Positions 1 through 50,025 of a DNA stretch of 50,025 bases are shown one piece after another (position 1 is the stretch's first letter; each line of letters starts with the position of its first letter). The position numbers and the translations under genes are program-made. This DNA comes from Candidatus Competibacteraceae bacterium (GTDB taxonomy: Bacteria; Pseudomonadota; Gammaproteobacteria; Competibacterales; JAHEDQ01), in the NCBI GenBank assembly GCA_024641125.1, contig JAHEDQ010000006.1, positions 1-50,025 on the forward strand. The letters are read 5' to 3'. Under the pieces are notes generated by a model that saw nothing but the letters and a program-made list of their open reading frames with translations, had not been told where the DNA came from and made no database searches.

Positions 1-894
1 GCGCTGCATGCGCAGCGGCAGCGTTTCGACCCCCTGGAGAATGTGAAACGCGGTGGTAGGGCTCATGCAGGAGCCAAAATCGCGCAGGCCCTCTTTGCGT
101 GCTCGCAGGATGAACGCCGCAGGTCCGTACTCCTCTGTGAAATCCATGCCGTGAAAGCCTTCATAGGGCTCGGTCAGGTCGGGATAACGGTCGCTGGACT
201 CCCAGTCGAAACGGCCACTGTCAACCAACAGGCCACCGATCGCGACGCCGTGCCCACCCAGGAATTTGGTGGCGGAATGGAACACCAGATCAGCACCCAG
301 GTCGAACGGGCGCATGAGGAAAGGCGTGGTGAAGGTCGAGTCAACCAACAGCGGAATACCGGCTTCGTGGGCGACCGCGGAAACGGCCGGGATGTTGAGC
401 ACATCCAGGCCCGGATTGCCAAGAGTCTCACCGAACAGCAGGCGCGTCTCGGGACGAATAGCAGCTCGAAAAGCATCCGGGTCCCGTGGATCGACAAAAC
501 TCGTTTCGATGCCGAACCGGGGCAGCGTATAGCTCAGCAGGTTGTGTGATCCGCCGTACAGAGAGCGAGACGCAACGATGTGGCCGCCGGCGCCCATGAG
601 CGTTGCCACTGCCAAGTGAAATGCGGCTTGCCCGCTGGCCGTGGCGATAGCGCCGACACCGCCTTCCAGAGCCGAGATGCGTTCTTCGAGTACCGCGTTG
701 GTGGGATTCGTGATACGGGAGTAAACGTGGCCGCCACGCTCCGCATTGAATAGCGACGCAGCCTGATCGGCGTCGCGGAACACAAAAGAGGTGGTCTGGT
801 AGATGGGAGTGGCCCGGGCGCCGGTGGCAGGATCAGGCTGCTGTCCCGCATGCAGGGACAATGTGGAGAAACGAGGGTATTTTGGGCCGTTCAT
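1..894 (-). CDS. metY: O-acetylhomoserine/O-acetylserine sulfhydrylase, 3' end outside window
   Basis: PLP-dependent enzyme of the Cys/Met metabolism (gamma-synthase) family. It is expected to make homocysteine from O-acetylhomoserine and sulfide in the cytoplasm. The window holds 298 codons from an ATG at 894 and is cut at its edge; the family is usually about 425-430 residues, so roughly two thirds is present. Visible landmarks are ATPIYQTTSF near residue 28, YSRITNPTN near 58, the PLP-stacking stretch SRSLYGG near 109, VDSTFTTP near 184 and SATKFLGGHG with the Schiff-base lysine at about K210. The last visible residues, ETLPLRMQR, are also typical of MetY. An O-succinylhomoserine sulfhydrylase (MetZ) is the nearest alternative. 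The gene is divergent from the HNH gene at 993, with about 100 bp between them for both promoters. Confidence 0.9.
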   Translation of the reverse strand, partial: MNGPKYPRFSTLSLHAGQQPDPATGARATPIYQTTSFVFRDADQAASLFNAERGGHVYSRITNPTNAVLEERISALEGGVGAIATASGQAAFHLAVATLMGAGGHIVASRSLYGGSHNLLSYTLPRFGIETSFVDPRDPDAFRAAIRPETRLLFGETLGNPGLDVLNIPAVSAVAHEAGIPLLVDSTFTTPFLMRPFDLGADLVFHSATKFLGGHGVAIGGLLVDSGRFDWESSDRYPDLTEPYEGFHGMDFTEEYGPAAFILRARKEGLRDFGSCMSPTTAFHILQGVETLPLRMQR

Positions 895-992
895 GGCATA
901 CCTGTCCTGTCGTTATGCCGTTACCTTACACAGCTCGGGCGACCGCGGGCAACGATCATCCCACACCGTTTGAACGGGATCGAAAGCTTGGA

Positions 993-1358
993 ATGCAAAT
1001 GCGAGATGAGACGCCTCCGCCGCACCCTGAGCAACATCCGGTTTGTGCCTGTGCGCTGTGCGGGCGGCAGGGCCTGCCCCTAACGCGGCATCACCTGATA
1101 CCCCGTATGCGTCACCGCAACAAACGGGTCCGTCGCAACCATGGCCGCGACAATCTGCTGGGGCAGACCATCGGCCTGTGCCGACCGTGCCATGACCACG
1201 TCCACCTGACGCTGAGCGAAAAAGACCTTGCCGAGCACTATTACACCCGAGAAGCACTGTTGAAGCACCCGGACATCATGCGATTCTGCGCGTGGATAGC
1301 GACCCGACCGGCAGGATTCAGGCCCAAGGGGTGTGGGAAGCGTCGTTACCAGCGGTAG
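993..1358 (+). CDS. small HNH-nuclease-like zinc protein
   Basis: A 121-residue protein with an HNH-type zinc-binding core. It has CALC near residue 19, the HHLIPR motif about a dozen residues later, then CRPCHDHVH, followed by a helical basic tail. Such compact HNH proteins are widespread, and nuclease activity is usually only inferred. The frame is open upstream to 861, but ATG at 993 (or 999) gives a product beginning just before the cysteine motif, so I prefer it; neither start has a strong ribosome site. The 3' end overlaps the convergent outer-membrane gene by 13 bp. No toxin partner, methylase or mobile-element signature lies beside it, so its role is unknown. Confidence 0.7.
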   Translation: MQMRDETPPPHPEQHPVCACALCGRQGLPLTRHHLIPRMRHRNKRVRRNHGRDNLLGQTIGLCRPCHDHVHLTLSEKDLAEHYYTREALLKHPDIMRFCAWIATRPAGFRPKGCGKRRYQR

Positions 1359-2002
1359 CGGGCACCGAAGGAAAAAACCGGAACCCGATCCAACTCGCCC
1401 AAACCATAATCGGTATCTGCGCCGGTAGACAGGCCGCTGTCCAGACCGGCGCCGAGACGCGGCCGATCGGCGGTTTCGCCAGCCCAAGGGGCAACATCCG
1501 AATACTCGGGAAACAGCATGCCCACATCGACGTTGAATCCCCAGCCGCCCTCGGCATCATCAAGACTGTTCCAGCCGATGCCGAGATAGGGCACGGACGG
1601 CATCACGTCGAACGGATTGCTGGAAACAGCGCTGTCCGGAGCGTACAGAGCGCCTGACGGGTTCGAGCCATATTGGAACCGCAGATCTGTTGGCGTGGTG
1701 TTAAGCAGTCCGCCACTGAAGCGGAATCCACCTCCGATCGGATGCCAGTCCAACACGGCCGATGGGCCGCCCAGATCCAGCCCTTGCCCAGAATACGTGC
1801 CCGGGGACAAGGTCGGATCGTGATAGAACTGATCTGTACTGAAGCGCGCGTTCCAACGTTCGCTGATCTGGAGTGAATGTTCCGGCGAGAGGCCGAAGTA
1901 GCCGCCGTTAGCCGTCGGCTCACCCGCATTGGCAGCGCTGCCAATGATCATCAGCAACGACATTGCCGCGGTCAGTCCATGTCCTTTCGAGATCCTAGCC
2001 AT
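1346..2002 (-). CDS. predicted outer-membrane beta-barrel protein
   Basis: A 218-residue exported protein. The N-terminus is a signal peptide (basic start, hydrophobic run around residues 11-25, likely cleavage after SAANA). The mature part is rich in Gly, aromatic residues and alternating polar/hydrophobic stretches, and the chain ends in GARYRW, an aromatic C-terminal residue as expected for a Bam-assembled barrel. It resembles the small opacity/YadA-neighbour style barrels seen across Proteobacteria, but I do not recognise a named family. No clear ribosome site precedes the ATG at 2002; a second ATG at codon 14 would shorten the signal peptide. It is transcribed alone and converges with the HNH gene. 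Confidence 0.6.
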   Translation of the reverse strand: MARISKGHGLTAAMSLLMIIGSAANAGEPTANGGYFGLSPEHSLQISERWNARFSTDQFYHDPTLSPGTYSGQGLDLGGPSAVLDWHPIGGGFRFSGGLLNTTPTDLRFQYGSNPSGALYAPDSAVSSNPFDVMPSVPYLGIGWNSLDDAEGGWGFNVDVGMLFPEYSDVAPWAGETADRPRLGAGLDSGLSTGADTDYGLGELDRVPVFSFGARYRW

Positions 2003-2412
2003 AGTCAGTGGTCACGTGCCGATGGTATGGGTTTCATCGAAGAAATGCTGCAGAGTCAATTGCAAGCCAAAAGCATGCCAAAAATTTGTCGCAAATCTCC
2101 ATCTCCGATGATCGCCTGTGGGAAACATCTCCCCGTGTGAAGCTGCACTTATGTGTCTGCCAGGATACACCAAAAACATTTGTATCGGAATGGATACTGA
2201 ATACCGCTTTAGCACAATCCGGGTCGATTCCTGCACCCGGCTCCAAGCGAATACGGGGTCAAGCCTCAGAGAGCGCCTGAGCATCCGCCGAAGGGGGCGC
2301 TGGCAGTCGGGCGCATCCTCGCAACCGGGCCCAAACATAGGCTGGCATTAGCCGATCACCGGGTCACTTTCTGTTGTTTCTGAGCAACAACCAGCGAACC
2401 AAACACTCAAGC
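2003..2412. other. 410-bp non-coding gap
   Basis: The stretch between the outer-membrane gene and the end of the hydrolase gene is locally less GC-rich than its surroundings around 2040-2220. Short open frames exist on both strands, but they lack ribosome sites and plausible protein composition. It should hold the promoter of the outer-membrane gene and the terminator of the transporter operon. I could not identify either with confidence. Confidence 0.5.
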
Positions 2413-3276
2413 CTAACCCGCCTGCAGCAGGTTCTCAGCCAGATCAAGCAAGATTCCGCCTTCGGCCATATCGTCGACTATGGTGAAATGATTCCGACCT
2501 GGCAAGTTCAGGTGATCCACAGTCAGGCCGGCATCGCCCCAAACCGTTTCGATCAAACCGCTTTGCCGGTGGAACTCCGCGCTCTCGTCCCCGCCCACGG
2601 CCAACAACAGCGGCACTTGATTCAATGGTTCCAGCAATACGGGACTGAGCGCTCGGGCTGTCACCCGGTCCAATCGCAGGGCGGCATTCTGCGACAAACC
2701 CAGCAGCGGTTCGAGCTCGAACACCCCACTGAGGCTGAGGGCGCTGTGGAACAAGGTCGGGGGCAGTTTGCGCCCATAATCACGCCATCGGGTTGCCAGC
2801 AGCATGGCCACCAGATGCCCGCCGGCGGAATGCCCGGACACCTGAATCCGGTCGCGGTCCACGCCCAAACGTGTGGCGTGCCGGCGCAGAGCCAGGCACC
2901 CCTGACGAACGTCCTCTACGATGTCACCCAATGTCACCGTCGGGCAAAGCCGATAACCCAAGGCGGCGAAGGCAATGCCCCGCCGCAACAAGGCCGGGGC
3001 CAGCAGGCTGAAGTAGGACTTACTCAGACTTTGCCAGTAACCTCCGTGAACAAACAGGTGCAGCGGCGCTTTGGAGACATCCGGAGGAAACAGGTCGAGT
3101 CGCTGCCGAGGGTCCGTGCCATACTGCAGTTCCAGCTGGTTGGTCATCTCTGCCCGCGTCCGGTCACTGCCCCTGCGCCAGCGTGCGAAGATGTCGACAT
3201 ACTCGGGCACTGCGGCCCGGTTGTTGTACTGGGCCTCCAACTCGGCCGGGCTGTACTTGCCCCAGTCGGCGTTCAC
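2413..3276 (-). CDS. alpha/beta hydrolase, kynurenine-formamidase-like
   Basis: A serine hydrolase of about 287 residues. HGGYW (oxyanion-hole motif of the kynurenine formamidase/BD-FAE esterase group) lies near residue 78, the nucleophile elbow SGHSAGGH near 147, and a late Asp and His (NLPGRNHF) complete a likely triad. Family members hydrolyse N-formylkynurenine, aryl amides or esters; the substrate here is unknown. The frame continues upstream to 3324, but a GTG at 3276 preceded by TGAGG at proper spacing gives the usual N-terminus (SPAELEAQYNNRAAVPEY) and avoids overlap with the ABC gene ending at 3287. It is the last gene of the HAAT transporter operon, which suggests it acts on the imported compound or a derivative. 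Confidence 0.8.
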   Translation of the reverse strand: MNADWGKYSPAELEAQYNNRAAVPEYVDIFARWRRGSDRTRAEMTNQLELQYGTDPRQRLDLFPPDVSKAPLHLFVHGGYWQSLSKSYFSLLAPALLRRGIAFAALGYRLCPTVTLGDIVEDVRQGCLALRRHATRLGVDRDRIQVSGHSAGGHLVAMLLATRWRDYGRKLPPTLFHSALSLSGVFELEPLLGLSQNAALRLDRVTARALSPVLLEPLNQVPLLLAVGGDESAEFHRQSGLIETVWGDAGLTVDHLNLPGRNHFTIVDDMAEGGILLDLAENLLQAG

Positions 3277-3286
3277 GAATAGCGCC

Positions 3287-3988
3287 TCACACACCCAGAT
3301 GACGCGCCTGAATATCAGCGGCATCCGTCAAATCGATCGAACTGCCCTCCCAGACCATCACCCCCTTCTCCAGAATGAAGTGGTGATCCGCCAAGCGCAG
3401 CAATACATCCAGATTTTTGTCTATGATCAGAATCGACTCGCCCCCCGCCTTGAGCGCTTCCAGCACGGACCAGATCTCCTGCCGGATCAGAGGCGCCAGC
3501 CCCTCGGTAGCTTCATCCAGGATCAGCAGCATGGGGTTGGTCATCAGCGCTCGGGCAATGGCCAACATCTGCTGCTCGCCACCTGATAGCTGGTTGCCCA
3601 TATTGTTCGCGCGCTCCGAGAGTCGTGGAAACAGCTCGTAAACCCGCGTCAGAGTCCAGCCCTCATGCCGGGCGTGGCGGGTGGAGGCGGTGGCCAGCAG
3701 ATTCTCCTGAACCGTCAGATTCGGAAATATCTGCCGCCCTTCCGGCACCAAGCCAAGGCCAGCACGTGCGATGGCGTACGAGGGCAATCCCACCAGTTCC
3801 CGACCGTCAAACCGGATCGAGCCGTGTGCCGGCCGCAGCAGCCCGATAATGCTGCGCACCAGGGTGGTCTTGCCCATACCGTTGCGCCCCAGCAAGGTGA
3901 CCACCTCGCCCGATTGGATGTCGAGATCGACCCCGTACAACGCCTGGCTGGCCCCGTAAAAGGTCTGTACGCCACGCACCTGCAGCAT
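3287..3988 (-). CDS. HAAT-family ABC transporter ATP-binding protein, LivF type
   Basis: A 233-residue ATPase that should energise the Liv-type importer encoded with it. Walker A is GRNGMGKTT, the signature is LSGGEQQ and Walker B is LLILDEATEGL. The usual DEP is DEA here, and the switch histidine after Walker B is replaced in LIIDKNL; both changes occur in one branch of LivF-like proteins, so they need not mean inactivity. The start is the ATG at 3988, which overlaps the stop of the LivG-type gene by one base (TGATG). A longer frame to 4063 exists but lies inside the upstream gene. The order SBP, LivH, LivM, LivG, LivF, hydrolase indicates one operon. Confidence 0.88.
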   Translation of the reverse strand: MLQVRGVQTFYGASQALYGVDLDIQSGEVVTLLGRNGMGKTTLVRSIIGLLRPAHGSIRFDGRELVGLPSYAIARAGLGLVPEGRQIFPNLTVQENLLATASTRHARHEGWTLTRVYELFPRLSERANNMGNQLSGGEQQMLAIARALMTNPMLLILDEATEGLAPLIRQEIWSVLEALKAGGESILIIDKNLDVLLRLADHHFILEKGVMVWEGSSIDLTDAADIQARHLGV

Positions 3989-4734
3989 CAACCCTGTCCC
4001 AAATAAGCCCGCCGAACCAGGGGGTCCCGCCGGATCTGTTCCGGCGTGCCGGTGGCAATGCACTCGCCGTAGACCAGTACCGACACCCGATCGGCCAATG
4101 CAAAGACGGCATCCATGTCGTGCTCCACCAACAAAATGGTGACCTCCCGCTTGAGCTCCCGGATCAGTCGGGTCATGCGCAGCGTGCCGCCCGAACCCAT
4201 ACCCGCCATGGGCTCATCCAACATCAGCAATCGGGGCCTGCCGGCCAGCGCCATGGCCACCTCGAGCTGCCGTTTCTCGCCGTGGGCCAGGGTGCCCGCG
4301 CAAACCTCGGCCTGGGGCAGCAAACCCAACCGGGCCAACAGACTACGGGCCTGACGGCGCAGGCGACGATCCCGCCGCGCAGGCAGCCAGAAGCGGAAGC
4401 TGTGGCCATCGTGCGCCTGCGCCGCCAGGGCAACATTGTCCTCGACCGAGAAGGCGTCGAATATGGACGTGACCTGGAAGGAGCGGGCCAACCCAAGTCG
4501 CGCCCGCCGATGGCCTGGCAGGACGGTGATGTCACGACCGGCAAACTCGATCCGGCCGGCATCCGGACGCAGGGCACCGGCCAGCTGAGCAAGTGCGGTG
4601 GACTTTCCGGCCCCATTCGGCCCAATCAGGGCGTGGGTTTCGCCCTGCAGTATGTCCAGACTCAGGTTTCGGCTGGCCACCACCGCGCCGAAGCGCTTGT
4701 TCAGCCCCTCGACCTTGAGCAACGGCTCAGTCAC
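3988..4734 (-). CDS. HAAT-family ABC transporter ATP-binding protein, LivG type
   Basis: A 248-residue ATPase with Walker A GPNGAGKST near residue 38, signature LAHGEKRQ (LSHGE-like, as in LivG), Walker B LLMLDEPMAGMG and the switch histidine in LLVEHDMD. It pairs with the LivF-type subunit on the cytoplasmic face of the two permeases. GTG at 4734 is chosen: it gives the standard N-terminus (TEPLLKVEGLNKRFG) and overlaps the LivM-type stop by 8 bp, as is common in these operons. The longer frame to 4776 would run deep into the permease gene. Confidence 0.88.
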   Translation of the reverse strand: MTEPLLKVEGLNKRFGAVVASRNLSLDILQGETHALIGPNGAGKSTALAQLAGALRPDAGRIEFAGRDITVLPGHRRARLGLARSFQVTSIFDAFSVEDNVALAAQAHDGHSFRFWLPARRDRRLRRQARSLLARLGLLPQAEVCAGTLAHGEKRQLEVAMALAGRPRLLMLDEPMAGMGSGGTLRMTRLIRELKREVTILLVEHDMDAVFALADRVSVLVYGECIATGTPEQIRRDPLVRRAYLGQG

Positions 4735-5707
4735 GGTCGCCGCCCACCAGCCATCCGTATACACCGCGACGGGCAAACAACACCACCAGTATCAGCATGG
4801 GACCGAGATAGACCATCCAATACTCGGTATACATGGACAGCACTTCCTCCATCAGCAACAGGGCGGCGGCGCCGAGAACGGGGCCGAACAAGGTGCCCAT
4901 GCCACCCAGGATGACCATCACCAGAATCTGTCCCGAGCGGGTCCAGTGCATCAGACCGGGGCTGACGAATTCGGTCTGGTTCGCGATCAGCGCACCGGCC
5001 AGACCGGCACCCGTGCCGGCCAGGGCAAAGCAAACCAGCTTGTACCTGTAGATTGGAAACCCCAGCGCCTGCATGCGGGCTTCGTTCTGGCGCGCACCCT
5101 GAATCACCATGCCGAAACGGGCATTGACCAGCCGGCGGGCAAGCACCAGAAACGCGACAAGCAGGGTCAGGCATACATAATAAAAAACGGTGTCGTCACC
5201 CAGATCGAGGCCCGCAAGCCGACTCCGATCCCACATGGACAGGCCGTCCTCGCCACCATAAGCGCTGAGCGAGACGAACAGATAGAACAGCATCTGGGCA
5301 AACGCGAGGGTGATCATAATGAACTGGATGCCGCCGGTGCGCAGGCACACCGCCCCGATCAACGCAGCTGCAAGACCGGCCGCCAGCGCGGCGGCAGGCC
5401 AGGCCAGCAGGGCCGACTCGGTGCCAGCCAGACCCAGCAGCGGTACGGCACTGCCTTCGGCACTGTGAAACGCCAGAATGGCGACCACATACGCGCCAAT
5501 GCCGAAGAACGCGGCGTGGCCGAAACTCACCATCCCGCCGTAACCCAGCATGAGGTCCAGGCTGGCCGCCGCCAGACCGTAGATCAGAATCCGGCTGAAC
5601 AATGAAACCAGATAAGGCTCACCAAGGAGCTGGGCAAACCCGGGCAAGGTTGTCAAAAGAAGCAAGGTAACCCAGAGAATACGCCGCTCGCGGGTGGCAC
5701 TAACCAT
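4727..5707 (-). CDS. HAAT-family ABC transporter permease, LivM type
   Basis: A 326-residue inner-membrane permease with about ten hydrophobic segments. It has the LivM hallmarks GYGGMVSFGHAAFFGIGAY near residue 55 and the cytoplasmic EAA-like loop with GARQNEARMQALGF near 205, followed by GLAGAL and ILGGMGTLFGPVLGA. With the LivH-type protein it forms the translocation path. The start ATG at 5707 overlaps the end of the LivH-type gene by 8 bp. Confidence 0.9.
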   Translation of the reverse strand: MVSATRERRILWVTLLLLTTLPGFAQLLGEPYLVSLFSRILIYGLAAASLDLMLGYGGMVSFGHAAFFGIGAYVVAILAFHSAEGSAVPLLGLAGTESALLAWPAAALAAGLAAALIGAVCLRTGGIQFIMITLAFAQMLFYLFVSLSAYGGEDGLSMWDRSRLAGLDLGDDTVFYYVCLTLLVAFLVLARRLVNARFGMVIQGARQNEARMQALGFPIYRYKLVCFALAGTGAGLAGALIANQTEFVSPGLMHWTRSGQILVMVILGGMGTLFGPVLGAAALLLMEEVLSMYTEYWMVYLGPMLILVVLFARRGVYGWLVGGDRD

Positions 5708-6614
5708 GGGCGGGAAACAAACCGCGAGGACGCCAGGCCAATACCGCGGCCATGAAGATGTAAATGCTCATTGCCGCCAATGAAGCGCCGACGCCGTCGG
5801 CTTCGGACGCCGGCAGCACCAGACGCAACACGCCGGGCAGGAAGGCGCGGCCCAGGGTATCCACCATCCCGATCAGCAATGCGCCCACCAGAGCGCCTCG
5901 CACCGACCCGATGCCGCCCACCACGATGACCACAAAGGTGAGGATCAGAATGCTTTCACCCATGCCGGCTTCCACCGCCAGGATCGGTCCCGCCATGACC
6001 CCGGCCAGACCAGCCAGCAACGCACCGAGACCAAACACCAGGGTGTAAAGCAGACGAATGTTTACCCCCAGGGCGCCGGCCATTTCCCGGTTGCTGGCGC
6101 CGGCCCGGATCTGCATGCCAATCCGGCTGCGGGTTATAAGTACATAGAGAAAAGCCGCCACCGCAATGCCGACACAGATGACCGCCAGCCGGTAGGCCGG
6201 GTAGGGCGCTCCGGGGATGATGTCAACAGTGCCACTGAGCAGGTCAGGCACATCCATAAAAAGCGGTTGCCGGCCCCAGAGTATCCGGGTCAACTCGTTA
6301 AAGAACAGAATCAAGCCAAAGGTTGCGAGCACCTGATCCAGATGTTCCCGATCGTACAGGCGCCGCAAAACCAGAATCTCCACCACCATGCCCACCAGAC
6401 CGGCTGCGGGCAGGGCAGCCAGAACGCCCAACAGGAAACTCCCGCTGCGTGCCGTAACCGTGGCCCCGACGTAGGCGCCGATCATGTAGAACGAACCGTG
6501 GGCAAGGTTGATCAGGTTCATGATGCCGAACACCAGTGTCAACCCGGCGGACATAAGAAACAGCGTGACCCCAAGTTGAAGCCCGTTGAGAACCTGTTCC
6601 AGGAACAGAAGCAT
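5700..6614 (-). CDS. HAAT-family ABC transporter permease, LivH type
   Basis: A 304-residue permease starting MLLFLEQVLNGLQLG, a textbook LivH beginning. Further hallmarks are GLTLVFGIMNLINLAHGSFYM near residue 28, the loop with RAGASNREMAGALGVN near 180 and VVIVVGGIGSVRGALVGAL near 235. The open frame extends upstream to 6824, but that part is non-hydrophobic and overlaps the binding-protein gene, so the ATG at 6614 is used. It lies 70 bp after the binding-protein gene. The substrate cannot be read from the permeases. Confidence 0.9.
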   Translation of the reverse strand: MLLFLEQVLNGLQLGVTLFLMSAGLTLVFGIMNLINLAHGSFYMIGAYVGATVTARSGSFLLGVLAALPAAGLVGMVVEILVLRRLYDREHLDQVLATFGLILFFNELTRILWGRQPLFMDVPDLLSGTVDIIPGAPYPAYRLAVICVGIAVAAFLYVLITRSRIGMQIRAGASNREMAGALGVNIRLLYTLVFGLGALLAGLAGVMAGPILAVEAGMGESILILTFVVIVVGGIGSVRGALVGALLIGMVDTLGRAFLPGVLRLVLPASEADGVGASLAAMSIYIFMAAVLAWRPRGLFPAHG

Positions 6615-6684
6615 TGGCCACCCTGAGACGCGGGTTGCCCGGCGGGGATCAGCTCGCCGGCCGGGCAGGAACCCAAAGCGATTG

Positions 6685-7851
6685 CTACATCTTGCAGTCG
6701 GCGGCATAGGCATCGCCGTGATCGGAGAATACCTTTGCCTTGGTCTTGTTGGTGGTAAGCCCCCCTTCCAGCGCCACAACTTCACGCACATACAGGTCCT
6801 GCACCGGGTGCTGGTTGGGTCCAAAGCGGAAGCTGCCTCGCACAGATTCGAAATCAGCCTTGCGCAAAGCCGCCCGCAAGGCGGCGAGATCAGTTACGTC
6901 ACCGCCGGTCGCCGCCAAAGCGCTACCGATCAAACGCGCGGTGTCGTAACCCTGACTGGCATACAGGGTGGGTGTCCGCTGGTATTGGGCACGAAAGGCC
7001 TCGACAAACTGGGCGTTGGCCGAGTTGTCAAGATCCCAGTTCCACTGTGAGCCGTTGATGACCCCCACCGCGGAATCACCCACCGCTTTCAACAGTCGCT
7101 CGTCGAACGAGAAAGCCGGGCCAAACAGGGGAATCTGGCCGCCGAGGCCAGCCTGGGAATACTGTTTGATGAAATTGATGCCCATGCCGCCGGGCAAAAA
7201 GAAAAACACCGCGTCCGGTTTGGACGCCCTCAGTGCAGCCAGTTCAGCGGCATAGTCGGACTGACCCAGCTTGGTATAGACCTCGCCGGCCACCTCGCCC
7301 TTGTAATAGCGCTTGAAGCCGGCCAGGGCGTCCTTCCCCGCCGGGTAGTTCGGCGCCAGCATGTAGACCTTGCCGAAGCCGGAATCGGTCACATACTGGC
7401 CGGTGACTTCATGCAGATTGTCGTTCTGCCACGCCACATTGAAATAGTTCTCGCTACATCCTTTGCCGGCCAGGGCCGAGGGGCCCGCATTGGGGCTGAG
7501 GTAGATCACGTCGTCGCGCACCACCTTGGGCACAACCGCCATGGCCACGTTGGAAAACACGATGCCGGTCATCAGCTTGACGCCGTCACGCTGGATAAAG
7601 CGTTCGGCTATCTGACGGCCCTTCTCTGGATCACGTCCGTCGTCCTCGACAATGAGCTCCACCGGTACTCCGCCCAGAGTGCCGTCCCCCTGCTGAATGG
7701 CCAGCAGCATGCCGTCGCGGATGTCCTCGCCCAAATAGCCCGCCTTGGTGGACAGGGTGGTAACCATGCCGATCTTGACCGGATCGGCGCCCAGCACCGG
7801 ACCGGACGCCAGCAGTGCCGCCAGAGCGGCTGTCATCATGTGGCTGCGCAT
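6685..7851 (-). CDS. HAAT-family periplasmic substrate-binding protein
   Basis: A 388-residue type I periplasmic binding protein with a signal peptide (MMTAALAALLASGPVLGA, cleavage near residue 22). It then has the typical opening VKIGMVTTLSTKAGYLG, a middle LAPNYPAGKDALAGFKRYY and a late YASQGYDTARLIGSAL. The last region resembles HAAT binding proteins that sit beside aromatic-compound genes rather than the leucine-binding proteins, but substrate assignment from this alone is weak. A strong ribosome site (GGGGAG) precedes the ATG. It is the first gene of the transporter operon, and the amount of binding protein is normally the highest of the set. Confidence 0.88.
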   Translation of the reverse strand: MRSHMMTAALAALLASGPVLGADPVKIGMVTTLSTKAGYLGEDIRDGMLLAIQQGDGTLGGVPVELIVEDDGRDPEKGRQIAERFIQRDGVKLMTGIVFSNVAMAVVPKVVRDDVIYLSPNAGPSALAGKGCSENYFNVAWQNDNLHEVTGQYVTDSGFGKVYMLAPNYPAGKDALAGFKRYYKGEVAGEVYTKLGQSDYAAELAALRASKPDAVFFFLPGGMGINFIKQYSQAGLGGQIPLFGPAFSFDERLLKAVGDSAVGVINGSQWNWDLDNSANAQFVEAFRAQYQRTPTLYASQGYDTARLIGSALAATGGDVTDLAALRAALRKADFESVRGSFRFGPNQHPVQDLYVREVVALEGGLTTNKTKAKVFSDHGDAYAADCKM

Positions 7852-7923
7852 TCTTTATTCTCCCCTTGTGGATCTGCGCTTCAGATGTCTGAGGCTGCAG
7901 GCGTCAGATAGTACCGGATGTAA

Positions 7924-7942
7924 GCCGACGGGCGAAGTCGGC
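7924..7942 (-). terminator. hairpin between the esterase gene and the transporter operon
   Basis: Six-base arms GCCGAC and GTCGGC separated by seven bases. It lies after the PHB-depolymerase gene and upstream of the binding-protein gene, both leftward. No T-run follows on the minus strand, so it is only a weak terminator or leader-hairpin candidate. Confidence 0.25.
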
Positions 7943-8122
7943 CCTCTAGGCCGTTCGCCAGCCTCAATTCTGGTCGACCATTCCGTCGTCATCCACCAGC
8001 AAGATGCGGGAGGCCGGCGTCAGGATAGGCGTTCGCATGCGGATCAGCCGGTCGAACAACTGGGGCATGGGCGAGAACCCAATCATCGCATCGGGGTCTG
8101 CCGGATCCGGCTTGGATACCGT

Positions 8123-9217
8123 TCAGTTTCGGCCGATCAGCCGGTCAATCATGGATTTGATCGCCCGCATCTGCCGCCCGCTTTTTCGATGGTGATCCGG
8201 CCCGCTATAGCCCCACCAGTCCCAACAGCCTTTTGGATTGGGCCACCAAGAGCCGAGCGTTACGCTGGCGCGGGTCTGGGGATAGAGCACCACGATGTTG
8301 TTACGCTCGGCCCACGGGTTGTAGCCTCCGTTGGCGTAGAAAGCATCACCCACCCGTTCGGCATACTGGTCGCAGCCATGGAAGGCGACGTGCAAACGGC
8401 AGACTGCCCCTTGGCCGCAGGGCTCGGGCACATAGAGATAACCCACGTCGGCCAGACTGAGTTCACCGTCATCCGGAAAGTGGGGGCGTTGATCAAAGGC
8501 GACGATACCGTCGGGCCGGTCACCATCGGCTGGCGCCATGGGCCCGTACAGATGCTCGAACACGGCCCCGGCGGCATCATAGTCACAATCGTTCAGATAA
8601 GGCGGCTCGGTGTTTCCACACAGACCGCCATAGTCCAGAGTGATCATCGCGTGTCCTGCCGCCTGCCGATCCACGTAGAGCAGATCCGTGGGCAACAGAA
8701 AATGGGCGTAGTAGTCGCGCAAGGCGTTCATCACAGCCTGCGGTACGGTGTCGTCTCGGGTTCCGGAATAGAGATAGACTCGGTCGCCGCTCAAACCCTG
8801 TGGCGGGTCAATGGCGCCATCCCGCGCTTCGTCCTCGGTGGCCCGGATGCTATCCGCCACATCAGGTGGCCCCAGGAAGGGCGTCCAGTCTGCGAGATCC
8901 ATACACACAGCGGTGGCGCGCCACAAATTCCAAGGATATCCGCCACCGGCGCAGCGATAGGGCCCGGCGGCAAAAATGGCCGCCCCGGCAATCTCGGAGG
9001 CATAGGCCACATGATACTGATGCGCCATGTAACCGCCGGAGGACAGCCCGGAAACGGTGACGCTATCCGAGTCTATAGTCAGGCTGGGAAGGGCGGGCGC
9101 CGCCGAAACCAGCGGCAACCAAAACAAGGCGGGCAGGACGGCGGCACGCGCAAGGCGACGCAGGGTTTGCATACGGCGGGCAGCGTATTGCCCCATTGCG
9201 ATCGAGATGAGCTTCAT
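8123..9217 (-). CDS. PHB-depolymerase-family esterase, exported
   Basis: A 364-residue serine esterase with a lipase box (GLSSGGYMA, serine near residue 60) close to the N-terminus, as in the esterase/PHB depolymerase family. HVAFHGCDQY near 277 (oxyanion region), VLYPQT near 311 and CWDWWGYSG near 333 also match. Six or more cysteines suggest disulfides outside the cytoplasm. A hydrophobic run ending VSAAPALPS is a signal peptide. ATG at 9217 is the longest start, with AGGTCGG before it; ATG at 9172 would give a more ordinary signal peptide (MQTLRRLARAAVLPALFWL). No polyhydroxyalkanoate synthesis genes are in the window, so activity on external polyester is plausible but unproved. Confidence 0.8.
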   Translation of the reverse strand: MKLISIAMGQYAARRMQTLRRLARAAVLPALFWLPLVSAAPALPSLTIDSDSVTVSGLSSGGYMAHQYHVAYASEIAGAAIFAAGPYRCAGGGYPWNLWRATAVCMDLADWTPFLGPPDVADSIRATEDEARDGAIDPPQGLSGDRVYLYSGTRDDTVPQAVMNALRDYYAHFLLPTDLLYVDRQAAGHAMITLDYGGLCGNTEPPYLNDCDYDAAGAVFEHLYGPMAPADGDRPDGIVAFDQRPHFPDDGELSLADVGYLYVPEPCGQGAVCRLHVAFHGCDQYAERVGDAFYANGGYNPWAERNNIVVLYPQTRASVTLGSWWPNPKGCWDWWGYSGPDHHRKSGRQMRAIKSMIDRLIGRN

Positions 9218-9232
9218 CCGACCTGAACGAAC

Positions 9233-9775
9233 CTAACTGCCGATTATACGCCGGTATAGACCCTCGAACTGCGTCGCCAGATCGGGCCCAAACAGCGGAT
9301 CGGCACGGGTTGGGGCACGCTCCTCTATGATGGCCCAATCGCTGGTCGCCAGAGTCTGTTCGAGATAGGGAAATACCTCCGCCTCCTCCAGATTCAGATG
9401 CGCGCGCTGTTTGTCCAGAAACTCGGCCACCTGATCCGCGTACTCCTGACGCAGGATCACGGTACCCCCCAATATGCCGTCGGTTGCCGCCCGCAACGCA
9501 TCCGTGATCTGACGCAAAGCCCGATGCTCATCCAGCAGCCGATCGATGTGCTCCGCCTCGGCCGAGCTGCGCTCCAGCTGATAGTGGTAAATCACGTCCT
9601 CTTTGGGATGGTGATACAGGTCCGCATAGTGCGAAAGATAGTCCAGCATGTCATGCACCAGATCGAAATCCGGGTCCTCGCCTGCGCGCAACTCACCAAG
9701 ACTCTCCTGCAACAGGTTCAACACCCGGCTGAAATGAATATGATCCCGGTGCAGGGCGGCCATGACTTCACTCAT
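9233..9775 (-). CDS. hemerythrin-domain protein
   Basis: A 180-residue all-helical cytoplasmic protein with the spaced ligands of a di-iron hemerythrin fold: HRDHIHF near residue 9, YHHPKEDVIYH near 58, LDEHRALR near 83 and HLNLEEAEVFPYLE near 130. Proteins of this type bind oxygen or take part in oxidative or nitrosative stress responses; the specific role is unknown. The start at 9775 has AAGGGG eight bases upstream, better than the longer frame to 9829. It sits between the urease operon and the esterase gene, 15 bp from the latter, so the two may be co-transcribed. Confidence 0.85.
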   Translation of the reverse strand: MSEVMAALHRDHIHFSRVLNLLQESLGELRAGEDPDFDLVHDMLDYLSHYADLYHHPKEDVIYHYQLERSSAEAEHIDRLLDEHRALRQITDALRAATDGILGGTVILRQEYADQVAEFLDKQRAHLNLEEAEVFPYLEQTLATSDWAIIEERAPTRADPLFGPDLATQFEGLYRRIIGS

Positions 9776-9943
9776 ACTGAATCCCCTTGAGTTGCGCGCA
9801 CATGATATCCCTCGGACAGTTTCGCGCATTCACCATAATGGGAACGAACCACCCCCACGATATTTAGTAGAGCCCGAACCGCCGGTCAGGGCAATGACTA
9901 GGATCACAGCTTGAACCGCCCGGCGAAGATGGTGGGCCTGACA

Positions 9944-10579
9944 TCAAACGTCAGCGGTATGGTCGGTCCAGCGCACATCCAGCCCCCCGGTTTCGACAAT
10001 AAAACGGGCGATATCCGGCAATCCGTCGCCGGTCTTGAGATTGCTGAACACAAACGGGCGCTCGCCACGCATGCGCCTGGCATCCCGATCCATGACCTCG
10101 AGGCTGGCACCCACATGGGGCGCGAGATCAATCTTGTTTATGACCAGCAGGTCGGAACGGGTGATCCCCGGCCCGCCCTTGCGTGGGATCTTGTCGCCGG
10201 CGGAGACATCGATCACGTAGACCGTGATATCGGCCAGTTCGGGCGAGAAGGTGGCCGACAGATTGTCGCCGCCCGACTCCACAAACACGATCTCCAGACC
10301 AAGCAAGGAACGACTCAACTGGTCCACCGCGGCCAGGTTTATGGATGCGTCTTCCCGGATGGCTGTGTGGGGGCAGCCACCGGTCTCGACCCCGAGGATA
10401 CGCTCGGGCACCAAGGCGCCCGATCGGGTCAGAAACTCGGCATCCTCGCGGGTATAGATATCGTTGGTGATGGCCGCAATCTCATAATCGTCCCGCAGCC
10501 ACTTGCATAAACGATCCAGGAGCGCCGTCTTTCCTGAACCCACCGGCCCGCCAATTCCAATTCTAAGCGCTATAGTCAT
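9944..10579 (-). CDS. ureG: urease accessory GTPase UreG
   Basis: A 211-residue SIMIBI GTPase that hydrolyses GTP while handing nickel to apo-urease. P-loop GPVGSGKT lies near residue 10, the metal-binding CPH in [15 protein letters not shown] near 65, and FVESGGDNL and INKID complete the nucleotide site. It ends the leftward urt-ure series. Its ATG overlaps the ureF stop (ATGA). Cytoplasmic; works with UreF, UreD and UreE. Confidence 0.97.
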
Positions 10580-11331
10580 GATCTGAACAACCTCGTGTAC
10601 TGAGTTTCATGGCGCATGGAGGTCCAGTCCACCATGGCGGAGGCCGAACCAAGATCCGCGGCCGGTCGCAGGAGCGCTGCCGCCACCGACGCCTGAACCA
10701 GCGGCGCCAGGGCGGCGGTCGCCCGCTGGCCGTCGGTTTGACCCAGTGGAATAAGGCGCACGCCGGCGGAGATCAGATTGGCCGCGAAAGCCTGGAGCAA
10801 AGCGGTGAGGGCAGGGCCGGCGGCAATGTCGTGGTGCGCCGCCGCCGCAACCGCGACCGCGTAAGCAGGCTCGACATCATCGGCTGCCAACGCCGTCTGC
10901 CAAGCGGTCAGCCCGGGATGCGGCCAACTTGACGCGACTGCGCGCAGGAACGCGGCGCCCTGCGCGCTCGACTCCAGAGCCGTTTCCGCACTGCCCCTCA
11001 GGCAGGACCCAACCTCGACCGTGTCCACCAGCGCGTCGACGTCTCCATCACGAACCGCGCGGTAGGTCCTCAGAAACAGGTCCGCATCGATGCGCCCGGC
11101 ACCCTGTTGGACGATGAACCCGACCCAGTCACATAGACTGTCCCGATCACGGACGCGCCCTGTTTCCACCGCGAACTCGATGCCGTGGGAGTAGGTGTAA
11201 GCGCCCACCGGAAAGGCCGGGGAAAACCAGGTCATGAGGCGATAAAGCCCCTGCGCTTCCTCGGTCATGGGTAGTTCAACCAGACTTGAACCGGCCACAG
11301 AACGGACGCGCCACCGGGGTTTCCAACTCAT
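10576..11331 (-). CDS. ureF: urease accessory protein UreF
   Basis: UreF acts in the UreDFG activation complex and gates nickel insertion. The recognisable core begins [24 protein letters not shown] and ends with the conserved [13 protein letters not shown] tail. The ATG at 11331 overlaps the ureE stop in an ATGA junction (251 residues); an internal ATG at 11268 would give 230 residues, closer to the usual family length. Neither has a convincing ribosome site. I keep the coupled start, but the first 21 residues (WKPRWRVRS and onward) look unlike UreF and may not be translated. Confidence 0.93.
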
Positions 11332-11813
11332 CCATGGGCATGCTCATGCCCGTGCTGTGCGGCATAGGCGCCGGGCTCCGGCCCGAACGGCGCCCGCAAA
11401 CGGGTAATCTCCGCCCCCAGACCGGTCAGCATCTCGGCCAGCACATGATCGTACTGGATCCGCAGACAGCCGCCATTCAGGATCTGCAATGGCGTATGAC
11501 GGTTACCCACATGCCAGGCGATGCGCGCCGCGTGCCCGGCGTCGCGGCAGGCGATATCCAGTACGTCCTCGTCGGCGGCCTTGACCTCGATGAACCCCCC
11601 GTCCACCAGAGCCAGGCCGTCGCCCGCCGCCAGGTGTGTGGCCTGAGGCAGATCGAGCAAGAAGAACCGACCGTGGTCATCCCGCATTCGTCGCCGGCGG
11701 CGGTGCCGTTCGGCGTAAGGCAAGGTCACGGTGGACTGTTTCTCAGCACGGGGCCAGTGGTTCGACGCGACAACCGAGGCGACCCGCCTCGGTGTTTGCG
11801 GTGTTTCGGTCAT
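11328..11813 (-). CDS. ureE: urease accessory nickel chaperone UreE
   Basis: A 161-residue metallochaperone that delivers nickel to UreG. An N-terminal peptide-binding domain (with GRFFLLDLPQATHLAAGDGL) is followed by the metal-binding domain (AWHVGNRHTPLQI, DHVLAEMLTGLGA) and a short His-rich tail, HGHEHAHG. The open frame extends to 11948, inside ureC; ATG at 11813 is chosen because it follows the ureC stop by 13 bp and gives a normal-sized protein. The short His tail resembles non-Klebsiella UreE types. Confidence 0.93.
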   Translation of the reverse strand: MTETPQTPRRVASVVASNHWPRAEKQSTVTLPYAERHRRRRRMRDDHGRFFLLDLPQATHLAAGDGLALVDGGFIEVKAADEDVLDIACRDAGHAARIAWHVGNRHTPLQILNGGCLRIQYDHVLAEMLTGLGAEITRLRAPFGPEPGAYAAQHGHEHAHG

Positions 11814-11826
11814 GAGATGCACTTTT

Positions 11827-13536
11827 TCAGAACAGGAAGTAGCGCTGAGCCAGCGCCAACTCCACCGCTGGCTCGCAGGTGAGCAGCTCACCGTCGGCGC
11901 GTACCTCGTAGGTTTCCGGATCCACCTCCATGCGCGGCTGATAGTCATTCAGACGCATGGTGGCCTTGGTCACTGTTCGGGTACCGTACACCGCCACCAG
12001 TTGTTTGCTGAGTCCCAGCCGCTGATCGATGCCGGCCTCCAGGGCCGCCTTGGACACGAAGGTCACGGAACTGGCTGTCAGGGCCAGTCCAAGGGCGCCG
12101 AACATGGGGCGATAGTGGACGGGTTGCGGGGTTGGAATCGATGCGTTCGGGTCCCCCATGGCCGCAGCGGCGATGCTCCCACATTTCAACACCAGATCCG
12201 GTTTAACTCCGAAGAACATGGGCTTCCACACCACCAGATCGGCCAGCTTGCCCACTTCGATGGAACCCACCGAGTCGGCGATGCCGTGGGTCAGTGCCGG
12301 GTTGATCGTGTACTTGGCAATGTAGCGCTTGATCCGCAAATTATCGTGTTGGGCGCTGTCTCCCCGCAGCGGTCCACGTTGTTTTTTCATTTTGTCGGCG
12401 GTCTGCCAGGTCCGCACGATGACCTCGCCGACCCGGCCCATGGCCTGGGAGTCAGAGGCGATCATAGAGAACGCGCCCAAATCGTGCAGGATGTCCTCGG
12501 CGGCGATGGTCTCCCGACGGATCCGGCTCTCGGCGAAGGCCACATCCTCCGGAATACGCGGATCCAGGTGGTGGCAGACCATCAGCATGTCCAGATGCTC
12601 GTCAACAGTGTTGATGGTGTAGGGCCGGGTCGGGTTGGTGGAGGAGGGCAACACGTTCGGCTCGCCACAAACTTTGATGATGTCCGGCGCATGCCCGCCA
12701 CCAGCGCCTTCGGTGTGGAAGGCGTGGATGGTACGCCCCTGGAACGCGGCCACTGTGTTCTCGACAAAGCCGGACTCGTTCAGCGTGTCGGTGTGAATAG
12801 CGACCTGCACGTCCATGTCCTCGGCCACCCCCAGACAGGTGTCGATGGCCGCCGGCGTGGTGCCCCAGTCCTCGTGCAGTTTAAGTCCACAGGCGCCGGC
12901 GGCGACCTGTTCAATCAATGCGTCGGGTCGTGAGGCATTGCCCTTGCCGAAAAACCCCAGATTCATAGGCAACCCCTCTGCCGCCTGTAACATGCGTGCC
13001 AGATGCCAGGGACCGGGGGTGCAGGTGGTGGCGTTGGTGCCGTCGGCCGGCCCAGTGCCGCCACCCAGCATTGTGGTGATGCCACTGTACAGGGCGTCCT
13101 CGACCAGCTGCGGGCAGATCCAGTGAATGTGGGCGTCGATGCCACCGGCGGTGACGATACGGCCTTCGCCGGCGATGGCTTCGGTTCCGGGACCCACCAC
13201 GATGTCGACGCCGGGTTGGATGTCGGGATTACCGGCCTTGCCGATGCCTGCGATGATGCCGTCGCGAATGCCGATATCGGCTTTTACGATGCCCCAATAG
13301 TCGACGATCAAGGCGTTGGTGATCACCGTGTCCACCGCGCCCTCGGCCCGGCTGGTCTGGGATTGCCCCATGCCATCACGGATGACCTTGCCGCCACCGA
13401 ACTTGATCTCCTCACCGTAGACGGTGTGGTCGGCCTCCACTTGCAGGAACAAATCCGTGTCGGCCAGGCGAACGCGATCGCCTACCGTGGGCCCGAACAT
13501 GGCCGCGTACTCGGCCCGGGGTATGCTATAGGCCAT
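11827..13536 (-). CDS. ureC: urease subunit alpha (catalytic)
   Basis: The 569-residue catalytic subunit that hydrolyses urea to ammonia and carbamate at a di-nickel centre. Visible landmarks are [13 protein letters not shown] (HxH nickel ligands, about residue 135), [10 protein letters not shown] with the carbamylated lysine (about 217), the AIHTDTLNE histidine (about 247), [10 protein letters not shown] (about 278) and the mobile-flap [13 protein letters not shown] with its catalytic histidine (about 320). All key residues look intact. It follows ureB by 3 bp. Confidence 0.98.
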
Positions 13537-13539
13537 GGA

Positions 13540-13851
13540 TCAGTCCTCCAGCGGTCCATCGACCGCTGCGTTGAAACCAACCACTCGACGCTGCCCCAGG
13601 TAGGGAATCACCTTCACCTCGCGGGTCTGTCCAGGCTCGAACCGGACCGCAGTGCCAGCGGGGATGTCGAGGCGCATGCCCCGGGCAAGAGCGCGGTCGA
13701 ACTGGAGCGCAGCATTGGTCTCGTGAAAATGATAATGAGAGCCCACCTGAACCGGCCGATCGCCGCTGTTGGCAACGCTCAGCAACACCGGCTCGCGGCC
13801 CTGATTGAGTTCGATGTCGCCCTCAGCGACCAGCACTTCTCCGGGAATCAT
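13540..13851 (-). CDS. ureB: urease subunit beta
   Basis: The 103-residue structural subunit. It opens [19 protein letters not shown] and contains [13 protein letters not shown] and [20 protein letters not shown], both diagnostic of UreB. It is a separate gene from ureA, unlike the fused forms of Helicobacter. It follows the ureA stop by 12 bp and precedes ureC by 3 bp. Confidence 0.97.
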
Positions 13852-13863
13852 CGGCCGTTCTCC

Positions 13864-14166
13864 TCAGCGAATCGGTTGGTGAACGGTCACCAGCTTGGTG
13901 CCGTCGGGAAAAGTGGCTTCGACCTGCACCTCGTGGATCATCTCGGCGATCCCCTCCATGACCTGATCGCGGCTGATCACGCCAGCCCCCTCCGACATCA
14001 GATCCGCCACGCTGCGACCATCCCGTGCGCCCTCCACAACATAATCGCTGATCAGGGCGATTGCCTCCGGGTAGTTGAGCTTAACGCCCCGTTCCAGGCG
14101 CTTACGCGCCACCATAGCCGCCATGGAGACCAGCAGCTTGTCCTTCTCCCGAGGTGACAGATTCAT
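13864..14166 (-). CDS. ureA: urease subunit gamma
   Basis: The 100-residue structural subunit starting [20 protein letters not shown]. It contains [24 protein letters not shown] and ends [11 protein letters not shown], all typical. GGGGAA lies seven bases before the ATG at 14166; the longer frame to 14346 is inside ureD and rejected. It forms the (UreABC)3 core with its neighbours. Confidence 0.97.
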
Positions 14167-14194
14167 ATGTGCTTCCCCATTTTGCAGGACCGGG

Positions 14195-15109
14195 TCAGAT
14201 CGACCACAGTCGCGGCAGGGCGTCCGGCAAGCCAGCCACCCGGTGCCGGAAAGTCCGGCGAAAATCGCTGTAAGCGCGCCGAAGCTGCAGCGCGTCGCGC
14301 GCAAGCCATCGCAACAACAAAACCCCATTGACCAGCGTGGCGGCACTGACTATCGGCGCGGACTCCGGCAACAGAGCCCGGGCCAATTCCAGCCGTTGCG
14401 CCGAATCCGGCGCAACATAGATCAAGGTCGCACAGGCCACCGCGCCGTCAAACCCTGCCGCTGCGTTCAGAGCCTCGCTGAGCGCATCCGCCAAGTGCAC
14501 CGCATCCATCCAGCGCCGCTGACCACCGACGCGCACGGTCCATCGATCGTTGAGCAGACCGTGGCTGAAGCGTTCACCGGAGGCAGTCCGGCCGAATACG
14601 GTCATTTCGCCCGCCAACAGACGCCCCCCGGTGCGCAGGTCTACCCGGGTCTGTCGCCGCAGGCGAGCACCGTCGAACAGAATCGTCTCCTGCGGCAACC
14701 ACTCCAGCCAAGCCCCGTTGGCAACGCACAGATCCGTTTCGATGCGGCAGTCGGCACCGCTGGATCGATAAATTTTTTCCGCCGCCTGCGTGGTCACCAG
14801 CACTTGGGTGTCCGCCCCCGCGGTGACGGACACCTGCAAATTGTCGCCGCCCACCAGGCCTCCGGATGTGGTAACCAGCACGGCTGTTTCCGGTTCGGCT
14901 TGCGGCACCCTAGGAAACAGGACGCGTTGCGGGTCACGCTGGTAGAGATCGGCCAGGGCGGTGCGACCGTCCCGCAACCGATAGACCAGACGCGCCGCAC
15001 CGTGCACCGAGTGGCTGGCCGCCATCGGCCCGGTCTGGCCAACGTCGTTGCCCGGGTCCTGCAAGCCGGTTGCCGGTGCGGCTGTCAAGGCGACGTCCAC
15101 GCCACTCAC
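14195..15109 (-). CDS. ureD: urease accessory protein UreD
   Basis: UreD binds apo-urease and receives UreF and UreG during nickel insertion. Landmarks are [19 protein letters not shown] near residue 80, [11 protein letters not shown] near 105, [12 protein letters not shown] near 135 and GRTASGERF near 175. GTG at 15109 overlaps the urtE stop (GTGA), giving 304 residues; an internal ATG at 15025 would give 276 and begins just before the conserved region. Its position between urtE and ureA joins the transport and enzyme halves of the module. Confidence 0.94.
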
Positions 15110-15807
15110 ACGGTCAGATACTCGCGGACCAGATCATCGCTCAATCCGTCCATATCGCCGGCGGCCACGGCCCGCCCTCGATCCAAAATACAGAATCGGT
15201 CCGCCACCTTACGGGCAAAAGGCAGTTTTTGCTCAACCAGCAGCACGGTCAGGCCACCGTCCTGATTCAGCCGCCGAATGATGTCACCGATTTCGGCCAC
15301 GATGTTTGGTTGTATGCCTTCGGTGGGCTCATCCAGAATCAGCAGCTTGGGTTCCAGCACCAGAGCCCGGCCGATGGCCAGCTGTTGTTGCTGACCGCCG
15401 GACAGATCCCCTCCACGCCGGTGCAGCATCTCCGCCAAAACCGGAAACAGCTCAAACACGGATTCGGGCACCGATCGGCGACGGTCGCGGCGGGCAGGCA
15501 GGCCGATTTCCAGATTCTCGCGCACCGTCAGCAGCGGAAAAATCTGCCGGCCCTGGGGCACATAGCCGATGCCCAGACCGGCCCGGCGCTCGGCTGCGGC
15601 CGCAGTGAGGTCAGTGTCCCGGAATCGGATCTCACCCGAACGAACCGGCAGTAAGCCCATGATGCACTGGAGCAAGGTGGTCTTGCCAACCCCGTTGCGG
15701 CCCATAAGACAGGTGCACTCATCCTCGGTCACCTCCATCTCCAGGTCCCACAGGGTGTGGCTTTCTCCGTAAAATTGATTGAGTCCACTTACGGTTAACA
15801 CGCTCAT
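15106..15807 (-). CDS. urtE: urea ABC transporter ATP-binding protein UrtE
   Basis: A 233-residue LivF-type ATPase. Walker A is GRNGVGKTT, the signature LSGGQQQQ, Walker B LLILDEPTEGIQPN, and LLVEQKL follows. The opening VSGLNQFYGESHTLWDLEMEV matches UrtE. ATG at 15807 overlaps the urtD stop by four bases (ATGA). It works with UrtD on the cytoplasmic side of UrtBC. Confidence 0.95.
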   Translation of the reverse strand: MSVLTVSGLNQFYGESHTLWDLEMEVTEDECTCLMGRNGVGKTTLLQCIMGLLPVRSGEIRFRDTDLTAAAAERRAGLGIGYVPQGRQIFPLLTVRENLEIGLPARRDRRRSVPESVFELFPVLAEMLHRRGGDLSGGQQQQLAIGRALVLEPKLLILDEPTEGIQPNIVAEIGDIIRRLNQDGGLTVLLVEQKLPFARKVADRFCILDRGRAVAAGDMDGLSDDLVREYLTV

Positions 15808-16634
15808 TCCCCCAGGTAGACTTCGACAACCCGGGGATCGTTCTGGACCTGCTCCATACTGCCTTCGGCCAGTACCCGGCCCTGGTGCAGCACCGTGACC
15901 GTGTTGGCGATCGAACGGACAAAATCCATGTCATGCTCAACCACCACTACCGTGTGCTGGCCCGCCAACGAATTCAGCAACTCGGCGGTCCGGTCCATTT
16001 CCTGGTGGGTCATGCCGGCCACGGGCTCGTCCACCAGCAGCAGCTTCGGGTTCTGCATCAGCAGCATACCGATCTCCAGCCACTGTTTCTGCCCATGGGA
16101 AAGCGCCCCGGCGCGTTCCCGTCTCGCGTCGGCCAGGCCAATGAGGTCCAACACCTGGTCGATGCGATCACGCTGCTCCCCGTTGAGCCGGGCGTAAAGC
16201 GTCGGCCAGACCCGCTTGTCGCCGGCCATGGCCATTTCCAGGTTCTCAAACACCGAGTGCTGCTCGAACACGGTGGGCTTCTGGAATTTGCGGCCGATGC
16301 CGGCCTCGGCGATCTCCGATTCGTTCAATCGCAACAGATCAATACGCTGCCCGAACCAGGCGCTGCCCTGGTCGGGACGCGTTTTGCCGGTGACGATGTC
16401 CATCATCGTCGTCTTGCCCGCGCCATTGGGCCCGATGATGCATCGCAGTTCGCCGGCGCCCACGTAGAGATTCAAGTCATCGATGGCCTTGAATCCGTCG
16501 AAACTGACGGTGAGGCCCTCCAGATAAAGGATAGTGCCATGGCTGACGTCCAGTTCCAGACCCGTCTTCGGCACCATGAAATCGAATACCCGGTCCCGAC
16601 GAACCTGCTCACGCAGGGTATCCAGCGGCTTCAT
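15804..16634 (-). CDS. urtD: urea ABC transporter ATP-binding protein UrtD
   Basis: A LivG-type ATPase of 276 residues. After a leader of about 45 residues come ILYLEGLTVSFDGFKAIDDL, Walker A GPNGAGKTTMMD, the UrtD-typical GIGRKFQKPTVFE, signature LSHGQKQWLEIG and Walker B LLLVDEPVAGMT. ATG at 16634 overlaps the urtC stop (ATGA); the frame upstream to 16727 lies in urtC and is rejected. Confidence 0.95.
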   Translation of the reverse strand: MKPLDTLREQVRRDRVFDFMVPKTGLELDVSHGTILYLEGLTVSFDGFKAIDDLNLYVGAGELRCIIGPNGAGKTTMMDIVTGKTRPDQGSAWFGQRIDLLRLNESEIAEAGIGRKFQKPTVFEQHSVFENLEMAMAGDKRVWPTLYARLNGEQRDRIDQVLDLIGLADARRERAGALSHGQKQWLEIGMLLMQNPKLLLVDEPVAGMTHQEMDRTAELLNSLAGQHTVVVVEHDMDFVRSIANTVTVLHQGRVLAEGSMEQVQNDPRVVEVYLGE

Positions 16635-17719
16635 GGGCGCGCCTCGGAGCGCCCCAACAAACCCACCAGACCCCGCGGCAGAAACATGGTCGCGCCGACA
16701 AACAGGCCACCCAGCGCGAACAGCCATACCTCCGGCAATGCACCGGTGAGATAGCTCTTTGCATAGTTCACCAATACGGCGCCGGCTACCGCTCCATACA
16801 GCGTCCCGCGGCCACCCACCGCAACCCAGACCACGATTTCGATGGAGTTCAGAGGTGAGAACTCGGTTGGATTGATGATCCCCACCTGGGGCACATACAG
16901 CGCCCCGGCCACGCCTGCCAGAATAGCGGAATAGGTGAACACCCAGAGCTTCACCCGTTCGACCCGATAGCCGAGGAACCGGGTCCGATCCTCGGCGTCG
17001 CGGATCGCCACCACCACGCGACCCAGCCGTGAGGCGACGATATAGCGGCAGCTAAGATAGGCCAGCGCCAAAGCCACTGCGGATGCGACGAACAGCCCCA
17101 CCCGGGTGCCATCGGACTGCAGATTGAAACCAAAAATATCCTTGAAATCCGTCAGCCCGTTGTTACCGCCGAAACCCATCTCGTTGCGAAAGAATGCAAG
17201 CATCAGAGCGTAGGTCAGGGCCTGGGTGATAATGGACAGATAGACCCCGGTGACACGGGACCGGAACGCCAGCCAACCAAACACAAACGCCAGTACCCCA
17301 GGCACCAGGGCGACCATGATCAGCGCGAACCAGGCCTGATCGAAGCCAGACCAGAACCAGGGTAGGCGCTCCCAATCGAGGAACACCATGAAGTCGGGCA
17401 GTATCGGGTGCCCGTAGACACCGCGATCGCCGATCTGACGCATCAGATACATGCCCATGACGTAACCGCCCAATGCGAAGAAGGCACCGTGGCCGAGGCT
17501 CAGTATGCCCAGGTAGCCCCAGACCAGGTCGACCGAAAGGGCGAGCAGTGCATAGGTCAGGTATTTCCCCAGCAGCGTCACGGTATAGGTGGGGAAATGG
17601 AGCGGGTGGCCCGCCGGAACCAACAGGTTCAACACCAGCACCAGAACCGTGACCAGCGCCAGGACCGCCAGCAGAAGCTGGCCGCCACGATCTCCCCTCA
17701 TCGCGCTGAACAATCCCAT
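16631..17719 (-). CDS. urtC: urea ABC transporter permease UrtC
   Basis: A 362-residue LivM-type permease with about ten membrane segments. GYLGILSLGHGAFFALGGYVMGMYL near residue 66 is the UrtC signature. VAIRDAEDRTRFLGYRVERVKL near 235 is the ATPase-coupling loop, followed by WVAVGGRGTLYGAVAGAVLV. It starts 3 bp after the urtB stop. Confidence 0.95.
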   Translation of the reverse strand: MGLFSAMRGDRGGQLLLAVLALVTVLVLVLNLLVPAGHPLHFPTYTVTLLGKYLTYALLALSVDLVWGYLGILSLGHGAFFALGGYVMGMYLMRQIGDRGVYGHPILPDFMVFLDWERLPWFWSGFDQAWFALIMVALVPGVLAFVFGWLAFRSRVTGVYLSIITQALTYALMLAFFRNEMGFGGNNGLTDFKDIFGFNLQSDGTRVGLFVASAVALALAYLSCRYIVASRLGRVVVAIRDAEDRTRFLGYRVERVKLWVFTYSAILAGVAGALYVPQVGIINPTEFSPLNSIEIVVWVAVGGRGTLYGAVAGAVLVNYAKSYLTGALPEVWLFALGGLFVGATMFLPRGLVGLLGRSEARP

Positions 17720-17722
17720 CGC

Positions 17723-19372
17723 TCAGCCCTCCGCCGCCCGGCCTTTTTGCGGAAACAGACCCCGCGGGCGCTTCTGGATAAACAGAATGATGAACACCAG
17801 CACCAGAATCTTGGCCAGGACGGCCCCCGCCCAGGGTTCAAGAAACTTGTTGGCCACCCCCAGAGAAAGACCTGCCACCAAGGTTCCCCAGAGGTTGCCG
17901 ACACCGCCGAAGACCACGACCATGAAGGAATCGATGATGTAGGCCTGGCCCAGGTTGGGGCCGACATTGGTGAGCTGACTCAATGCCACCCCCGCCACAC
18001 CGGCGATGCCCGAGCCCAGACCAAAAGTCAGGGCATCCACCCGGGCGGAGCGAACCCCCATTGCCCGGGCCATGGCCCGATTCTGCGACACGGCCCGAAC
18101 CTGCAGGCCCAGGGAGGTTCGCTTGAGAATCAGGTAGAGGGCGCTAAACACCAGGAAACAGAACAGCAGGATGTACAACCGGTTCAAGGTCAAGGACAGC
18201 ACGCTGTTGATTTCCAGGGAACCGCTCATCCAGTCGGGCGTGGCCACCGATCGGTTCAGCGGAGAGAAAATGCTGCGCACCGCCTGCTGCAGAATCAGGC
18301 TGATGCCGAAAGTGGCCAGCAACGTTTCCAGCGGCCTGCCGTAGAGAAAACGGATCACGCCCCGCTCGATCAGAATGCCCACCAGCCCGGCCACCAGAAA
18401 GGCGGCCGGAATCGAGATAAGCACGGAAAGGCCGACGGCATTGGGCATGAGTTGCTGGATCACATAGGTGGTATATGCCCCGAGCATGATCAGCTCGCCA
18501 TGGGCCATATTGATTACCCCCATGACGCCGAAAGTGATGGCCAGACCGATCGCCGCCAACACCAGTACTGAGCCCAGGCTGAGGCCGAAAAACACGGTTT
18601 CGGCAAGGCCATAGAGCTGAATGCGCAGATCGATTCCGTTCAACACCTCGTTGACGGCCGCGCCAAGTTCCGGGTCGTCGCTGGAAGACTGCAACGCCAC
18701 CAGGCCGTTGCGCACCGCCGGCTGCAGATTTCCGCTGAGGCCCTCCACCGCCGCCAAGCGGAGCGCCGGGTCATCGGCGCTGAGGTTGGCCAGATGGATG
18801 GCGCTGATCATCGCATCGCGCACAGTGGGATCCGATTCAGAAGCCAGGTAGCCCCGCAGTCTTTCGGTGGTTTCGGGGTCGAGGGTGTCCAGCATCTGGT
18901 TGACCGCGACAAGCCGAACTGCAGGGTCGGGATCGGACAGATCGAAGGTGGCGAGCGCAGCGCGGATGCGGGTACGCAGCGCATTGTTGATGCCAATTTT
19001 ACGAAGCTGCCGCTTCTTGATCGGCTCCAGCATCTCGCCGGTGAGGACATCCTCGATCCGCAATTCGGCGCCGCGGGTGTCGACAAATACCAGCAACCCA
19101 TCCGATTTACGTTCGAACAGACGGCCGTTCAGTAAGGCTTCCAACAGGCTGCGGGCGAGGGTATCCCCACTGTTTGCCAAGGCGTCCACGCCCTCGGCTT
19201 TCTGCGCAAAGCGCTTTTGCTTGAGCAGGATCAGGCCCGTCTGCAGATCCGCCTCGGTGGCGCTCGCCGCGGTTGCTTCCGTCATTCCGACCACCGGCAC
19301 ACAGGCCAGAGTCAGCAAAATCGCAAGACCCATCGTCAGCCGTGAAACCAGTAAGGGGAAGACGCGATGCAT
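17723..19372 (-). CDS. urtB: urea ABC transporter permease UrtB with N-terminal repeat domain
   Basis: A 549-residue LivH-type permease. A signal peptide (residues 1-35) and a soluble region of about 200 residues with HEAT-like helical repeats (for example DPAVRLVAVNQMLDTLD and DPALRLAAVEGLSGNL) precede the membrane part, which begins near 255 with VFFGLSLGSVLVLAAIGLAITFG. GVINMAHGELIMLGAYTTYV and VFGGVGNLWGTLVAG are typical of UrtB. The N-terminal domain is normal for proteobacterial UrtB and is probably periplasmic, but its function is not known to me. It lies 86 bp after urtA, behind a hairpin. Confidence 0.95.
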   Translation of the reverse strand: MHRVFPLLVSRLTMGLAILLTLACVPVVGMTEATAASATEADLQTGLILLKQKRFAQKAEGVDALANSGDTLARSLLEALLNGRLFERKSDGLLVFVDTRGAELRIEDVLTGEMLEPIKKRQLRKIGINNALRTRIRAALATFDLSDPDPAVRLVAVNQMLDTLDPETTERLRGYLASESDPTVRDAMISAIHLANLSADDPALRLAAVEGLSGNLQPAVRNGLVALQSSSDDPELGAAVNEVLNGIDLRIQLYGLAETVFFGLSLGSVLVLAAIGLAITFGVMGVINMAHGELIMLGAYTTYVIQQLMPNAVGLSVLISIPAAFLVAGLVGILIERGVIRFLYGRPLETLLATFGISLILQQAVRSIFSPLNRSVATPDWMSGSLEINSVLSLTLNRLYILLFCFLVFSALYLILKRTSLGLQVRAVSQNRAMARAMGVRSARVDALTFGLGSGIAGVAGVALSQLTNVGPNLGQAYIIDSFMVVVFGGVGNLWGTLVAGLSLGVANKFLEPWAGAVLAKILVLVFIILFIQKRPRGLFPQKGRAAEG

Positions 19373-19416
19373 ACTGAGTGTGGATCTGCGGTTGAGGATG
19401 AAACCAAGAAGTCAGT

Positions 19417-19443
19417 GGAGGGCGCCTTCGGACGGCGCCCTCC
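19417..19443 (-). terminator. strong hairpin between urtA and urtB
   Basis: Perfect ten-base arms, GGAGGGCGCC and GGCGCCCTCC, with a seven-base loop, 15 bases past the urtA stop. No T-run follows on the minus strand, so it is more likely a partial terminator or an mRNA 3'-end stabiliser. Either would keep urtA product above permease and ATPase levels, as is usual for binding-protein genes. Confidence 0.6.
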
Positions 19444-19458
19444 TGGTCAAGACTCAGA

Positions 19459-20751
19459 TTACATATTTTGGCCCGAACACTTCCCGGTTTTGACGTTGTA
19501 GTTGCCGCAGGACAGGGGCATCATCCAGTCCGCCATCAGGTCCTTCGATCCGTCCAGATAATCCGACCAGGCATCGCCCACCACCAGGCCCGGGGTTTCC
19601 CACACGGTCTCGAACTGCCCATCGGCCTGAATCTCGCCGATCAGCACCGGCTTGGTGATGTGATGATTGGGCATCATCGTCGCCCAGCCGCCGGTCAGGT
19701 TGGGCACACTCACGCCAATAATGGCGTCCTGCACCGCCGTCGGATCGGTGGTGCCTGCCTTTTCTACAGCTTTGACCCACATGTTGAAGCCGATGAAGTG
19801 GGCTTCCATCGGATCGTTGGTCACCCGGTCTTCGCTTCCGATATAGCCCTGCCAGGCGGTTATGAACTCGTCGTTGATCTCGGAATCGACGCTCATGAAG
19901 TAGTTCCAGGCCGCCAGATGGCCAACCAGCGGCCCGGTGTCCAGACCGGACAGCTCTTCCTCGCCTACAGAGAACGCGACCACCGGAATATCTTCAGCGG
20001 ACACACCCTGGTTGCCCAATTCCTTATAAAACGGAACGTTCGCATCACCGTTGATGGTTGAAACCACCGCGGTCTTCTTGCCCTCGGAACCGAACTTCTT
20101 GATGTCGGCGACGATGCTTTGCCAATCGGAATGGCCGAACGGCGTGTAGTTGATCATGATGTCCTCTTCCGCCACACCCTTGGCTTTGAGGTAAGCCTCA
20201 AGAATCTTGTTCGTCGTACGGGGATATACGTAGTCCGTGCCGGCCAACACCCAGCGCTCGACCCCAATGTCGTTCATCAGGTAGTCGACGGCGGGCACTG
20301 CCTGCTGGTTGGGCGCGGCGCCGGTGTAGAAAACGTTCTTGGAGGACTCTTCCCCCTCGTATTGCACCGGATAGAACAGCAGGCCATTAAGTTCTTCGAA
20401 TACCGGCAGCACCGATTTTCGGGATACGGAGGTCCAGCATCCGAAAACCGCCGCCACTTTGTCCTTTTCCAGCAGATCGCGGGCCTTCTCCGCGAACAGA
20501 GGCCAATCCGAAGCCGGATCCACCACCACCGCTTCAAGCTGCTTGCCCAGCAAGCCACCCTTCTTATTCTGCTCGTCAATGAGCATCAACATGGTGTCCT
20601 TCAGCGTGGTTTCGCTGATGGCCATGGTGCCGGACAGCGAGTGCAGCACCCCCACTTTTATGGTGTCCTGGGCGGCTGCAGTCAGGCTACCGCTCAAGGC
20701 TGCAATGGACAGACAGGCCGCCGCTGCGGTGCTGGAAAATGATCGCTTCAT
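19459..20751 (-). CDS. urtA: urea ABC transporter substrate-binding protein UrtA
   Basis: A 430-residue periplasmic protein of the UrtA/AmiC-like class. A signal peptide (to about residue 27, SLTAAAQ) is followed by DTIKVGVLHSLSGTMAISE. GCWTSVSRKSVLPVFEELNGLLFYPVQYEGEE near 100, IFYTGAAPNQQ-like text and the terminal ...NVKTGKCSGQNM also fit UrtA. GAGGGG precedes the ATG at good spacing. First gene of the urt-ure series; candidate sigma-54 and NtrC sites lie upstream. Confidence 0.96.
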   Translation of the reverse strand: MKRSFSSTAAAACLSIAALSGSLTAAAQDTIKVGVLHSLSGTMAISETTLKDTMLMLIDEQNKKGGLLGKQLEAVVVDPASDWPLFAEKARDLLEKDKVAAVFGCWTSVSRKSVLPVFEELNGLLFYPVQYEGEESSKNVFYTGAAPNQQAVPAVDYLMNDIGVERWVLAGTDYVYPRTTNKILEAYLKAKGVAEEDIMINYTPFGHSDWQSIVADIKKFGSEGKKTAVVSTINGDANVPFYKELGNQGVSAEDIPVVAFSVGEEELSGLDTGPLVGHLAAWNYFMSVDSEINDEFITAWQGYIGSEDRVTNDPMEAHFIGFNMWVKAVEKAGTTDPTAVQDAIIGVSVPNLTGGWATMMPNHHITKPVLIGEIQADGQFETVWETPGLVVGDAWSDYLDGSKDLMADWMMPLSCGNYNVKTGKCSGQNM

Positions 20752-20801
20752 TGTGACCCCTCGCTACTTTCATTATCAAAAGTGTTCGACCGGGGTCGTA
20801 G

Positions 20802-20818
20802 AGCAACGAGGGGGCCAA
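20802..20818 (-). promoter_or_regulatory. candidate sigma-54 promoter of urtA
   Basis: On the minus strand the sequence reads TTGGCCCCCTCGTTGCT, matching the sigma-54 pattern TGGCnC-N5-TTGCW with the GG and GC at the required spacing. Initiation would fall near 20790, leaving a leader of about 40 bases before the urtA ATG. Sigma-54 control of urea uptake is known in other proteobacteria. A chance match is possible. Confidence 0.6.
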
Positions 20819-20961
20819 CTCTCTGGAGGCGGCTCCCGCAGCTTTGCTTAACAAATTGTTTTAATGAATAAATTACCGTCCAAATCCAGCATCAACCTGG
20901 TTCAGCACAGGCCCGGTGTAACCGCTGAACGCACTGTTTTAGCATGCCGCACGCGCACCCA

Positions 20962-20996
20962 TGCGCGGTCTTGGTGCATGGCAATCAATTGGTGCG
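20962..20996. promoter_or_regulatory. two adjacent NtrC-like sites upstream of urtA
   Basis: TGCGCGGTCTTGGTGCA (20962-20978) and GGCAATCAATTGGTGCG (20980-20996) each resemble the NtrC dyad TGCACTAAAATGGTGCA. Both keep a good TTGGTGC half; the other half is weaker. Their centres are 18 bp apart and about 180-200 bp upstream of the expected urtA start site, a workable enhancer position. The second site ends 2 bp from the end of the DUF3179 gene. Confidence 0.4.
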
Positions 20997-20997
20997 A

Positions 20998-21954
20998 TCA
21001 GGATCCGGAACGATACACCTCGCCTTGTGGATGAAACGTGAACCAGGCAAACCAGAATGCAATCACGGTGGGCAGCTCAACCCCCTGTCGGTTCAGCACA
21101 CGGCCGGTCCGCTGCTCCGCGTCGAACTCGACAATGACCGGCTGATCGCCGATCCGGTCCGCCAGGCGGCCTGTACCGCCGGCCAGTTCAACGAACGGAT
21201 AGGCCTTGACCTGCCCGTTGAGCTCAAGGCCGATGACACGCTCCTTGGGGTGATACCGGGGATCGGTGCGGGCGACTGGAAAATACACGTCGCGGCTGGA
21301 CTCGTAACCCCGATAGGGATCGCGGCCATAGTCGCGGACATGCCCAGTATGCTCCGACAGCACCACTGTATCCGGATAACGCCGTTGCCAGTCAGCCCAG
21401 GTGGTATGGCTGGTGACCACGGGATTCAGTTGCTCGCCCTTCAATGTGCCGCTCACGGCGCGCTTGGCGATCTGGGACCAGAGCGACTCGCTCTCCCGGT
21501 CGTACAACAATACATCACTGTTGTAGAGCAACCCGGACACGCCGAAAGTGCGTTCCTCTCCGGCCACCCGGGCATCGAACGCCATCCCGGTACCGCACAG
21601 AGGACAAAAGGTCACAACAATCCGCTGATCGCCAAAGCGGTCATTGACGATCTCGTGCCAATTGAGAATGCCGATCGGGTAGGCCTTGGCGACATCCCCA
21701 ACGGACACACCGAGCACCCGCACTCCAGGCGCGAGTTTGGCCGCCGAGGCCGAGAGAAAACGCGGCTCATCGATGGAGGGTATGCCGTCACGTGGCGGAC
21801 CGCCCTGCCTGATCTCATCCATCGGCACGGTGGCGGCGCTGAGATCGAAACCGTTTTTCACCGGTCCCGCGGAACCCGTGCTGATGGACAAGAGCATGCA
21901 CGCTGACACGAGCGCCAAGGCAAATGGGGAAAAGGAAGCCAGCGCTGCGCCCAT
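20998..21954 (-). CDS. DUF3179-family exported protein
   Basis: A 318-residue protein with an N-terminal hydrophobic signal (ALASFSPFALALVSACML). The DUF3179 pattern includes FLSASAAKLAPGVRVLGV, KAYPIGILNWHEIVND, VTFCPLCGTGMAFDAR (conserved CxxC) and a late KAYPF repeat of the same theme. The function of this family is not established. ATG at 21954 has GAGGGG about nine bases upstream; the open frame to 22092 would reach into the divergent promoter region. The gene points toward urtA, but the 246-bp gap with its own promoter candidate argues against an operon. Confidence 0.8.
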   Translation of the reverse strand: MGAALASFSPFALALVSACMLLSISTGSAGPVKNGFDLSAATVPMDEIRQGGPPRDGIPSIDEPRFLSASAAKLAPGVRVLGVSVGDVAKAYPIGILNWHEIVNDRFGDQRIVVTFCPLCGTGMAFDARVAGEERTFGVSGLLYNSDVLLYDRESESLWSQIAKRAVSGTLKGEQLNPVVTSHTTWADWQRRYPDTVVLSEHTGHVRDYGRDPYRGYESSRDVYFPVARTDPRYHPKERVIGLELNGQVKAYPFVELAGGTGRLADRIGDQPVIVEFDAEQRTGRVLNRQGVELPTVIAFWFAWFTFHPQGEVYRSGS

Positions 21955-22103
21955 TGGGCAAAACCCCTCACAAATGATCTCTCCCTGCGATGATACGAAC
22001 AGCGTGTGGCGGCGGATTCCTGTATCCGTGCCGAATTGGGATAAACTGCGCCTTTCCCGGACCCATCCGGCGGGATGGGGCATGTATACCAAGGAGCCTA
22101 GCC

Positions 22104-22547
22104 ATGCGGATCCACTTTGCCCGACACGAACAAAAGAGCAGAAAAATGGCCATCGGCTACTGGGCCGCCATCATCGTTGGTGGGGTGGCCACCATATCCA
22201 GCCCGGACGGATTCGGCATAGCCCAGCTCGGCCTGGCCGCCGCCTTCGTGATGCTGGCCGGCTACGCCTCTGCCCGTATCAAGGACGATTATGCCGAAGG
22301 TGCATTCGCCGATCAGGAAATCGGCAGCGACGAGTACACCGCGTTGAATACACGACTGCAGATGTACCCGGATTTGCGCGGACCGGTGAACGAGCTGATC
22401 GGTAAGGACAAGAAGGTGAACTACCGTGAAGCCTATGAAATCGAGGATGTGATCAACAGCCATGCCCTGGGCGCGCTGGCCCAGCAGGACGAGGCGGCCA
22501 GAGAGGAATCCCGCGCCGCGCTGTATAAGAGCCTGGGGAGATCTTAG
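22104..22547 (+). CDS. small predicted inner-membrane protein
   Basis: A 147-residue protein with two closely spaced hydrophobic segments (AIGYWAAIIVGGVATI and LGLAAAFVMLAGYASA). A charged cytoplasmic-looking tail follows, with helical text such as NELIGKDKKVNYREAYEIEDV. AAGGAG seven bases before ATG 22104 decides the start over the longer frame from 21990. I do not recognise the family. It is divergent from the DUF3179 gene and 50 bp upstream of the desulfhydrase-like gene on the same strand. Confidence 0.65.
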   Translation: MRIHFARHEQKSRKMAIGYWAAIIVGGVATISSPDGFGIAQLGLAAAFVMLAGYASARIKDDYAEGAFADQEIGSDEYTALNTRLQMYPDLRGPVNELIGKDKKVNYREAYEIEDVINSHALGALAQQDEAAREESRAALYKSLGRS

Positions 22548-22597
22548 GCTACTGCGGCGCCCATGGCGCTTTCACCTGCAACGGAATGGCATAGCGT

Positions 22598-23656
22598 ATG
22601 GACGACCCTTTGGGACGACTGACGACGCTGCCGCGCGTGGCATTGGCGCACACACCGACGCCGCTTGAAGCCATGCCGAATTTATCCGCGCATCTCGCTG
22701 GCGCTGAGCTATTGGTCAAACGGGACGACTGTACCGGCCTGGCCATGGGCGGCAACAAGGTACGGCAGCTCGAATTCTACCTGGGCCAGGCGCGGGCGGA
22801 ACAAGCCGATACGGTGCTGATCACCGGCGCGGTGCAGTCGAATTTTGTCAGGCTCGCGGCCGCGGCAGCCTGCAAAATGGGCATGGCCTGCCATATCCAG
22901 CTCGAGGAGAGGGTGCCTGATACGGATGCGGTGTACCGCAGCTCGGGTAACGTTTTGCTGGACCGCATTCTGGGGGCGACGGTGCACCACTACCCGGAGG
23001 GCGAGGACGAGTCCGGCGCCGACCGCCGCATCCAGGAGATTGCCGCGGACCTGAAACGCCAAGGCCGGCGCCCTTATGTCATTCCTTTGGCACCCGGCCA
23101 CGCCCCCCTTGGCGCACTGGGCTATGTACTTGCAACGCAGGAGTTGCTTACCCAGATTGACCATCTGGGGCTGGACCTGGATCACGTCGTGGTTGCCTCC
23201 GGCAGTGGCCATACCCACGCGGGGCTGCTGTTCGGTCTGAAGGCCCTGGGCCACAGCGCTAAAGTATCCGGGATTTGTGTCCGGCGGGGCTCGGCTGCTC
23301 AACGCATCCGCGTCAGTGGTCACTGCGCGGGCATAGCCGAGCTGCTGGACCTGACTTCGCCGGTGACGGATTCAGACATCAACCTGGATGATGATTTCCT
23401 CGCACCCGGGTATGGCCGGATCAATCACGCAACTCTGGAAGCCATGGAGCTGGCGGCCCGGCTGGAAGGCCTGATCGTGGACCCAACGTACACGGCCAAG
23501 GCCATGGCCGGTTTGATTCATCATGCCCGCCGGCAGGGCGCCGGTTGCCGCATCCTGTTCATCCACACCGGGGGACATCCCGGCGTATTCGGCAGCGAAC
23601 CGAAACTCACCGAATACTTCGCCGAAAACACAGGTCCGGGCGTGCCACCGCGCTGA
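22598..23656 (+). CDS. D-cysteine desulfhydrase / ACC-deaminase-family PLP enzyme
   Basis: A 352-residue fold-type II PLP enzyme. KRDDCTGLAMGGNKVRQLEF carries the PLP lysine at about K54, ITGAVQSNFVR the active-site SN, VASGSGHTHAGL the phosphate loop, and LFIHTGGHPGVF the C-terminal loop. Known relatives release sulfide or sulfite and ammonia from D-cysteine or L-cysteate, or deaminate ACC. The usual SNHxR or SNQxR of well-known members is SNFVR here, so the exact substrate is uncertain. It converges with sohB with only 7 bp between the stops. Confidence 0.8.
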   Translation: MDDPLGRLTTLPRVALAHTPTPLEAMPNLSAHLAGAELLVKRDDCTGLAMGGNKVRQLEFYLGQARAEQADTVLITGAVQSNFVRLAAAAACKMGMACHIQLEERVPDTDAVYRSSGNVLLDRILGATVHHYPEGEDESGADRRIQEIAADLKRQGRRPYVIPLAPGHAPLGALGYVLATQELLTQIDHLGLDLDHVVVASGSGHTHAGLLFGLKALGHSAKVSGICVRRGSAAQRIRVSGHCAGIAELLDLTSPVTDSDINLDDDFLAPGYGRINHATLEAMELAARLEGLIVDPTYTAKAMAGLIHHARRQGAGCRILFIHTGGHPGVFGSEPKLTEYFAENTGPGVPPR

Positions 23657-23663
23657 GACAAAC

Positions 23664-24698
23664 TCAATCCGTATGCCGCATCAGGGGTCCCGGCTGGCGA
23701 TCCGCCGCCTTACCGTCAACCACCGAACGGGCCTGTTCCATCAACCGCGACAACCAGGTTTTTTTTGCTTCGTAGCTGACCTGGTACAGATCGGCCGCGT
23801 CATGGGCGACCATCAAAAAGTCGTCGCTGGTACCGATCTCATCAACCAGCTTCAACTCCAGCGCCCGCGTTCCAAACCAATGCTCGCCGGTGGCGACCCG
23901 ATCCAGGTCCACTTGCGGCCGATGCTGTTTGACAAAAGTTTTGAACAGATCGTGGATGTCCTCGATTTCGGCCTGATACTTCTGCCGACCGGCATCCGTA
24001 TTCTCACCCAGCACCGTTACTGTGCGCTTGAACTCGCCGGCGGTGAACATCTCGTAGTCCACGTCGTGACGTTTGAGTAAGCGATTGAAATTCGGCAACT
24101 GCGACACCACCCCGATGGACCCCACCACGGCAAACGGCGCGCAAACGATGCGGTCGGCCACACAGGCCATCATATAGCCCCCGCTGGCCGCCATCTTGTC
24201 CACCGTCACCGTAAGTGGAATGCCGTCGTTCTTGAGCCGCACCAGCTGAGACGCGGCAAGGCCGTAAGAAGGCACCATACCGCCGGGGCTCTCCAGGCGC
24301 ACCAGCACCTCATCCCCGGGCGCGGCGACAGTCAAAACCGCACTGACCTCTTCGCGCAGCGAGGCCACGGCGCTGGCGCGGATGTCGCCGTGGAAATCCA
24401 GCACGAAGAGTCGACGCCGGTGGGGCGTGCCCTTCTCCGCCAGCTTGTCCTTGGCCTTGCGTGCCCTTTTGGCCTCTTTTGCTGCCTGCTTGACCAGCTT
24501 CTTGGGCAGCATCGCCGCCTTCAGGACGTTCTCAGTCTCGGTGTAACGCCGGTTCAGGTCGCGCACCTTTAGACTGCCCGCGGCAGCGCCTTTGCCCCTG
24601 GCCACCAGCGCCACGATGGCAGCCAGCCCGCACAGCATCACGATGGTAATCGTCATGGTCTTGGCCAAAAACATCCCGTACTCGCTGAAAAACTCCAT
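23664..24698 (-). CDS. sohB: SohB-type inner-membrane serine peptidase
   Basis: A 344-residue S49-family peptidase. One N-terminal membrane segment (TITIVMLCGLAAIVALVA) is followed by a coiled, very basic linker (QAAKEAKRARKAKDKLAEKG) and then the protease core LFVLDFHGDIRAS. The catalytic serine is in KMAASGGYMMACVADRI near residue 178, and the general-base lysine is in AGEFKRTVTVLGENT near 230. SohB is a periplasmic or membrane protease of the signal-peptide-peptidase group, with poorly defined substrates. It forms a leftward pair with the SDR gene 32 bp upstream. Confidence 0.93.
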   Translation of the reverse strand: MEFFSEYGMFLAKTMTITIVMLCGLAAIVALVARGKGAAAGSLKVRDLNRRYTETENVLKAAMLPKKLVKQAAKEAKRARKAKDKLAEKGTPHRRRLFVLDFHGDIRASAVASLREEVSAVLTVAAPGDEVLVRLESPGGMVPSYGLAASQLVRLKNDGIPLTVTVDKMAASGGYMMACVADRIVCAPFAVVGSIGVVSQLPNFNRLLKRHDVDYEMFTAGEFKRTVTVLGENTDAGRQKYQAEIEDIHDLFKTFVKQHRPQVDLDRVATGEHWFGTRALELKLVDEIGTSDDFLMVAHDAADLYQVSYEAKKTWLSRLMEQARSVVDGKAADRQPGPLMRHTD

Positions 24699-24730
24699 CT
24701 GACTTCCGTACCGCCTCGTTGAGTTTATCT

Positions 24731-25555
24731 TCAGTTCCCGGACCCGGCGCCCCGCATTAGGGCCTGGGTCCAGATGCCGGAGCCCGGCAGGTTCTGACCG
24801 CCATCCGCAACCAGCAAAGTGCCGGTAACATACGAGGCCAGGGGCGAAGCGAGGAACACCGCCACCTGGCCCATTTCCTCTACAGTACCGAATCGACCCA
24901 GGGGAATGGCCCGCTCGAGATGCGGCCGCATGTCCTCAGGCACCAGGCGTTTGACGCCCTCGGTGCCGTCGATGGGACCGGGCGCAATGCTGTTGCAACG
25001 GATCCCGTGTGGGCCCCATTCCAGCGCCAGGTCACGCATCATTTGATCGATGCCCGCTTTGGCAGCGCCCACATGGGCCTGGAATGCGTAGGGCATAAAC
25101 GACTGCCCGGCGGAAATGAAAATTGCATTGCCCTGAGTCTGTTTGAGTTGCTCGAATGCCGACCGGGCGGCATTGAAAGCGCCCAGCAGATCGATGTCAA
25201 CGACAGTCTTAAAGCCGTTCGGGCTTAAGTCCTCGGCGCGGCACGGGAAGTTCCCGGCCGCTCCCGCAACCAGGGTGTGGATTGGCCCGAGATCCTGGCC
25301 GGTTTGCTCCATCGCAGCCAGCAGGGCATCGGCGTCGCGCACGTCCAGGACATGACAGCGGACTTCGCCGCCAAGCGCCCTCAACCCCTGGGCAGCATGC
25401 TCGCCTTTCGCCCTGGATCGTCCACAGATGGCAAGGCTCGCCCCCAAAGCGGCAAAGCTCCGCGCAATGCCCAGGTTGATGCCACTGGTGCCGCCGGTGA
25501 CAAAAACCGTCTTGTCACGGAACAGGGTGGCGGGCAGGAGATCGGTGATGCGCAT
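24731..25555 (-). CDS. SDR oxidoreductase, 2,4-dienoyl-CoA-reductase-like
   Basis: A 274-residue Rossmann protein. TVFVTGGTSGINLGIA binds the cofactor, followed by LVAGAAGNF (NNAG position), FISAGQSFMPYAFQAHVGAAKAG and IAPGPIDGTEG. The classical YxxxK tyrosine is replaced: the lysine remains in HVGAAKAG, but His stands at the Tyr position. That layout is seen in the DECR2 type of 2,4-dienoyl-CoA reductases, which reduce dienoyl-CoA with NADPH during unsaturated fatty-acid breakdown. Assignment to that reaction is by motif only. It is possibly co-transcribed with sohB. Confidence 0.8.
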   Translation of the reverse strand: MRITDLLPATLFRDKTVFVTGGTSGINLGIARSFAALGASLAICGRSRAKGEHAAQGLRALGGEVRCHVLDVRDADALLAAMEQTGQDLGPIHTLVAGAAGNFPCRAEDLSPNGFKTVVDIDLLGAFNAARSAFEQLKQTQGNAIFISAGQSFMPYAFQAHVGAAKAGIDQMMRDLALEWGPHGIRCNSIAPGPIDGTEGVKRLVPEDMRPHLERAIPLGRFGTVEEMGQVAVFLASPLASYVTGTLLVADGGQNLPGSGIWTQALMRGAGSGN

Positions 25556-25661
25556 TTCGCCCCCGAGGTGGTATCTGCGGAACAGACGCCACTATACCGG
25601 CCGGTGACGACATCGCGACCGGGCGGTGAGCGGATACGCTTGAATACTGTAACGGTTCCGC

Positions 25662-26204
25662 TCAGGCGGCGTTGGCATGATCCGGGCGGGACGAGACGAA
25701 GTCCAACTCGGTGCCGGCCACCTGATTGAAATTGGTGGTGAACTGATAGAGCCCGACGGTGACTGTGATTTCAACGATTTGCGTCTCGTCGAAACCGTGC
25801 ACTCGCAGCGACCCCGGGTCGATCCGACCCCAATGTTCCAGCAGGTCCTGGACGAAACCGAGTACCGCCGCGGTTTCCAGATCATCAGACCGACCGGATA
25901 GACCGTCCTAAAGTTCGTCCTCGGCGAGCCCAATATGCTCGGCCAGTTCGCCATGGGCGGCAATGCAATAGTCGCAGTCCATGAACACCGCCACGGTCAG
26001 TGCGATTTGTTCCCGCAGGATGACCGACAGCCGAGTCTGCGCCACGGCATCGCTGTAACCGAAGAACGCCTGCAGTGCCGCGGGCGAGTGCGCCAGGGTG
26101 TGGACAAAATTCGGTACCCGCCCCAGTTTCCGTTCAATGCCGTCCAGCAGCGTTTGTGTATCTGCAGCGATTTCGCCAGCGGTGGCGGGCTGAATGCGGG
26201 GCAT
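25662..26204 (-). pseudogene. carboxymuconolactone-decarboxylase-like gene broken by an in-frame TAG
   Basis: AhpD/CMD-family peroxidase-related protein. The 5' part (98 residues from ATG 26204) has LGRVPNFVHTLAHSPAALQAF and the redox CxxC in MDCDYCIAAHGELAEHIG. It stops at a TAG at 25908-25910 just after AEDEL. Reading on in the same frame gives 81 further codons that are plainly the family's C-terminal half (HWGRIDPGSLRVHGFDETQ, VEITVTVGLYQFTTNFNQVAGTE) to a TGA at 25664-25662. The whole would be 180 residues, normal for the family, so a single-base nonsense change is the simplest explanation. A truncated product keeping the CxxC, or a sequencing error, are alternatives. Confidence 0.85.
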
Positions 26205-26292
26205 GGGGCGTACTCAGATTGCTGTATGCCTTCAGTACAAGGCGATAACCGATTTCACGCAAGTGTAGGGCACGGGTCCGAACATTCCCGCG

Positions 26293-26311
26293 CACCCTGA
26301 AGAACAGGGTG
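26293..26311. repeat. inverted repeat in the CMD-rdgC divergent region
   Basis: CACCCTG, five bases, then CAGGGTG: perfect seven-base arms in the 306-bp gap between two divergent genes. It could be an operator or a short hairpin. Nothing else distinct was seen in 26205-26510. Confidence 0.35.
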
Positions 26312-26510
26312 AAAACCTCAATAATCCAGTGCTTTCAAATATTTTTATCGCCCGATCGAGCGCTGCGGCCCACACCATCGCGTTATTTCAATATACGCAC
26401 AAAGTCTATAGCGGCGGGAAGCCTGCGGCCTCTGGCGCAACGGTTGAGCCATCTCTGCTCAGCCGCTAGACTGCGCGCCCCCCAGTTCCAATCTTCGGAG
26501 CCACACCCGC

Positions 26511-27401
26511 ATGTTTTTTCGAGCCCTGACCGTATTTCGACTGGCGCCGGAGTTCAAGCCGCACCTGAACCCGGACGCGCTGACGCGCCAAATCGAAGCC
26601 CACGCCTTTCGATCGGCCGGCCCACTGGAAATGCACACCCAGGGCTGGGTGCCGCCCATGGGCCGCAGGGCAACGGACCTGCTTCACAGCGGCAATGGCT
26701 GTGTGCTGCTATGCCTGCAAATGGAGGACAAACTACTGCCGTCGACGGTCATCCGTCAGGCGCTGGAAGACCAGATCATTGCCATAGAAGACAGCGAAGC
26801 GCGCGACGTAGGCCGCAAGGAACGGATGGATCTGAAGGACCGCATCACGGTTGAGCTGATGCCCCGGGCCTTCGGGCGCATCAAACAGGTGTTCGGTTAT
26901 CTGGACACTCAGGCCGGCATCCTGGTGCTCGATACCACCTCTGCCAAAGACATCGAAGCCTTCACCGAACAGCTGCGCAAGTCCCTGGATGGGCTCCCGA
27001 TCACACCCCTGGATACCGAAGTGTCGGCTTCCGAGGTGATGACCGGATGGCTGCTGGACCCGGTGCGTGTGCCGCTGGAATTCGAGCTGGGGGCCGATTG
27101 TGAACTGGAGCAGGACGGGGTCATCCGATGCCGCGACATGGATCTGACCGGAGACGAGGTGCGGACCCACCTCAACGCCGGACGGCGGGTCCGCAAACTC
27201 GCCCTCACCTGGAACGAGCGCCTGGCCTTCGTACTGTCCGACGACCTTCGATTCAGGCGGATGAAGTTCCTGGATCTGGTTCAGGAAGATCTGGACCGCC
27301 AGGATCTGGACAGTCCGGAAGCAACCCGGGATGCGGAGTTCGCCATCACCTCAGCAGAGGTGAGACAGCTGTTAGTCGACCTTTCAAAGACTTTCAGCTG
27401 A
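26511..27401 (+). CDS. rdgC: recombination-associated protein RdgC
   Basis: A 296-residue ring-forming DNA-binding protein that covers duplex DNA and restrains RecA; found in beta- and gammaproteobacteria. The text fits along its length: MFFRALTVFRL at the start, RSAGPLEMHTQGWVPP near 34, LLCLQMEDKLLPSTVIRQAL near 66, GRKERMDLKDRITVELMPRAF near 101, and RKLALTWNERLAFVLSDDLRFRRMKFLDLVQ near 228. GGAG lies about 11 bases before the ATG. Monocistronic, with a hairpin terminator just downstream. Confidence 0.95.
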   Translation: MFFRALTVFRLAPEFKPHLNPDALTRQIEAHAFRSAGPLEMHTQGWVPPMGRRATDLLHSGNGCVLLCLQMEDKLLPSTVIRQALEDQIIAIEDSEARDVGRKERMDLKDRITVELMPRAFGRIKQVFGYLDTQAGILVLDTTSAKDIEAFTEQLRKSLDGLPITPLDTEVSASEVMTGWLLDPVRVPLEFELGADCELEQDGVIRCRDMDLTGDEVRTHLNAGRRVRKLALTWNERLAFVLSDDLRFRRMKFLDLVQEDLDRQDLDSPEATRDAEFAITSAEVRQLLVDLSKTFS

Positions 27402-27426
27402 CGCGCGCACATCCGAAGAACGTTAA

Positions 27427-27450
27427 AGAGCCCCGGCGATGCGGGGCTCT
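27427..27450. terminator. hairpin between convergent rdgC and PEP-CTERM gene
   Basis: Nine-base arms (AGAGCCCCG and CGGGGCTCT) with a six-base loop, 25 bp past the rdgC stop. On the minus strand the stem is followed by a short T-run, so it may serve both converging genes. Confidence 0.65.
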
Positions 27451-27463
27451 CTGAACGCTGTGG

Positions 27464-28183
27464 CTATGATGCTTGGGCGTTTAGCTTTCGCCGCCCGAAA
27501 CCGACCACACCGAGCAAGCCCGAACCCAGAAGCCAAACCGCACCCGGCAGGGGTACTGGACTTCCGGCAAGCTCGTAGCTTCCGTTGCCGGTCTGCCATT
27601 TGGTCGCGAATGTATCGAGGGTTATGCTCGCCCCAGCCTTAAAATCTCCCATGAGTGCGACCATGAACGCGTCAGTTCCACCCGGGTTGAGGCTTTCTCC
27701 CGGATTGCCGCCACCGGCGCAATTGGGGCCGGTGAAAAAGCAGGCATCCGTCGAAAAAGCAGGGAAGTTGTCAGTGGCTGCGCCATCAAACGTGGTCCCC
27801 CCTGAGATGCGGGCACTGTCGACAGTGTTGTTGCCCGTCGTCAGTCCCAGCGCCGTCAAGCTAAGGCGCTCGCCGTAGCTGCCCCTCACTGTCGTATTCT
27901 TGAGCGAAATGCCCAGCTTGATTGAACCGTTGTTGATTTCTCTGACCGTAAATTTCCCTGTCGCGCGCAAGGCCACCGGCAATGAATTATTATCGCTGTT
28001 CTGTGTATTGGCCGGAAGCAGCCAGTTCACCGAGAACATGTCTCCTACGGCCAGGTCGGTAACCTGATATACGTTGGAGGTGGCCGGATTGCCTCCAGAA
28101 TTGCCCGAAAAGCCAATGGAGTAGGCCTGAGCTGTTGACGCCAGGGCCAAACTCACCATGGCCAATCCGATTTGCTTGTACAT
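27464..28183 (-). CDS. exported protein with PEP-CTERM-type sorting tail
   Basis: A 239-residue secreted protein. A signal peptide (MYKQIGLAMVSLALASTAQA) and a low-complexity, Ser/Thr/Asn/Gly-rich body come first. The C-terminal tripartite signal is VPLPGAVWLLGSGLLGVVGFGRRK: a VPxP motif, a membrane helix and a basic cluster. Such tails are cut by exosortases (EpsH/XrtA group) in bacteria that make extracellular polysaccharide. No exosortase gene is in this window. The body matches no family I recognise. Ribosome site GGGG before the ATG; the A/T-rich leader upstream differs clearly from its surroundings. Confidence 0.8.
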   Translation of the reverse strand: MYKQIGLAMVSLALASTAQAYSIGFSGNSGGNPATSNVYQVTDLAVGDMFSVNWLLPANTQNSDNNSLPVALRATGKFTVREINNGSIKLGISLKNTTVRGSYGERLSLTALGLTTGNNTVDSARISGGTTFDGAATDNFPAFSTDACFFTGPNCAGGGNPGESLNPGGTDAFMVALMGDFKAGASITLDTFATKWQTGNGSYELAGSPVPLPGAVWLLGSGLLGVVGFGRRKLNAQAS

Positions 28184-28535
28184 CTATTTTCCCCGCGAAA
28201 TTTTTTTCAAAACCCTTAGATCGTTAAAGGCCTCGCCAATTCAGCGCGAGTCACGTGCGACCATCCCTCAACCGTTCCAGTCAACCAGAACCGCACACGG
28301 CGCGAATACTTGTTGGACACGATGCTCTGCGTCCCGCTTCAAGCAAGAATCGAGCAATATATTTAACTAACTGTTTAAAAAAGATTTTTTTCAAGATCCC
28401 TCCCTGAGGAAGGACTTCATGCAAAAAAAGCCGACGACCTGACGATCTGCCATCGGGCTCGATTAGAGCAGAGCCATTGAGCGTCTCAGCAACGCAAGAG
28501 ATGGCTGAGCATTCGCGCCCAGGCCTTGGTCGGAA
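28184..28535. other. 352-bp non-coding leader of the PEP-CTERM gene
   Basis: Contains A/T-rich tracts (28366-28392 and 28196-28207) that could act as UP-like promoter elements, and the terminator candidate of the amidase gene. I looked for the sigma-54 promoter pattern often found before PEP-CTERM genes and saw only TTGGCGA without a matching TTGC element. Confidence 0.4.
28423..28459 (-). terminator. candidate terminator of the amidase gene
   Basis: On the minus strand AGCC...GGCT arms with an imperfect inner stem are followed directly by seven T. It lies about 75 bp after the amidase stop. The stem is short and interrupted, hence modest confidence. Confidence 0.4.
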
Positions 28536-29921
28536 TCAGGCGGAAAGCTGAGCCGCCACCGAAAGCAGCGTTGATTCGCATCCGAAACCGGCCTGTAGCT
28601 GCACTGCGACGCCCGGGCGGATGGGTGCGGGAGACAAGGACAGGGCGGGGTGGCCGGTAACGTTGGCGATGGGCGTAAACGGGCAATAGTCATAGGCTCG
28701 GTGAAATGCGGCCAGTGGATCGTCCTGTGCCGGGTCCAGTTCGCCGATTCGAACCGCGGGCTCCGCCAGGGTCGGGGTCAGCCACAGATCATAGTCCAGG
28801 AAAAAACCCGCAATACGGCGCGATATACCCTGGAGCTGCTGCTGGGTCAGCACGAACTCGGTGGCGGAGACGGCGCGCCCGAGTTCGGCCATCGCCATGG
28901 TCAGCGGCTCCAGGGTGTCGCTGGAGGTCTGGATACCGGTCAGAGACGAGATGCCCACCACGCTTTGTGCGGCGCCGACCACCCAGAGCGTGGTAAACAG
29001 CTCGGCAACCCGATCGTGATCGTAATCGGGTGCAGCCTCCTCAACCCAGTGCCCCAGCTCGGACAGGCGGGTTGCGGTCGCCTCAACCGCGGCGACACAG
29101 TCCGGATGAGCGGCAGTGCTCCCGTAATGGGTGCTGAAGCCAACGCGCAACCGGCCCGGATCCCGGGCCGCTGCCTCCAGGAACGTACCTCCGTAGGGGG
29201 GCGCCCAGTACGGATCTCCTAAATCGGGACCGGCGGTGGCATCCAGCAATGCGGCGCTGTCACGAACGGATCGCGTGACCGCATGCTCCACCAGCAAACC
29301 GCCCATAACATCGCCCAGGTCGGGACCCAGCGGTGTCCGCGCCCGAGTCGGCTTGAGTCCGATCAGTCCACAGCAGGCGGCGGGAATGCGAATCGATCCA
29401 CCACCGTCATTGGCATGGGCCATGGCCACCATGCCGGCGGCCACCGCTGCAGCGGACCCGCCGCTTGAGCCTCCGGCACTCAAATCCATGTCCAGGGGGT
29501 TGCGTGTGGGGCCAAAGCGCACGGGTTCAGTGGTCGGCACCAGCCCGAACTCCGGACAATTGGTCTTACCCAGGATAATCAGTCCTGCCCGACGCTGCCG
29601 CTGTACGATCTCGCTGTCATGATCGGGCGTGTATTCTCCGGCCAGCCTGGATCCCCAGGTCAGCCTCACCCCCCCCACTCTGGCGGTGGCGTCCTTAACC
29701 AGAAATGGCACGCCCGTGAATGGACCCTGGGGCAACAATCCGGCGGCGGCCTCCAGTGCGGCATCGAACATCGGTGTGATTACCGCGTTGATATCCGGGT
29801 TGAGCCGCTCGATGCGCACGACCGCCGCTTCAACCAATTCAGACGGATGCACATCGCCGTGCCGGACCCGATCGGCCTGGCCCATGGCATCAAGATCCAG
29901 GAGTTCATCGACAGGGTGCAT
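28536..29921 (-). CDS. amidase-signature-family hydrolase
   Basis: A 461-residue amidase with the Ser-cisSer-Lys triad visible: [12 protein letters not shown] (lysine, about residue 75), [17 protein letters not shown] (cis-serine, about 149) and [22 protein letters not shown] (nucleophile, about 173). Family members cleave carboxamides, from acyl amides to GatA-type glutaminyl substrates. The isolated gene, without gatB or gatC, and the divergent C-terminal half argue for a catabolic amidase of unknown substrate. It is divergent from the GGDEF/EAL gene, with 201 bp between them. Confidence 0.88.
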
Positions 29922-30122
29922 GCAGCTTCAGACCTCGGCTATCGCCCGCGGGAACGGGGCGGCTGTTGCGCCCACCATACAGGGCCTTTCGGCCAGACAG
30001 GATCAGCAATTTCTGGTTCTGTTCTGGTCAATCTCGTCTTGTTCGACGATCCGGCAGACCCGGACAATAGTGCTGCAGATAGCACAATCCCGTCACACCC
30101 AATAGAGTTCCGACCCAGTTTC

Positions 30123-33100
30123 ATGAGAACAAGAACGATCGCAGCACTTCTGGTACTGGTGTCTCTGGCGCTGGGACCATTCGCAGCCTACTACGTGCCG
30201 CAAACGCTGGACCAGTTGCGCGAGTCTTTGGGTGCGCAGGCGGCATCGCGCGCGCAGAGTACCGCCAATGCAGTGGAAAAACGACTGACCTGGTCCGAGG
30301 CCACGGTGGCGCTGCTTGCCGACACAATAGATTTGCCGGAACAGTCTCTCCGAAATCCCGAACCGCAAGCGATCCTGGCGGAACGGCTGGGAAAACTCGC
30401 CTCTGCGGTGGCCCCGAAGCGCCAGGAAATCCAAAATCTCACCATCATCGCCCCCGAGGGGACCGCTCTTTTGCGCTTGAGCCAGCGCGCCGGTGACGGT
30501 CGTCTGGTGTTCGCGCGGAGCGAGGCCGGTGCGATCCAGGGCGCTGACGGCCTGTTCGAGCTGGCCCGAAAGGGCCTGGGTTTCAGCCTTGGTACCGAAA
30601 CGGGGAACGGCGAGCCTAAAGAGCTGTTCATGGTCGCGCCCATGGGGGGCAGCCCGGGCAGTCCAAGAGTCGCTTTGCTGGCCAGCATCAATGTGGACCG
30701 ACTCACAGGTGGGCTTTCGGACAGCTACTGGATCGACGCGTCCGGCACGTACCTGCGGCGTCCTGTGTCTTCAGCCAAAACCGGGACAAACGCATTCACG
30801 GATTTTCCCGGCCTGGAGAACCAACTCAAGATCGGTTCCCGGGCCTGGTGGGGCGACACCACCGCGGTGGGTTGGAGTCGCATGGAAGTGGGCAGCAATG
30901 GGCGCCTGTATACCTGGCTAGGCGAGGTGACCGATCTCGGCCCACTACTCGGTTGGCACAGACAGTCATGGATGCTGATTGGGGGTGCACTAATGGCTGC
31001 GCTTGCCGTGGCGCTGCTGCTAAGCGCCTGGCTTTCTGGACAACTGAAGGCGTTCGGGCAACGGGTCACCGACGGCATGCAACAGTTGCTCAACGGCAGT
31101 GAGCGGGCCCCGTTCGAACCGGTGGGCAGCAAAGAAATGCGCGCGTTCACCGAAGCCCTCAATGGGTTGGCGGAAACCTTCGTCGAATCCCAGACCAACC
31201 GTGCGCTTGCTGCCAGAAAACTGTCTGATGATCACCGAGAGCTCCAACGAGAACTGGATCGGGCGCGGTCCGATCAAGCGCATAGCCGAAGCTTGCTGGA
31301 ATCGCTGGCGCGGCCCGCCTACGCGGTCGACAAAGACGGTCAATGCACCTACTGCAATCCGGCCTGCCTGGGACTGCTCGGTCTGGACAGTGCTGAGCGA
31401 CTGCGCGGCGAGAACATCCAGGACATGATGCTTCGGCGTGCGGTTGCAAACGCGGAGCAACCCAGAGCAGCGGACGGTGTTGCGGCCGCCATTCGGGAGT
31501 GCAAGCCTCAACACGTGGAGAGCGAGGTGATCTGGGGTCAGGACGGCAAAAGACGCTTGGTGGAGTACTGGGCCAGCCCACTCACAGAAGGTGATCAGGT
31601 AACAGGCGCGGTGGTGACCCTGGAGGACATAACCGAACGACAGGACAAGACCGAAGAAATGCAGCGGATGCGCGCGCGCGCGGAGCGCACGCTTGAATCC
31701 ATTGCCGATGGGGTTCTGACAATGGATCCGCAGGGTGTGGTGGACTACCTCAATCCGGCTGGGCAGGCGATTTTGGGCTGGACGGCTGAAGAGGCGCATG
31801 GAAAACCGTTCAATGCGATTTTCCAGGCCGCCGAGCAAAACGGTATAGCAGTCGGTCCGGATGCCCTGGAAACCGGCCTGGAAGACGGACCGGTCGCCCA
31901 GGAACTGATGATTCAGACGCGCCACGGTGAACCGGTTTACCTGGAATGCAGCACCGCACCCGTCATCGGTACCGGTCTACCGCCCGGCGGCGCCATTGTG
32001 GTGTTCCGAGACGTCACCGGAGCGCCGCGCATGGCGCATAGTGCACAGTATGTGGCCAAGCACGACCTCACCACCGGCCTCATCAACCGCCAGGAGTTCG
32101 AGAACCGCCTGAGCCAGGCATTGGCCAATGAGCACACCCGCCAGAGTTCGATTTGCTATCTGGACCTGGATCGCTTTCGGACCATCAATGACGACTGCGG
32201 CAGCGTGGCGGGTGACGCGCTGTTGCGGCAGCTGGCGTCCCTGCTGCGCGCCAATGTGCGGCAGCGAGACCTGGTGGGCCGTCTTGGCGATGATGAGTTC
32301 GGCATCCTGTTGGAACACTGTCCGCCGGACCAGGCACTGAGAATTGCCAGCCTGGTGAGGCAAGCTGTCGAGGATTTCAGCTTCAGTTGGGACGACAAAG
32401 CCTACTCGATCACCGCCAGCATTGGCGTAGTAGAGATCGGAGCGAACGCCCGCGATGCCCGTGATGTCATCGGCAGCGCCGAGGGCGCGTGTTTCGCGGC
32501 CAAAGAACAAGGCAGAAATCGGGTCCGGGCCTTTCATGCTGATGACCATGAACTGACCCGATACGGCCCGACGCACTGGGTTACGCGTCTCAATCAGGCT
32601 CTCGAAGACAACGGCTTTCGACTGTTCTATCAAGCCGTCGTGCCGCTGAGTCGGGCGCCGGGCGCGCAGCGGGACCGCCACTATGAGCTTCTGCTTCGCA
32701 TGAAAGACCCGACCGGCAATCTGGCCAATGCCGCCACCTTCCTGCCCTTCGCAGAACGCTACAACATGATCCAGTTGATGGATCGATGGGTGGTACGTGC
32801 GGCCTTCGAATGGCTATCGACGCGGCCCAAGGACGCAGGCGATGTGTTGATCGAGGTCAAGGTGTCCGAAGCGTCGGTAGCCGACGCCGACTTCGCCGAC
32901 TATGTGCAGATTCAGCTGGAAAAGCTGCACATACCGCCACGGTGGATTTGCTTTCAGATTGGGGCTGGCGCGGTGGTGTCCCGGCCAGCCAATGCTACCC
33001 AACTGGTTCGATCTCTGCGCGGCTTCGGTTTCAAGATTTCCCTTGACGATCTAGGTGGGCGCCTGCTCTCCGTAGTCCAAATCCGAAATCTCGAAGTGGA

Positions 33101-33332
33101 TTTTCTGCGCATTGACGCCACCCACACCGGCCGGGTGGTGGAAGACGAACTGGACCGGACACTGGTCAAGGCCATGACCGAAATCGCGCGCATCAGCAAC
33201 CGCCGAACCATCGCCAAAATGGTTGAACAGGATGAAGCCCTGACCGTGCTTAGAGATCTGGGCGTCGACTGCGCCCAAGGATTTGCGATCTCTAAACCAA
33301 GGCCGCTTGAGTTCCTCAAAAAGGACGGTTAG
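30123..33332 (+). CDS. membrane PAS-PAS-GGDEF-EAL protein with degenerate EAL domain
   Basis: About 1069 residues. A membrane helix at 5-27, a periplasmic sensor of about 250 residues (Cache-like by position), a second helix near 282-303 and a HAMP-like stretch are followed by two PAS domains (about 387-506 and 520-640). The GGDEF domain starts at HDLTTGLINR; its motif reads GDDEF near 722, with an RQRD inhibitory site five residues before. The EAL domain begins YELLLR near 854. It keeps the LDD pair and the AQG glutamine but lacks the INLS asparagine (EVKVSE), the EITE glutamate (CFQIG) and the KID lysine (LRIDA), so phosphodiesterase activity is doubtful. The frame is open upstream to 29619, antisense to the amidase gene; ATG 30123 starts the membrane helix. 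Likely a c-di-GMP-responsive regulator. Confidence 0.88.
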   Translation: MRTRTIAALLVLVSLALGPFAAYYVPQTLDQLRESLGAQAASRAQSTANAVEKRLTWSEATVALLADTIDLPEQSLRNPEPQAILAERLGKLASAVAPKRQEIQNLTIIAPEGTALLRLSQRAGDGRLVFARSEAGAIQGADGLFELARKGLGFSLGTETGNGEPKELFMVAPMGGSPGSPRVALLASINVDRLTGGLSDSYWIDASGTYLRRPVSSAKTGTNAFTDFPGLENQLKIGSRAWWGDTTAVGWSRMEVGSNGRLYTWLGEVTDLGPLLGWHRQSWMLIGGALMAALAVALLLSAWLSGQLKAFGQRVTDGMQQLLNGSERAPFEPVGSKEMRAFTEALNGLAETFVESQTNRALAARKLSDDHRELQRELDRARSDQAHSRSLLESLARPAYAVDKDGQCTYCNPACLGLLGLDSAERLRGENIQDMMLRRAVANAEQPRAADGVAAAIRECKPQHVESEVIWGQDGKRRLVEYWASPLTEGDQVTGAVVTLEDITERQDKTEEMQRMRARAERTLESIADGVLTMDPQGVVDYLNPAGQAILGWTAEEAHGKPFNAIFQAAEQNGIAVGPDALETGLEDGPVAQELMIQTRHGEPVYLECSTAPVIGTGLPPGGAIVVFRDVTGAPRMAHSAQYVAKHDLTTGLINRQEFENRLSQALANEHTRQSSICYLDLDRFRTINDDCGSVAGDALLRQLASLLRANVRQRDLVGRLGDDEFGILLEHCPPDQALRIASLVRQAVEDFSFSWDDKAYSITASIGVVEIGANARDARDVIGSAEGACFAAKEQGRNRVRAFHADDHELTRYGPTHWVTRLNQALEDNGFRLFYQAVVPLSRAPGAQRDRHYELLLRMKDPTGNLANAATFLPFAERYNMIQLMDRWVVRAAFEWLSTRPKDAGDVLIEVKVSEASVADADFADYVQIQLEKLHIPPRWICFQIGAGAVVSRPANATQLVRSLRGFGFKISLDDLGGRLLSVVQIRNLEVDFLRIDATHTGRVVEDELDRTLVKAMTEIARISNRRTIAKMVEQDEALTVLRDLGVDCAQGFAISKPRPLEFLKKDG

Positions 33333-33396
33333 GGCGCCTTACTTTATTTGCTCGGTCGCGCGACTAAAGGCTTCATTTAGGGCCACACTCACCAGA

Positions 33397-33849
33397 TCAA
33401 GGCTGGGTTGCCGCATCGGCGAAAGCGGCTAGCGCCTTGTTCACTTTGGCCAGCACTTCGTCACAGCCCTTCAGGCCGTGCCGCTCCGCCAGATACTCCG
33501 GGCGATTGTAGGCCAGCCATACCTGGCCGCTTTCGTCCTCCCAGATCAGCGCCTTCTGGGGCAGATCCAGTGCGACGGTCGGTCCACACTTCATCAGCGG
33601 CGTACCCACCTTCGGGTTCCCGAATATCACCAGCTCGGTCGGGCTCAACTCCATACCCGCCTTTGCCGCGCCCGCGGCATGGTCGATTCTGGCAAATACA
33701 TTCATGCCCTTCTCCAGCAGCACCGCTTCCAGCCGGGCAGCCGTGTCGGCCACGGAGTGGTTGCTCTTGACTTGAATAAAGCTCTCGTCAGCGTGCGCCG
33801 TCGGGGTAAAAGCAAACACGGACAGCAGCAAAACGACCCACTTATTCAT
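33397..33849 (-). CDS. DUF302-domain exported protein
   Basis: A 150-residue protein with a signal peptide ending TAHADE. The DUF302 core is FIQVKSNHSVADTAARLEAVL, GMNVFARIDHAAGAAKAG, LVIFGNPKVGTPLM and ALDLPQKALIWEDESG. The function of DUF302 is not settled. GGAGAG precedes the ATG. Last of four leftward genes (35598 to 33397) with small gaps; it converges with the GGDEF/EAL gene, 64 bp apart, where only a GTCGCGCGAC palindrome was seen. Confidence 0.85.
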   Translation of the reverse strand: MNKWVVLLLSVFAFTPTAHADESFIQVKSNHSVADTAARLEAVLLEKGMNVFARIDHAAGAAKAGMELSPTELVIFGNPKVGTPLMKCGPTVALDLPQKALIWEDESGQVWLAYNRPEYLAERHGLKGCDEVLAKVNKALAAFADAATQP

Positions 33850-33881
33850 GGAATTCTCTCCAGGTTGATCCGAGCGCCTGT

Positions 33882-34424
33882 CTATTGTGCAGCTCTCGGT
33901 GAAATGGTGATGAGGTCGCCCAGTATGCCCTGAATCTCATCAATGCTGAGGTAGTGATCCCCGTAACCGTCATCCAATTGACCGCAGGTCAAGCGATAAG
34001 CGTCACCTGGGACTTCCCTGTCGAACAGGATGTGTGTCGCAAAAGTCACGTGGGACGGTTGCCCGCCACCGCGACCCCTGATCGACCCGGCATGCAACAA
34101 TCGCTGAGGCGCGCGGACAAAATAGCCGCGTTCAAGGCTGCTGCGCTTTACCACCCACGACTGGGGTGGCAGGCTGCCATCGGTCGGGGCGAGTGAGCGC
34201 AATTGCAGTCGGCAAACTGGCGAAAATGAAAATCCGCCACCAGCGTAGGGCTTACCGGAACTGATGTAGATCGTCCCTGCCCCTTGTCTGATCGGCACCG
34301 GCTGGTTCAGCGTGAGCGTCGAGCCCGCGGCGATCGCGTAGGCCTTATCGGCGCTGGCACCTTTAAGACTCTGACACCCGCCGATGAGGACGCTCAGGCA
34401 CAGGGCGGTGATTGCGACTCGCAT
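33882..34424 (-). CDS. predicted lipoprotein of unknown function
   Basis: A 180-residue protein with a lipobox (LCLSVLIGGC, cysteine near residue 17), so it is likely anchored to the outer or inner membrane after Lgt/LspA processing. The mature chain has several cysteines and a polar C-terminus (DGYGDHYLSIDEIQGILGDL). No family recognised. AGGAG lies about eight bases before the ATG. It lies 52 bp after the rhomboid gene and 32 bp before the DUF302 gene. Confidence 0.7.
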   Translation of the reverse strand: MRVAITALCLSVLIGGCQSLKGASADKAYAIAAGSTLTLNQPVPIRQGAGTIYISSGKPYAGGGFSFSPVCRLQLRSLAPTDGSLPPQSWVVKRSSLERGYFVRAPQRLLHAGSIRGRGGGQPSHVTFATHILFDREVPGDAYRLTCGQLDDGYGDHYLSIDEIQGILGDLITISPRAAQ

Positions 34425-34476
34425 GATTCAAAGCTCCTGAAGCGTGGCAGCCTACCTTAGCAATCTGCGGTGGCAA

Positions 34477-35241
34477 TCAACCGCGGCGCACCGGCGCCGG
34501 CCGCCGGCGGGCCCGCAACGCATTATGAGCCGCAAACTTGACCGGGTCACGAAACAACATCACCAGCAATGCCCCTGCGGCGAAACCGCCAATGTGCGCC
34601 CAAAAGGCCACGCCACCGCCTTCGGATCTCAATGCCGGTACCGCACCCACCAATTGGATCACCAGCCAATAGCCGAGCATGAGGTACGCGGGCACCACCA
34701 CCCGATTGATGTAGAAACCGAAAATGATCAGCATATGGACGGGTGCCCTCGGATAGAGCATCGCGTATCCGCCCATCACACCTCCGATCGCCCCGGACGC
34801 ACCCACCATTGGTATCGGGCTCGCAGGATTCGAGACCACCTGCGCGGCGACGGCAGCCAGGCCACAGAGCACATAGAACACCCCAAACCGCACTGGACCC
34901 ATGGCGTCTTCCACGTTGTCACCGAAGACCGCGAGAAACCACATGTTGCTCGCAATATGGAACCAACCGCCGTGCATAAACATGGAACTCAGCGTTGTCA
35001 GCCACTTTCCTCCACCCCCCAGCACACAAACTGCATCAGGACCGATCTGAACCCTCGTGCCACGGGCCACGGTACCCAGCAACTCTCCGGGGATGGCACC
35101 CAACTCACAAACCGAACGGCTGAGGTCAGGCTCGGTACCGAAGCCCTGTAACAACACCCACGCTGCGACGTTGAGGCCGATGATGCCGAAAGTCACCACG
35201 GAGGTGCGAACGGTGGGATTGTCGTCTCGTAGCGGAAACAA
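34477..35241 (-). CDS. rhomboid-family intramembrane serine protease
   Basis: A 254-residue polytopic membrane protein. The rhomboid dyad is visible as the serine in GASGAIGGVMG (about residue 143) and the histidine in AFWAHIGGFAAG (about 219), with the conserved HGGWFHIASNMWFLAVFGD near 90. It cleaves membrane helices of unknown partners. The start codon is TTG at 35241, supported by GAGGGA seven bases upstream and by the standard opening FPLRDDNPT. It sits in a group with secreted DUF302 and lipoprotein genes. Confidence 0.9.
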   Translation of the reverse strand: MFPLRDDNPTVRTSVVTFGIIGLNVAAWVLLQGFGTEPDLSRSVCELGAIPGELLGTVARGTRVQIGPDAVCVLGGGGKWLTTLSSMFMHGGWFHIASNMWFLAVFGDNVEDAMGPVRFGVFYVLCGLAAVAAQVVSNPASPIPMVGASGAIGGVMGGYAMLYPRAPVHMLIIFGFYINRVVVPAYLMLGYWLVIQLVGAVPALRSEGGGVAFWAHIGGFAAGALLVMLFRDPVKFAAHNALRARRRPAPVRRG

Positions 35242-35277
35242 GTGGCAATCCCTCGATGATCTGCCTGGACAGGCGAG

Positions 35278-35598
35278 TCAGGCCCGACCGGAAACTACAG
35301 GTTGCGCCCTCTGTGCGGCAATCAGGGCGGACTCGGTGAGCTCATTCAGCAGATCCTCCAACACCGCCGCCGGTGCATCGGTCATCCGCGCACGGATCGC
35401 GGTGACCAGGGCGATCGCCTGCAGGACATCGCCGTTGCCGACCCCTTTCTGCTGTTCAATAAACTCGCTCAGGGCATCCAACAGAACAGTAACCAGCGCG
35501 CCGACCTGGTCCGGCGACGCCGTCTGGGGATGAAGAGGAAACTCGACCGTCAGCGCCCGGCCGTCGGACATAACCGCCGTGTAGGGTAGGATTCGCAT
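35278..35598 (-). CDS. conserved hypothetical protein
   Basis: A 106-residue soluble protein starting MRILPYTAVMSDGRALTVEF, mostly helical by eye (ALVTVLLDALSEFIEQQKGV, VLEDLLNELTESALIAAQ), with no cysteines in the core, no signal peptide and no recognised domain. AGGGAG sits five bases before ATG 35598, better than the longer start at 35619. It is the first gene of the leftward group that includes the rhomboid protease (36 bp gap). Confidence 0.55.
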   Translation of the reverse strand: MRILPYTAVMSDGRALTVEFPLHPQTASPDQVGALVTVLLDALSEFIEQQKGVGNGDVLQAIALVTAIRARMTDAPAAVLEDLLNELTESALIAAQRAQPVVSGRA

Positions 35599-35921
35599 AC
35601 ACACTCCCTCTCTATCCAAGGCGTACCTGACGTCGGTTCTGCAGCTCCACTAGACGGGATGCAGCCCCCGGTGGGAACCGGGCGCATTCCACTGCCGTGC
35701 TGAATCCGATAGATTCTTGAGTGTAGCCCAGCATGGGCCGCGATGAGTAATAGAGCACGATAACGCAGCGGATGGTCGCTGCGGTCGACCGCAGGCACCG
35801 TGCCGCGCTAAAGTCGGGTCATGAGACAGGCTCAAGTTCTGACAGAAAAAAGTATGGGTTCAGGGCACTTGTGTCCGACCCAATCGACCCTCTCCCTTGT
35901 TCCCCCGGAGTCCGCACCGAT
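35599..35921. other. 323-bp divergent intergenic region
   Basis: Lies between the leftward hypothetical gene and the rightward DUF3617 gene, so it must hold both promoters. It contains a CCCGGT/ACCGGG hairpin (35667-35682) and the 16-bp palindrome at 35779. No gene seen. Confidence 0.45.
35779..35794. repeat. 16-bp perfect palindrome, operator candidate
   Basis: CTGCGGTCGACCGCAG is fully self-complementary without a spacer and sits in a divergent promoter region. This suits a dimeric repressor site but could be chance in GC-rich DNA. Confidence 0.35.
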
Positions 35922-36344
35922 ATGAGCACGACGCATTCGCTGGTAATCGCACTTTGCCTTGGCAGCCTGATGTGCACCACCGTCTTGGCCCAGGGTTTTC
36001 GCCTCGAACCGGGAAACTGGGAGATGACCAGCAAACGGCGCATGTCGATGATGCCGGGCGAAAAGACCGAAACCGACCACCAATGCATCACAAAAGCGCA
36101 AACCGACCCGACCCAGGCCATGGAGACCGGTGGCCACTGCCAAGTTGTGGATCGCACCGAAACGGACAACTCGGTGGAGTGGAAAATGGAATGTGACATG
36201 GACGGCACTGCAGCCACCGGTACCGGTATGGTTCACAGCGACGGGGACACGGCCACCGGCCGTTTATCCATCGAGATGACCGTTCAGGGCACCCCGGCCA
36301 GCTTCGAAATGGAATGGTCGGGCCGCCGTCTGGGTGACTGCTGA
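35922..36344 (+). CDS. DUF3617-domain exported protein
   Basis: A 140-residue protein with a signal peptide (SLVIALCLGSLMCTTVLAQ). The DUF3617 pattern is FRLEPGNWEMTSKRRM, HQCITKAQTDP, a central cysteine pair (GGHCQV, MECDMDG) and a C-terminal GRRLGDC. The role of the family is unknown; members are small periplasmic proteins. The frame is open from 35772, but ATG 35922 with GGAG upstream begins the signal peptide. Confidence 0.8.
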   Translation: MSTTHSLVIALCLGSLMCTTVLAQGFRLEPGNWEMTSKRRMSMMPGEKTETDHQCITKAQTDPTQAMETGGHCQVVDRTETDNSVEWKMECDMDGTAATGTGMVHSDGDTATGRLSIEMTVQGTPASFEMEWSGRRLGDC

Positions 36345-36368
36345 GGCGAACGCGCGCTATATCCAATG

Positions 36369-36390
36369 CACCGTCATTGGAATGACGGTG
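36369..36390. repeat. inverted repeat downstream of the DUF3617 gene
   Basis: CACCGTCATT and AATGACGGTG flank only two bases, with a further CCAA/TTGG pairing outside. It lies 25 bp past the DUF3617 stop; no T-run follows, so terminator or binding site are both possible. The remaining 36391-36631 shows no convincing gene. Confidence 0.4.
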
Positions 36391-36631
36391 CCGGTTTGGA
36401 TGGTGATGCAGAAGACGCAGGGGTGGTTCTCGCGATCGCTGGCAGGCGCCAATTCCGGGGAGTGCAACGCGGTCAACGCGGCTTGTGAGCTGGCCCAGAG
36501 GGCGCCCCGCTGATGACCCCATGTTGCGTTGCACCCCTTGGAAAAGGCCTGCCATCGCCTGCGGTGTGCGCCCTACCTTGGTTCATCAGCGGCGCTCTGT
36601 GAATAACCGGACTGCCCGCATGGCCCGCTAG

Positions 36632-36792
36632 GGAGCCTCTTATTTATTCTGGACAAAGCAGATTGGAGGGTGAAATGTGCAGCTTCGAGGCGCAGATCGC
36701 GGGTAATAGTCATTAATATTGCCAAGATTGGCAACGATGACGCTGTGCATTTCAGTCCCAACATGCACGTTCACGAATAAATCAGAGGCTCC
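36632..36792 (+). mobile_element. 161-bp MITE-like repeat, copy A
   Basis: Ends are GGAGCCTCT...AGAGGCTCC, and the inverted match continues imperfectly inward (TTATTTATTC against GAATAAATC) for about 22 bases. The 4-bp flanks are CTAG on the left and CCAG on the right, a one-base-different direct repeat. Inside is a perfect TTGCCAA-GA-TTGGCAA hairpin (36719-36734). Copy B at 49622 has the same length and orientation and roughly three-quarters identity by eye. It is too short to encode a transposase, so non-autonomous. The TIR and YTAR-like target recall IS5-group elements, but that link is inference. Confidence 0.75.
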
Positions 36793-36804
36793 CCAGGGCA
36801 CCGG

Positions 36805-38643
36805 ATGACGATTGATCCTGCGCTGACGCTTGCACTGATCGGGCTGCTTGGCATCGGCGCGCAGTGGCTTTCCTGGTGGCTCAAGCTGCCTTCCATCGTG
36901 CTGCTGTTGCTGATCGGAGTGTTTGCCGGCCCGGTGACGGGATGGTTGGACCCGGATGCCCTGCTGGGCGATCTGTTGTTTCCCCTGGTTTCCCTGGGGG
37001 TTGCCATCATCCTGTTCGAGGGCAGCCTCACCCTCAAGCTGCAGGAGATCCGCGGTCACGGGCAGGTGGTGACCCGTTTGGTAACGGTCGGGGCTCTGGT
37101 GAGCTGGCTGGTGATCGGCATCAGCGCCTGGTGGCTGCTGGATCTGTCCTGGCAACTCAGCCTGTTGTTCGGAGCCTTGGTGTCGGTCACCGGCCCCACG
37201 GTGATCATGCCGCTGTTACGCACGGTCCGGCCGAAATCCGAGCTGGCCAACATCCTGCGCTGGGAGGGGATTATCATCGATCCTCTGGGCGCTTTACTGG
37301 CGGTCCTGGTTTTCGAGTTCATCGTGTCCGGAGAGCGCGGCCACACGGCATTGGTGTTTGCCCAGGTGGTTCTGGTGGGCGGAGGGGCCGGTGTCGTCGG
37401 CGCCCTGCTGCTGGCGTTTGTTCTGCGTCGGCATCTAATGCCGGACTACCTGCACAACGTCGCCACGCTGGTACTGGTACTGGCGGTGTTCGCCGGCGCA
37501 AATGCCCTTGCCCATGAGTCGGGGCTGCTGGCGGTCACGGTCATGGGCATGCTTCTGGCCAATCTGCGGGACATCCCCATGGACGATATCCTGCATTTCA
37601 AGGAGAGCCTGACCGTGCTATTGATCTCGGGCATGTTCATCCTGCTGGCGGCCCGGGTGGATCTAAACGCACTTTGGGCATTGGGGCTTGGTGGGATCCT
37701 GTTGCTGGCAGTGGTGCTGTTCGTGGCCCGGCCGCTGACGGTCTGGGTATCGACTCTGGCCACCCCACTCGACTGGCCCGGACGGACATTGCTGGCCTGG
37801 GTCGCCCCCAGAGGCATCGTCGCGGCGGCGGTGTCGGCGTTGTTCGCCCTGCGACTGGAACAACTCGGCTACCCGCAGGCCGATCTGCTGGTTTCTCTGA
37901 CCTTTGCGGTGATCGTCGGCACCGTGGTTTTGCAAAGCCTGACCGCGGGACCGCTGGCGGACTGGCTGGGCGTATCGGAACCAGAGCCCCACGGCGTGCT
38001 GATTGTCGGCGCCGGCAGAGCGGCCCGCACCATCGGCCTGGCGATCGCCGGCCGGGACTACCGGGTACGGGTCACCGACACCAGTTGGGACAACATCAGC
38101 GCCGCTCGTATGGAGGGACTCGACACCTATTTTGGCGCTGCCGTATCCGAACACGCCGATCGGCACCTGGATTTGATTGGGCTTGGCCAGATGTTCGCCA
38201 TGTCGCGCCCCTCGGCCCTCAACGCCTTGGCCTGCATCCGATTCCGCCCCGAGTTCGGCGCCAAATCCGTGTTCAGTATTGGCGCCGAAACCGGCAAACC
38301 TGATGGCGGCAAATCCCAACTGACCCAGCGGCACCAATGCCCCCGGCTGTTCGGGAAGAGTATCACTCTGTCCAAGCTCGAAAGCCTGCTCAGCCAGGGG
38401 CACGAAGTGCGCGGCACACCGCTCACCGACGCTTTTGGCGCGACCGACCTCGAACGGCACTATGGGAAGCGCGCACTGGCGTTATTTGCCCTGGATCCGA
38501 GGGATCGTCTGTGGGTGTACAGCGATCAGTCCACCTTCGAAGCCGGTCCAGGCTGGACCGTGTTCAGCCTGGTTCCGCCGCCGGAGCCGGAATCACCCGA
38601 TGCGGAGGAAACGGTCGATCGGACGCCGGCACCGCAAGCATAA
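36805..38643 (+). CDS. NhaP-type cation:proton antiporter with C-terminal nucleotide-binding domain
   Basis: 612 residues. Twelve or so membrane helices (CPA1 family; SVTGPTVIMPLLRTVRP and LAHESGLLAVTVMGMLLAN are typical) are followed near residue 395 by a Rossmann domain (GVLIVGAGRAARTIGLAIAG), and then by a region with no recognised fold. It exchanges Na+ or K+ for H+ across the inner membrane; the nucleotide domain, TrkA-N-like, probably regulates it. The ATG lies 12 bp from the end of MITE-like copy A, so its leader or ribosome site (AGGG-CACCGG) is formed at the element's border. Monocistronic. Confidence 0.9.
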   Translation: MTIDPALTLALIGLLGIGAQWLSWWLKLPSIVLLLLIGVFAGPVTGWLDPDALLGDLLFPLVSLGVAIILFEGSLTLKLQEIRGHGQVVTRLVTVGALVSWLVIGISAWWLLDLSWQLSLLFGALVSVTGPTVIMPLLRTVRPKSELANILRWEGIIIDPLGALLAVLVFEFIVSGERGHTALVFAQVVLVGGGAGVVGALLLAFVLRRHLMPDYLHNVATLVLVLAVFAGANALAHESGLLAVTVMGMLLANLRDIPMDDILHFKESLTVLLISGMFILLAARVDLNALWALGLGGILLLAVVLFVARPLTVWVSTLATPLDWPGRTLLAWVAPRGIVAAAVSALFALRLEQLGYPQADLLVSLTFAVIVGTVVLQSLTAGPLADWLGVSEPEPHGVLIVGAGRAARTIGLAIAGRDYRVRVTDTSWDNISAARMEGLDTYFGAAVSEHADRHLDLIGLGQMFAMSRPSALNALACIRFRPEFGAKSVFSIGAETGKPDGGKSQLTQRHQCPRLFGKSITLSKLESLLSQGHEVRGTPLTDAFGATDLERHYGKRALALFALDPRDRLWVYSDQSTFEAGPGWTVFSLVPPPEPESPDAEETVDRTPAPQA

Positions 38644-38843
38644 GCCATCGATCCAGGGCAGGACTCTCAAACACGGCGTTGGCGGAGGAACCGATGCAAA
38701 GGGAGCCTGTTCGATGGCGTCAGAATACCTAAAGAGCCTTTTTCTTCTGGGCGAAGTAGATCGACGCCAAAATGGCTGTGCTGCAGACCGTTCCCTTTCT
38801 ACCGCGCCGACTCCGAGACAGATCGAGGTTCGCCGGCATGTGC

Positions 38844-40163
38844 TCAGGTGATCAACTCGGCAACCAGTGCATCGCCGGCGGCCGATAGCCCCGTGAGCCG
38901 GGCCCTGCCAATCTGGCCGGCAAGGCCAGGGTCAGCCCGAGGCGGCAACAGAACGCGAAAATAGGCCGGCGTGTACCCGGCATGATACCAGCTGTCCCCA
39001 TTGCGGGTGCCGTGTTCCCACAGAATCGGCTCGCACCTGCCGACCCGATCTGCCAGCGCCTGGCCTTTCATGCGTTTACCCAGGCGGTGCAGTTCCCGGC
39101 TGCGATGCTGCTGGAGGCTTCGCGAAACCGGATCAGGAAGGCCGGCGGCCTTGGTGCCGGCCCGGGGTGAGTAGGAAAATACGTGCAGGTGCCCGAAGCC
39201 GACCCGCTCGACGAACTCCAGGGTGTCGGTCCACTCGGATTCTGTCTCACCCGGGAAACCCACAATGATGTCGGTGGTGACGTTAAAGCCCGGCACACAC
39301 TCCCGCAGGCGTTCCACCAACCGGGCATAGGCTTCGGTTTTGCAACGCCGGGCCATGCGTTTGAGCACCGTGTCCGACCCGCTTTGCAGCGGCAGATGCA
39401 TATGCGGCATCAGACGGGAGTCTTGGAACAGGTCGAGGAATTCCTCCCCCAGATCCCACGGTTCAACCGAAGCGAAGCGAATACGCGGCATGTCGGTGTC
39501 GCTCAGCAGGGCCCGAACCAACTCGGACAGCGAACCGCCGATGTCGCTGCCGTAGCCACCGACATGCACACCGGTCAGTACCGCCTCACGCACCCCCTGG
39601 GCATGGAGGGCGTTGATCTCGGACACCACCTCCGCCACAGGTCGACTGTGTTCCGCGCCCCGCGCCACGGTCACGATACAAAAAGTACAGCGATAACGGC
39701 ACCCGTCCTGGATTTTCACGAAAGCCCGGCCCCGGCCCAGGGTGAGCAGCGTGGAGGCGCCCGGCTCCGTAGCCAGGGCAGGCATCCCCGGAAGTCCTAG
39801 CTCGCGCGTGGCGATTTCCACCAGTCTGGACTTTTCCTGGTTAGCCACCACCAGATCGACGCCGTGTTCAGCGGCCGCCGCGCCGGACTCCAGGGTGGCG
39901 TAACAGCCCGTGACCACGAGACGCGCCTGGGGATTGGCCCGGTGCACCCGCCGCATGATCTGACGGGATTTCCGAACCGCCTCCAACGTCACCGCACAGG
40001 TGTTCAAGACCACCAGATCGGCATCGGTCGCAGCTTCGGCCAGCTGATGGCCCTGTTGTTCAAATTGCCGGGCCCAGGTCTGCAATTCCGCCTCGTTGAG
40101 CCGGCAGCCCAGGGAGCGTAGATGAACACGTAGCGGCGCTACTGCCTGGTGATTCTGTACCAT
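38844..40163 (-). CDS. mtaB: tRNA methylthiotransferase MtaB
   Basis: A 439-residue radical-SAM enzyme that adds the 2-methylthio group to t6A37 in tRNAs reading ANN codons. The N-terminal UPF0004 domain has HLRSLGCRLNEAE, VLNTCAVT and VVTGCYAT (three cysteines for one cluster). The radical-SAM motif is GCRYRCTFCIV, followed by RFASVEPWDL, LPLQSGSDTVLKRM and a TRAM-like tail. HLRSLGCRLNEAE and CRYRCTFC are the MtaB rather than MiaB pattern. ATG 40163 is chosen over the frame to 40448, which would overlap the methyltransferase gene. Confidence 0.93.
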   Translation of the reverse strand: MVQNHQAVAPLRVHLRSLGCRLNEAELQTWARQFEQQGHQLAEAATDADLVVLNTCAVTLEAVRKSRQIMRRVHRANPQARLVVTGCYATLESGAAAAEHGVDLVVANQEKSRLVEIATRELGLPGMPALATEPGASTLLTLGRGRAFVKIQDGCRYRCTFCIVTVARGAEHSRPVAEVVSEINALHAQGVREAVLTGVHVGGYGSDIGGSLSELVRALLSDTDMPRIRFASVEPWDLGEEFLDLFQDSRLMPHMHLPLQSGSDTVLKRMARRCKTEAYARLVERLRECVPGFNVTTDIIVGFPGETESEWTDTLEFVERVGFGHLHVFSYSPRAGTKAAGLPDPVSRSLQQHRSRELHRLGKRMKGQALADRVGRCEPILWEHGTRNGDSWYHAGYTPAYFRVLLPPRADPGLAGQIGRARLTGLSAAGDALVAELIT

Positions 40164-40233
40164 TGAATGCTGCCCCTGGGGCGCGGGCGGGGCGCCGTCG
40201 TCGGAACCAATACGGGTGCCGCGTGCCAGTGTC

Positions 40234-41253
40234 TCAGGCCTTGTCGAAAACGTAATGGTTGACCTGCCACTCCCGCCCCTGGTCATACCCGAAAAGCTCC
40301 GCGCAGGCCATGAAAAACACCCGCCATCGCTGCACCCAGCGCTCGGCATCCTCTCCATAGGTCTGCCGGAACAGCGCCAGGATCGGATCGCGCTGATGGT
40401 CCATCTGTGACAGCCAGGCTTCGCAGGTCCGTTGATAGTGGCTGCCATCCACAGTCCACCGGTTGTTCAAACGCAGATCATCCTGGAAGTGGGTGAGCAA
40501 CGCCTCGCTGGGCATCAGGCCTCCACTGAAAAAATGCCGGCCCATCCAGTTGTCATCGCCCTCGGTCTCGAACGGATAACTGTAGTGGCGGTGGGTGAAT
40601 ATATGCACGAACAGCCGGCCGTCCGGCCGCAGCCATGCGCCGATGCGGGCCATGAGGGCCTGATAGTTGCGCATGTGTTCGAACATCTCCACCGACACGA
40701 CGCAATCAAAGCGCTGGTCGGTGGAAAATTCATTGACGTCGGCCACCTGGGCATTGATGTTGCCCAGCTCACGGGCCTCGGCCCGGCGCTGAATGGTTTC
40801 GATCTGCGGTGCCGAATTGCTCAGGGCAACGATGCGGCTGTTGGGATAATGCGCTGCCATCCACAGAGTCAGGGACCCCCAACCGCAGCCAAGTTCCAGA
40901 ATATCCATGCCGTCGACCAGCCCGGCCCGCTCGCAGGTCAGCGCCAACATCGCTTCCTCAGATTGAGCCAGGTTGTTGACACCTGAAGGCCAGTAACCCG
41001 AGCTGTATTTCAGATGAGGGCCGAGTACGCGCTGGAAAAACTCGGGCGGCACCTCGTAGTGCTGCTCGTTCGCCTTGTCGGTTTCGATGGCGATGGGGCT
41101 GTTACGCAACTCGTTCACAAGTTCGGCCTGCCGCAATTCCGGGTCGCCGCTTGCCTGCTCCCGAAGCCGGTCACGCAGCAGCTTGCGGATGCCCGCCCGG
41201 GTGACCCAGTCGGGCATGAGGCCCCGTTCAATCAACTCAACAGCCGTTCTCAT
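40234..41253 (-). CDS. cyclopropane-synthase-like SAM methyltransferase (second copy)
   Basis: A 339-residue class I methyltransferase of the Cfa group, but without the long N-terminal lipid-binding domain of the classic enzyme. HYEVPPEFFQRVLGPHLKYSSGYW replaces the usual HYD...MTYS opening. The SAM site is ILELGCGWGSLTLWMA, followed by VSVEMFEHMRNYQALM and FVHIFTHRHYSYPFE. ATG 41253 overlaps the DUF1295 stop (ATGA), so the two are translationally coupled and probably act together. Likely substrate: an unsaturated acyl chain of a phospholipid, not proved. Confidence 0.85.
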   Translation of the reverse strand: MRTAVELIERGLMPDWVTRAGIRKLLRDRLREQASGDPELRQAELVNELRNSPIAIETDKANEQHYEVPPEFFQRVLGPHLKYSSGYWPSGVNNLAQSEEAMLALTCERAGLVDGMDILELGCGWGSLTLWMAAHYPNSRIVALSNSAPQIETIQRRAEARELGNINAQVADVNEFSTDQRFDCVVSVEMFEHMRNYQALMARIGAWLRPDGRLFVHIFTHRHYSYPFETEGDDNWMGRHFFSGGLMPSEALLTHFQDDLRLNNRWTVDGSHYQRTCEAWLSQMDHQRDPILALFRQTYGEDAERWVQRWRVFFMACAELFGYDQGREWQVNHYVFDKA

Positions 41254-42032
41254 GGGCGCGTCTCCGTGGGGAACCAAGGGAAAAACATGGAAGTACTGCG
41301 CTGGTACGCGGCGTAGTCTTCACCCCGGCTGGCCAGCGCACGGCGCTCTGTGTGGGGAATGCCGGTGAGGTAGTAGAGCACCAGAAACATCATCACCGGA
41401 CCCAGCAGCCCGAGCCAGCCTAGGGGTCCGCCCAAGGTCAGGGGGACATAGGCCCACCAGTGCAGCCACTCAAAGAAGTAGTTGGGATGACGCGAGTAGC
41501 GCCACAGGCCGCTGCGGCAGGTCTTACCGAGGTTTTCCGGGCGAGCCCGAAAGTCGGCCAGTTGCCGGTCCGCCAGCGTCTCACCGCCCACCGCCACCAA
41601 CCAGATGACAACCGCCAGGACACTGGCCCAGACTGGTCCCGCCTCTGGACGCTGCACCGCTGCCGCCCAAGGCAGGGCGAGCGCGACCGCAGCCACCGCC
41701 TGAAATTGAAAAAACGCAAAAAAACCCAACTGTGCCCGTTCACCCAGCCAGGCGCGCATGTCCACGTAGCGCCCATCTTCTTCGGAGCCACCGACACGTC
41801 GCCACAAATAGAACCCAAGCCGCAGCCCCCAGGCCGCGCCGAGGATGCCGATCAGAACACGCTGGCCGGGGTCTCCGTCGCCCAGCACGGCGAACAGAAC
41901 TGCCAATGCAGCCATGCCGAAGGACCAGCCCACATCCACCCAGCCGGCGTTGCCGCTGCGCCACTGCCAAAGCCACACGAGCGTCATCAGGACCGCAAGC
42001 ATCACGAGACCGGATACCATCAACTCGGCCAT
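41250..42032 (-). CDS. DUF1295 membrane protein, steroid-5-alpha-reductase-like
   Basis: A 260-residue polytopic protein with about six helices. The C-terminal NADPH-binding pattern of the ICMT/5-alpha-reductase group is LWRYSRHPNYFFEWLHWWAYV, with LGKTCRSG before it and HTERRALASRGEDYAAYQRSTS at the end. The family includes enoyl reductases, so reduction of a lipid double bond is a reasonable idea. ATG 42032 has GAGG eight bases upstream. It follows DUF2878 by 82 bp and overlaps the second methyltransferase. Confidence 0.85.
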   Translation of the reverse strand: MAELMVSGLVMLAVLMTLVWLWQWRSGNAGWVDVGWSFGMAALAVLFAVLGDGDPGQRVLIGILGAAWGLRLGFYLWRRVGGSEEDGRYVDMRAWLGERAQLGFFAFFQFQAVAAVALALPWAAAVQRPEAGPVWASVLAVVIWLVAVGGETLADRQLADFRARPENLGKTCRSGLWRYSRHPNYFFEWLHWWAYVPLTLGGPLGWLGLLGPVMMFLVLYYLTGIPHTERRALASRGEDYAAYQRSTSMFFPWFPTETRP

Positions 42033-42114
42033 GCGTGCGCCTCTATGCACCGCCCGCCGGTTGCCGTCACACGCACCGCGGCAAGCCCCGACCGACTAAG
42101 GAATGCGCCGGCGC

Positions 42115-42663
42115 TCATGCGGCGACCCGTCCACCGGCACGGGGCATCGCCCAGGCACTGAAGAAGGTGAGCGCCAGCATTGCTCCGCCCCAGACCAGTG
42201 ACAAGGCGGCAATCGCGGCGCCTTTCGGGGCCAAAAACTCCGCGGCGCCCAAGGCGGCGCCGCCGGCATAGGCCAGAGGACCACCCACCACACCCATAAG
42301 TACGGCCCAGATCGGGTGCGATTGTATCCAGGACATGGACCGGGTAAGGGTGACGCCGAAAACCAGCCACAGGGCACTGATCCAAAGCGGCGCCCAGGGT
42401 TGGGGCCAGACGGCTCCCTGGAAATGGATCAATCCGGCGCTGACCAGCACAGAGTCCAGCGCGGTTCCCATCAACACGATTCCGATCAGCATACGTGCCT
42501 CGCGGCCCCAATTCGGATTGCGCCACAAATAAAAGAGCGCGATCGCGCTGGAGACCACGGGGCCCAGCCAGGCCAAACCATGGGCGGCACCCAGGACGCA
42601 GCAAAACCAACCGAGTTGAAACAGGGCCACGTTGAGCAGGGTGGCGGGGAGAGACGCAACCAT
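42115..42663 (-). CDS. DUF2878-family membrane protein
   Basis: A 182-residue protein with five or six hydrophobic helices starting NVALFQLGWFCCVLGAAHGLAWLG, containing WRNPNWGREARMLIGIVLMGTALDSVLV near 47 and WAPLWISALWLVFGVTLTRSM near 90. I assign it to DUF2878 on these patterns and its usual place after a Cfa gene. The function is unknown. It starts 5 bp after the cyclopropane-synthase stop. Confidence 0.8.
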   Translation of the reverse strand: MVASLPATLLNVALFQLGWFCCVLGAAHGLAWLGPVVSSAIALFYLWRNPNWGREARMLIGIVLMGTALDSVLVSAGLIHFQGAVWPQPWAPLWISALWLVFGVTLTRSMSWIQSHPIWAVLMGVVGGPLAYAGGAALGAAEFLAPKGAAIAALSLVWGGAMLALTFFSAWAMPRAGGRVAA

Positions 42664-42668
42664 GGCGG

Positions 42669-43934
42669 TCAGGGCCGGCTCGACCGGTAATCGGCTTTTT
42701 CAAAAACCACCTGAACTGTGCCGATCGCACGCTCCTGAAACCCACCTTCGCAGTAGCTGAGATAGAAATTCCAGAGTCGTGCGAAGCGATCACCGAAACC
42801 AAGCTGACGCACTGCCTGCAGACGGTCATTGAAGCGCTGGCGCCAATGTCTGAGCGTAGTGGCGTAGTGCAGCCCGATGTCCTCCAGATGCTGGACTCGA
42901 AGGTCGGATGCCTGCCCTACGGCACGCATCATGGCCGAAACCGACGGCAGACATCCGCCGGGAAAAACATAGCGCTGTATAAAGTCCACTTCCCGCTTGG
43001 CGCGTTCGAACTCGGACTCGGCGATGGTGATGGACTGCAACAGCATCAGACCGTCCGATTTCAGAAGACGGCTGCAGGTCTCGAAATAGGTATCGAAGTA
43101 CTGATGCCCAACCGCCTCGAACATTTCGATGGATACGAGCTTGTCGTATTGGCCTTGCAGATCCCGGTAGTCCTGACACAGCACGGTGACGCGGTCCTCA
43201 AAACCTGCTTCGCTGACCCGCGTCCGGGTGAAATCGTACTGCTCCCGGGAAATTGTCGTGGTGGTGACATGGCAACCGCAGTGCGCGGCCGCATGCAGTG
43301 CAAAACCTCCCCAACCGCCCCCCACTTCCAGTACCCGGTCGTCGGGTGACAGGGCCAGCTTGTCGCAAATCCGCTGGTATTTCGCGTGCTGAGCGGTCTG
43401 CAGGCTGGTGTCGACCTGTTCGAATATGCCGCAGGAGTAGGTCATGCTGTCGTCCAGCCACAATCGGTAGAAGGCGTTGCCCAGATCATAGTGGGCCGCG
43501 ATGTTCTCCTCGCTGCCACGGCGGGTATTGCGTCGCAGTGCATGAAACAGCTTGAGCATGGGCGTGGTCAGACGGCTCAGCCCTCCCTCCAGGGATTCCA
43601 TGACCGAGCGATTGAGCACCAGCAGGCGCACGACTGCGGTAAGGTCATCGCAGTCCCACCAGCCCAACATGTATGCTTCGCCAGCCCCCACGGTGCCGCG
43701 CAAAGCGATCCGGCTGTAGACCCGCGCATCATAGATGTAGACCCGGGCCGTTGGGTCCGCTTCGCTGCCAACCGCCCCGAAATCGTGCTCGCCGTCCGCA
43801 TCGTGTATCGCCAACCGGCCCCGAGTCATGTCACGCAGACGACGGAACACGAGCCTGCGCAGATAGCGATCGGCCGGTCGGGCCGGTGCTCCAATCTCCG
43901 CCGGTACCTCAGCCGGAACGATGGATACTCTCAT
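42669..43934 (-). CDS. cfa: cyclopropane-fatty-acyl-phospholipid synthase
   Basis: 421 residues, full length for Cfa. The N-terminal lipid-binding domain (about 1-120, with GEAYMLGWWDCDDLTAVVRLL) is followed by HYDLGNAFYRLWLDDSMTYSCGIF near 146, the SAM site VLEVGGGWGGFALHAA near 195, SIEMFEAVGHQYFDTYF near 262 and VFPGGCLPS near 318. The reaction is transfer of a methylene from SAM to a cis double bond of membrane lipid, or a related methylation. ATG 43934 lies inside the DUF1365 gene (26-bp overlap) with GGAAGGG just upstream. Confidence 0.92.
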   Translation of the reverse strand: MRVSIVPAEVPAEIGAPARPADRYLRRLVFRRLRDMTRGRLAIHDADGEHDFGAVGSEADPTARVYIYDARVYSRIALRGTVGAGEAYMLGWWDCDDLTAVVRLLVLNRSVMESLEGGLSRLTTPMLKLFHALRRNTRRGSEENIAAHYDLGNAFYRLWLDDSMTYSCGIFEQVDTSLQTAQHAKYQRICDKLALSPDDRVLEVGGGWGGFALHAAAHCGCHVTTTTISREQYDFTRTRVSEAGFEDRVTVLCQDYRDLQGQYDKLVSIEMFEAVGHQYFDTYFETCSRLLKSDGLMLLQSITIAESEFERAKREVDFIQRYVFPGGCLPSVSAMMRAVGQASDLRVQHLEDIGLHYATTLRHWRQRFNDRLQAVRQLGFGDRFARLWNFYLSYCEGGFQERAIGTVQVVFEKADYRSSRP

Positions 43935-44709
43935 GTCCCTTCCTCATGTTCGTCGATCGGTGTTTAGGATGGTCGATGACCGGAAGCCGCTTCAGCCAGA
44001 GCTTCGTGGCCTCCCAGTGGATAGCCAGAATGACTTTCAGAGTCATAAATGGATGAATCAGCAGGGCACGGGCAAGTGCGGCCCCGGTAATGGCTTCACG
44101 ATCCAGCAGCAAGGTGGCGTCGAACAGCCTGCCGCGGTCATCGTGGTTGGCCATGTGTACCATGAGATCCTCCGCCGGCGCGGTGGATCGCCATTCATAG
44201 TTCATGTCCATCTCCATAAAGGGCGACACATGGAACGCCTTGGCGAAGCGATGCCGCTGGTGTTCTGGCTGTGCGCCGGCATTCTCCGACGCATCCAACA
44301 CGTAGCAGTGACGCTCGCCCCAAGGGGTGTTGGTGACCTCGGCCACCAGGGTTTCCACCTGCTTATCCGCGTCATCGAAGCAGTAGTAAATGCTGATCGG
44401 GTTGAAGCAGTAGCCGAAGTGCCGGAGATGAGTCAGCAGGCGAATGGGGCCTGTCGGACGGCGCCCGGTGCGCGTACTCACCAACTCGCGCACCGCCGTA
44501 TCCAGAGGAATTTTGGGGTCGCCGAAGTGATCCCCACGACGAAACCAGGCAATGGCGAAGCGGCGGCAGGACCAGAACCAGCGCCCGGCGAAAACCCGAT
44601 CCAACTCGCTGAGATCGATATAGGCCATAAACAGGCGATATCGGAACTCGTGGTCTACGGGACGCACCCGTCGATGTCGAACCCAACCACGGTACAGGGC
44701 GCTGTTCAC
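43909..44709 (-). CDS. DUF1365-family protein
   Basis: A 266-residue protein opening NSALYRGWVRHRRVRPVDHEFRY, with IRLLTHLRHFGYCFNPISIYYCFD near 90, EVTNTPWGERHCYVL near 122, FHVSPFMEMDMNYEW near 158 and a hydrophobic C-terminal helix. All are diagnostic of DUF1365, a family nearly always found between a flavin oxidoreductase and a Cfa gene. In Rhodobacter-type clusters it belongs to the singlet-oxygen (RpoE-ChrR) response. GTG 44709 overlaps the oxidoreductase stop (GTGA). Confidence 0.9.
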   Translation of the reverse strand: MNSALYRGWVRHRRVRPVDHEFRYRLFMAYIDLSELDRVFAGRWFWSCRRFAIAWFRRGDHFGDPKIPLDTAVRELVSTRTGRRPTGPIRLLTHLRHFGYCFNPISIYYCFDDADKQVETLVAEVTNTPWGERHCYVLDASENAGAQPEHQRHRFAKAFHVSPFMEMDMNYEWRSTAPAEDLMVHMANHDDRGRLFDATLLLDREAITGAALARALLIHPFMTLKVILAIHWEATKLWLKRLPVIDHPKHRSTNMRKGHESIHRSG

Positions 44710-45959
44710 GCGGCAAGATCCCGTTCATCCATCAGCGCGTCACCGACGATCCGCCCACTTTGAAAGCCATCTTCGTGAAAACCGTAGGTCCAGTAGGCGC
44801 CGCAGTACCAACTGCGATTGACACCGCTGATCTCTTCCCTGCGCTCGCGCGCCCGAGCCGCTTCCGGGGTATACAGGGGGTGAGCGTAGTCGATCCGCTG
44901 AATGACACGATCGGGGTCGATTTCACCCTGATAGTTCAGGGTGACGAAGAACGTCTCCGGCGCATCGAGACATTGCAGACTGTTCATGTCGTAGGTCACC
45001 GCCACCCGGCTTTGCGGTTCGGGCGGCACGTGATAGTTCCACGCAGCCCAGGCCAGGCGTCGGCGCGGCATCAGGCGGGGATCGGTGTGGAGAACCGCCT
45101 CGTTGTTCTGGAACGGAAGCGCACCCAGAACTTCCCGTTCGGCAGCGCTGGGATCCTCCAACAGGGCCAGGGCCTGATCGCTGTGGCAGGCAAGAACAAC
45201 CTGGTCGAACGCCGCATTTTCCTGATCGGTGGTCACCAGCACACGGTCCGGCCTGCGAACGACGCGCCGCACCGGCATCGCCAGACGGATACGATCCCGA
45301 AAGGGCGCGGCCAGGGCTTCGACGTACTCACGAGATCCCCCGACGACGCTGCGCCACTGGGGACGATCGTTCACGGTCAGGAGACCGTGATTGCGAAAGA
45401 ATTCAATAAAACCCAAAGCGGGGAACTGTTCGATTCTGTCCGGGCAAGCCGACCAGATGGCCGCGCCCATGGGCAGCAGATAGCGATTTCGGAACAACGC
45501 GCCGTAGCGCCCCTGCTCCAAAACCTCCCCGAGCGTGGTGGCAGAATCCAGTTCGCCCATAAGCCGGGGCGCCTCCCGGTTAAAGCGCAGAATGTCCCGC
45601 AACATTCCGTAGAACTGAGGTCGAACCAGGTTGCGCCGTTGCGCGAACAAGGTATTCAGGGTATCCCCGTTGTACTCCAAACCGGATTGCTCGCACCGAA
45701 CGCTGAAGGTCATGGCCGTGTCTTGCGAGGCAACTCCCAGATCTCGCAGCAGGGCGCTGAACCCCGGATAGTTGCGGTCATTGAAAACGATGAATCCGGT
45801 ATCTATCGCATAACTCTTGCCCGCCAGCGGGACATCAATCGTGTTCACGTGGCCGCCGAGGTGGCCACCCGCTTCGAACAGGGTGATGTCGTGACGTTGG
45901 TGGAGCCGATGTGCGACCGTCAGCCCCGAGATGCCACCACCAATGATCGCAATCCTCAT
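44706..45959 (-). CDS. FAD-dependent amine-oxidase-like oxidoreductase
   Basis: 417 residues. The N-terminal dinucleotide fold is IAIIGGGISGLTVAHRLHQ followed by LFEAGGHLGGHVNTID (GG-doublet of the amine oxidase/phytoene desaturase group). The C-terminal end includes GVNRSWYCGAYWTYGFHEDGFQSG, which closes the FAD site. Homologues accompany DUF1365 and Cfa, and probably act on a fatty-acyl chain. ATG 45959 is weakly preceded by a ribosome site; an open frame that ends in an ATGA overlap with it is discussed as a finding. Confidence 0.88.
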   Translation of the reverse strand: MRIAIIGGGISGLTVAHRLHQRHDITLFEAGGHLGGHVNTIDVPLAGKSYAIDTGFIVFNDRNYPGFSALLRDLGVASQDTAMTFSVRCEQSGLEYNGDTLNTLFAQRRNLVRPQFYGMLRDILRFNREAPRLMGELDSATTLGEVLEQGRYGALFRNRYLLPMGAAIWSACPDRIEQFPALGFIEFFRNHGLLTVNDRPQWRSVVGGSREYVEALAAPFRDRIRLAMPVRRVVRRPDRVLVTTDQENAAFDQVVLACHSDQALALLEDPSAAEREVLGALPFQNNEAVLHTDPRLMPRRRLAWAAWNYHVPPEPQSRVAVTYDMNSLQCLDAPETFFVTLNYQGEIDPDRVIQRIDYAHPLYTPEAARARERREEISGVNRSWYCGAYWTYGFHEDGFQSGRIVGDALMDERDLAA

Positions 45960-46109
45960 GCCGACGTCCGACTCGTGACCAGCCTCGGCAATCCCCAGCG
46001 CCGTTCCAGCGGAGCGGCGTCTCTTCTAATGAGTGCCTGAGTCTCCAGCGCGCATGTGCGAACGCCAAGCCAGCCCTCCCGGGCAGCCACGAACTTGATA
46101 GACAGGACA

Positions 46110-46526
46110 CTACAGCCGCGCCTTGATCCGGCGAATGATGGCTCCAAGCACCGGCACCCGCTCGTAGATGAACTCGCCCATATCGAAGTAGTCCCGGTGC
46201 CGGTGGACGCGATCGGCGAAGTGAATGTGAGACAGCCCGCTGAGGGTGATCTCCTGGCCCCGGCGGAAAGTCCCGTGCCGGACATGCATGACCCAGGGAA
46301 TGACCGCCTGGGTCGCGTCCTCCATGCCCGGTTGATATTCGAAACGGCAGCTGAGTACGTCCTGATACAAATTTGCATAGTAGTCACGGAGGACATTAAG
46401 GCCGCATATTTCACGTACGGGATCCTGGAAGTGCACGTCATCGGCATAAATTTCCGACAAGCGATCGAGACAATCGGCGTCGAGCTCATTAAATGTGGCT
46501 TTAAATTTTTCAACAAATGGATACAT
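46110..46526 (-). CDS. NTF2/SnoaL-like small protein
   Basis: A 138-residue protein with the cone-shaped NTF2 fold pattern: FVEKFKATFNELDADCLDRLSEIYADDVHFQDPVREICG at the start and an HIHFADRVHRHRDYFDMGEFIYERVPVLG end. Such proteins bind small hydrophobic ligands or have weak catalytic roles. In related lipid clusters one precedes the oxidoreductase gene, often with an SDR between; no SDR is present here and 150 bp separate the two genes. Likely the first gene of the operon; the 140 bp upstream show no clear promoter consensus. Confidence 0.8.
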   Translation of the reverse strand: MYPFVEKFKATFNELDADCLDRLSEIYADDVHFQDPVREICGLNVLRDYYANLYQDVLSCRFEYQPGMEDATQAVIPWVMHVRHGTFRRGQEITLSGLSHIHFADRVHRHRDYFDMGEFIYERVPVLGAIIRRIKARL

Positions 46527-46666
46527 GGTTCAACGTGAATGTGGCGTGAAGAAGCGCGGAGCTTGTCGAGCCTGCAGCAGGTGGCAGATTGACATATTCA
46601 CTGCGCCGGCTTCAAAGCGGATCGCTGATCGAGCTCTGGTCCGTCGGCAGACGCGAATACATGGTT

Positions 46667-47713
46667 TCAGCAATCGGCACAGGCCGGTGCCGCCAGTTCG
46701 ATGCGCTCGCCGGCACGAAAAACGGTTAACCGAACGGGATCGGACGGTGACTTGTCGCCCATGCGTTTCCGGATCGCAAGATAGGCTTGGCGACCTGCTA
46801 TGGGAATGCCCTCCACCTCCAGGATGACATCTCCGCCCAGAAGCAGGCTGTCGCCGTCGATCGTGATTTCGATACTGCCCTCCCTGAGACCCAATCGCTC
46901 GGACATGGACCCACGGGCCACCCGCTGCACCAGAATGCCCGCACTCTGGGGAAGATTAAGGGCCTCGGCAAGCGGCCCCCGAATATACCTGCCTTCCAGA
47001 CCGGACCAACGCCGTTCCTGGGCCAGCAGCTGGTCCCGCACGGTATTCGACGCCACCGCAAAGCCCAGCCCTTCGTTGCCACCCGAGGTAGATTCGATAT
47101 GGCTGACAATACCGATCAGCTGGCCGTCAAGATTGAACAAAGGCCCACCAGAGTTACCCTGATTGATGGCGGCATCGGTCTGCAGATATTCACCCAGGCC
47201 AAATCCACCATCCAGGGAGTCCGCTGGGCGGCGGGCGCTGATGTGGCCCACTGTCAGCGTGTGTGAGATACCGTAGGGCGCGCCCACCACAAACACCTCC
47301 TCGCCCACGCGAACGGTATCGGAGTCGGCCAGAACGACGGGGTTGATCCCTTCGGGCACATTGCTGAGTTGAATCAAGGCAACATCCGCCATGGGCTCCG
47401 AGGCGATCACCCGGGCCAGTGCCTGGTCGCCGTTAACAAACTGCACGTGTATCGAATCCGCGGTCTGCACCAGGTGTGAAGCGGTCAACGCCTGGCCGTC
47501 GTCGGAGATCAAAACCCCGGATCCCAGACCCGCGGCGCGACTGGGTCGATCAGGATCACTGCCGGGCCGGTGTTTGTAGGCCTCGATGATCAGCACCGCC
47601 GGTTCAACCCGGTCAAAGGCATCACTCAAATCCGTGGCCAAGGCGAAGCATGGGCAGCAAATGACCGCGGGTGCAATCGCCAGTCGGGCGACGAGTTCGG
47701 TGACGCGGTTCAT
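46667..47713 (-). CDS. trypsin-like serine protease with one PDZ domain (HtrA/Deg family)
   Basis: 348 residues. A signal or anchor segment (LAIAPAVICCPCFALA) is followed by the protease domain with TASHLVQTAD (His), MADVALIQL (Asp) and INQGNSGGPLF (Ser), all intact. A single PDZ domain starts near AGILVQRVARGSMSERLGLREG. The layout is like DegS, but a cleavable signal cannot be excluded. It would act on misfolded or signal proteins in the periplasm. ATG 47713 overlaps the kinase stop by four bases (ATGA); the frame to 47851 is inside that gene. Confidence 0.9.
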   Translation of the reverse strand: MNRVTELVARLAIAPAVICCPCFALATDLSDAFDRVEPAVLIIEAYKHRPGSDPDRPSRAAGLGSGVLISDDGQALTASHLVQTADSIHVQFVNGDQALARVIASEPMADVALIQLSNVPEGINPVVLADSDTVRVGEEVFVVGAPYGISHTLTVGHISARRPADSLDGGFGLGEYLQTDAAINQGNSGGPLFNLDGQLIGIVSHIESTSGGNEGLGFAVASNTVRDQLLAQERRWSGLEGRYIRGPLAEALNLPQSAGILVQRVARGSMSERLGLREGSIEITIDGDSLLLGGDVILEVEGIPIAGRQAYLAIRKRMGDKSPSDPVRLTVFRAGERIELAAPACADC

Positions 47714-48609
47714 GAGATCTCCGAAAGCAGCCGATCGAGCATCGACTCCGCCTGGGACAGGTAGCCGGCCCCGAACAGATTCAAATGATTCAGGATGTGA
47801 TAGAGATTGTACAGCGTGCGCCTCAGTGGATAGCCCTCGTCCAGCGGCCAAGCCGCCTGATATGCCGCGTAAAATTCCCGGCTCAGCCCACCGAACAGTT
47901 CAGTCATGGCAAGATCCGCTTCGCGGTCGCCATAGTAACTGGCCGGATCATAAATGACCGGACGGCCCTGGGCGTCATAGCCGATGTTGCCGGACCAGAG
48001 GTCACCGTGGAGCAAAGACGGCACAGGACGATGCCCACCGAGCAAATCGGGCAGCGCATCCTGCAACCGCGCGCCCCGATCAGCGAGACGCGCCGCGAAT
48101 CCGCGGGATGCCGCCAGCTCAAGCTGAAAACCCAGACGATGCTCTGACCAGAACGCGACCCAATCCCGGGAAAACGCGTTGGGCTGCGGGGTGGTCCCCA
48201 GCATATTGTCCCGCACCCAACCGAATTGGTCGCCCGTGGCGCGGTGCAGGGACACCAGCTCGCCGCCGAAACGGGCCTCAGAATCCCGTCGCGGCGGCCC
48301 GAGCGCGATATACTCCAGGACCAACCAGGCGTGTTGACCCTCGCTGCCGGTGCAGACCGGTTTGGGCACCCGAACCGGACCGGCATCATATAGCGTAGCT
48401 AGGGCCGCCGCTTCGTTCATCAGCGCCGGCAAAAAGTCCGCTCGGTTGACCTTCACGAAGAAGGCGTCGTGACCGTCAGACAATCGATAGGCTTCGCTTA
48501 TGCAGCCACCGCTCAGAGGCTGGGGCCGATCCGGGTCGAAGGCCGTACCGGTCTCACCACGGATCTGGTCTATCAGAGGAATCCAGTCGATCAAAGAAGG
48601 TGTGGTCAA
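47710..48609 (-). CDS. fructosamine-kinase-family protein
   Basis: 299 residues with the aminoglycoside/fructosamine kinase fold: PLSGGCISEAYRL glycine loop, AFFVKVNRADFLPALMNEAAAL, WLVLEYIALG hinge, and the catalytic LLHGDLWSGNIGYDAQGRPVIYDPASYYGDREADLAMTELFGG. Members phosphorylate sugar-modified amines on proteins to remove glycation. The start codon is TTG at 48609 with no good ribosome site; no better in-frame start was found nearby. Its stop overlaps the start of the serine protease gene. Confidence 0.9.
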   Translation of the reverse strand: MTTPSLIDWIPLIDQIRGETGTAFDPDRPQPLSGGCISEAYRLSDGHDAFFVKVNRADFLPALMNEAAALATLYDAGPVRVPKPVCTGSEGQHAWLVLEYIALGPPRRDSEARFGGELVSLHRATGDQFGWVRDNMLGTTPQPNAFSRDWVAFWSEHRLGFQLELAASRGFAARLADRGARLQDALPDLLGGHRPVPSLLHGDLWSGNIGYDAQGRPVIYDPASYYGDREADLAMTELFGGLSREFYAAYQAAWPLDEGYPLRRTLYNLYHILNHLNLFGAGYLSQAESMLDRLLSEIS

Positions 48610-48690
48610 GTGATACCAATCGCGTTTCAGTCCTCAACGGCCCAGATGCGAGGTGCCGGGGCTCGCCCCGAGGTATACGCCCGGGTGGGG

Positions 48691-49299
48691 TCAGCCGCCC
48701 GATCTTGCCCAGTTGAGTCGCTCATGGATCGGACTTCGACGCGGGAAATGTGCCTTCAGAAATGCCATCTGATCGGCCAGAATACGGCGTCCCTGCAGGT
48801 AAATGTACTCGGCGTAACTGGGCGTAAACGGAACCGCCATCAGTTCCATGCCCATCTCGTCAGGGTAGGACGCGCCCTTATGGTGATTGCAGCGGCGGCA
48901 GGCGCTGACCACGTTGGTCCAGACATCCTTGCCGCCGCGGCTGATGGGCCGGATGTGATCGCGGGACAGGCCGCCATCGGAAAACTGACCGCCACAGTAA
49001 AGGCACAGGCCGCAATCCCGCCGGAACAAGGCAGGGTTGTTCAGCGGCGGCACATAGTCAATCAAGCGCTCGGATAACGCCCGTGTGTCTCCCTCCGTGG
49101 CGATGATTGAATTTACATCAACGAAGCTGCGCAATCCGCTGCGGGCATTGGTCCCACCCCGAATGCGATACAGACGCGAGCCGCAAGCGTAAGACACCAT
49201 CCCCTGGCTGTACAGCCGGACGGCTTCTCGAAAATCGATCCATTCCAGCGGCATTCCCGACACATCGGTGCGCAGAATCCGGTGATCTAAGGCGTGCAT
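48691..49299 (-). CDS. HNH endonuclease-family protein
   Basis: A 202-residue protein with an N-terminal region (LDHRILRTDVSGMPLEWIDFREAV) and an HNH domain: CLYCGGQFSDGGLSRDHIRPISRGG, TNVVSACRRCNHHKGAS. The C-terminus carries RRILADQMAFLKAHF. This architecture is common and usually chromosomal; the substrate is unknown. GGGGAGA six bases before ATG 49299 fixes the start; the upstream open frame to 49566 has no protein-like composition. A MITE-like repeat lies further upstream. Confidence 0.85.
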   Translation of the reverse strand: MHALDHRILRTDVSGMPLEWIDFREAVRLYSQGMVSYACGSRLYRIRGGTNARSGLRSFVDVNSIIATEGDTRALSERLIDYVPPLNNPALFRRDCGLCLYCGGQFSDGGLSRDHIRPISRGGKDVWTNVVSACRRCNHHKGASYPDEMGMELMAVPFTPSYAEYIYLQGRRILADQMAFLKAHFPRRSPIHERLNWARSGG

Positions 49300-49621
49300 C
49301 AATTCTCCCCAGGCATCAAGTTGATGGACCTGTGCGTAAGCGACTATACACCAAGGGCGCTCGGCCGAAGGCTTCGTCGGGAAGCCCAGATGGCTGGCCG
49401 CAAAATCGATTCGGTCATCCCGTTCACGTACCGGAGTTGTGACCGTACCTTGACAGAGAAATTCGCATGAGGCGCAATAAGGTCGGGTTTCCCGATGTGG
49501 TTGCCGGGATCTTTTTTTATCCATATCCATAAGAATGTCTGCGGTTCTGTGCCGACAGCCTTGCACTTTCGGCCTTTGGGACCGAGACGCGATTTGCGTC
49601 GATCGTTCAGACTCACCCTGG
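49300..49621. other. 322-bp non-coding region upstream of the HNH gene
   Basis: The minus frame of the HNH gene stays open to 49566, but the upstream codons look random. This part should hold the HNH promoter. No repeat or RNA gene was recognised here before copy B begins. Confidence 0.4.
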
Positions 49622-49782
49622 CAAGCCTCTGCTTTATTCTGGTTGAAGCAGATTGTAGGGTGAACTGTGCAGCATGATGGCGCGGATCGCGGAGAAACGT
49701 CGTTCTATTGCCACGAGTTGCAACGACGAAACCGTGCATTTGAGTCCCAGGATGCATGCTCACGAGTAGATTCAGAGGCTCC
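49622..49782 (+). mobile_element. 161-bp MITE-like repeat, copy B
   Basis: Same length, orientation and internal order as copy A. Left end CAAGCCTCTGCTTTATTCTG, right end TAGATTCAGAGGCTCC, forming weaker inverted ends than copy A. The 4-bp flanks are CTGG (49618-49621) and CTAG (49783-49786). Shared inner blocks include GAAGCAGATTG-like, GTGCAGC, GTGCATTTsAGTCCCA and AGAGGCTCCC. Copies differ by scattered substitutions and two compensating one-base indels. It lies between the HNH gene and the terminal gene. Confidence 0.7.
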
Positions 49783-49797
49783 CTAGTTGAGCTGCAG

Positions 49798-49845
49798 CGC
49801 GGCCCCTGAGCCGCGAAATGATTCTGCGACCGAGTCACGTCTCGG
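49798..49845. promoter_or_regulatory. two small hairpins in the leader of the terminal gene
   Basis: CGCGGC-CCCTGA-GCCGCG (49798-49815) and CCGAG-TCACGT-CTCGG (49830-49845) lie 80-130 bp before the last start codon. They could be leader RNA structure or part of an operator. No known riboswitch was recognised. Confidence 0.25.
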
Positions 49846-49924
49846 CGAGGCAACGGTCTGGACTATCAGCATCCAAAGCCGGCCCTGCGACCGGGACAGT
49901 ATTTAGAGATTGGAGAGAACAGTC

Positions 49925-50025
49925 ATGGCGATCCGCATAGGGGTAGCGAAGGAGAGTCGAGAGGGTGAGCGTCGGGTGGCGCTGGACCCGGCGACGGTGA
50001 CGCGATTTGTGAAGCTTGGTGCAGA
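49925..50025 (+). CDS. N-terminus of transhydrogenase alpha subunit or alanine dehydrogenase
   Basis: Only 33 codons are in the window: IRIGVAKESREGERRVALDP followed by ATVTRFVKLGA. This opening (GVxKE...GERRVAL.P..V) belongs to the AlaDH/PNT family. PntA, the NAD-binding subunit of proton-pumping transhydrogenase, is my first choice, alanine dehydrogenase the second. GGAGAG stands about seven bases before the ATG. The gene runs off the right edge. Confidence 0.7.
   Translation, partial: MAIRIGVAKESREGERRVALDPATVTRFVKLGA

Follow-up and report, generated by a model that had tools for sequence, protein, structure and literature searches.

A degenerate GGDEF-EAL protein of RbdA-type descent in a Candidatus Competibacteraceae bacterium, a possible nucleotide-sensing regulator

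What can a membrane-bound GGDEF-EAL protein still do with c-di-GMP when metal-binding and catalytic residues of its EAL domain have been replaced? This question is raised by an open reading frame, referred to here as P0001, in a stretch of 50,025 nucleotides from a Candidatus Competibacteraceae bacterium (contig JAHEDQ010000006.1; the whole stretch is called the window below). The preliminary description had proposed a membrane PAS-PAS-GGDEF-EAL protein at 30123-33332, and the reading frame, strand and coordinates proved to be right, with Pfam returning two PAS domains, a GGDEF domain and an EAL domain. The features of the gene are as follows.

30123..33332, plus strand: P0001 reading frame, 1069 residues, TM - periplasmic sensor - TM - PAS - PAS - GGDEF - EAL
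30138..30206, plus strand: first membrane helix, about residues 6-28 (assigned by eye; helix in a low-confidence model; aligned with the start of histidine-kinase relatives)
30213..30962, plus strand: putative periplasmic sensor with weak dCache similarity, about residues 31-280 (dCache_1 below cut-off; also carried by hybrid histidine kinases)
30969..31037, plus strand: second membrane helix, about residues 283-305 (assigned by eye; model helix 279-323)
31296..31643, plus strand: PAS 1, residues 392-507 (Pfam)
31683..32015, plus strand: PAS 2, residues 521-631 (Pfam)
32055..32522, plus strand: GGDEF domain with altered A-site, residues 645-800 (Pfam, E 2e-38)
32259..32270, plus strand: intact I-site RQRD, residues 713-716 (sequence alignment)
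32286..32300, plus strand: GDDEF in place of GGDEF, residues 722-726 (sequence alignment)
32586..33299, plus strand: degenerate EAL domain, residues 822-1059 (Pfam, E 1e-50)
32685..32687, plus strand: E855 of the EAL motif, which reads ELL, kept (alignment)
32859..32861, plus strand: M1 metal ligand Asn replaced by K913 (alignment)
32955..32957, plus strand: M1 metal ligand Glu replaced by Q945 (alignment)
33108..33110, plus strand: catalytic Lys replaced by R996 (alignment)
33216..33218, plus strand: base Glu replaced by K1032 (alignment)

The ATG at 30123 is supported as the start codon, since the histidine-kinase relatives of the sensor begin there with a similar TM-like stretch. The reading frame is intact and full-length with normal coding statistics, and its GC3 (0.75 in the GGDEF and 0.69 in the EAL region) resembles that of the neighbouring genes (0.70-0.75). 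P0001 stands alone: its flanking genes, for an amidase upstream and a DUF302 protein downstream, lie on the opposite strand, and no partner gene was found at the locus. The genome (4.76 Mb in 357 contigs, 94% complete) contains 22 EAL matches.

The EAL pocket was aligned with those of RbdA, Xanthomonas campestris FimX, LapD and the paralogues of P0001. The alignment bore out the proposal that the metal-binding Asn and Glu and the catalytic Lys are absent (replaced by K913, Q945 and R996), and revealed a further change which the preliminary description had missed, namely the replacement of the base Glu by K1032; E855, D975, D976, D998, E1035 and Q1052 are kept. Among 38 related EAL domains, taken at 30% identity or more to P0001 with duplicates removed, the metal Asn, metal Glu and catalytic Lys are each found in 38/38 and the base Glu in 36/38. 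The names catalytic Lys and base Glu for the positions of R996 and K1032 follow the RocR and BlrP1 literature, by which the Glu lost in P0001 would also correspond to the third M1 position of a solved EAL domain. In that solved domain the ligands of the M1 metal are Glu, Asn, Asp and Asp, and two further Asp bind the M2 metal (PMC5301497); the catalytic Lys is also named in PMC3989770. Two of the four M1 metal-ligand positions are replaced in P0001. Loop 6 and the compound helix, which according to PMC3989770 couple EAL dimerisation to activity, carry the changes F977L, G980R, S982L, F984V, Y986Q and P991E, and the position of P870, a Pro in 38/38 family members, is Ala in P0001 as it is in LapD.

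This extent of substitution exceeds chance. P0001 breaks 19 of the 50 EAL columns that are at least 95% conserved in a leave-one-out count, the next worst rows break 5/47 and 5/46, and no other row among the 39 breaks more than five. The sets used for conservation, tree and constraint left out the duplicates L005, L053, L054, L056 and L057, and rows below 30% (EAL) or 40% (GGDEF) identity to P0001. Since the changes affect two M1 ligands out of four, as well as the catalytic Lys, the base Glu and residues of loop 6 and the compound helix, the EAL domain is almost surely not a phosphodiesterase. A six-term search of open-licence PMC papers gave no description of a degenerate EAL domain with lysine in place of metal.

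In the GGDEF domain, the GDDEF motif and the intact RQRD at 713-716 were both as first described, and D681, N689, D698, D724, E725, K794, R798, R713 and D716 are kept; residue roles in the metal, guanine and phosphate sites follow PleD. Four more near-invariant residues are altered (K686R, H694S, D787E and Y791F), so that the signature of an active diguanylate cyclase, GG(D/E)EF with the conserved Lys, His, Asp and Tyr, is absent. P0001 breaks 7/53 conserved GGDEF columns, other rows at most 5/53. Second-Gly variants are described in PMC4823724, where GADEF and GSDEM count as degenerate and GEDEF has no diguanylate cyclase activity. An acidic residue at this Gly has its precedent in CC3396, whose GEDEF domain binds GTP but does not produce c-di-GMP. 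In the excerpts of papers in which the word 'GDDEF' was met it stands for GGDEF, and these carry no evidence on a GDDEF variant. The preliminary description had suggested that P0001 may neither make nor break c-di-GMP. Of this, the absence of breakdown is well supported by the changes listed above, while the absence of synthesis is likely on the sequence but a weaker claim, D681, D724, E725, K794 and R798 being kept; weak cyclase activity stays conceivable, as the metal ligands of the GGDEF domain are intact.

By both sequence and fold, the best solved match to P0001 is the PAS-GGDEF-EAL protein RbdA of Pseudomonas aeruginosa (PA0861; 5xgb, 5xgd, 5xge and 8pps), with 410 bits against 5xgb over residues 507-1062 and Foldseek rank 1. 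The two share the layout TM-periplasm-TM-PAS-GGDEF-EAL, although RbdA has one PAS domain where P0001 has two, and the modelled periplasmic domain of RbdA is all-helical whereas the poor model of the P0001 sensor has strands. RbdA, unlike P0001, has intact GGDEF and EAL domains and is described as mainly a phosphodiesterase (PMC10874727, PMC11372557). Sequence, fold and grouping with the paralogues L006 and L007 thus place P0001 in the RbdA-type family by descent, but the intact EAL catalytic residues of that type are missing from it (Asn, Glu, Lys and base Glu replaced).

In a maximum-likelihood tree of 38 rows including P0001, in which long branches are present, P0001 and the paralogue L006 from its own genome formed a pair (support 100/94), and L007 came next. 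L006 is 50% identical to P0001 over PAS-GGDEF-EAL, and the EAL and GGDEF motifs of L006 and L007 are complete. The branch of P0001 (1.11) is six times longer than that of L006 (0.18). Relative-rate tests with L007 as outgroup counted 76 unique changes in P0001 against 13 in L006 for the EAL domain, 28 against 8 for GGDEF and 26 against 6 for PAS2, with no acceleration in PAS1 (16 against 17). When L008 or L022 served as outgroup instead, the excess was still significant for EAL and GGDEF, not for PAS2. Constraint was then assessed on columns identical in L006 and L007. On the P0001 branch the conserved EAL columns had changed at nearly the frequency of the others (19/50 versus 56/116, p 0.24), so family-type constraint on this domain is nearly gone. 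Family-conserved GGDEF columns changed less than others (7/48 versus 23/58, p 0.005), which indicates that the GGDEF domain is still under selection of the family type. The relaxation of the EAL domain is compatible both with its complete functional loss and with a new role.

No orthologue of P0001 was found in the genomes searched. The 39 other genomes of the same order gave no match better than E 1e-130, and in a class sample of 369 genomes the 368 others gave none better than 1e-150; a 398-genome phylum sample added only three RbdA-type proteins, all more distant. In the class and phylum samples the best two to three candidates per genome were scored. As far as the pattern scan could read the motifs of these three proteins, they are canonical. 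A contig scan for relatives gave four, at 33-35% identity. P0001 would be a duplicate of an RbdA-type gene with intact motifs, L006 being the surviving sister in the genome.

Whether the EAL domain could still bind c-di-GMP was considered from the 15 ligand contacts of Xanthomonas citri FimX listed in a review (PMC7288161), which were mapped onto the letters of X. campestris FimX; all named residues fitted. Six contacts are identical in FimX, LapD, RbdA, L006 and L007, and P0001 keeps five of them (Q837, R859, D887, Q1052 and G1053). At the sixth, Glu653 of FimX, which is kept in both FimX and LapD, P0001 has K1032, reversing the charge. K913 aligns with the ligand-contacting R534 of FimX, and the Gln of Q945 is found in X. 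campestris FimX too. In phmmer searches the P0001 EAL domain scored, after RbdA, LapD (83.1) and X. campestris FimX (83.0) above the enzymes MorA (73.5) and MucR (72.4), whereas for L006 MorA (114.6) and MucR (112.6) came before LapD (107.7) and X. campestris FimX (92.7), with P. aeruginosa FimX (126) above MorA and MucR. These ranks hint at a shift of the EAL domain towards receptor-like sequence, though they may reflect no more than shared losses. AlphaFold2 was applied to PAS2-GGDEF-EAL (5 sequences; mean pLDDT 73, pTM 0.49), and the domain arrangement is unreliable, the full module differing from RbdA by an rmsd of 13 A. The ligand-free EAL barrel of the model superposed on the dimeric RbdA EAL domain 8pps with TMt 0.90 and 2.3 A, and on c-di-GMP-bound FimX 3hv8 with TMt 0.90 and 1.8 A. 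Sensing of c-di-GMP by P0001 is possible in that the I-site is intact, five of the six common EAL contacts are kept and K913 lies at the place of FimX R534. Against it stand the reversal of the FimX/LapD contact by K1032, the Ala at the position of P870 and the near loss of family constraint on the EAL domain.

Tandem GGDEF-EAL proteins in which both domains are inactive are standard c-di-GMP receptors in the accounts given in PMC3032553, PMC4823724 and PMC10874727, and P0001 would be no surprise in kind within this recognised class. FimX of Pseudomonas and Xanthomonas, and Filp, have dead GGDEF and EAL domains as does P0001, which likewise combines a degenerate GGDEF domain with an EAL domain lacking metal ligands. 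X. campestris FimX resembles P0001 in that a basic residue replaces the Asn and Gln replaces the metal Glu. It differs at the Glu of the EAL motif and the DD pair, which are missing, and at the Lys and base Glu, which are kept, the reverse of P0001. Xanthomonas FimX is described as working with PilZ-PilB (PMC7288161). A FimX-PilZ pairing was considered for P0001 and set aside: no PilZ gene lies beside it, and the four PilZ genes of the genome are on contigs other than that of the window, one of them adjacent to a different GGDEF-EAL paralogue whose EAL domain is degenerate. LapD of P. fluorescens (3pjt) resembles P0001 as a membrane protein with a periplasmic domain and degenerate GGDEF-EAL. 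Its described features, however, are RGGEF, KVL, no DD, and Asn, Glu, Lys and base Glu kept, in a HAMP-GGDEF-EAL layout with no PAS (PMC3032553), whereas P0001 has two PAS domains and is without the KVL signature. The suggestion that P0001 is LapD-like did not hold as a matter of membership: the LapD model NF045673 gave 150 bits against a cut-off of 1020, KVL is absent, and LapG (peptidase C93, PF06035) had no match in the 94% complete genome, one of 14 controls being matched. LapD-like inside-out signalling with LapG was rejected on the same grounds. CC3396 of Caulobacter also has an acidic residue for the second Gly (GEDEF, compared with GDDEF in P0001), but its EAL domain is active and switched on by GTP (PMC4823724), while that of P0001 is dead by sequence. 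XOC_2102 and XOC_4190 of Xanthomonas oryzae have degenerate GGDEF and EAL domains like P0001, with different motifs; PMC4823724 reports that neither is active and that they bind c-di-GMP, at 2.9 and 4.6 uM. The pattern of P0001, with the EAL Glu and DD kept and the Asn, Glu, Lys and base lost, is thus unlike that of LapD or FimX.

The periplasmic region gave a dCache_1 match at residues 31-200 (E 7e-4, 19.6 bits), under the Pfam cut-off of 45. Residues 1-320 matched 22 other genomes of the 369-genome class sample at E<=1e-3, mostly over residues 170-319, and the 39 other same-order genomes gave only three weak partial matches (E<=0.01). All eight relatives examined of the 22 carry HisKA and HATPase domains; a receiver domain is also present in five of the eight, below the cut-off in one case. 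The structural model of the sensor (pLDDT 44) is of poor quality and shows strands. The alignments with the sisters exclude the sensor (that of L006 begins at 310 and that of L007 at 285), so it was joined to, or kept on, the P0001 copy only. Periplasmic sensing is a plausible input of the protein. The hybrid histidine kinases L068-L075, from several families of the class, carry a periplasmic sensor of the P0001 type. Certain Trp and Gly residues in it are invariant and it matches no Pfam model, which suggests that it may be a family without a good model. A guess at the input from a polyamine-binding-like neighbour gene, made from reading the sequence, was dropped, as such a gene was found at only one of eight histidine-kinase loci.

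The most likely role of P0001 would then be regulation, with nucleotide binding by the GGDEF and possibly the EAL domain joined to periplasmic and PAS input. To the reading of P0001 as a catalytically dead RbdA-type paralogue acting as a nucleotide-sensing regulator we assign an even balance of probability. On this reading the EAL domain would, by strong indications, be unable to assemble a two-metal centre or hydrolyse c-di-GMP. The GGDEF domain would probably no longer make c-di-GMP but bind nucleotide, either GTP in the altered A-site or c-di-GMP at the RQRD I-site, or both. More speculatively, the EAL domain might hold c-di-GMP metal-free, with K913, R996 and K1032 giving positive charge at the metal places. 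The periplasmic or PAS signal, together with the nucleotide state, would change the conformation or the partner contacts of P0001, perhaps with an active paralogue. P0001 is accordingly placed as an inactive RbdA-type member by descent, which would perhaps work like a FimX-type receptor. An inactive P0001 and an intact sister L006 in one genome make the change from enzyme to receptor open to biochemistry.

Other readings have to be weighed against the nucleotide-sensing regulator. P0001 could be a pseudo-enzyme scaffold whose EAL domain binds no c-di-GMP and serves only in structure or interaction, if it is not in decay, the sensor and PAS signal passing through protein contacts such as mixed dimers with L006 or L007. 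The near loss of EAL constraint, the 76 unique changes against 13 in L006, K1032 at a contact common to receptors, the altered dimer and compound-helix residues and the lack of an orthologue in the genomes searched all speak for it, but five of the six common ligand contacts and E855, D975 and D976 are kept and the reading frame is full-length with normal coding statistics, and we regard it as somewhat unlikely, yet as deserving serious attention. Decay of the whole gene, in which function is being lost with no stop yet, would account for the long branch, the relaxed EAL domain and the absence from the genomes searched; it is very unlikely given that PAS1 is not accelerated, the GGDEF domain is still constrained and the frame is intact.

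Two readings would leave P0001 an enzyme. That it is a diguanylate cyclase, subject to feedback at the I-site and carrying a dead EAL domain, and makes c-di-GMP through GDDEF under control of the sensor, agrees with the retained metal, guanine and phosphate residues, the I-site and the constrained GGDEF columns. Five near-invariant residues including the second Gly of the motif are changed, however, and the second-Gly variants described in PMC4823724 are degenerate (GADEF, GSDEM) or inactive (GEDEF), which makes this reading unlikely. Phosphodiesterase activity through some unusual metal binding, for which the retention of E855, D975, D976 and D998 could be cited, is scarcely credible when the Asn and Glu changes to Lys bring positive charge into the metal centre and the catalytic Lys, base Glu and loop 6 are altered too. 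A bolder form of receptor, which we consider distinctly unlikely, would be a recently evolved metal-free one in which K913, K1032 and R996 replace the two metals, c-di-GMP is held uncleaved and a signal is read out from the periplasmic domain that hybrid histidine kinases also carry; if true, the pair P0001/L006 would show the passage from phosphodiesterase to receptor step by step.

Altered motifs were also seen in other GGDEF-EAL proteins. L041 of the same genome (C109, 2007-4475) has an intact GGDEF domain and a strongly degenerate EAL domain in which Asn, Glu, Lys, base Glu and Gln are replaced, and a PilZ-domain match lies about 190 bases downstream of it (C109:4664-4915); the two are possibly a FimX-PilZ-like pair. 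L049, L050, L051, L052 and L055, also of this genome, have altered GGDEF and/or EAL motifs, the aligned residues being less sure at their 20-29% identity to P0001. Many same-order relatives (L015, L023, L026, L033, L035 and L036; L016, L017, L019-L021, L025, L030, L032 and L034) have Lys or His for the last Glu of AExVE with the other tabulated EAL residues intact.

Follow-up and report, generated by a model that had tools for sequence, protein, structure and literature searches.

The window analysed here, a stretch of 50,025 nucleotides from a Candidatus Competibacteraceae bacterium (contig JAHEDQ010000006.1), carries two short repeats of equal length, and the question is whether these are mobile, what moves them, and which of their features copying may require. 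A first-pass annotation had placed them at 36632–36792 and 49622–49782, with 161 bp each, terminal inverted repeats (TIRs) and the flanks CTAG/CCAG and CTGG/CTAG, all of which is exact. It had also described the two as aligning over their whole length, which they do, with 126 of 162 columns identical (~78%; blastn E = 3e-35). The two are degenerate copies of a small mobile element of bacteria, which is by all defining features tested a MITE, and by its ends and target site belongs with the IS5 group.

Two window copies and their family in the source genome

Copy 1 (36632–36792, plus strand) is identical to the 160-bp consensus of the family at 149 of 161 columns. It is flanked on the left by the target-site duplication CTAG (36628–36631), which is of the form YTAR, and on the right by CCAG (36793–36796), which is CTAG with one change. 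Its 18-bp TIRs read GGAGCCTCTTATTTATTC (36632–36649, plus strand) and GGAGCCTCTGATTTATTC (36775–36792, as read on the minus strand). Copy 2 (49622–49782, plus strand) is identical to the consensus at 133 of 161 columns, with CTGG (CTAG with one change; 49618–49621) as left and CTAG (49783–49786) as right target-site duplication. Both of its 18-bp TIRs are decayed, the left one to CAAGCCTCTGCTTTATTC (49622–49639, plus strand) and the right one, by way of a one-base insertion, to GGAGCCTCTGAATCTACT (49765–49782, minus strand reading). The full left end of the element is GGAGCCTCT, which in copy 2, lacking the initial two G's, has become CAAGCCTCT. Copy 1 is intergenic and lies immediately upstream of a Na+/H+ exchanger gene (PF00999, 36805–38643), and copy 2 is situated between an HNH endonuclease gene (PF01844, 48691–49566, minus strand) and the end of the window. 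Searches of Rfam find nothing for copy 1 up to E = 5, and nothing that reaches the gathering score for either copy.

A search for further copies, as proposed in the first-pass annotation, reveals that the two repeats are far from alone: the source genome carries the element at no fewer than 102 distinct sites (at least 102 by merged searches, 106 by a profile search of the fetched stretches). DNA searches return at least 40 full-length matches for every query, a covariance model of the element matches 118 of 118 candidates scored, and the TIR pattern, when at most two mismatches are allowed, is found 84 + 87 times, against 0 + 0 times for a reversed control pattern. The modal length is 160 bp, which is exactly the length of 51 of the 76 copies with both ends found; shortened variants are present as well, e.g. 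of 54 bp (a perfect palindrome) and of about 94 bp. All 78 copies that could be assessed are located outside predicted genes (as called by a simple codon-usage caller, and hence approximate), and copies often occupy short gaps separating co-directional genes, with no bias in their orientation relative to genes (++ 29, −− 23, +− 13, −+ 11). As YTAR holds TAA or TAG, many copies directly abut a stop codon, which is restored by the duplication. An open reading frame of 34 amino acids in the consensus matches no Pfam family and is frameshifted in copy 1, and was rejected as a gene. Viral contigs searched with the TIR and plasmids searched with the element gave no match. The copies in this genome look like the product of a finished, star-shaped burst that is now in neutral decay.

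The consensus TIR comprises 18 bp (GGAGCCTCTGATYTATTC), and the target duplication is the 4-bp YTAR. The first-pass annotation had named conservation beyond the TIRs as an outcome that would refute its reading; information drops to background right outside the YTAR. In 74 full-length copies, it amounts to ~1 bit or more per position at the terminal bases, to about 0.5–0.9 within YTAR, and to ~0 beyond, the conservation boundary being GGAGCC/GGCTCC plus YTAR. Letters of the left and right flanks agree in 176 instances, compared to 138 in shuffles (a value reached by 0 of 20000), and this agreement is that of a target-site duplication.

Signs of movement and a candidate mobiliser

Direct signs of movement are found in another carrier genome, G124, which belongs to a different genus than the source of the window. 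It contains seven copies that are about 99% identical, six of which display perfect target-site duplications (CTAA, CTAG, TTAG, TTAA), and one copy has inserted into the loop of an older one, duplicating a CTAG (GGTAATAGCTAG[159 bp]CTAGCTATTGCG). Empty sites, which the first-pass annotation had suggested looking for, were sought in relatives of G124 by matching its joined flanks to uninterrupted DNA of sister species. The sister genome G435 has an empty site with a single CTAG, AACAACTAGTTTACTA, where G124 reads AACAATCAG[159 bp]CAAGTTTACTA, and in G260 two further G124 insertion sites occur without the 159 bp. None of the three outcomes that the first-pass annotation had named as refuting was observed, and the earlier reading of the repeats as a non-autonomous transposon is borne out by the number of copies, their exact ends, the target duplications, the empty sites, and the lack of any coding capacity for a transposase.

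The target of IS5 is reported as YTAR (PMC10359306), and an IS5-group transposase had been guessed at as mobiliser from the window alone. This guess is supported by IS5 elements with matching ends in other carriers and by decayed pieces in the source genome itself. Genome G364, of the same genus as G124 (g71), carries a 1171-bp IS with an intact IS5 transposase of 324 amino acids (NF033581, E = 3e-106). The left TIR of this IS, GGAACCTCTGATTAATTC, equals the left TIR of the G124 MITE in 18 of 18 positions, which indicates that MITE and IS vary together in their TIRs; the right TIR of this IS is a poorer match, and its two flanks differ in one base (CTAA/TTAA). Nitrococcus mobilis has 11 IS5-group copies, among them 1176-bp ones with the TIRs GGAGACTCTGAACTATTC and GGAACGTCTGAACTATTC and with YTAR duplications. 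The MITE carrier NORP163 displays an IS end, CTAA|GGAAGCTCTGATTTATTC, together with an IS5 transposase, and here the TIR matches in 16 of 18 positions. In the source genome, broken pieces of IS5-type transposases are located at contig ends, one of them with the TIR GGAAGGTCTGATTTATTC (15 of 18). The source genome yielded no intact IS5-group transposase, nor was one detected in several carriers with many copies, although drafts may miss such genes. The DDE_Tnp_1 transposases of the source genome were considered as partners and dismissed, as none has a close TIR match in its flanks.

Perfect duplications, nesting, an empty site and a fully matching IS TIR uphold the reading as a MITE and support an IS5-group mobiliser, and we regard it as very probable that the element is a MITE moved by a transposase of this group. 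Judging by the sequence of the ends, a transposase of the G364 type may be the one that moves it. Such an enzyme, encoded elsewhere, would recognise the 18-bp ends and insert the element at YTAR sites, almost only intergenic ones, thereby doubling these four bases. MITE and IS have the TIR in common and nothing clear in the subterminal sequence or the interior, hence the MITE is not a simple internal deletion of the IS found, and an origin of the MITE by internal deletion from the IS5 elements found is unsupported.

A hairpin conserved across lineages and the strand that folds better

Sequence matches indicate that the element family is spread across the class Gammaproteobacteria. At least 95 stretches of named genomes contain an exact copy of the TIR, and among the matches listed these genomes are nearly all Gammaproteobacteria. 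Stretches with paired TIRs in other genomes are mostly 157–162 bp long, many with YTAR flanks, and their interiors share 66–81% identity with the family of the window. The covariance model detects the element in 25 of 25 chosen genomes, and at E ≤ 1e-5 in 95 of the 369 genomes sampled from the class, about 45 of the 95 being below 1e-15 (table count) and the rest weaker model matches, as scored. Plain blastn against relatives returns one marginal 51-bp match (G053), at which the covariance model finds a diverged full-length copy. A separate set of elements with the identical TIR and other palindromic interiors is present in Dyella, Nitrococcus and others.

The consensus of the source genome forms a single hairpin along its full length (−91.4 kcal/mol, z = −13), with inverted symmetry across the whole element. 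Among 42 sequences drawn from many genomes, standard pairs make up 95.4% of the pair cells, and changes on both sides are seen at 31 of 59 pairs. Such two-sided cells number 237, compared to 75.5 in shuffled data (0 of 500), and the covariation score is 0.340, compared to 0.168 when shuffled (0 of 500), sliding giving no more than 0.099. The hairpin has an internal loop of conserved sequence, in which AAGGCG faces CAACG; by alignment, the loop's 5′ side in copy 1 is located at 36686–36692 (plus strand; CGAGGCG, consensus CAAGGCG) and its 3′ side at 36731–36736 (plus strand; GCAACG). Both the long hairpin and its internal loop have been retained across lineages.

The two strands are not equivalent in this respect. 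The plus strand folds better than its complement by ~21 kcal/mol on average, and does so in 41 of 42 sequences. When the arms are compared without folding, opposed transitions amount to 298 G-U and 147 A-C. The interiors of ten genome consensuses, which have common ancestry such that their cells are not independent events, display 62 G-U and 31 A-C, the latter nearly all at the loop columns 56, 57, 60, 69 and 70. Changes between lineages thus proceed via G-U and hardly via A-C, which argues that one strand counts. The related G124 subfamily (TIR GGGCACC) has a like bias, with −85.6 versus −54.1 kcal/mol.

In 88 copies of the source genome, mutations at Watson-Crick pairs comprise 252 G-U and 230 A-C (P = 0.34), frequent changes have no clear bias towards either, and double changes number 47 where independence predicts 64. 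Counts of C-to-T and G-to-A in these copies reveal no bias able to produce a G-U excess. A count on copies picked by the covariance model (142 G-U : 60 A-C) is biased by that model, hence a set of 38 G064 copies picked without structural information was used instead, which contains 87 G-U, 32 A-C and 46 restored double changes. Private changes in this set, i.e. those present in one or two copies, are balanced (31 G-U : 29 A-C), whereas change types present in three or more copies, as read from the listed types, are not (13 G-U : 1 A-C); changes common to several copies do not count as independent events, and mutation that recurs at a position may mimic sharing. Private changes being symmetric, and shared and lineage changes being biased to G-U, foldability of one strand appears to matter for propagation and not for the host at each site.

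Most simply, these data would be read as mutations that fall evenly on all copies, while mainly those copies that still have one foldable strand would leave descendants. We infer, with a confidence at or slightly below an even chance, that propagation requires a copy to be able to fold one given strand, be it RNA or single-stranded DNA. Slightly more tentative is the broader hypothesis that the propagation of an IS5-group MITE depends in cis on a hairpin of one strand (RNA or single-stranded DNA) with a recognised loop, and that selection among copies acts accordingly throughout the class.

Alternatively, the hairpin may be a mere by-product of the palindrome, if template switching during replication corrects one arm from the other and creates double changes without selection. 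The element is indeed near-palindromic, and other palindromes with the identical TIR lack a consistent strand bias, including MITEs of Dyella (287 and 138 bp) that are almost perfect palindromes. Correction between arms, however, would yield perfect Watson-Crick pairs and treat both strands equally, whereas here G-U pairs persist and A-C pairs do not. The conserved sequence of the internal loop, and double changes in the source genome that stay below the expectation from independence, also speak against it, and this explanation appears unlikely.

Balanced private mutations, the absent orientation bias relative to genes and the empty sites in sister genomes are difficult to reconcile with a structured RNA that is useful to the host (a regulatory or processing signal), repeated, and selected at each site. 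The covariation and the strand bias do resemble those of an RNA, and the location of all 78 assessable copies outside predicted genes, often in short co-directional gaps, would fit such a role; we nevertheless consider it very improbable. Single-strand (HUH) systems such as IS200/IS605 and REP/RAYT recognise strand-specific hairpins, and hairpins of the kind described here would suit a mover of that type, acting as RAYTs do for REPINs, with the similarity to IS5 TIRs being secondary. Exact 4-bp YTAR duplications are however foreign to such systems, as is an 18-bp TIR shared with DDE-type IS5 elements, which renders an HUH mover still less credible. That the window holds two chance or locally duplicated, non-mobile sequences (e.g. 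a promoter), as their divergence to about 78% identity might suggest, is refuted by the family's more than 100 copies, in which the ends are exact and the target is duplicated; at copy 1, a search for promoter- or terminator-like sites found none.

Relation to known repeats

The preferred reading, a MITE moved by an IS5-group transposase, can be set beside several known systems. With the IS5 group of the IS5 family (NF033581), the element shares the type of the 18-bp TIR and the 4-bp YTAR duplication, yet it is a MITE without a transposase gene, and its interior is unrelated to the IS elements compared. Functionally, the element comes closest to ERIC and Correia elements. ERIC / IRU of enterobacteria and Vibrio are likewise short, intergenic, palindromic MITEs with a conserved hairpin in many gammaproteobacterial genera. 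ERIC, however, are about 127 bp long and have a TA target and other termini. The TA target duplication is not found here, where YTAR, an IS5-type TIR and mostly environmental carriers set the element apart from ERIC by description. Correia elements of Neisseria are similar in size (roughly 100–200 bp), in copy number (>100), in the hairpin, which Correia transcripts form, and in size variants that arise by internal deletion; they have other termini and another target, and belong to another lineage. Correia elements can bear promoters (review PMC10969869), a feature that was not found at copy 1. Coxiella burnetii has QMITEs (PMC5896051) and Thiomargarita nelsonii has MITEs (PMC4853749), both likewise gammaproteobacterial and with hairpin potential. 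The former are set apart by description, with direct repeats of 7–9 bp according to the review, and the latter by direct repeats of 10 bp or TATAG, not YTAR (PMC4853749). REPIN / RAYT systems insert without target duplication, in contrast to the 4-bp duplications observed here.

While the element is of a known kind, the unusual part is its strand-specific hairpin with the apparent link to propagation. Bacterial MITEs are usually viewed as passive pairs of transposase binding sites. A family that extends over many families of Gammaproteobacteria amounts to hundreds of natural mutants, in which the contrast of private and propagated changes shows which features copying needs, and the role of bacterial MITE hairpins hence becomes directly testable. 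Searches of the open-access literature, which addressed the sequence itself, MITEs with a YTAR target and palindromic repeats distributed across a class, yielded no earlier description. As the covariance model matches about one quarter of the sampled genomes of the class, the family accounts for a frequent and apparently undescribed intergenic repeat.

IS5-group elements and remnants

Nitrococcus mobilis Nb-231 carries an IS5-group insertion sequence of 1176 bp (stretches L189-L208) with YTAR duplications, 11 transposase copies and terminal inverted repeats close to those of the MITE. Broken pieces of IS5-type transposases are located at contig ends of the own genome (G000:C346, C256 and C47), a position which is to be expected, as a repeated insertion sequence breaks a draft assembly.

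Related hairpins in other genomes

A second high-copy set of hairpins, a 159-bp subfamily with ends GGGCACCCTCTATTAATT and TTAA flanks, occurs in many places in genus g71, for example at L376 1100-1258 (genome G124). Its loop motif is that of the MITE, and its strand bias, the difference in folding energy between the plus strand and its complement, amounts to -31 kcal/mol. Palindromic elements of Dyella (L094 183-469, L157 1929-2215 and L181 1837-2110) share the ends GGAGCCTCTGATCTATTC with the MITE, their interiors being unrelated. These nearly perfect palindromes of 274-287 bp display folding energies of about -210 to -235 kcal/mol, and no consistent strand bias was found in the folds of these three elements.

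Unusual copies and insertion sites

Copies of the MITE in the own genome are also found at the stop codon of a gene (e.g., L004, L008, L067, L215), where the YTAR duplication restores TAA/TAG and the gene therefore remains intact. A perfect 54-bp palindrome (L071 1501-1554, own genome) consists of right-end sequence of the MITE only, and may represent an end-to-end product of the element.

Rfam match at ureB

The plus strand of the window matches Rfam family RF02514 (5' ureB sRNA) at 13095-13384 with 130 bits, versus a cut-off of 40. What the model recognises here is probably not the RNA known from Helicobacter but conserved coding sequence of ureB.

Follow-up and report, generated by a model that had tools for sequence, protein, structure and literature searches.

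A predicted dimethyl furan fatty acid operon in a Candidatus Competibacteraceae bacterium and the regular pairing of DUF1295 with FufM homologues

Which lipid would be made by a set of seven genes that holds two enzymes related to cyclopropane fatty acid synthase (Cfa)? Furan fatty acids, which are singlet-oxygen scavengers of bacteria, plants and possibly algae and are known to protect against light and oxygen stress, were one candidate, and an earlier note on this DNA had described the set as a lipid-modification operon of the singlet-oxygen/furan type. The genes lie in a window (the whole stretch of DNA that was analysed) of 50,025 nucleotides from a Candidatus Competibacteraceae bacterium. 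Open reading frames and profile matches showed seven intact minus-strand genes spanning 46526-40234 in the order SnoaL/NTF2-like, FAD oxidoreductase, DUF1365, Cfa-like, DUF2878, DUF1295 and second Cfa-like. All seven had been named before, and their coordinates and profile matches confirmed that they are there, intact and on the same strand. The features are as follows:

46110..46526, minus strand: SnoaL/NTF2-like protein, first gene of the set, 138 aa (PF12680, 49 bits)
44706..45959, minus strand: UfaD homologue, predicted FAD-dependent fatty-acyl desaturase, 417 aa (PF01593/PF13450)
43909..44709, minus strand: UfaO homologue (DUF1365), predicted furan-forming monooxygenase, 266 aa, GTG start (PF07103, 289 bits)
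42669..43934, minus strand: UfaM homologue, predicted SAM-dependent fatty-acyl C-methyltransferase, 421 aa (PF02353; clade and active-site letters)
42115..42663, minus strand: DUF2878 membrane protein, 182 aa (PF11086, 129 bits)
41250..42032, minus strand: DUF1295 membrane protein, 260 aa, with a sterol/steroid-reductase-like fold (PF06966, 230 bits; PF02544, 29 bits)
40234..41253, minus strand: FufM homologue (second Cfa-like protein), predicted furan-ring second methylation, 339 aa (PF02353; CNMT-like, clade support 100)
38844..40163, minus strand: mtaB, tRNA methylthiotransferase, outside the lipid gene set (TIGR01579)

The set had been called tightly packed with overlaps at most junctions. 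It is indeed compact, but overlaps were found at only three of the six junctions: 4 nt at UfaD/UfaO, 26 nt at UfaO/UfaM and 4 nt at DUF1295/second Cfa, where the DUF1295 stop codon overlaps the fufM start. The other three are gaps of 5 nt (UfaM-DUF2878), 82 nt (DUF2878-DUF1295) and 150 nt (SnoaL-UfaD), and the two larger ones may leave room for internal promoters. The interval first proposed, 38844-46526, contained the lipid genes, but its left edge wrongly included mtaB, a gene missing from the note's own list, since the lipid genes stop at 40234. MtaB is a tRNA-modifying radical SAM enzyme; the gene in the window scored 371 bits with TIGR01579 (cut-off 357) and is separated from the FufM homologue by 70 nt. 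No MtaB match lay closer than about 4 kb to the cluster in 40 longer related loci, and mtaB was rejected as an operon member because it is absent beside related clusters.

Judged by its sequence, the first Cfa-like protein (42669-43934) is a UfaM homologue and not a cyclopropane synthase. In a tree of 96 proteins, built by a quick method with SH-aLRT supports, it fell inside a UfaM clade (support 99, 35 rows) together with Rhodopseudomonas UfaM, and this clade left out E. coli Cfa, Rhodopseudomonas Cfa and the same genome's own Cfa on contig C101. It was 42-44% identical to the Rhodopseudomonas UfaM that adjoins UfaD/UfaO. The active-site letters E236/A240/Q266 (E. coli Cfa numbering) were found in 33 of 33 UfaM-type sequences, the window's included, and G236/H240/H266 in all five true Cfas examined; the separate Cfa on contig C101 has the ordinary G/H/H letters. 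In Cfa, a bicarbonate bound by E239, H266 and Y317 accepts the proton whose loss closes the cyclopropane ring (PMC11387697). Because Q replaces H266 in the window UfaM, with E239 and Y317 retained, one of the three bicarbonate ligands is missing, which would fit a product that keeps the methyl group with a shifted double bond. The letters E236/A240/Q266 could thus serve as a simple guard against annotating UfaM as cyclopropane synthase. V. cholerae VC1122 may be such a misannotation.

A FAD amine-oxidase-type protein and a DUF1365 protein adjoin UfaM here as in UfaD/UfaO sets, and from their sequences we assign them as UfaD and UfaO. The window UfaD was 47% identical to the Rhodopseudomonas flavoprotein adjoining UfaO and UfaM (loci L178 and L179), the window UfaO was 34-36% identical to Rhodopseudomonas UfaO, and DUF1365 is a single copy in the genome. 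The position of SnoaL directly upstream of UfaD was kept in the same-order relatives L016-L021, L030 and L032. For DUF2878 (model pLDDT 88.6), a fold search of the PDB gave nothing significant, with an Insig homologue (E 1.6) as the best match.

The second Cfa-like protein had its best PDB match with coclaurine N-methyltransferase (CNMT; 6gkv, E 8e-71), compared with 2.5e-31 for E. coli Cfa. It was 46-48% identical to the inferred FufM of Rhodopseudomonas, with which it grouped in the 96-protein quick tree (support 100, 56 rows) and has the letters E236, H240, H266 and F268 in common. FufM-type proteins carry H266 and Y317, whereas CNMT has E and F there. A scan of named genomes placed FufM homologues in eight loci of Rhodopseudomonas (L096-L101, L153, L156), a genus of the same phylum (Pseudomonadota) as the window's organism but of another class. 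In R. pentothenatexigens the strong CMAS-family proteins number exactly three, namely one Cfa, UfaM beside UfaD/UfaO, and one CNMT-like protein about 46% identical to the window's. These correspond to RPA3082, RPA2569 (UfaM) and RPA0924 (FufM), respectively (PMC7380195), and since the other two are already assigned, the CNMT-like protein is FufM by elimination. The identification is based on clade membership and on this elimination in a close relative, and it indicates that the second Cfa-like protein is most likely a FufM homologue, whose predicted step is the second methylation of the furan. With plant AT4G33110/LIME1, named AtFUFM1, FufM has a reported identity of 38% (PMC10940516), and we took this plant protein to belong to the same CNMT-like group. 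Plant members of the wider clade N-methylate alkaloids, and the substrate is unreadable from the family alone.

Could the locus nevertheless be an ordinary cyclopropane operon, in which both Cfa-like enzymes make cyclopropane rings and the neighbours are accessory? Both proteins match PF02353, and overexpressed Halomonas UfaM somewhat raised cyclic acids in E. coli (PMC12089945). However, the window UfaM is without H266 and shares E236/A240 with known UfaM, the other Cfa-like enzyme is of the CNMT/FufM type, and an ordinary Cfa is already present on contig C101, so that we regard this explanation as highly improbable. A pair of true cyclopropane synthases was rejected by the tree and the active-site letters. 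If the two Cfa-like genes of the earlier note are read as cyclopropane enzymes, that reading failed, as by these data neither is one.

Taken together, the seven genes very probably encode a complete route from phospholipid-bound acyl chains to a dimethyl furan fatty acid. In the proposed route, UfaM (43934-42669) would methylate the double bond of phospholipid-bound cis-vaccenoyl or similar chains, UfaD (45959-44706) would desaturate the methylated product to a methyl diene, and UfaO (44709-43909) would insert one oxygen atom from O2, giving the monomethyl furan. Thereafter, FufM (41253-40234) would put a second methyl on the ring, with a lipid of the 9D5-FuFA type as the product. Genetic and in vitro studies of R. 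sphaeroides and R. palustris demonstrated that 9M5-FuFA needs no more than UfaM, UfaD and UfaO, and that FufM (RPA0924) with SAM converts it to 9D5-FuFA (PMC7380195). We infer that the window enzymes act like these homologues on the same chain positions, and by analogy the lipid would be a singlet-oxygen/photo-oxidative scavenger. The description as a singlet-oxygen/furan operon was thus supported by enzyme families, clades, active-site letters and synteny. The locus had also been put forward as the best candidate for unknown chemistry. This was only partly borne out: the reactions up to the dimethyl furan, the second methylation by FufM among them, are chemistry published in 2020 (PMC7380195), and only DUF1295, DUF2878 and SnoaL fall outside it. 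What is new is the arrangement in a single operon and the link with DUF1295.

The arrangement was not peculiar to this genome. Twenty same-order loci were fetched, selected for a FufM or UfaM homologue, and 12 of the 20 held both homologues in one cluster; in 11 of those 12, DUF1295 lay directly before FufM. With clustering in 12 of 20 same-order loci, the gene order is not due to chance and represents an established unit, no one-off. This bears on the possibility that the locus consists of two unrelated transcription units with separate functions, either SnoaL alone and the rest, or UfaD-O-M-DUF2878 and DUF1295-FufM. Such a division would agree with the 150-nt and 82-nt gaps and with Rhodopseudomonas, which holds the two halves at separate places of its genome. 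Nevertheless, strand, order and contiguity are kept in many relatives, and co-occurrence in genomes ties the halves to one pathway even when they are apart, making two units very unlikely.

The sample for co-occurrence comprised 398 further genomes of the phylum, and a FufM homologue was present in 32; the Fisher tests on this sample are uncorrected for shared ancestry. DUF1365 was present in 29 of the 32 compared with 152 of the 398 overall (38%; p 2e-10, kinship ignored), and three Bradyrhizobium-like genomes had a FufM homologue without DUF1365. The association of full-length DUF1295 was stronger (28/32 compared with 44/398; p 2e-27, kinship again ignored). Coordinates placed DUF1295 at most about 0.6 kb from FufM in 21 of the 32 genomes, and DUF1365 at most about 6 kb from it in 19. 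Furthermore, each of the eight named Rhodopseudomonas loci has DUF1295 directly upstream of fufM, and the scan of named genomes returned 80 loci, in 54 of which the two genes are adjacent; the exceptions were nearly all Bradyrhizobium. DUF1295 is therefore a regular partner of FufM, and this is a new observation; our literature search found no report tying DUF1295 to furan lipids. In R. palustris, RPA0923 was deleted alone and together with fufM, the main text naming the mutants in the strain and plasmid tables only, and the design of the deletion constructs places it contiguous with RPA0924 (PMC7380195). Owing to this contiguity with fufM, RPA0923 is very probably the DUF1295 gene. It had been suggested that an added, coupled DUF1295-methyltransferase pair might give a differently methylated or reduced product; the pair is present and should alter methylation, but it is a common unit and no oddity of this genome.

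The pair could also be read as independent of a monomethyl furan operon: the second methyltransferase would methylate a double bond and DUF1295 would reduce the methylene or alkene to a saturated methyl-branched acid, like the mycobacterial 10-methylstearate pair. The reductase-like fold of DUF1295 and the 4-nt overlap of the two genes agree with this, and the logic of a methyltransferase plus a reductase is known for 10-methylstearate (PMC5660069). However, the methyltransferase sits in the tree with the inferred FufM, an enzyme that acts on the furan; purified FufM left 18:1 unmethylated (PMC7380195); and UfaO accompanies the FufM homologue in 29 of 32 carriers. We consider methyl branching quite improbable and favour the dimethyl furan route.

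What DUF1295 does in this route is suggested by its fold. The best Foldseek matches of the DUF1295 model (pLDDT 96) were delta14-sterol reductase (4quv, E 2.5e-3, prob 1.0) and steroid 5-alpha-reductases (7c83/7bw1), with ICMT lower. The invariant D155 and N184 align with an Asp and an Asn of steroid 5-alpha-reductases, which we take to be NADPH contacts. The best PDB sequence match was instead ICMT (4a2n, E 1.4e-4), local to the C-terminal third with its RHPxY motif, and would suit a SAM-dependent ICMT-type membrane methyltransferase that assists lipid methylation. As the whole-fold comparison ranked sterol and steroid reductases above ICMT and PF02544 (steroid dehydrogenase) was above its cut-off, a methyltransferase seems unlikely. 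Fold and linkage hint that DUF1295 most likely acts as a membrane reductase dependent on NADPH, working on the same lipids, not in methylation itself. Since recombinant FufM with SAM gave 9D5-FuFA in cell-free extract (PMC7380195), methylation should proceed without a reductase. Oxidation opens the ring of furan acids and yields dioxoenes (PMC12595405). Dioxoenes are enones, the type of substrate reduced by the fold that DUF1295 resembles. The most attractive hypothesis would be that DUF1295 helps to reduce or recycle furan lipids that have been oxidised: in one form, it would reduce the enone C=C of the dioxoene, either detoxifying it or letting the 1,4-diketone reclose to the furan, whereby the scavenger would be recycled. 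It is possible, though we put it forward tentatively, that DUF1295 represents an unrecognised furan-lipid reductase common to bacteria and algae, acting on the furan acid or its derivatives. The coupling to FufM makes this family of unknown function testable.

The earlier note had remarked that the usual regulator pair is absent, and this was corroborated. No regulator genes were found beside the operon, rpoE and chrR included, and no ChrR reached the cut-off in the genome, which is 94% complete (best TIGR02451 match 25 bits, cut-off 124.5). Two candidates for a hidden ChrR were rejected: the Cupin_7 match on contig C170, a double-cupin protein of 232 aa, has no anti-sigma part, and the match on contig C18 is another cupin protein. 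A sigma-70 promoter scan found no site, about two being expected by chance. The neighbourhoods of homologues, which the note had proposed to search for rpoE/chrR, did contain the pair in some cases: L199 has the order rpoE-chrR-DUF1295-FufM, adjoining UfaD-UfaO-UfaM, and L202 has rpoE-chrR within the cluster. In addition, L196 carries a ChrR-type cupin and L198 a MerR-B12-binding regulator, and a divergent SDR gene lies upstream in five same-order relatives.

Parts of this gene set recur in several known systems. In Chlamydomonas, CFA1, CFA2, DUF1365, DUF1295 and DUF2177 were induced by singlet oxygen via SAK1 (PMC4067076). The CFA, DUF1365 and DUF1295 families are thus found again, matched by family name, and CFA2 also bears the annotation coclaurine N-methyltransferase, which makes it FufM-like; DUF2177 also occurred in one bacterial cluster (L192). 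However, the algal genes are unlinked nuclear genes, and no furan lipid was reported there (PMC4067076). The Aeromonas/Vibrio operon NTF2-SDR-FAD oxidoreductase-DUF1365-cfa-DUF2878 (PMC10012899; VC1122-VC1123, PMC5241685, PMC12971978) shares the first and middle genes with the window, including DUF2878, and the NTF2-like gene comes first in Aeromonas (PMC10012899) as SnoaL does here. VC1122 is induced by blue light in V. cholerae (PMC5241685, PMC12971978). These operons differ in that no DUF1295-FufM pair was reported and in their SDR gene, which is missing from the window operon. In Halomonas sp. YLGW01, likewise outside Alphaproteobacteria, ufaD-ufaO-ufaM are consecutive, but no FufM or DUF1295 was reported (PMC12089945). 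A further counterpart is the furan pathway of R. sphaeroides and R. palustris (PMC7380195), with the same four enzyme families, UfaM and FufM letters that match the Rhodopseudomonas proteins, and DUF1295 directly before fufM in Rhodopseudomonas too. There the genes are scattered, whereas here they form one operon that also holds DUF2878 and SnoaL but lacks rpoE-chrR, and such an operon, with the whole predicted dimethyl furan route in one piece, would be a handy production cassette.

Two genes lie directly beside the predicted furan-fatty-acid operon of the window, and a third lies beyond the upstream one:

38844-40163, minus strand (as the lipid genes): mtaB, t6A tRNA methylthiotransferase
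46667-47740, same strand as the SnoaL gene: DegP/HtrA-type serine protease
47710-48609: fructosamine-kinase-family gene, next upstream after the protease

A 70-nt gap separates mtaB from the end of the lipid gene set, and no mtaB was seen beside the lipid cluster in the relatives' loci. At the other end, the protease gene immediately precedes the SnoaL gene. Two further regions of the window were recorded:

~9944-20751: urease genes (UreG-type cobW, urease alpha subunit, UreD)
29619-33332: large PAS-GGDEF-EAL protein

The urease genes adjoin an ABC transporter of the branched-chain type that includes a Peripla_BP_5 binding protein, and the region has the look of an ordinary cluster for urease and the uptake of urea. 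The PAS-GGDEF-EAL gene directly follows ~2.2 kb (27402-29618) in which no ORF was chosen by codon score.

Related clusters in other genomes contained additional genes:

L189:4988-5935, plus strand: PF00487 fatty acid desaturase, immediately upstream of UfaD
L197:13855-14802, minus strand: PF00487 fatty acid desaturase, immediately upstream of UfaD
L198:9410-13893, minus strand: furan cluster with lipocalin, DUF6134 protein and MerR-type B12-binding regulator
L192:11175-11717, minus strand: DUF2177 membrane protein, within a UfaD/DUF1295/FufM cluster

The PF00487 desaturases possibly supply unsaturated substrate. In L198, the lipocalin, the DUF6134 protein and the regulator, which is of the light-sensor type, adjoin FufM, the second methyltransferase. 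One sampled genome, G031, carried two FufM homologues on separate contigs (loci L009 and L028; second copy at G031:C324), and its L028 cluster was without DUF1295. DUF2177, present in the L192 cluster, also has a member in the SAK1-dependent singlet-oxygen set of Chlamydomonas, together with CFA1, CFA2, DUF1365 and DUF1295 (PMC4067076).
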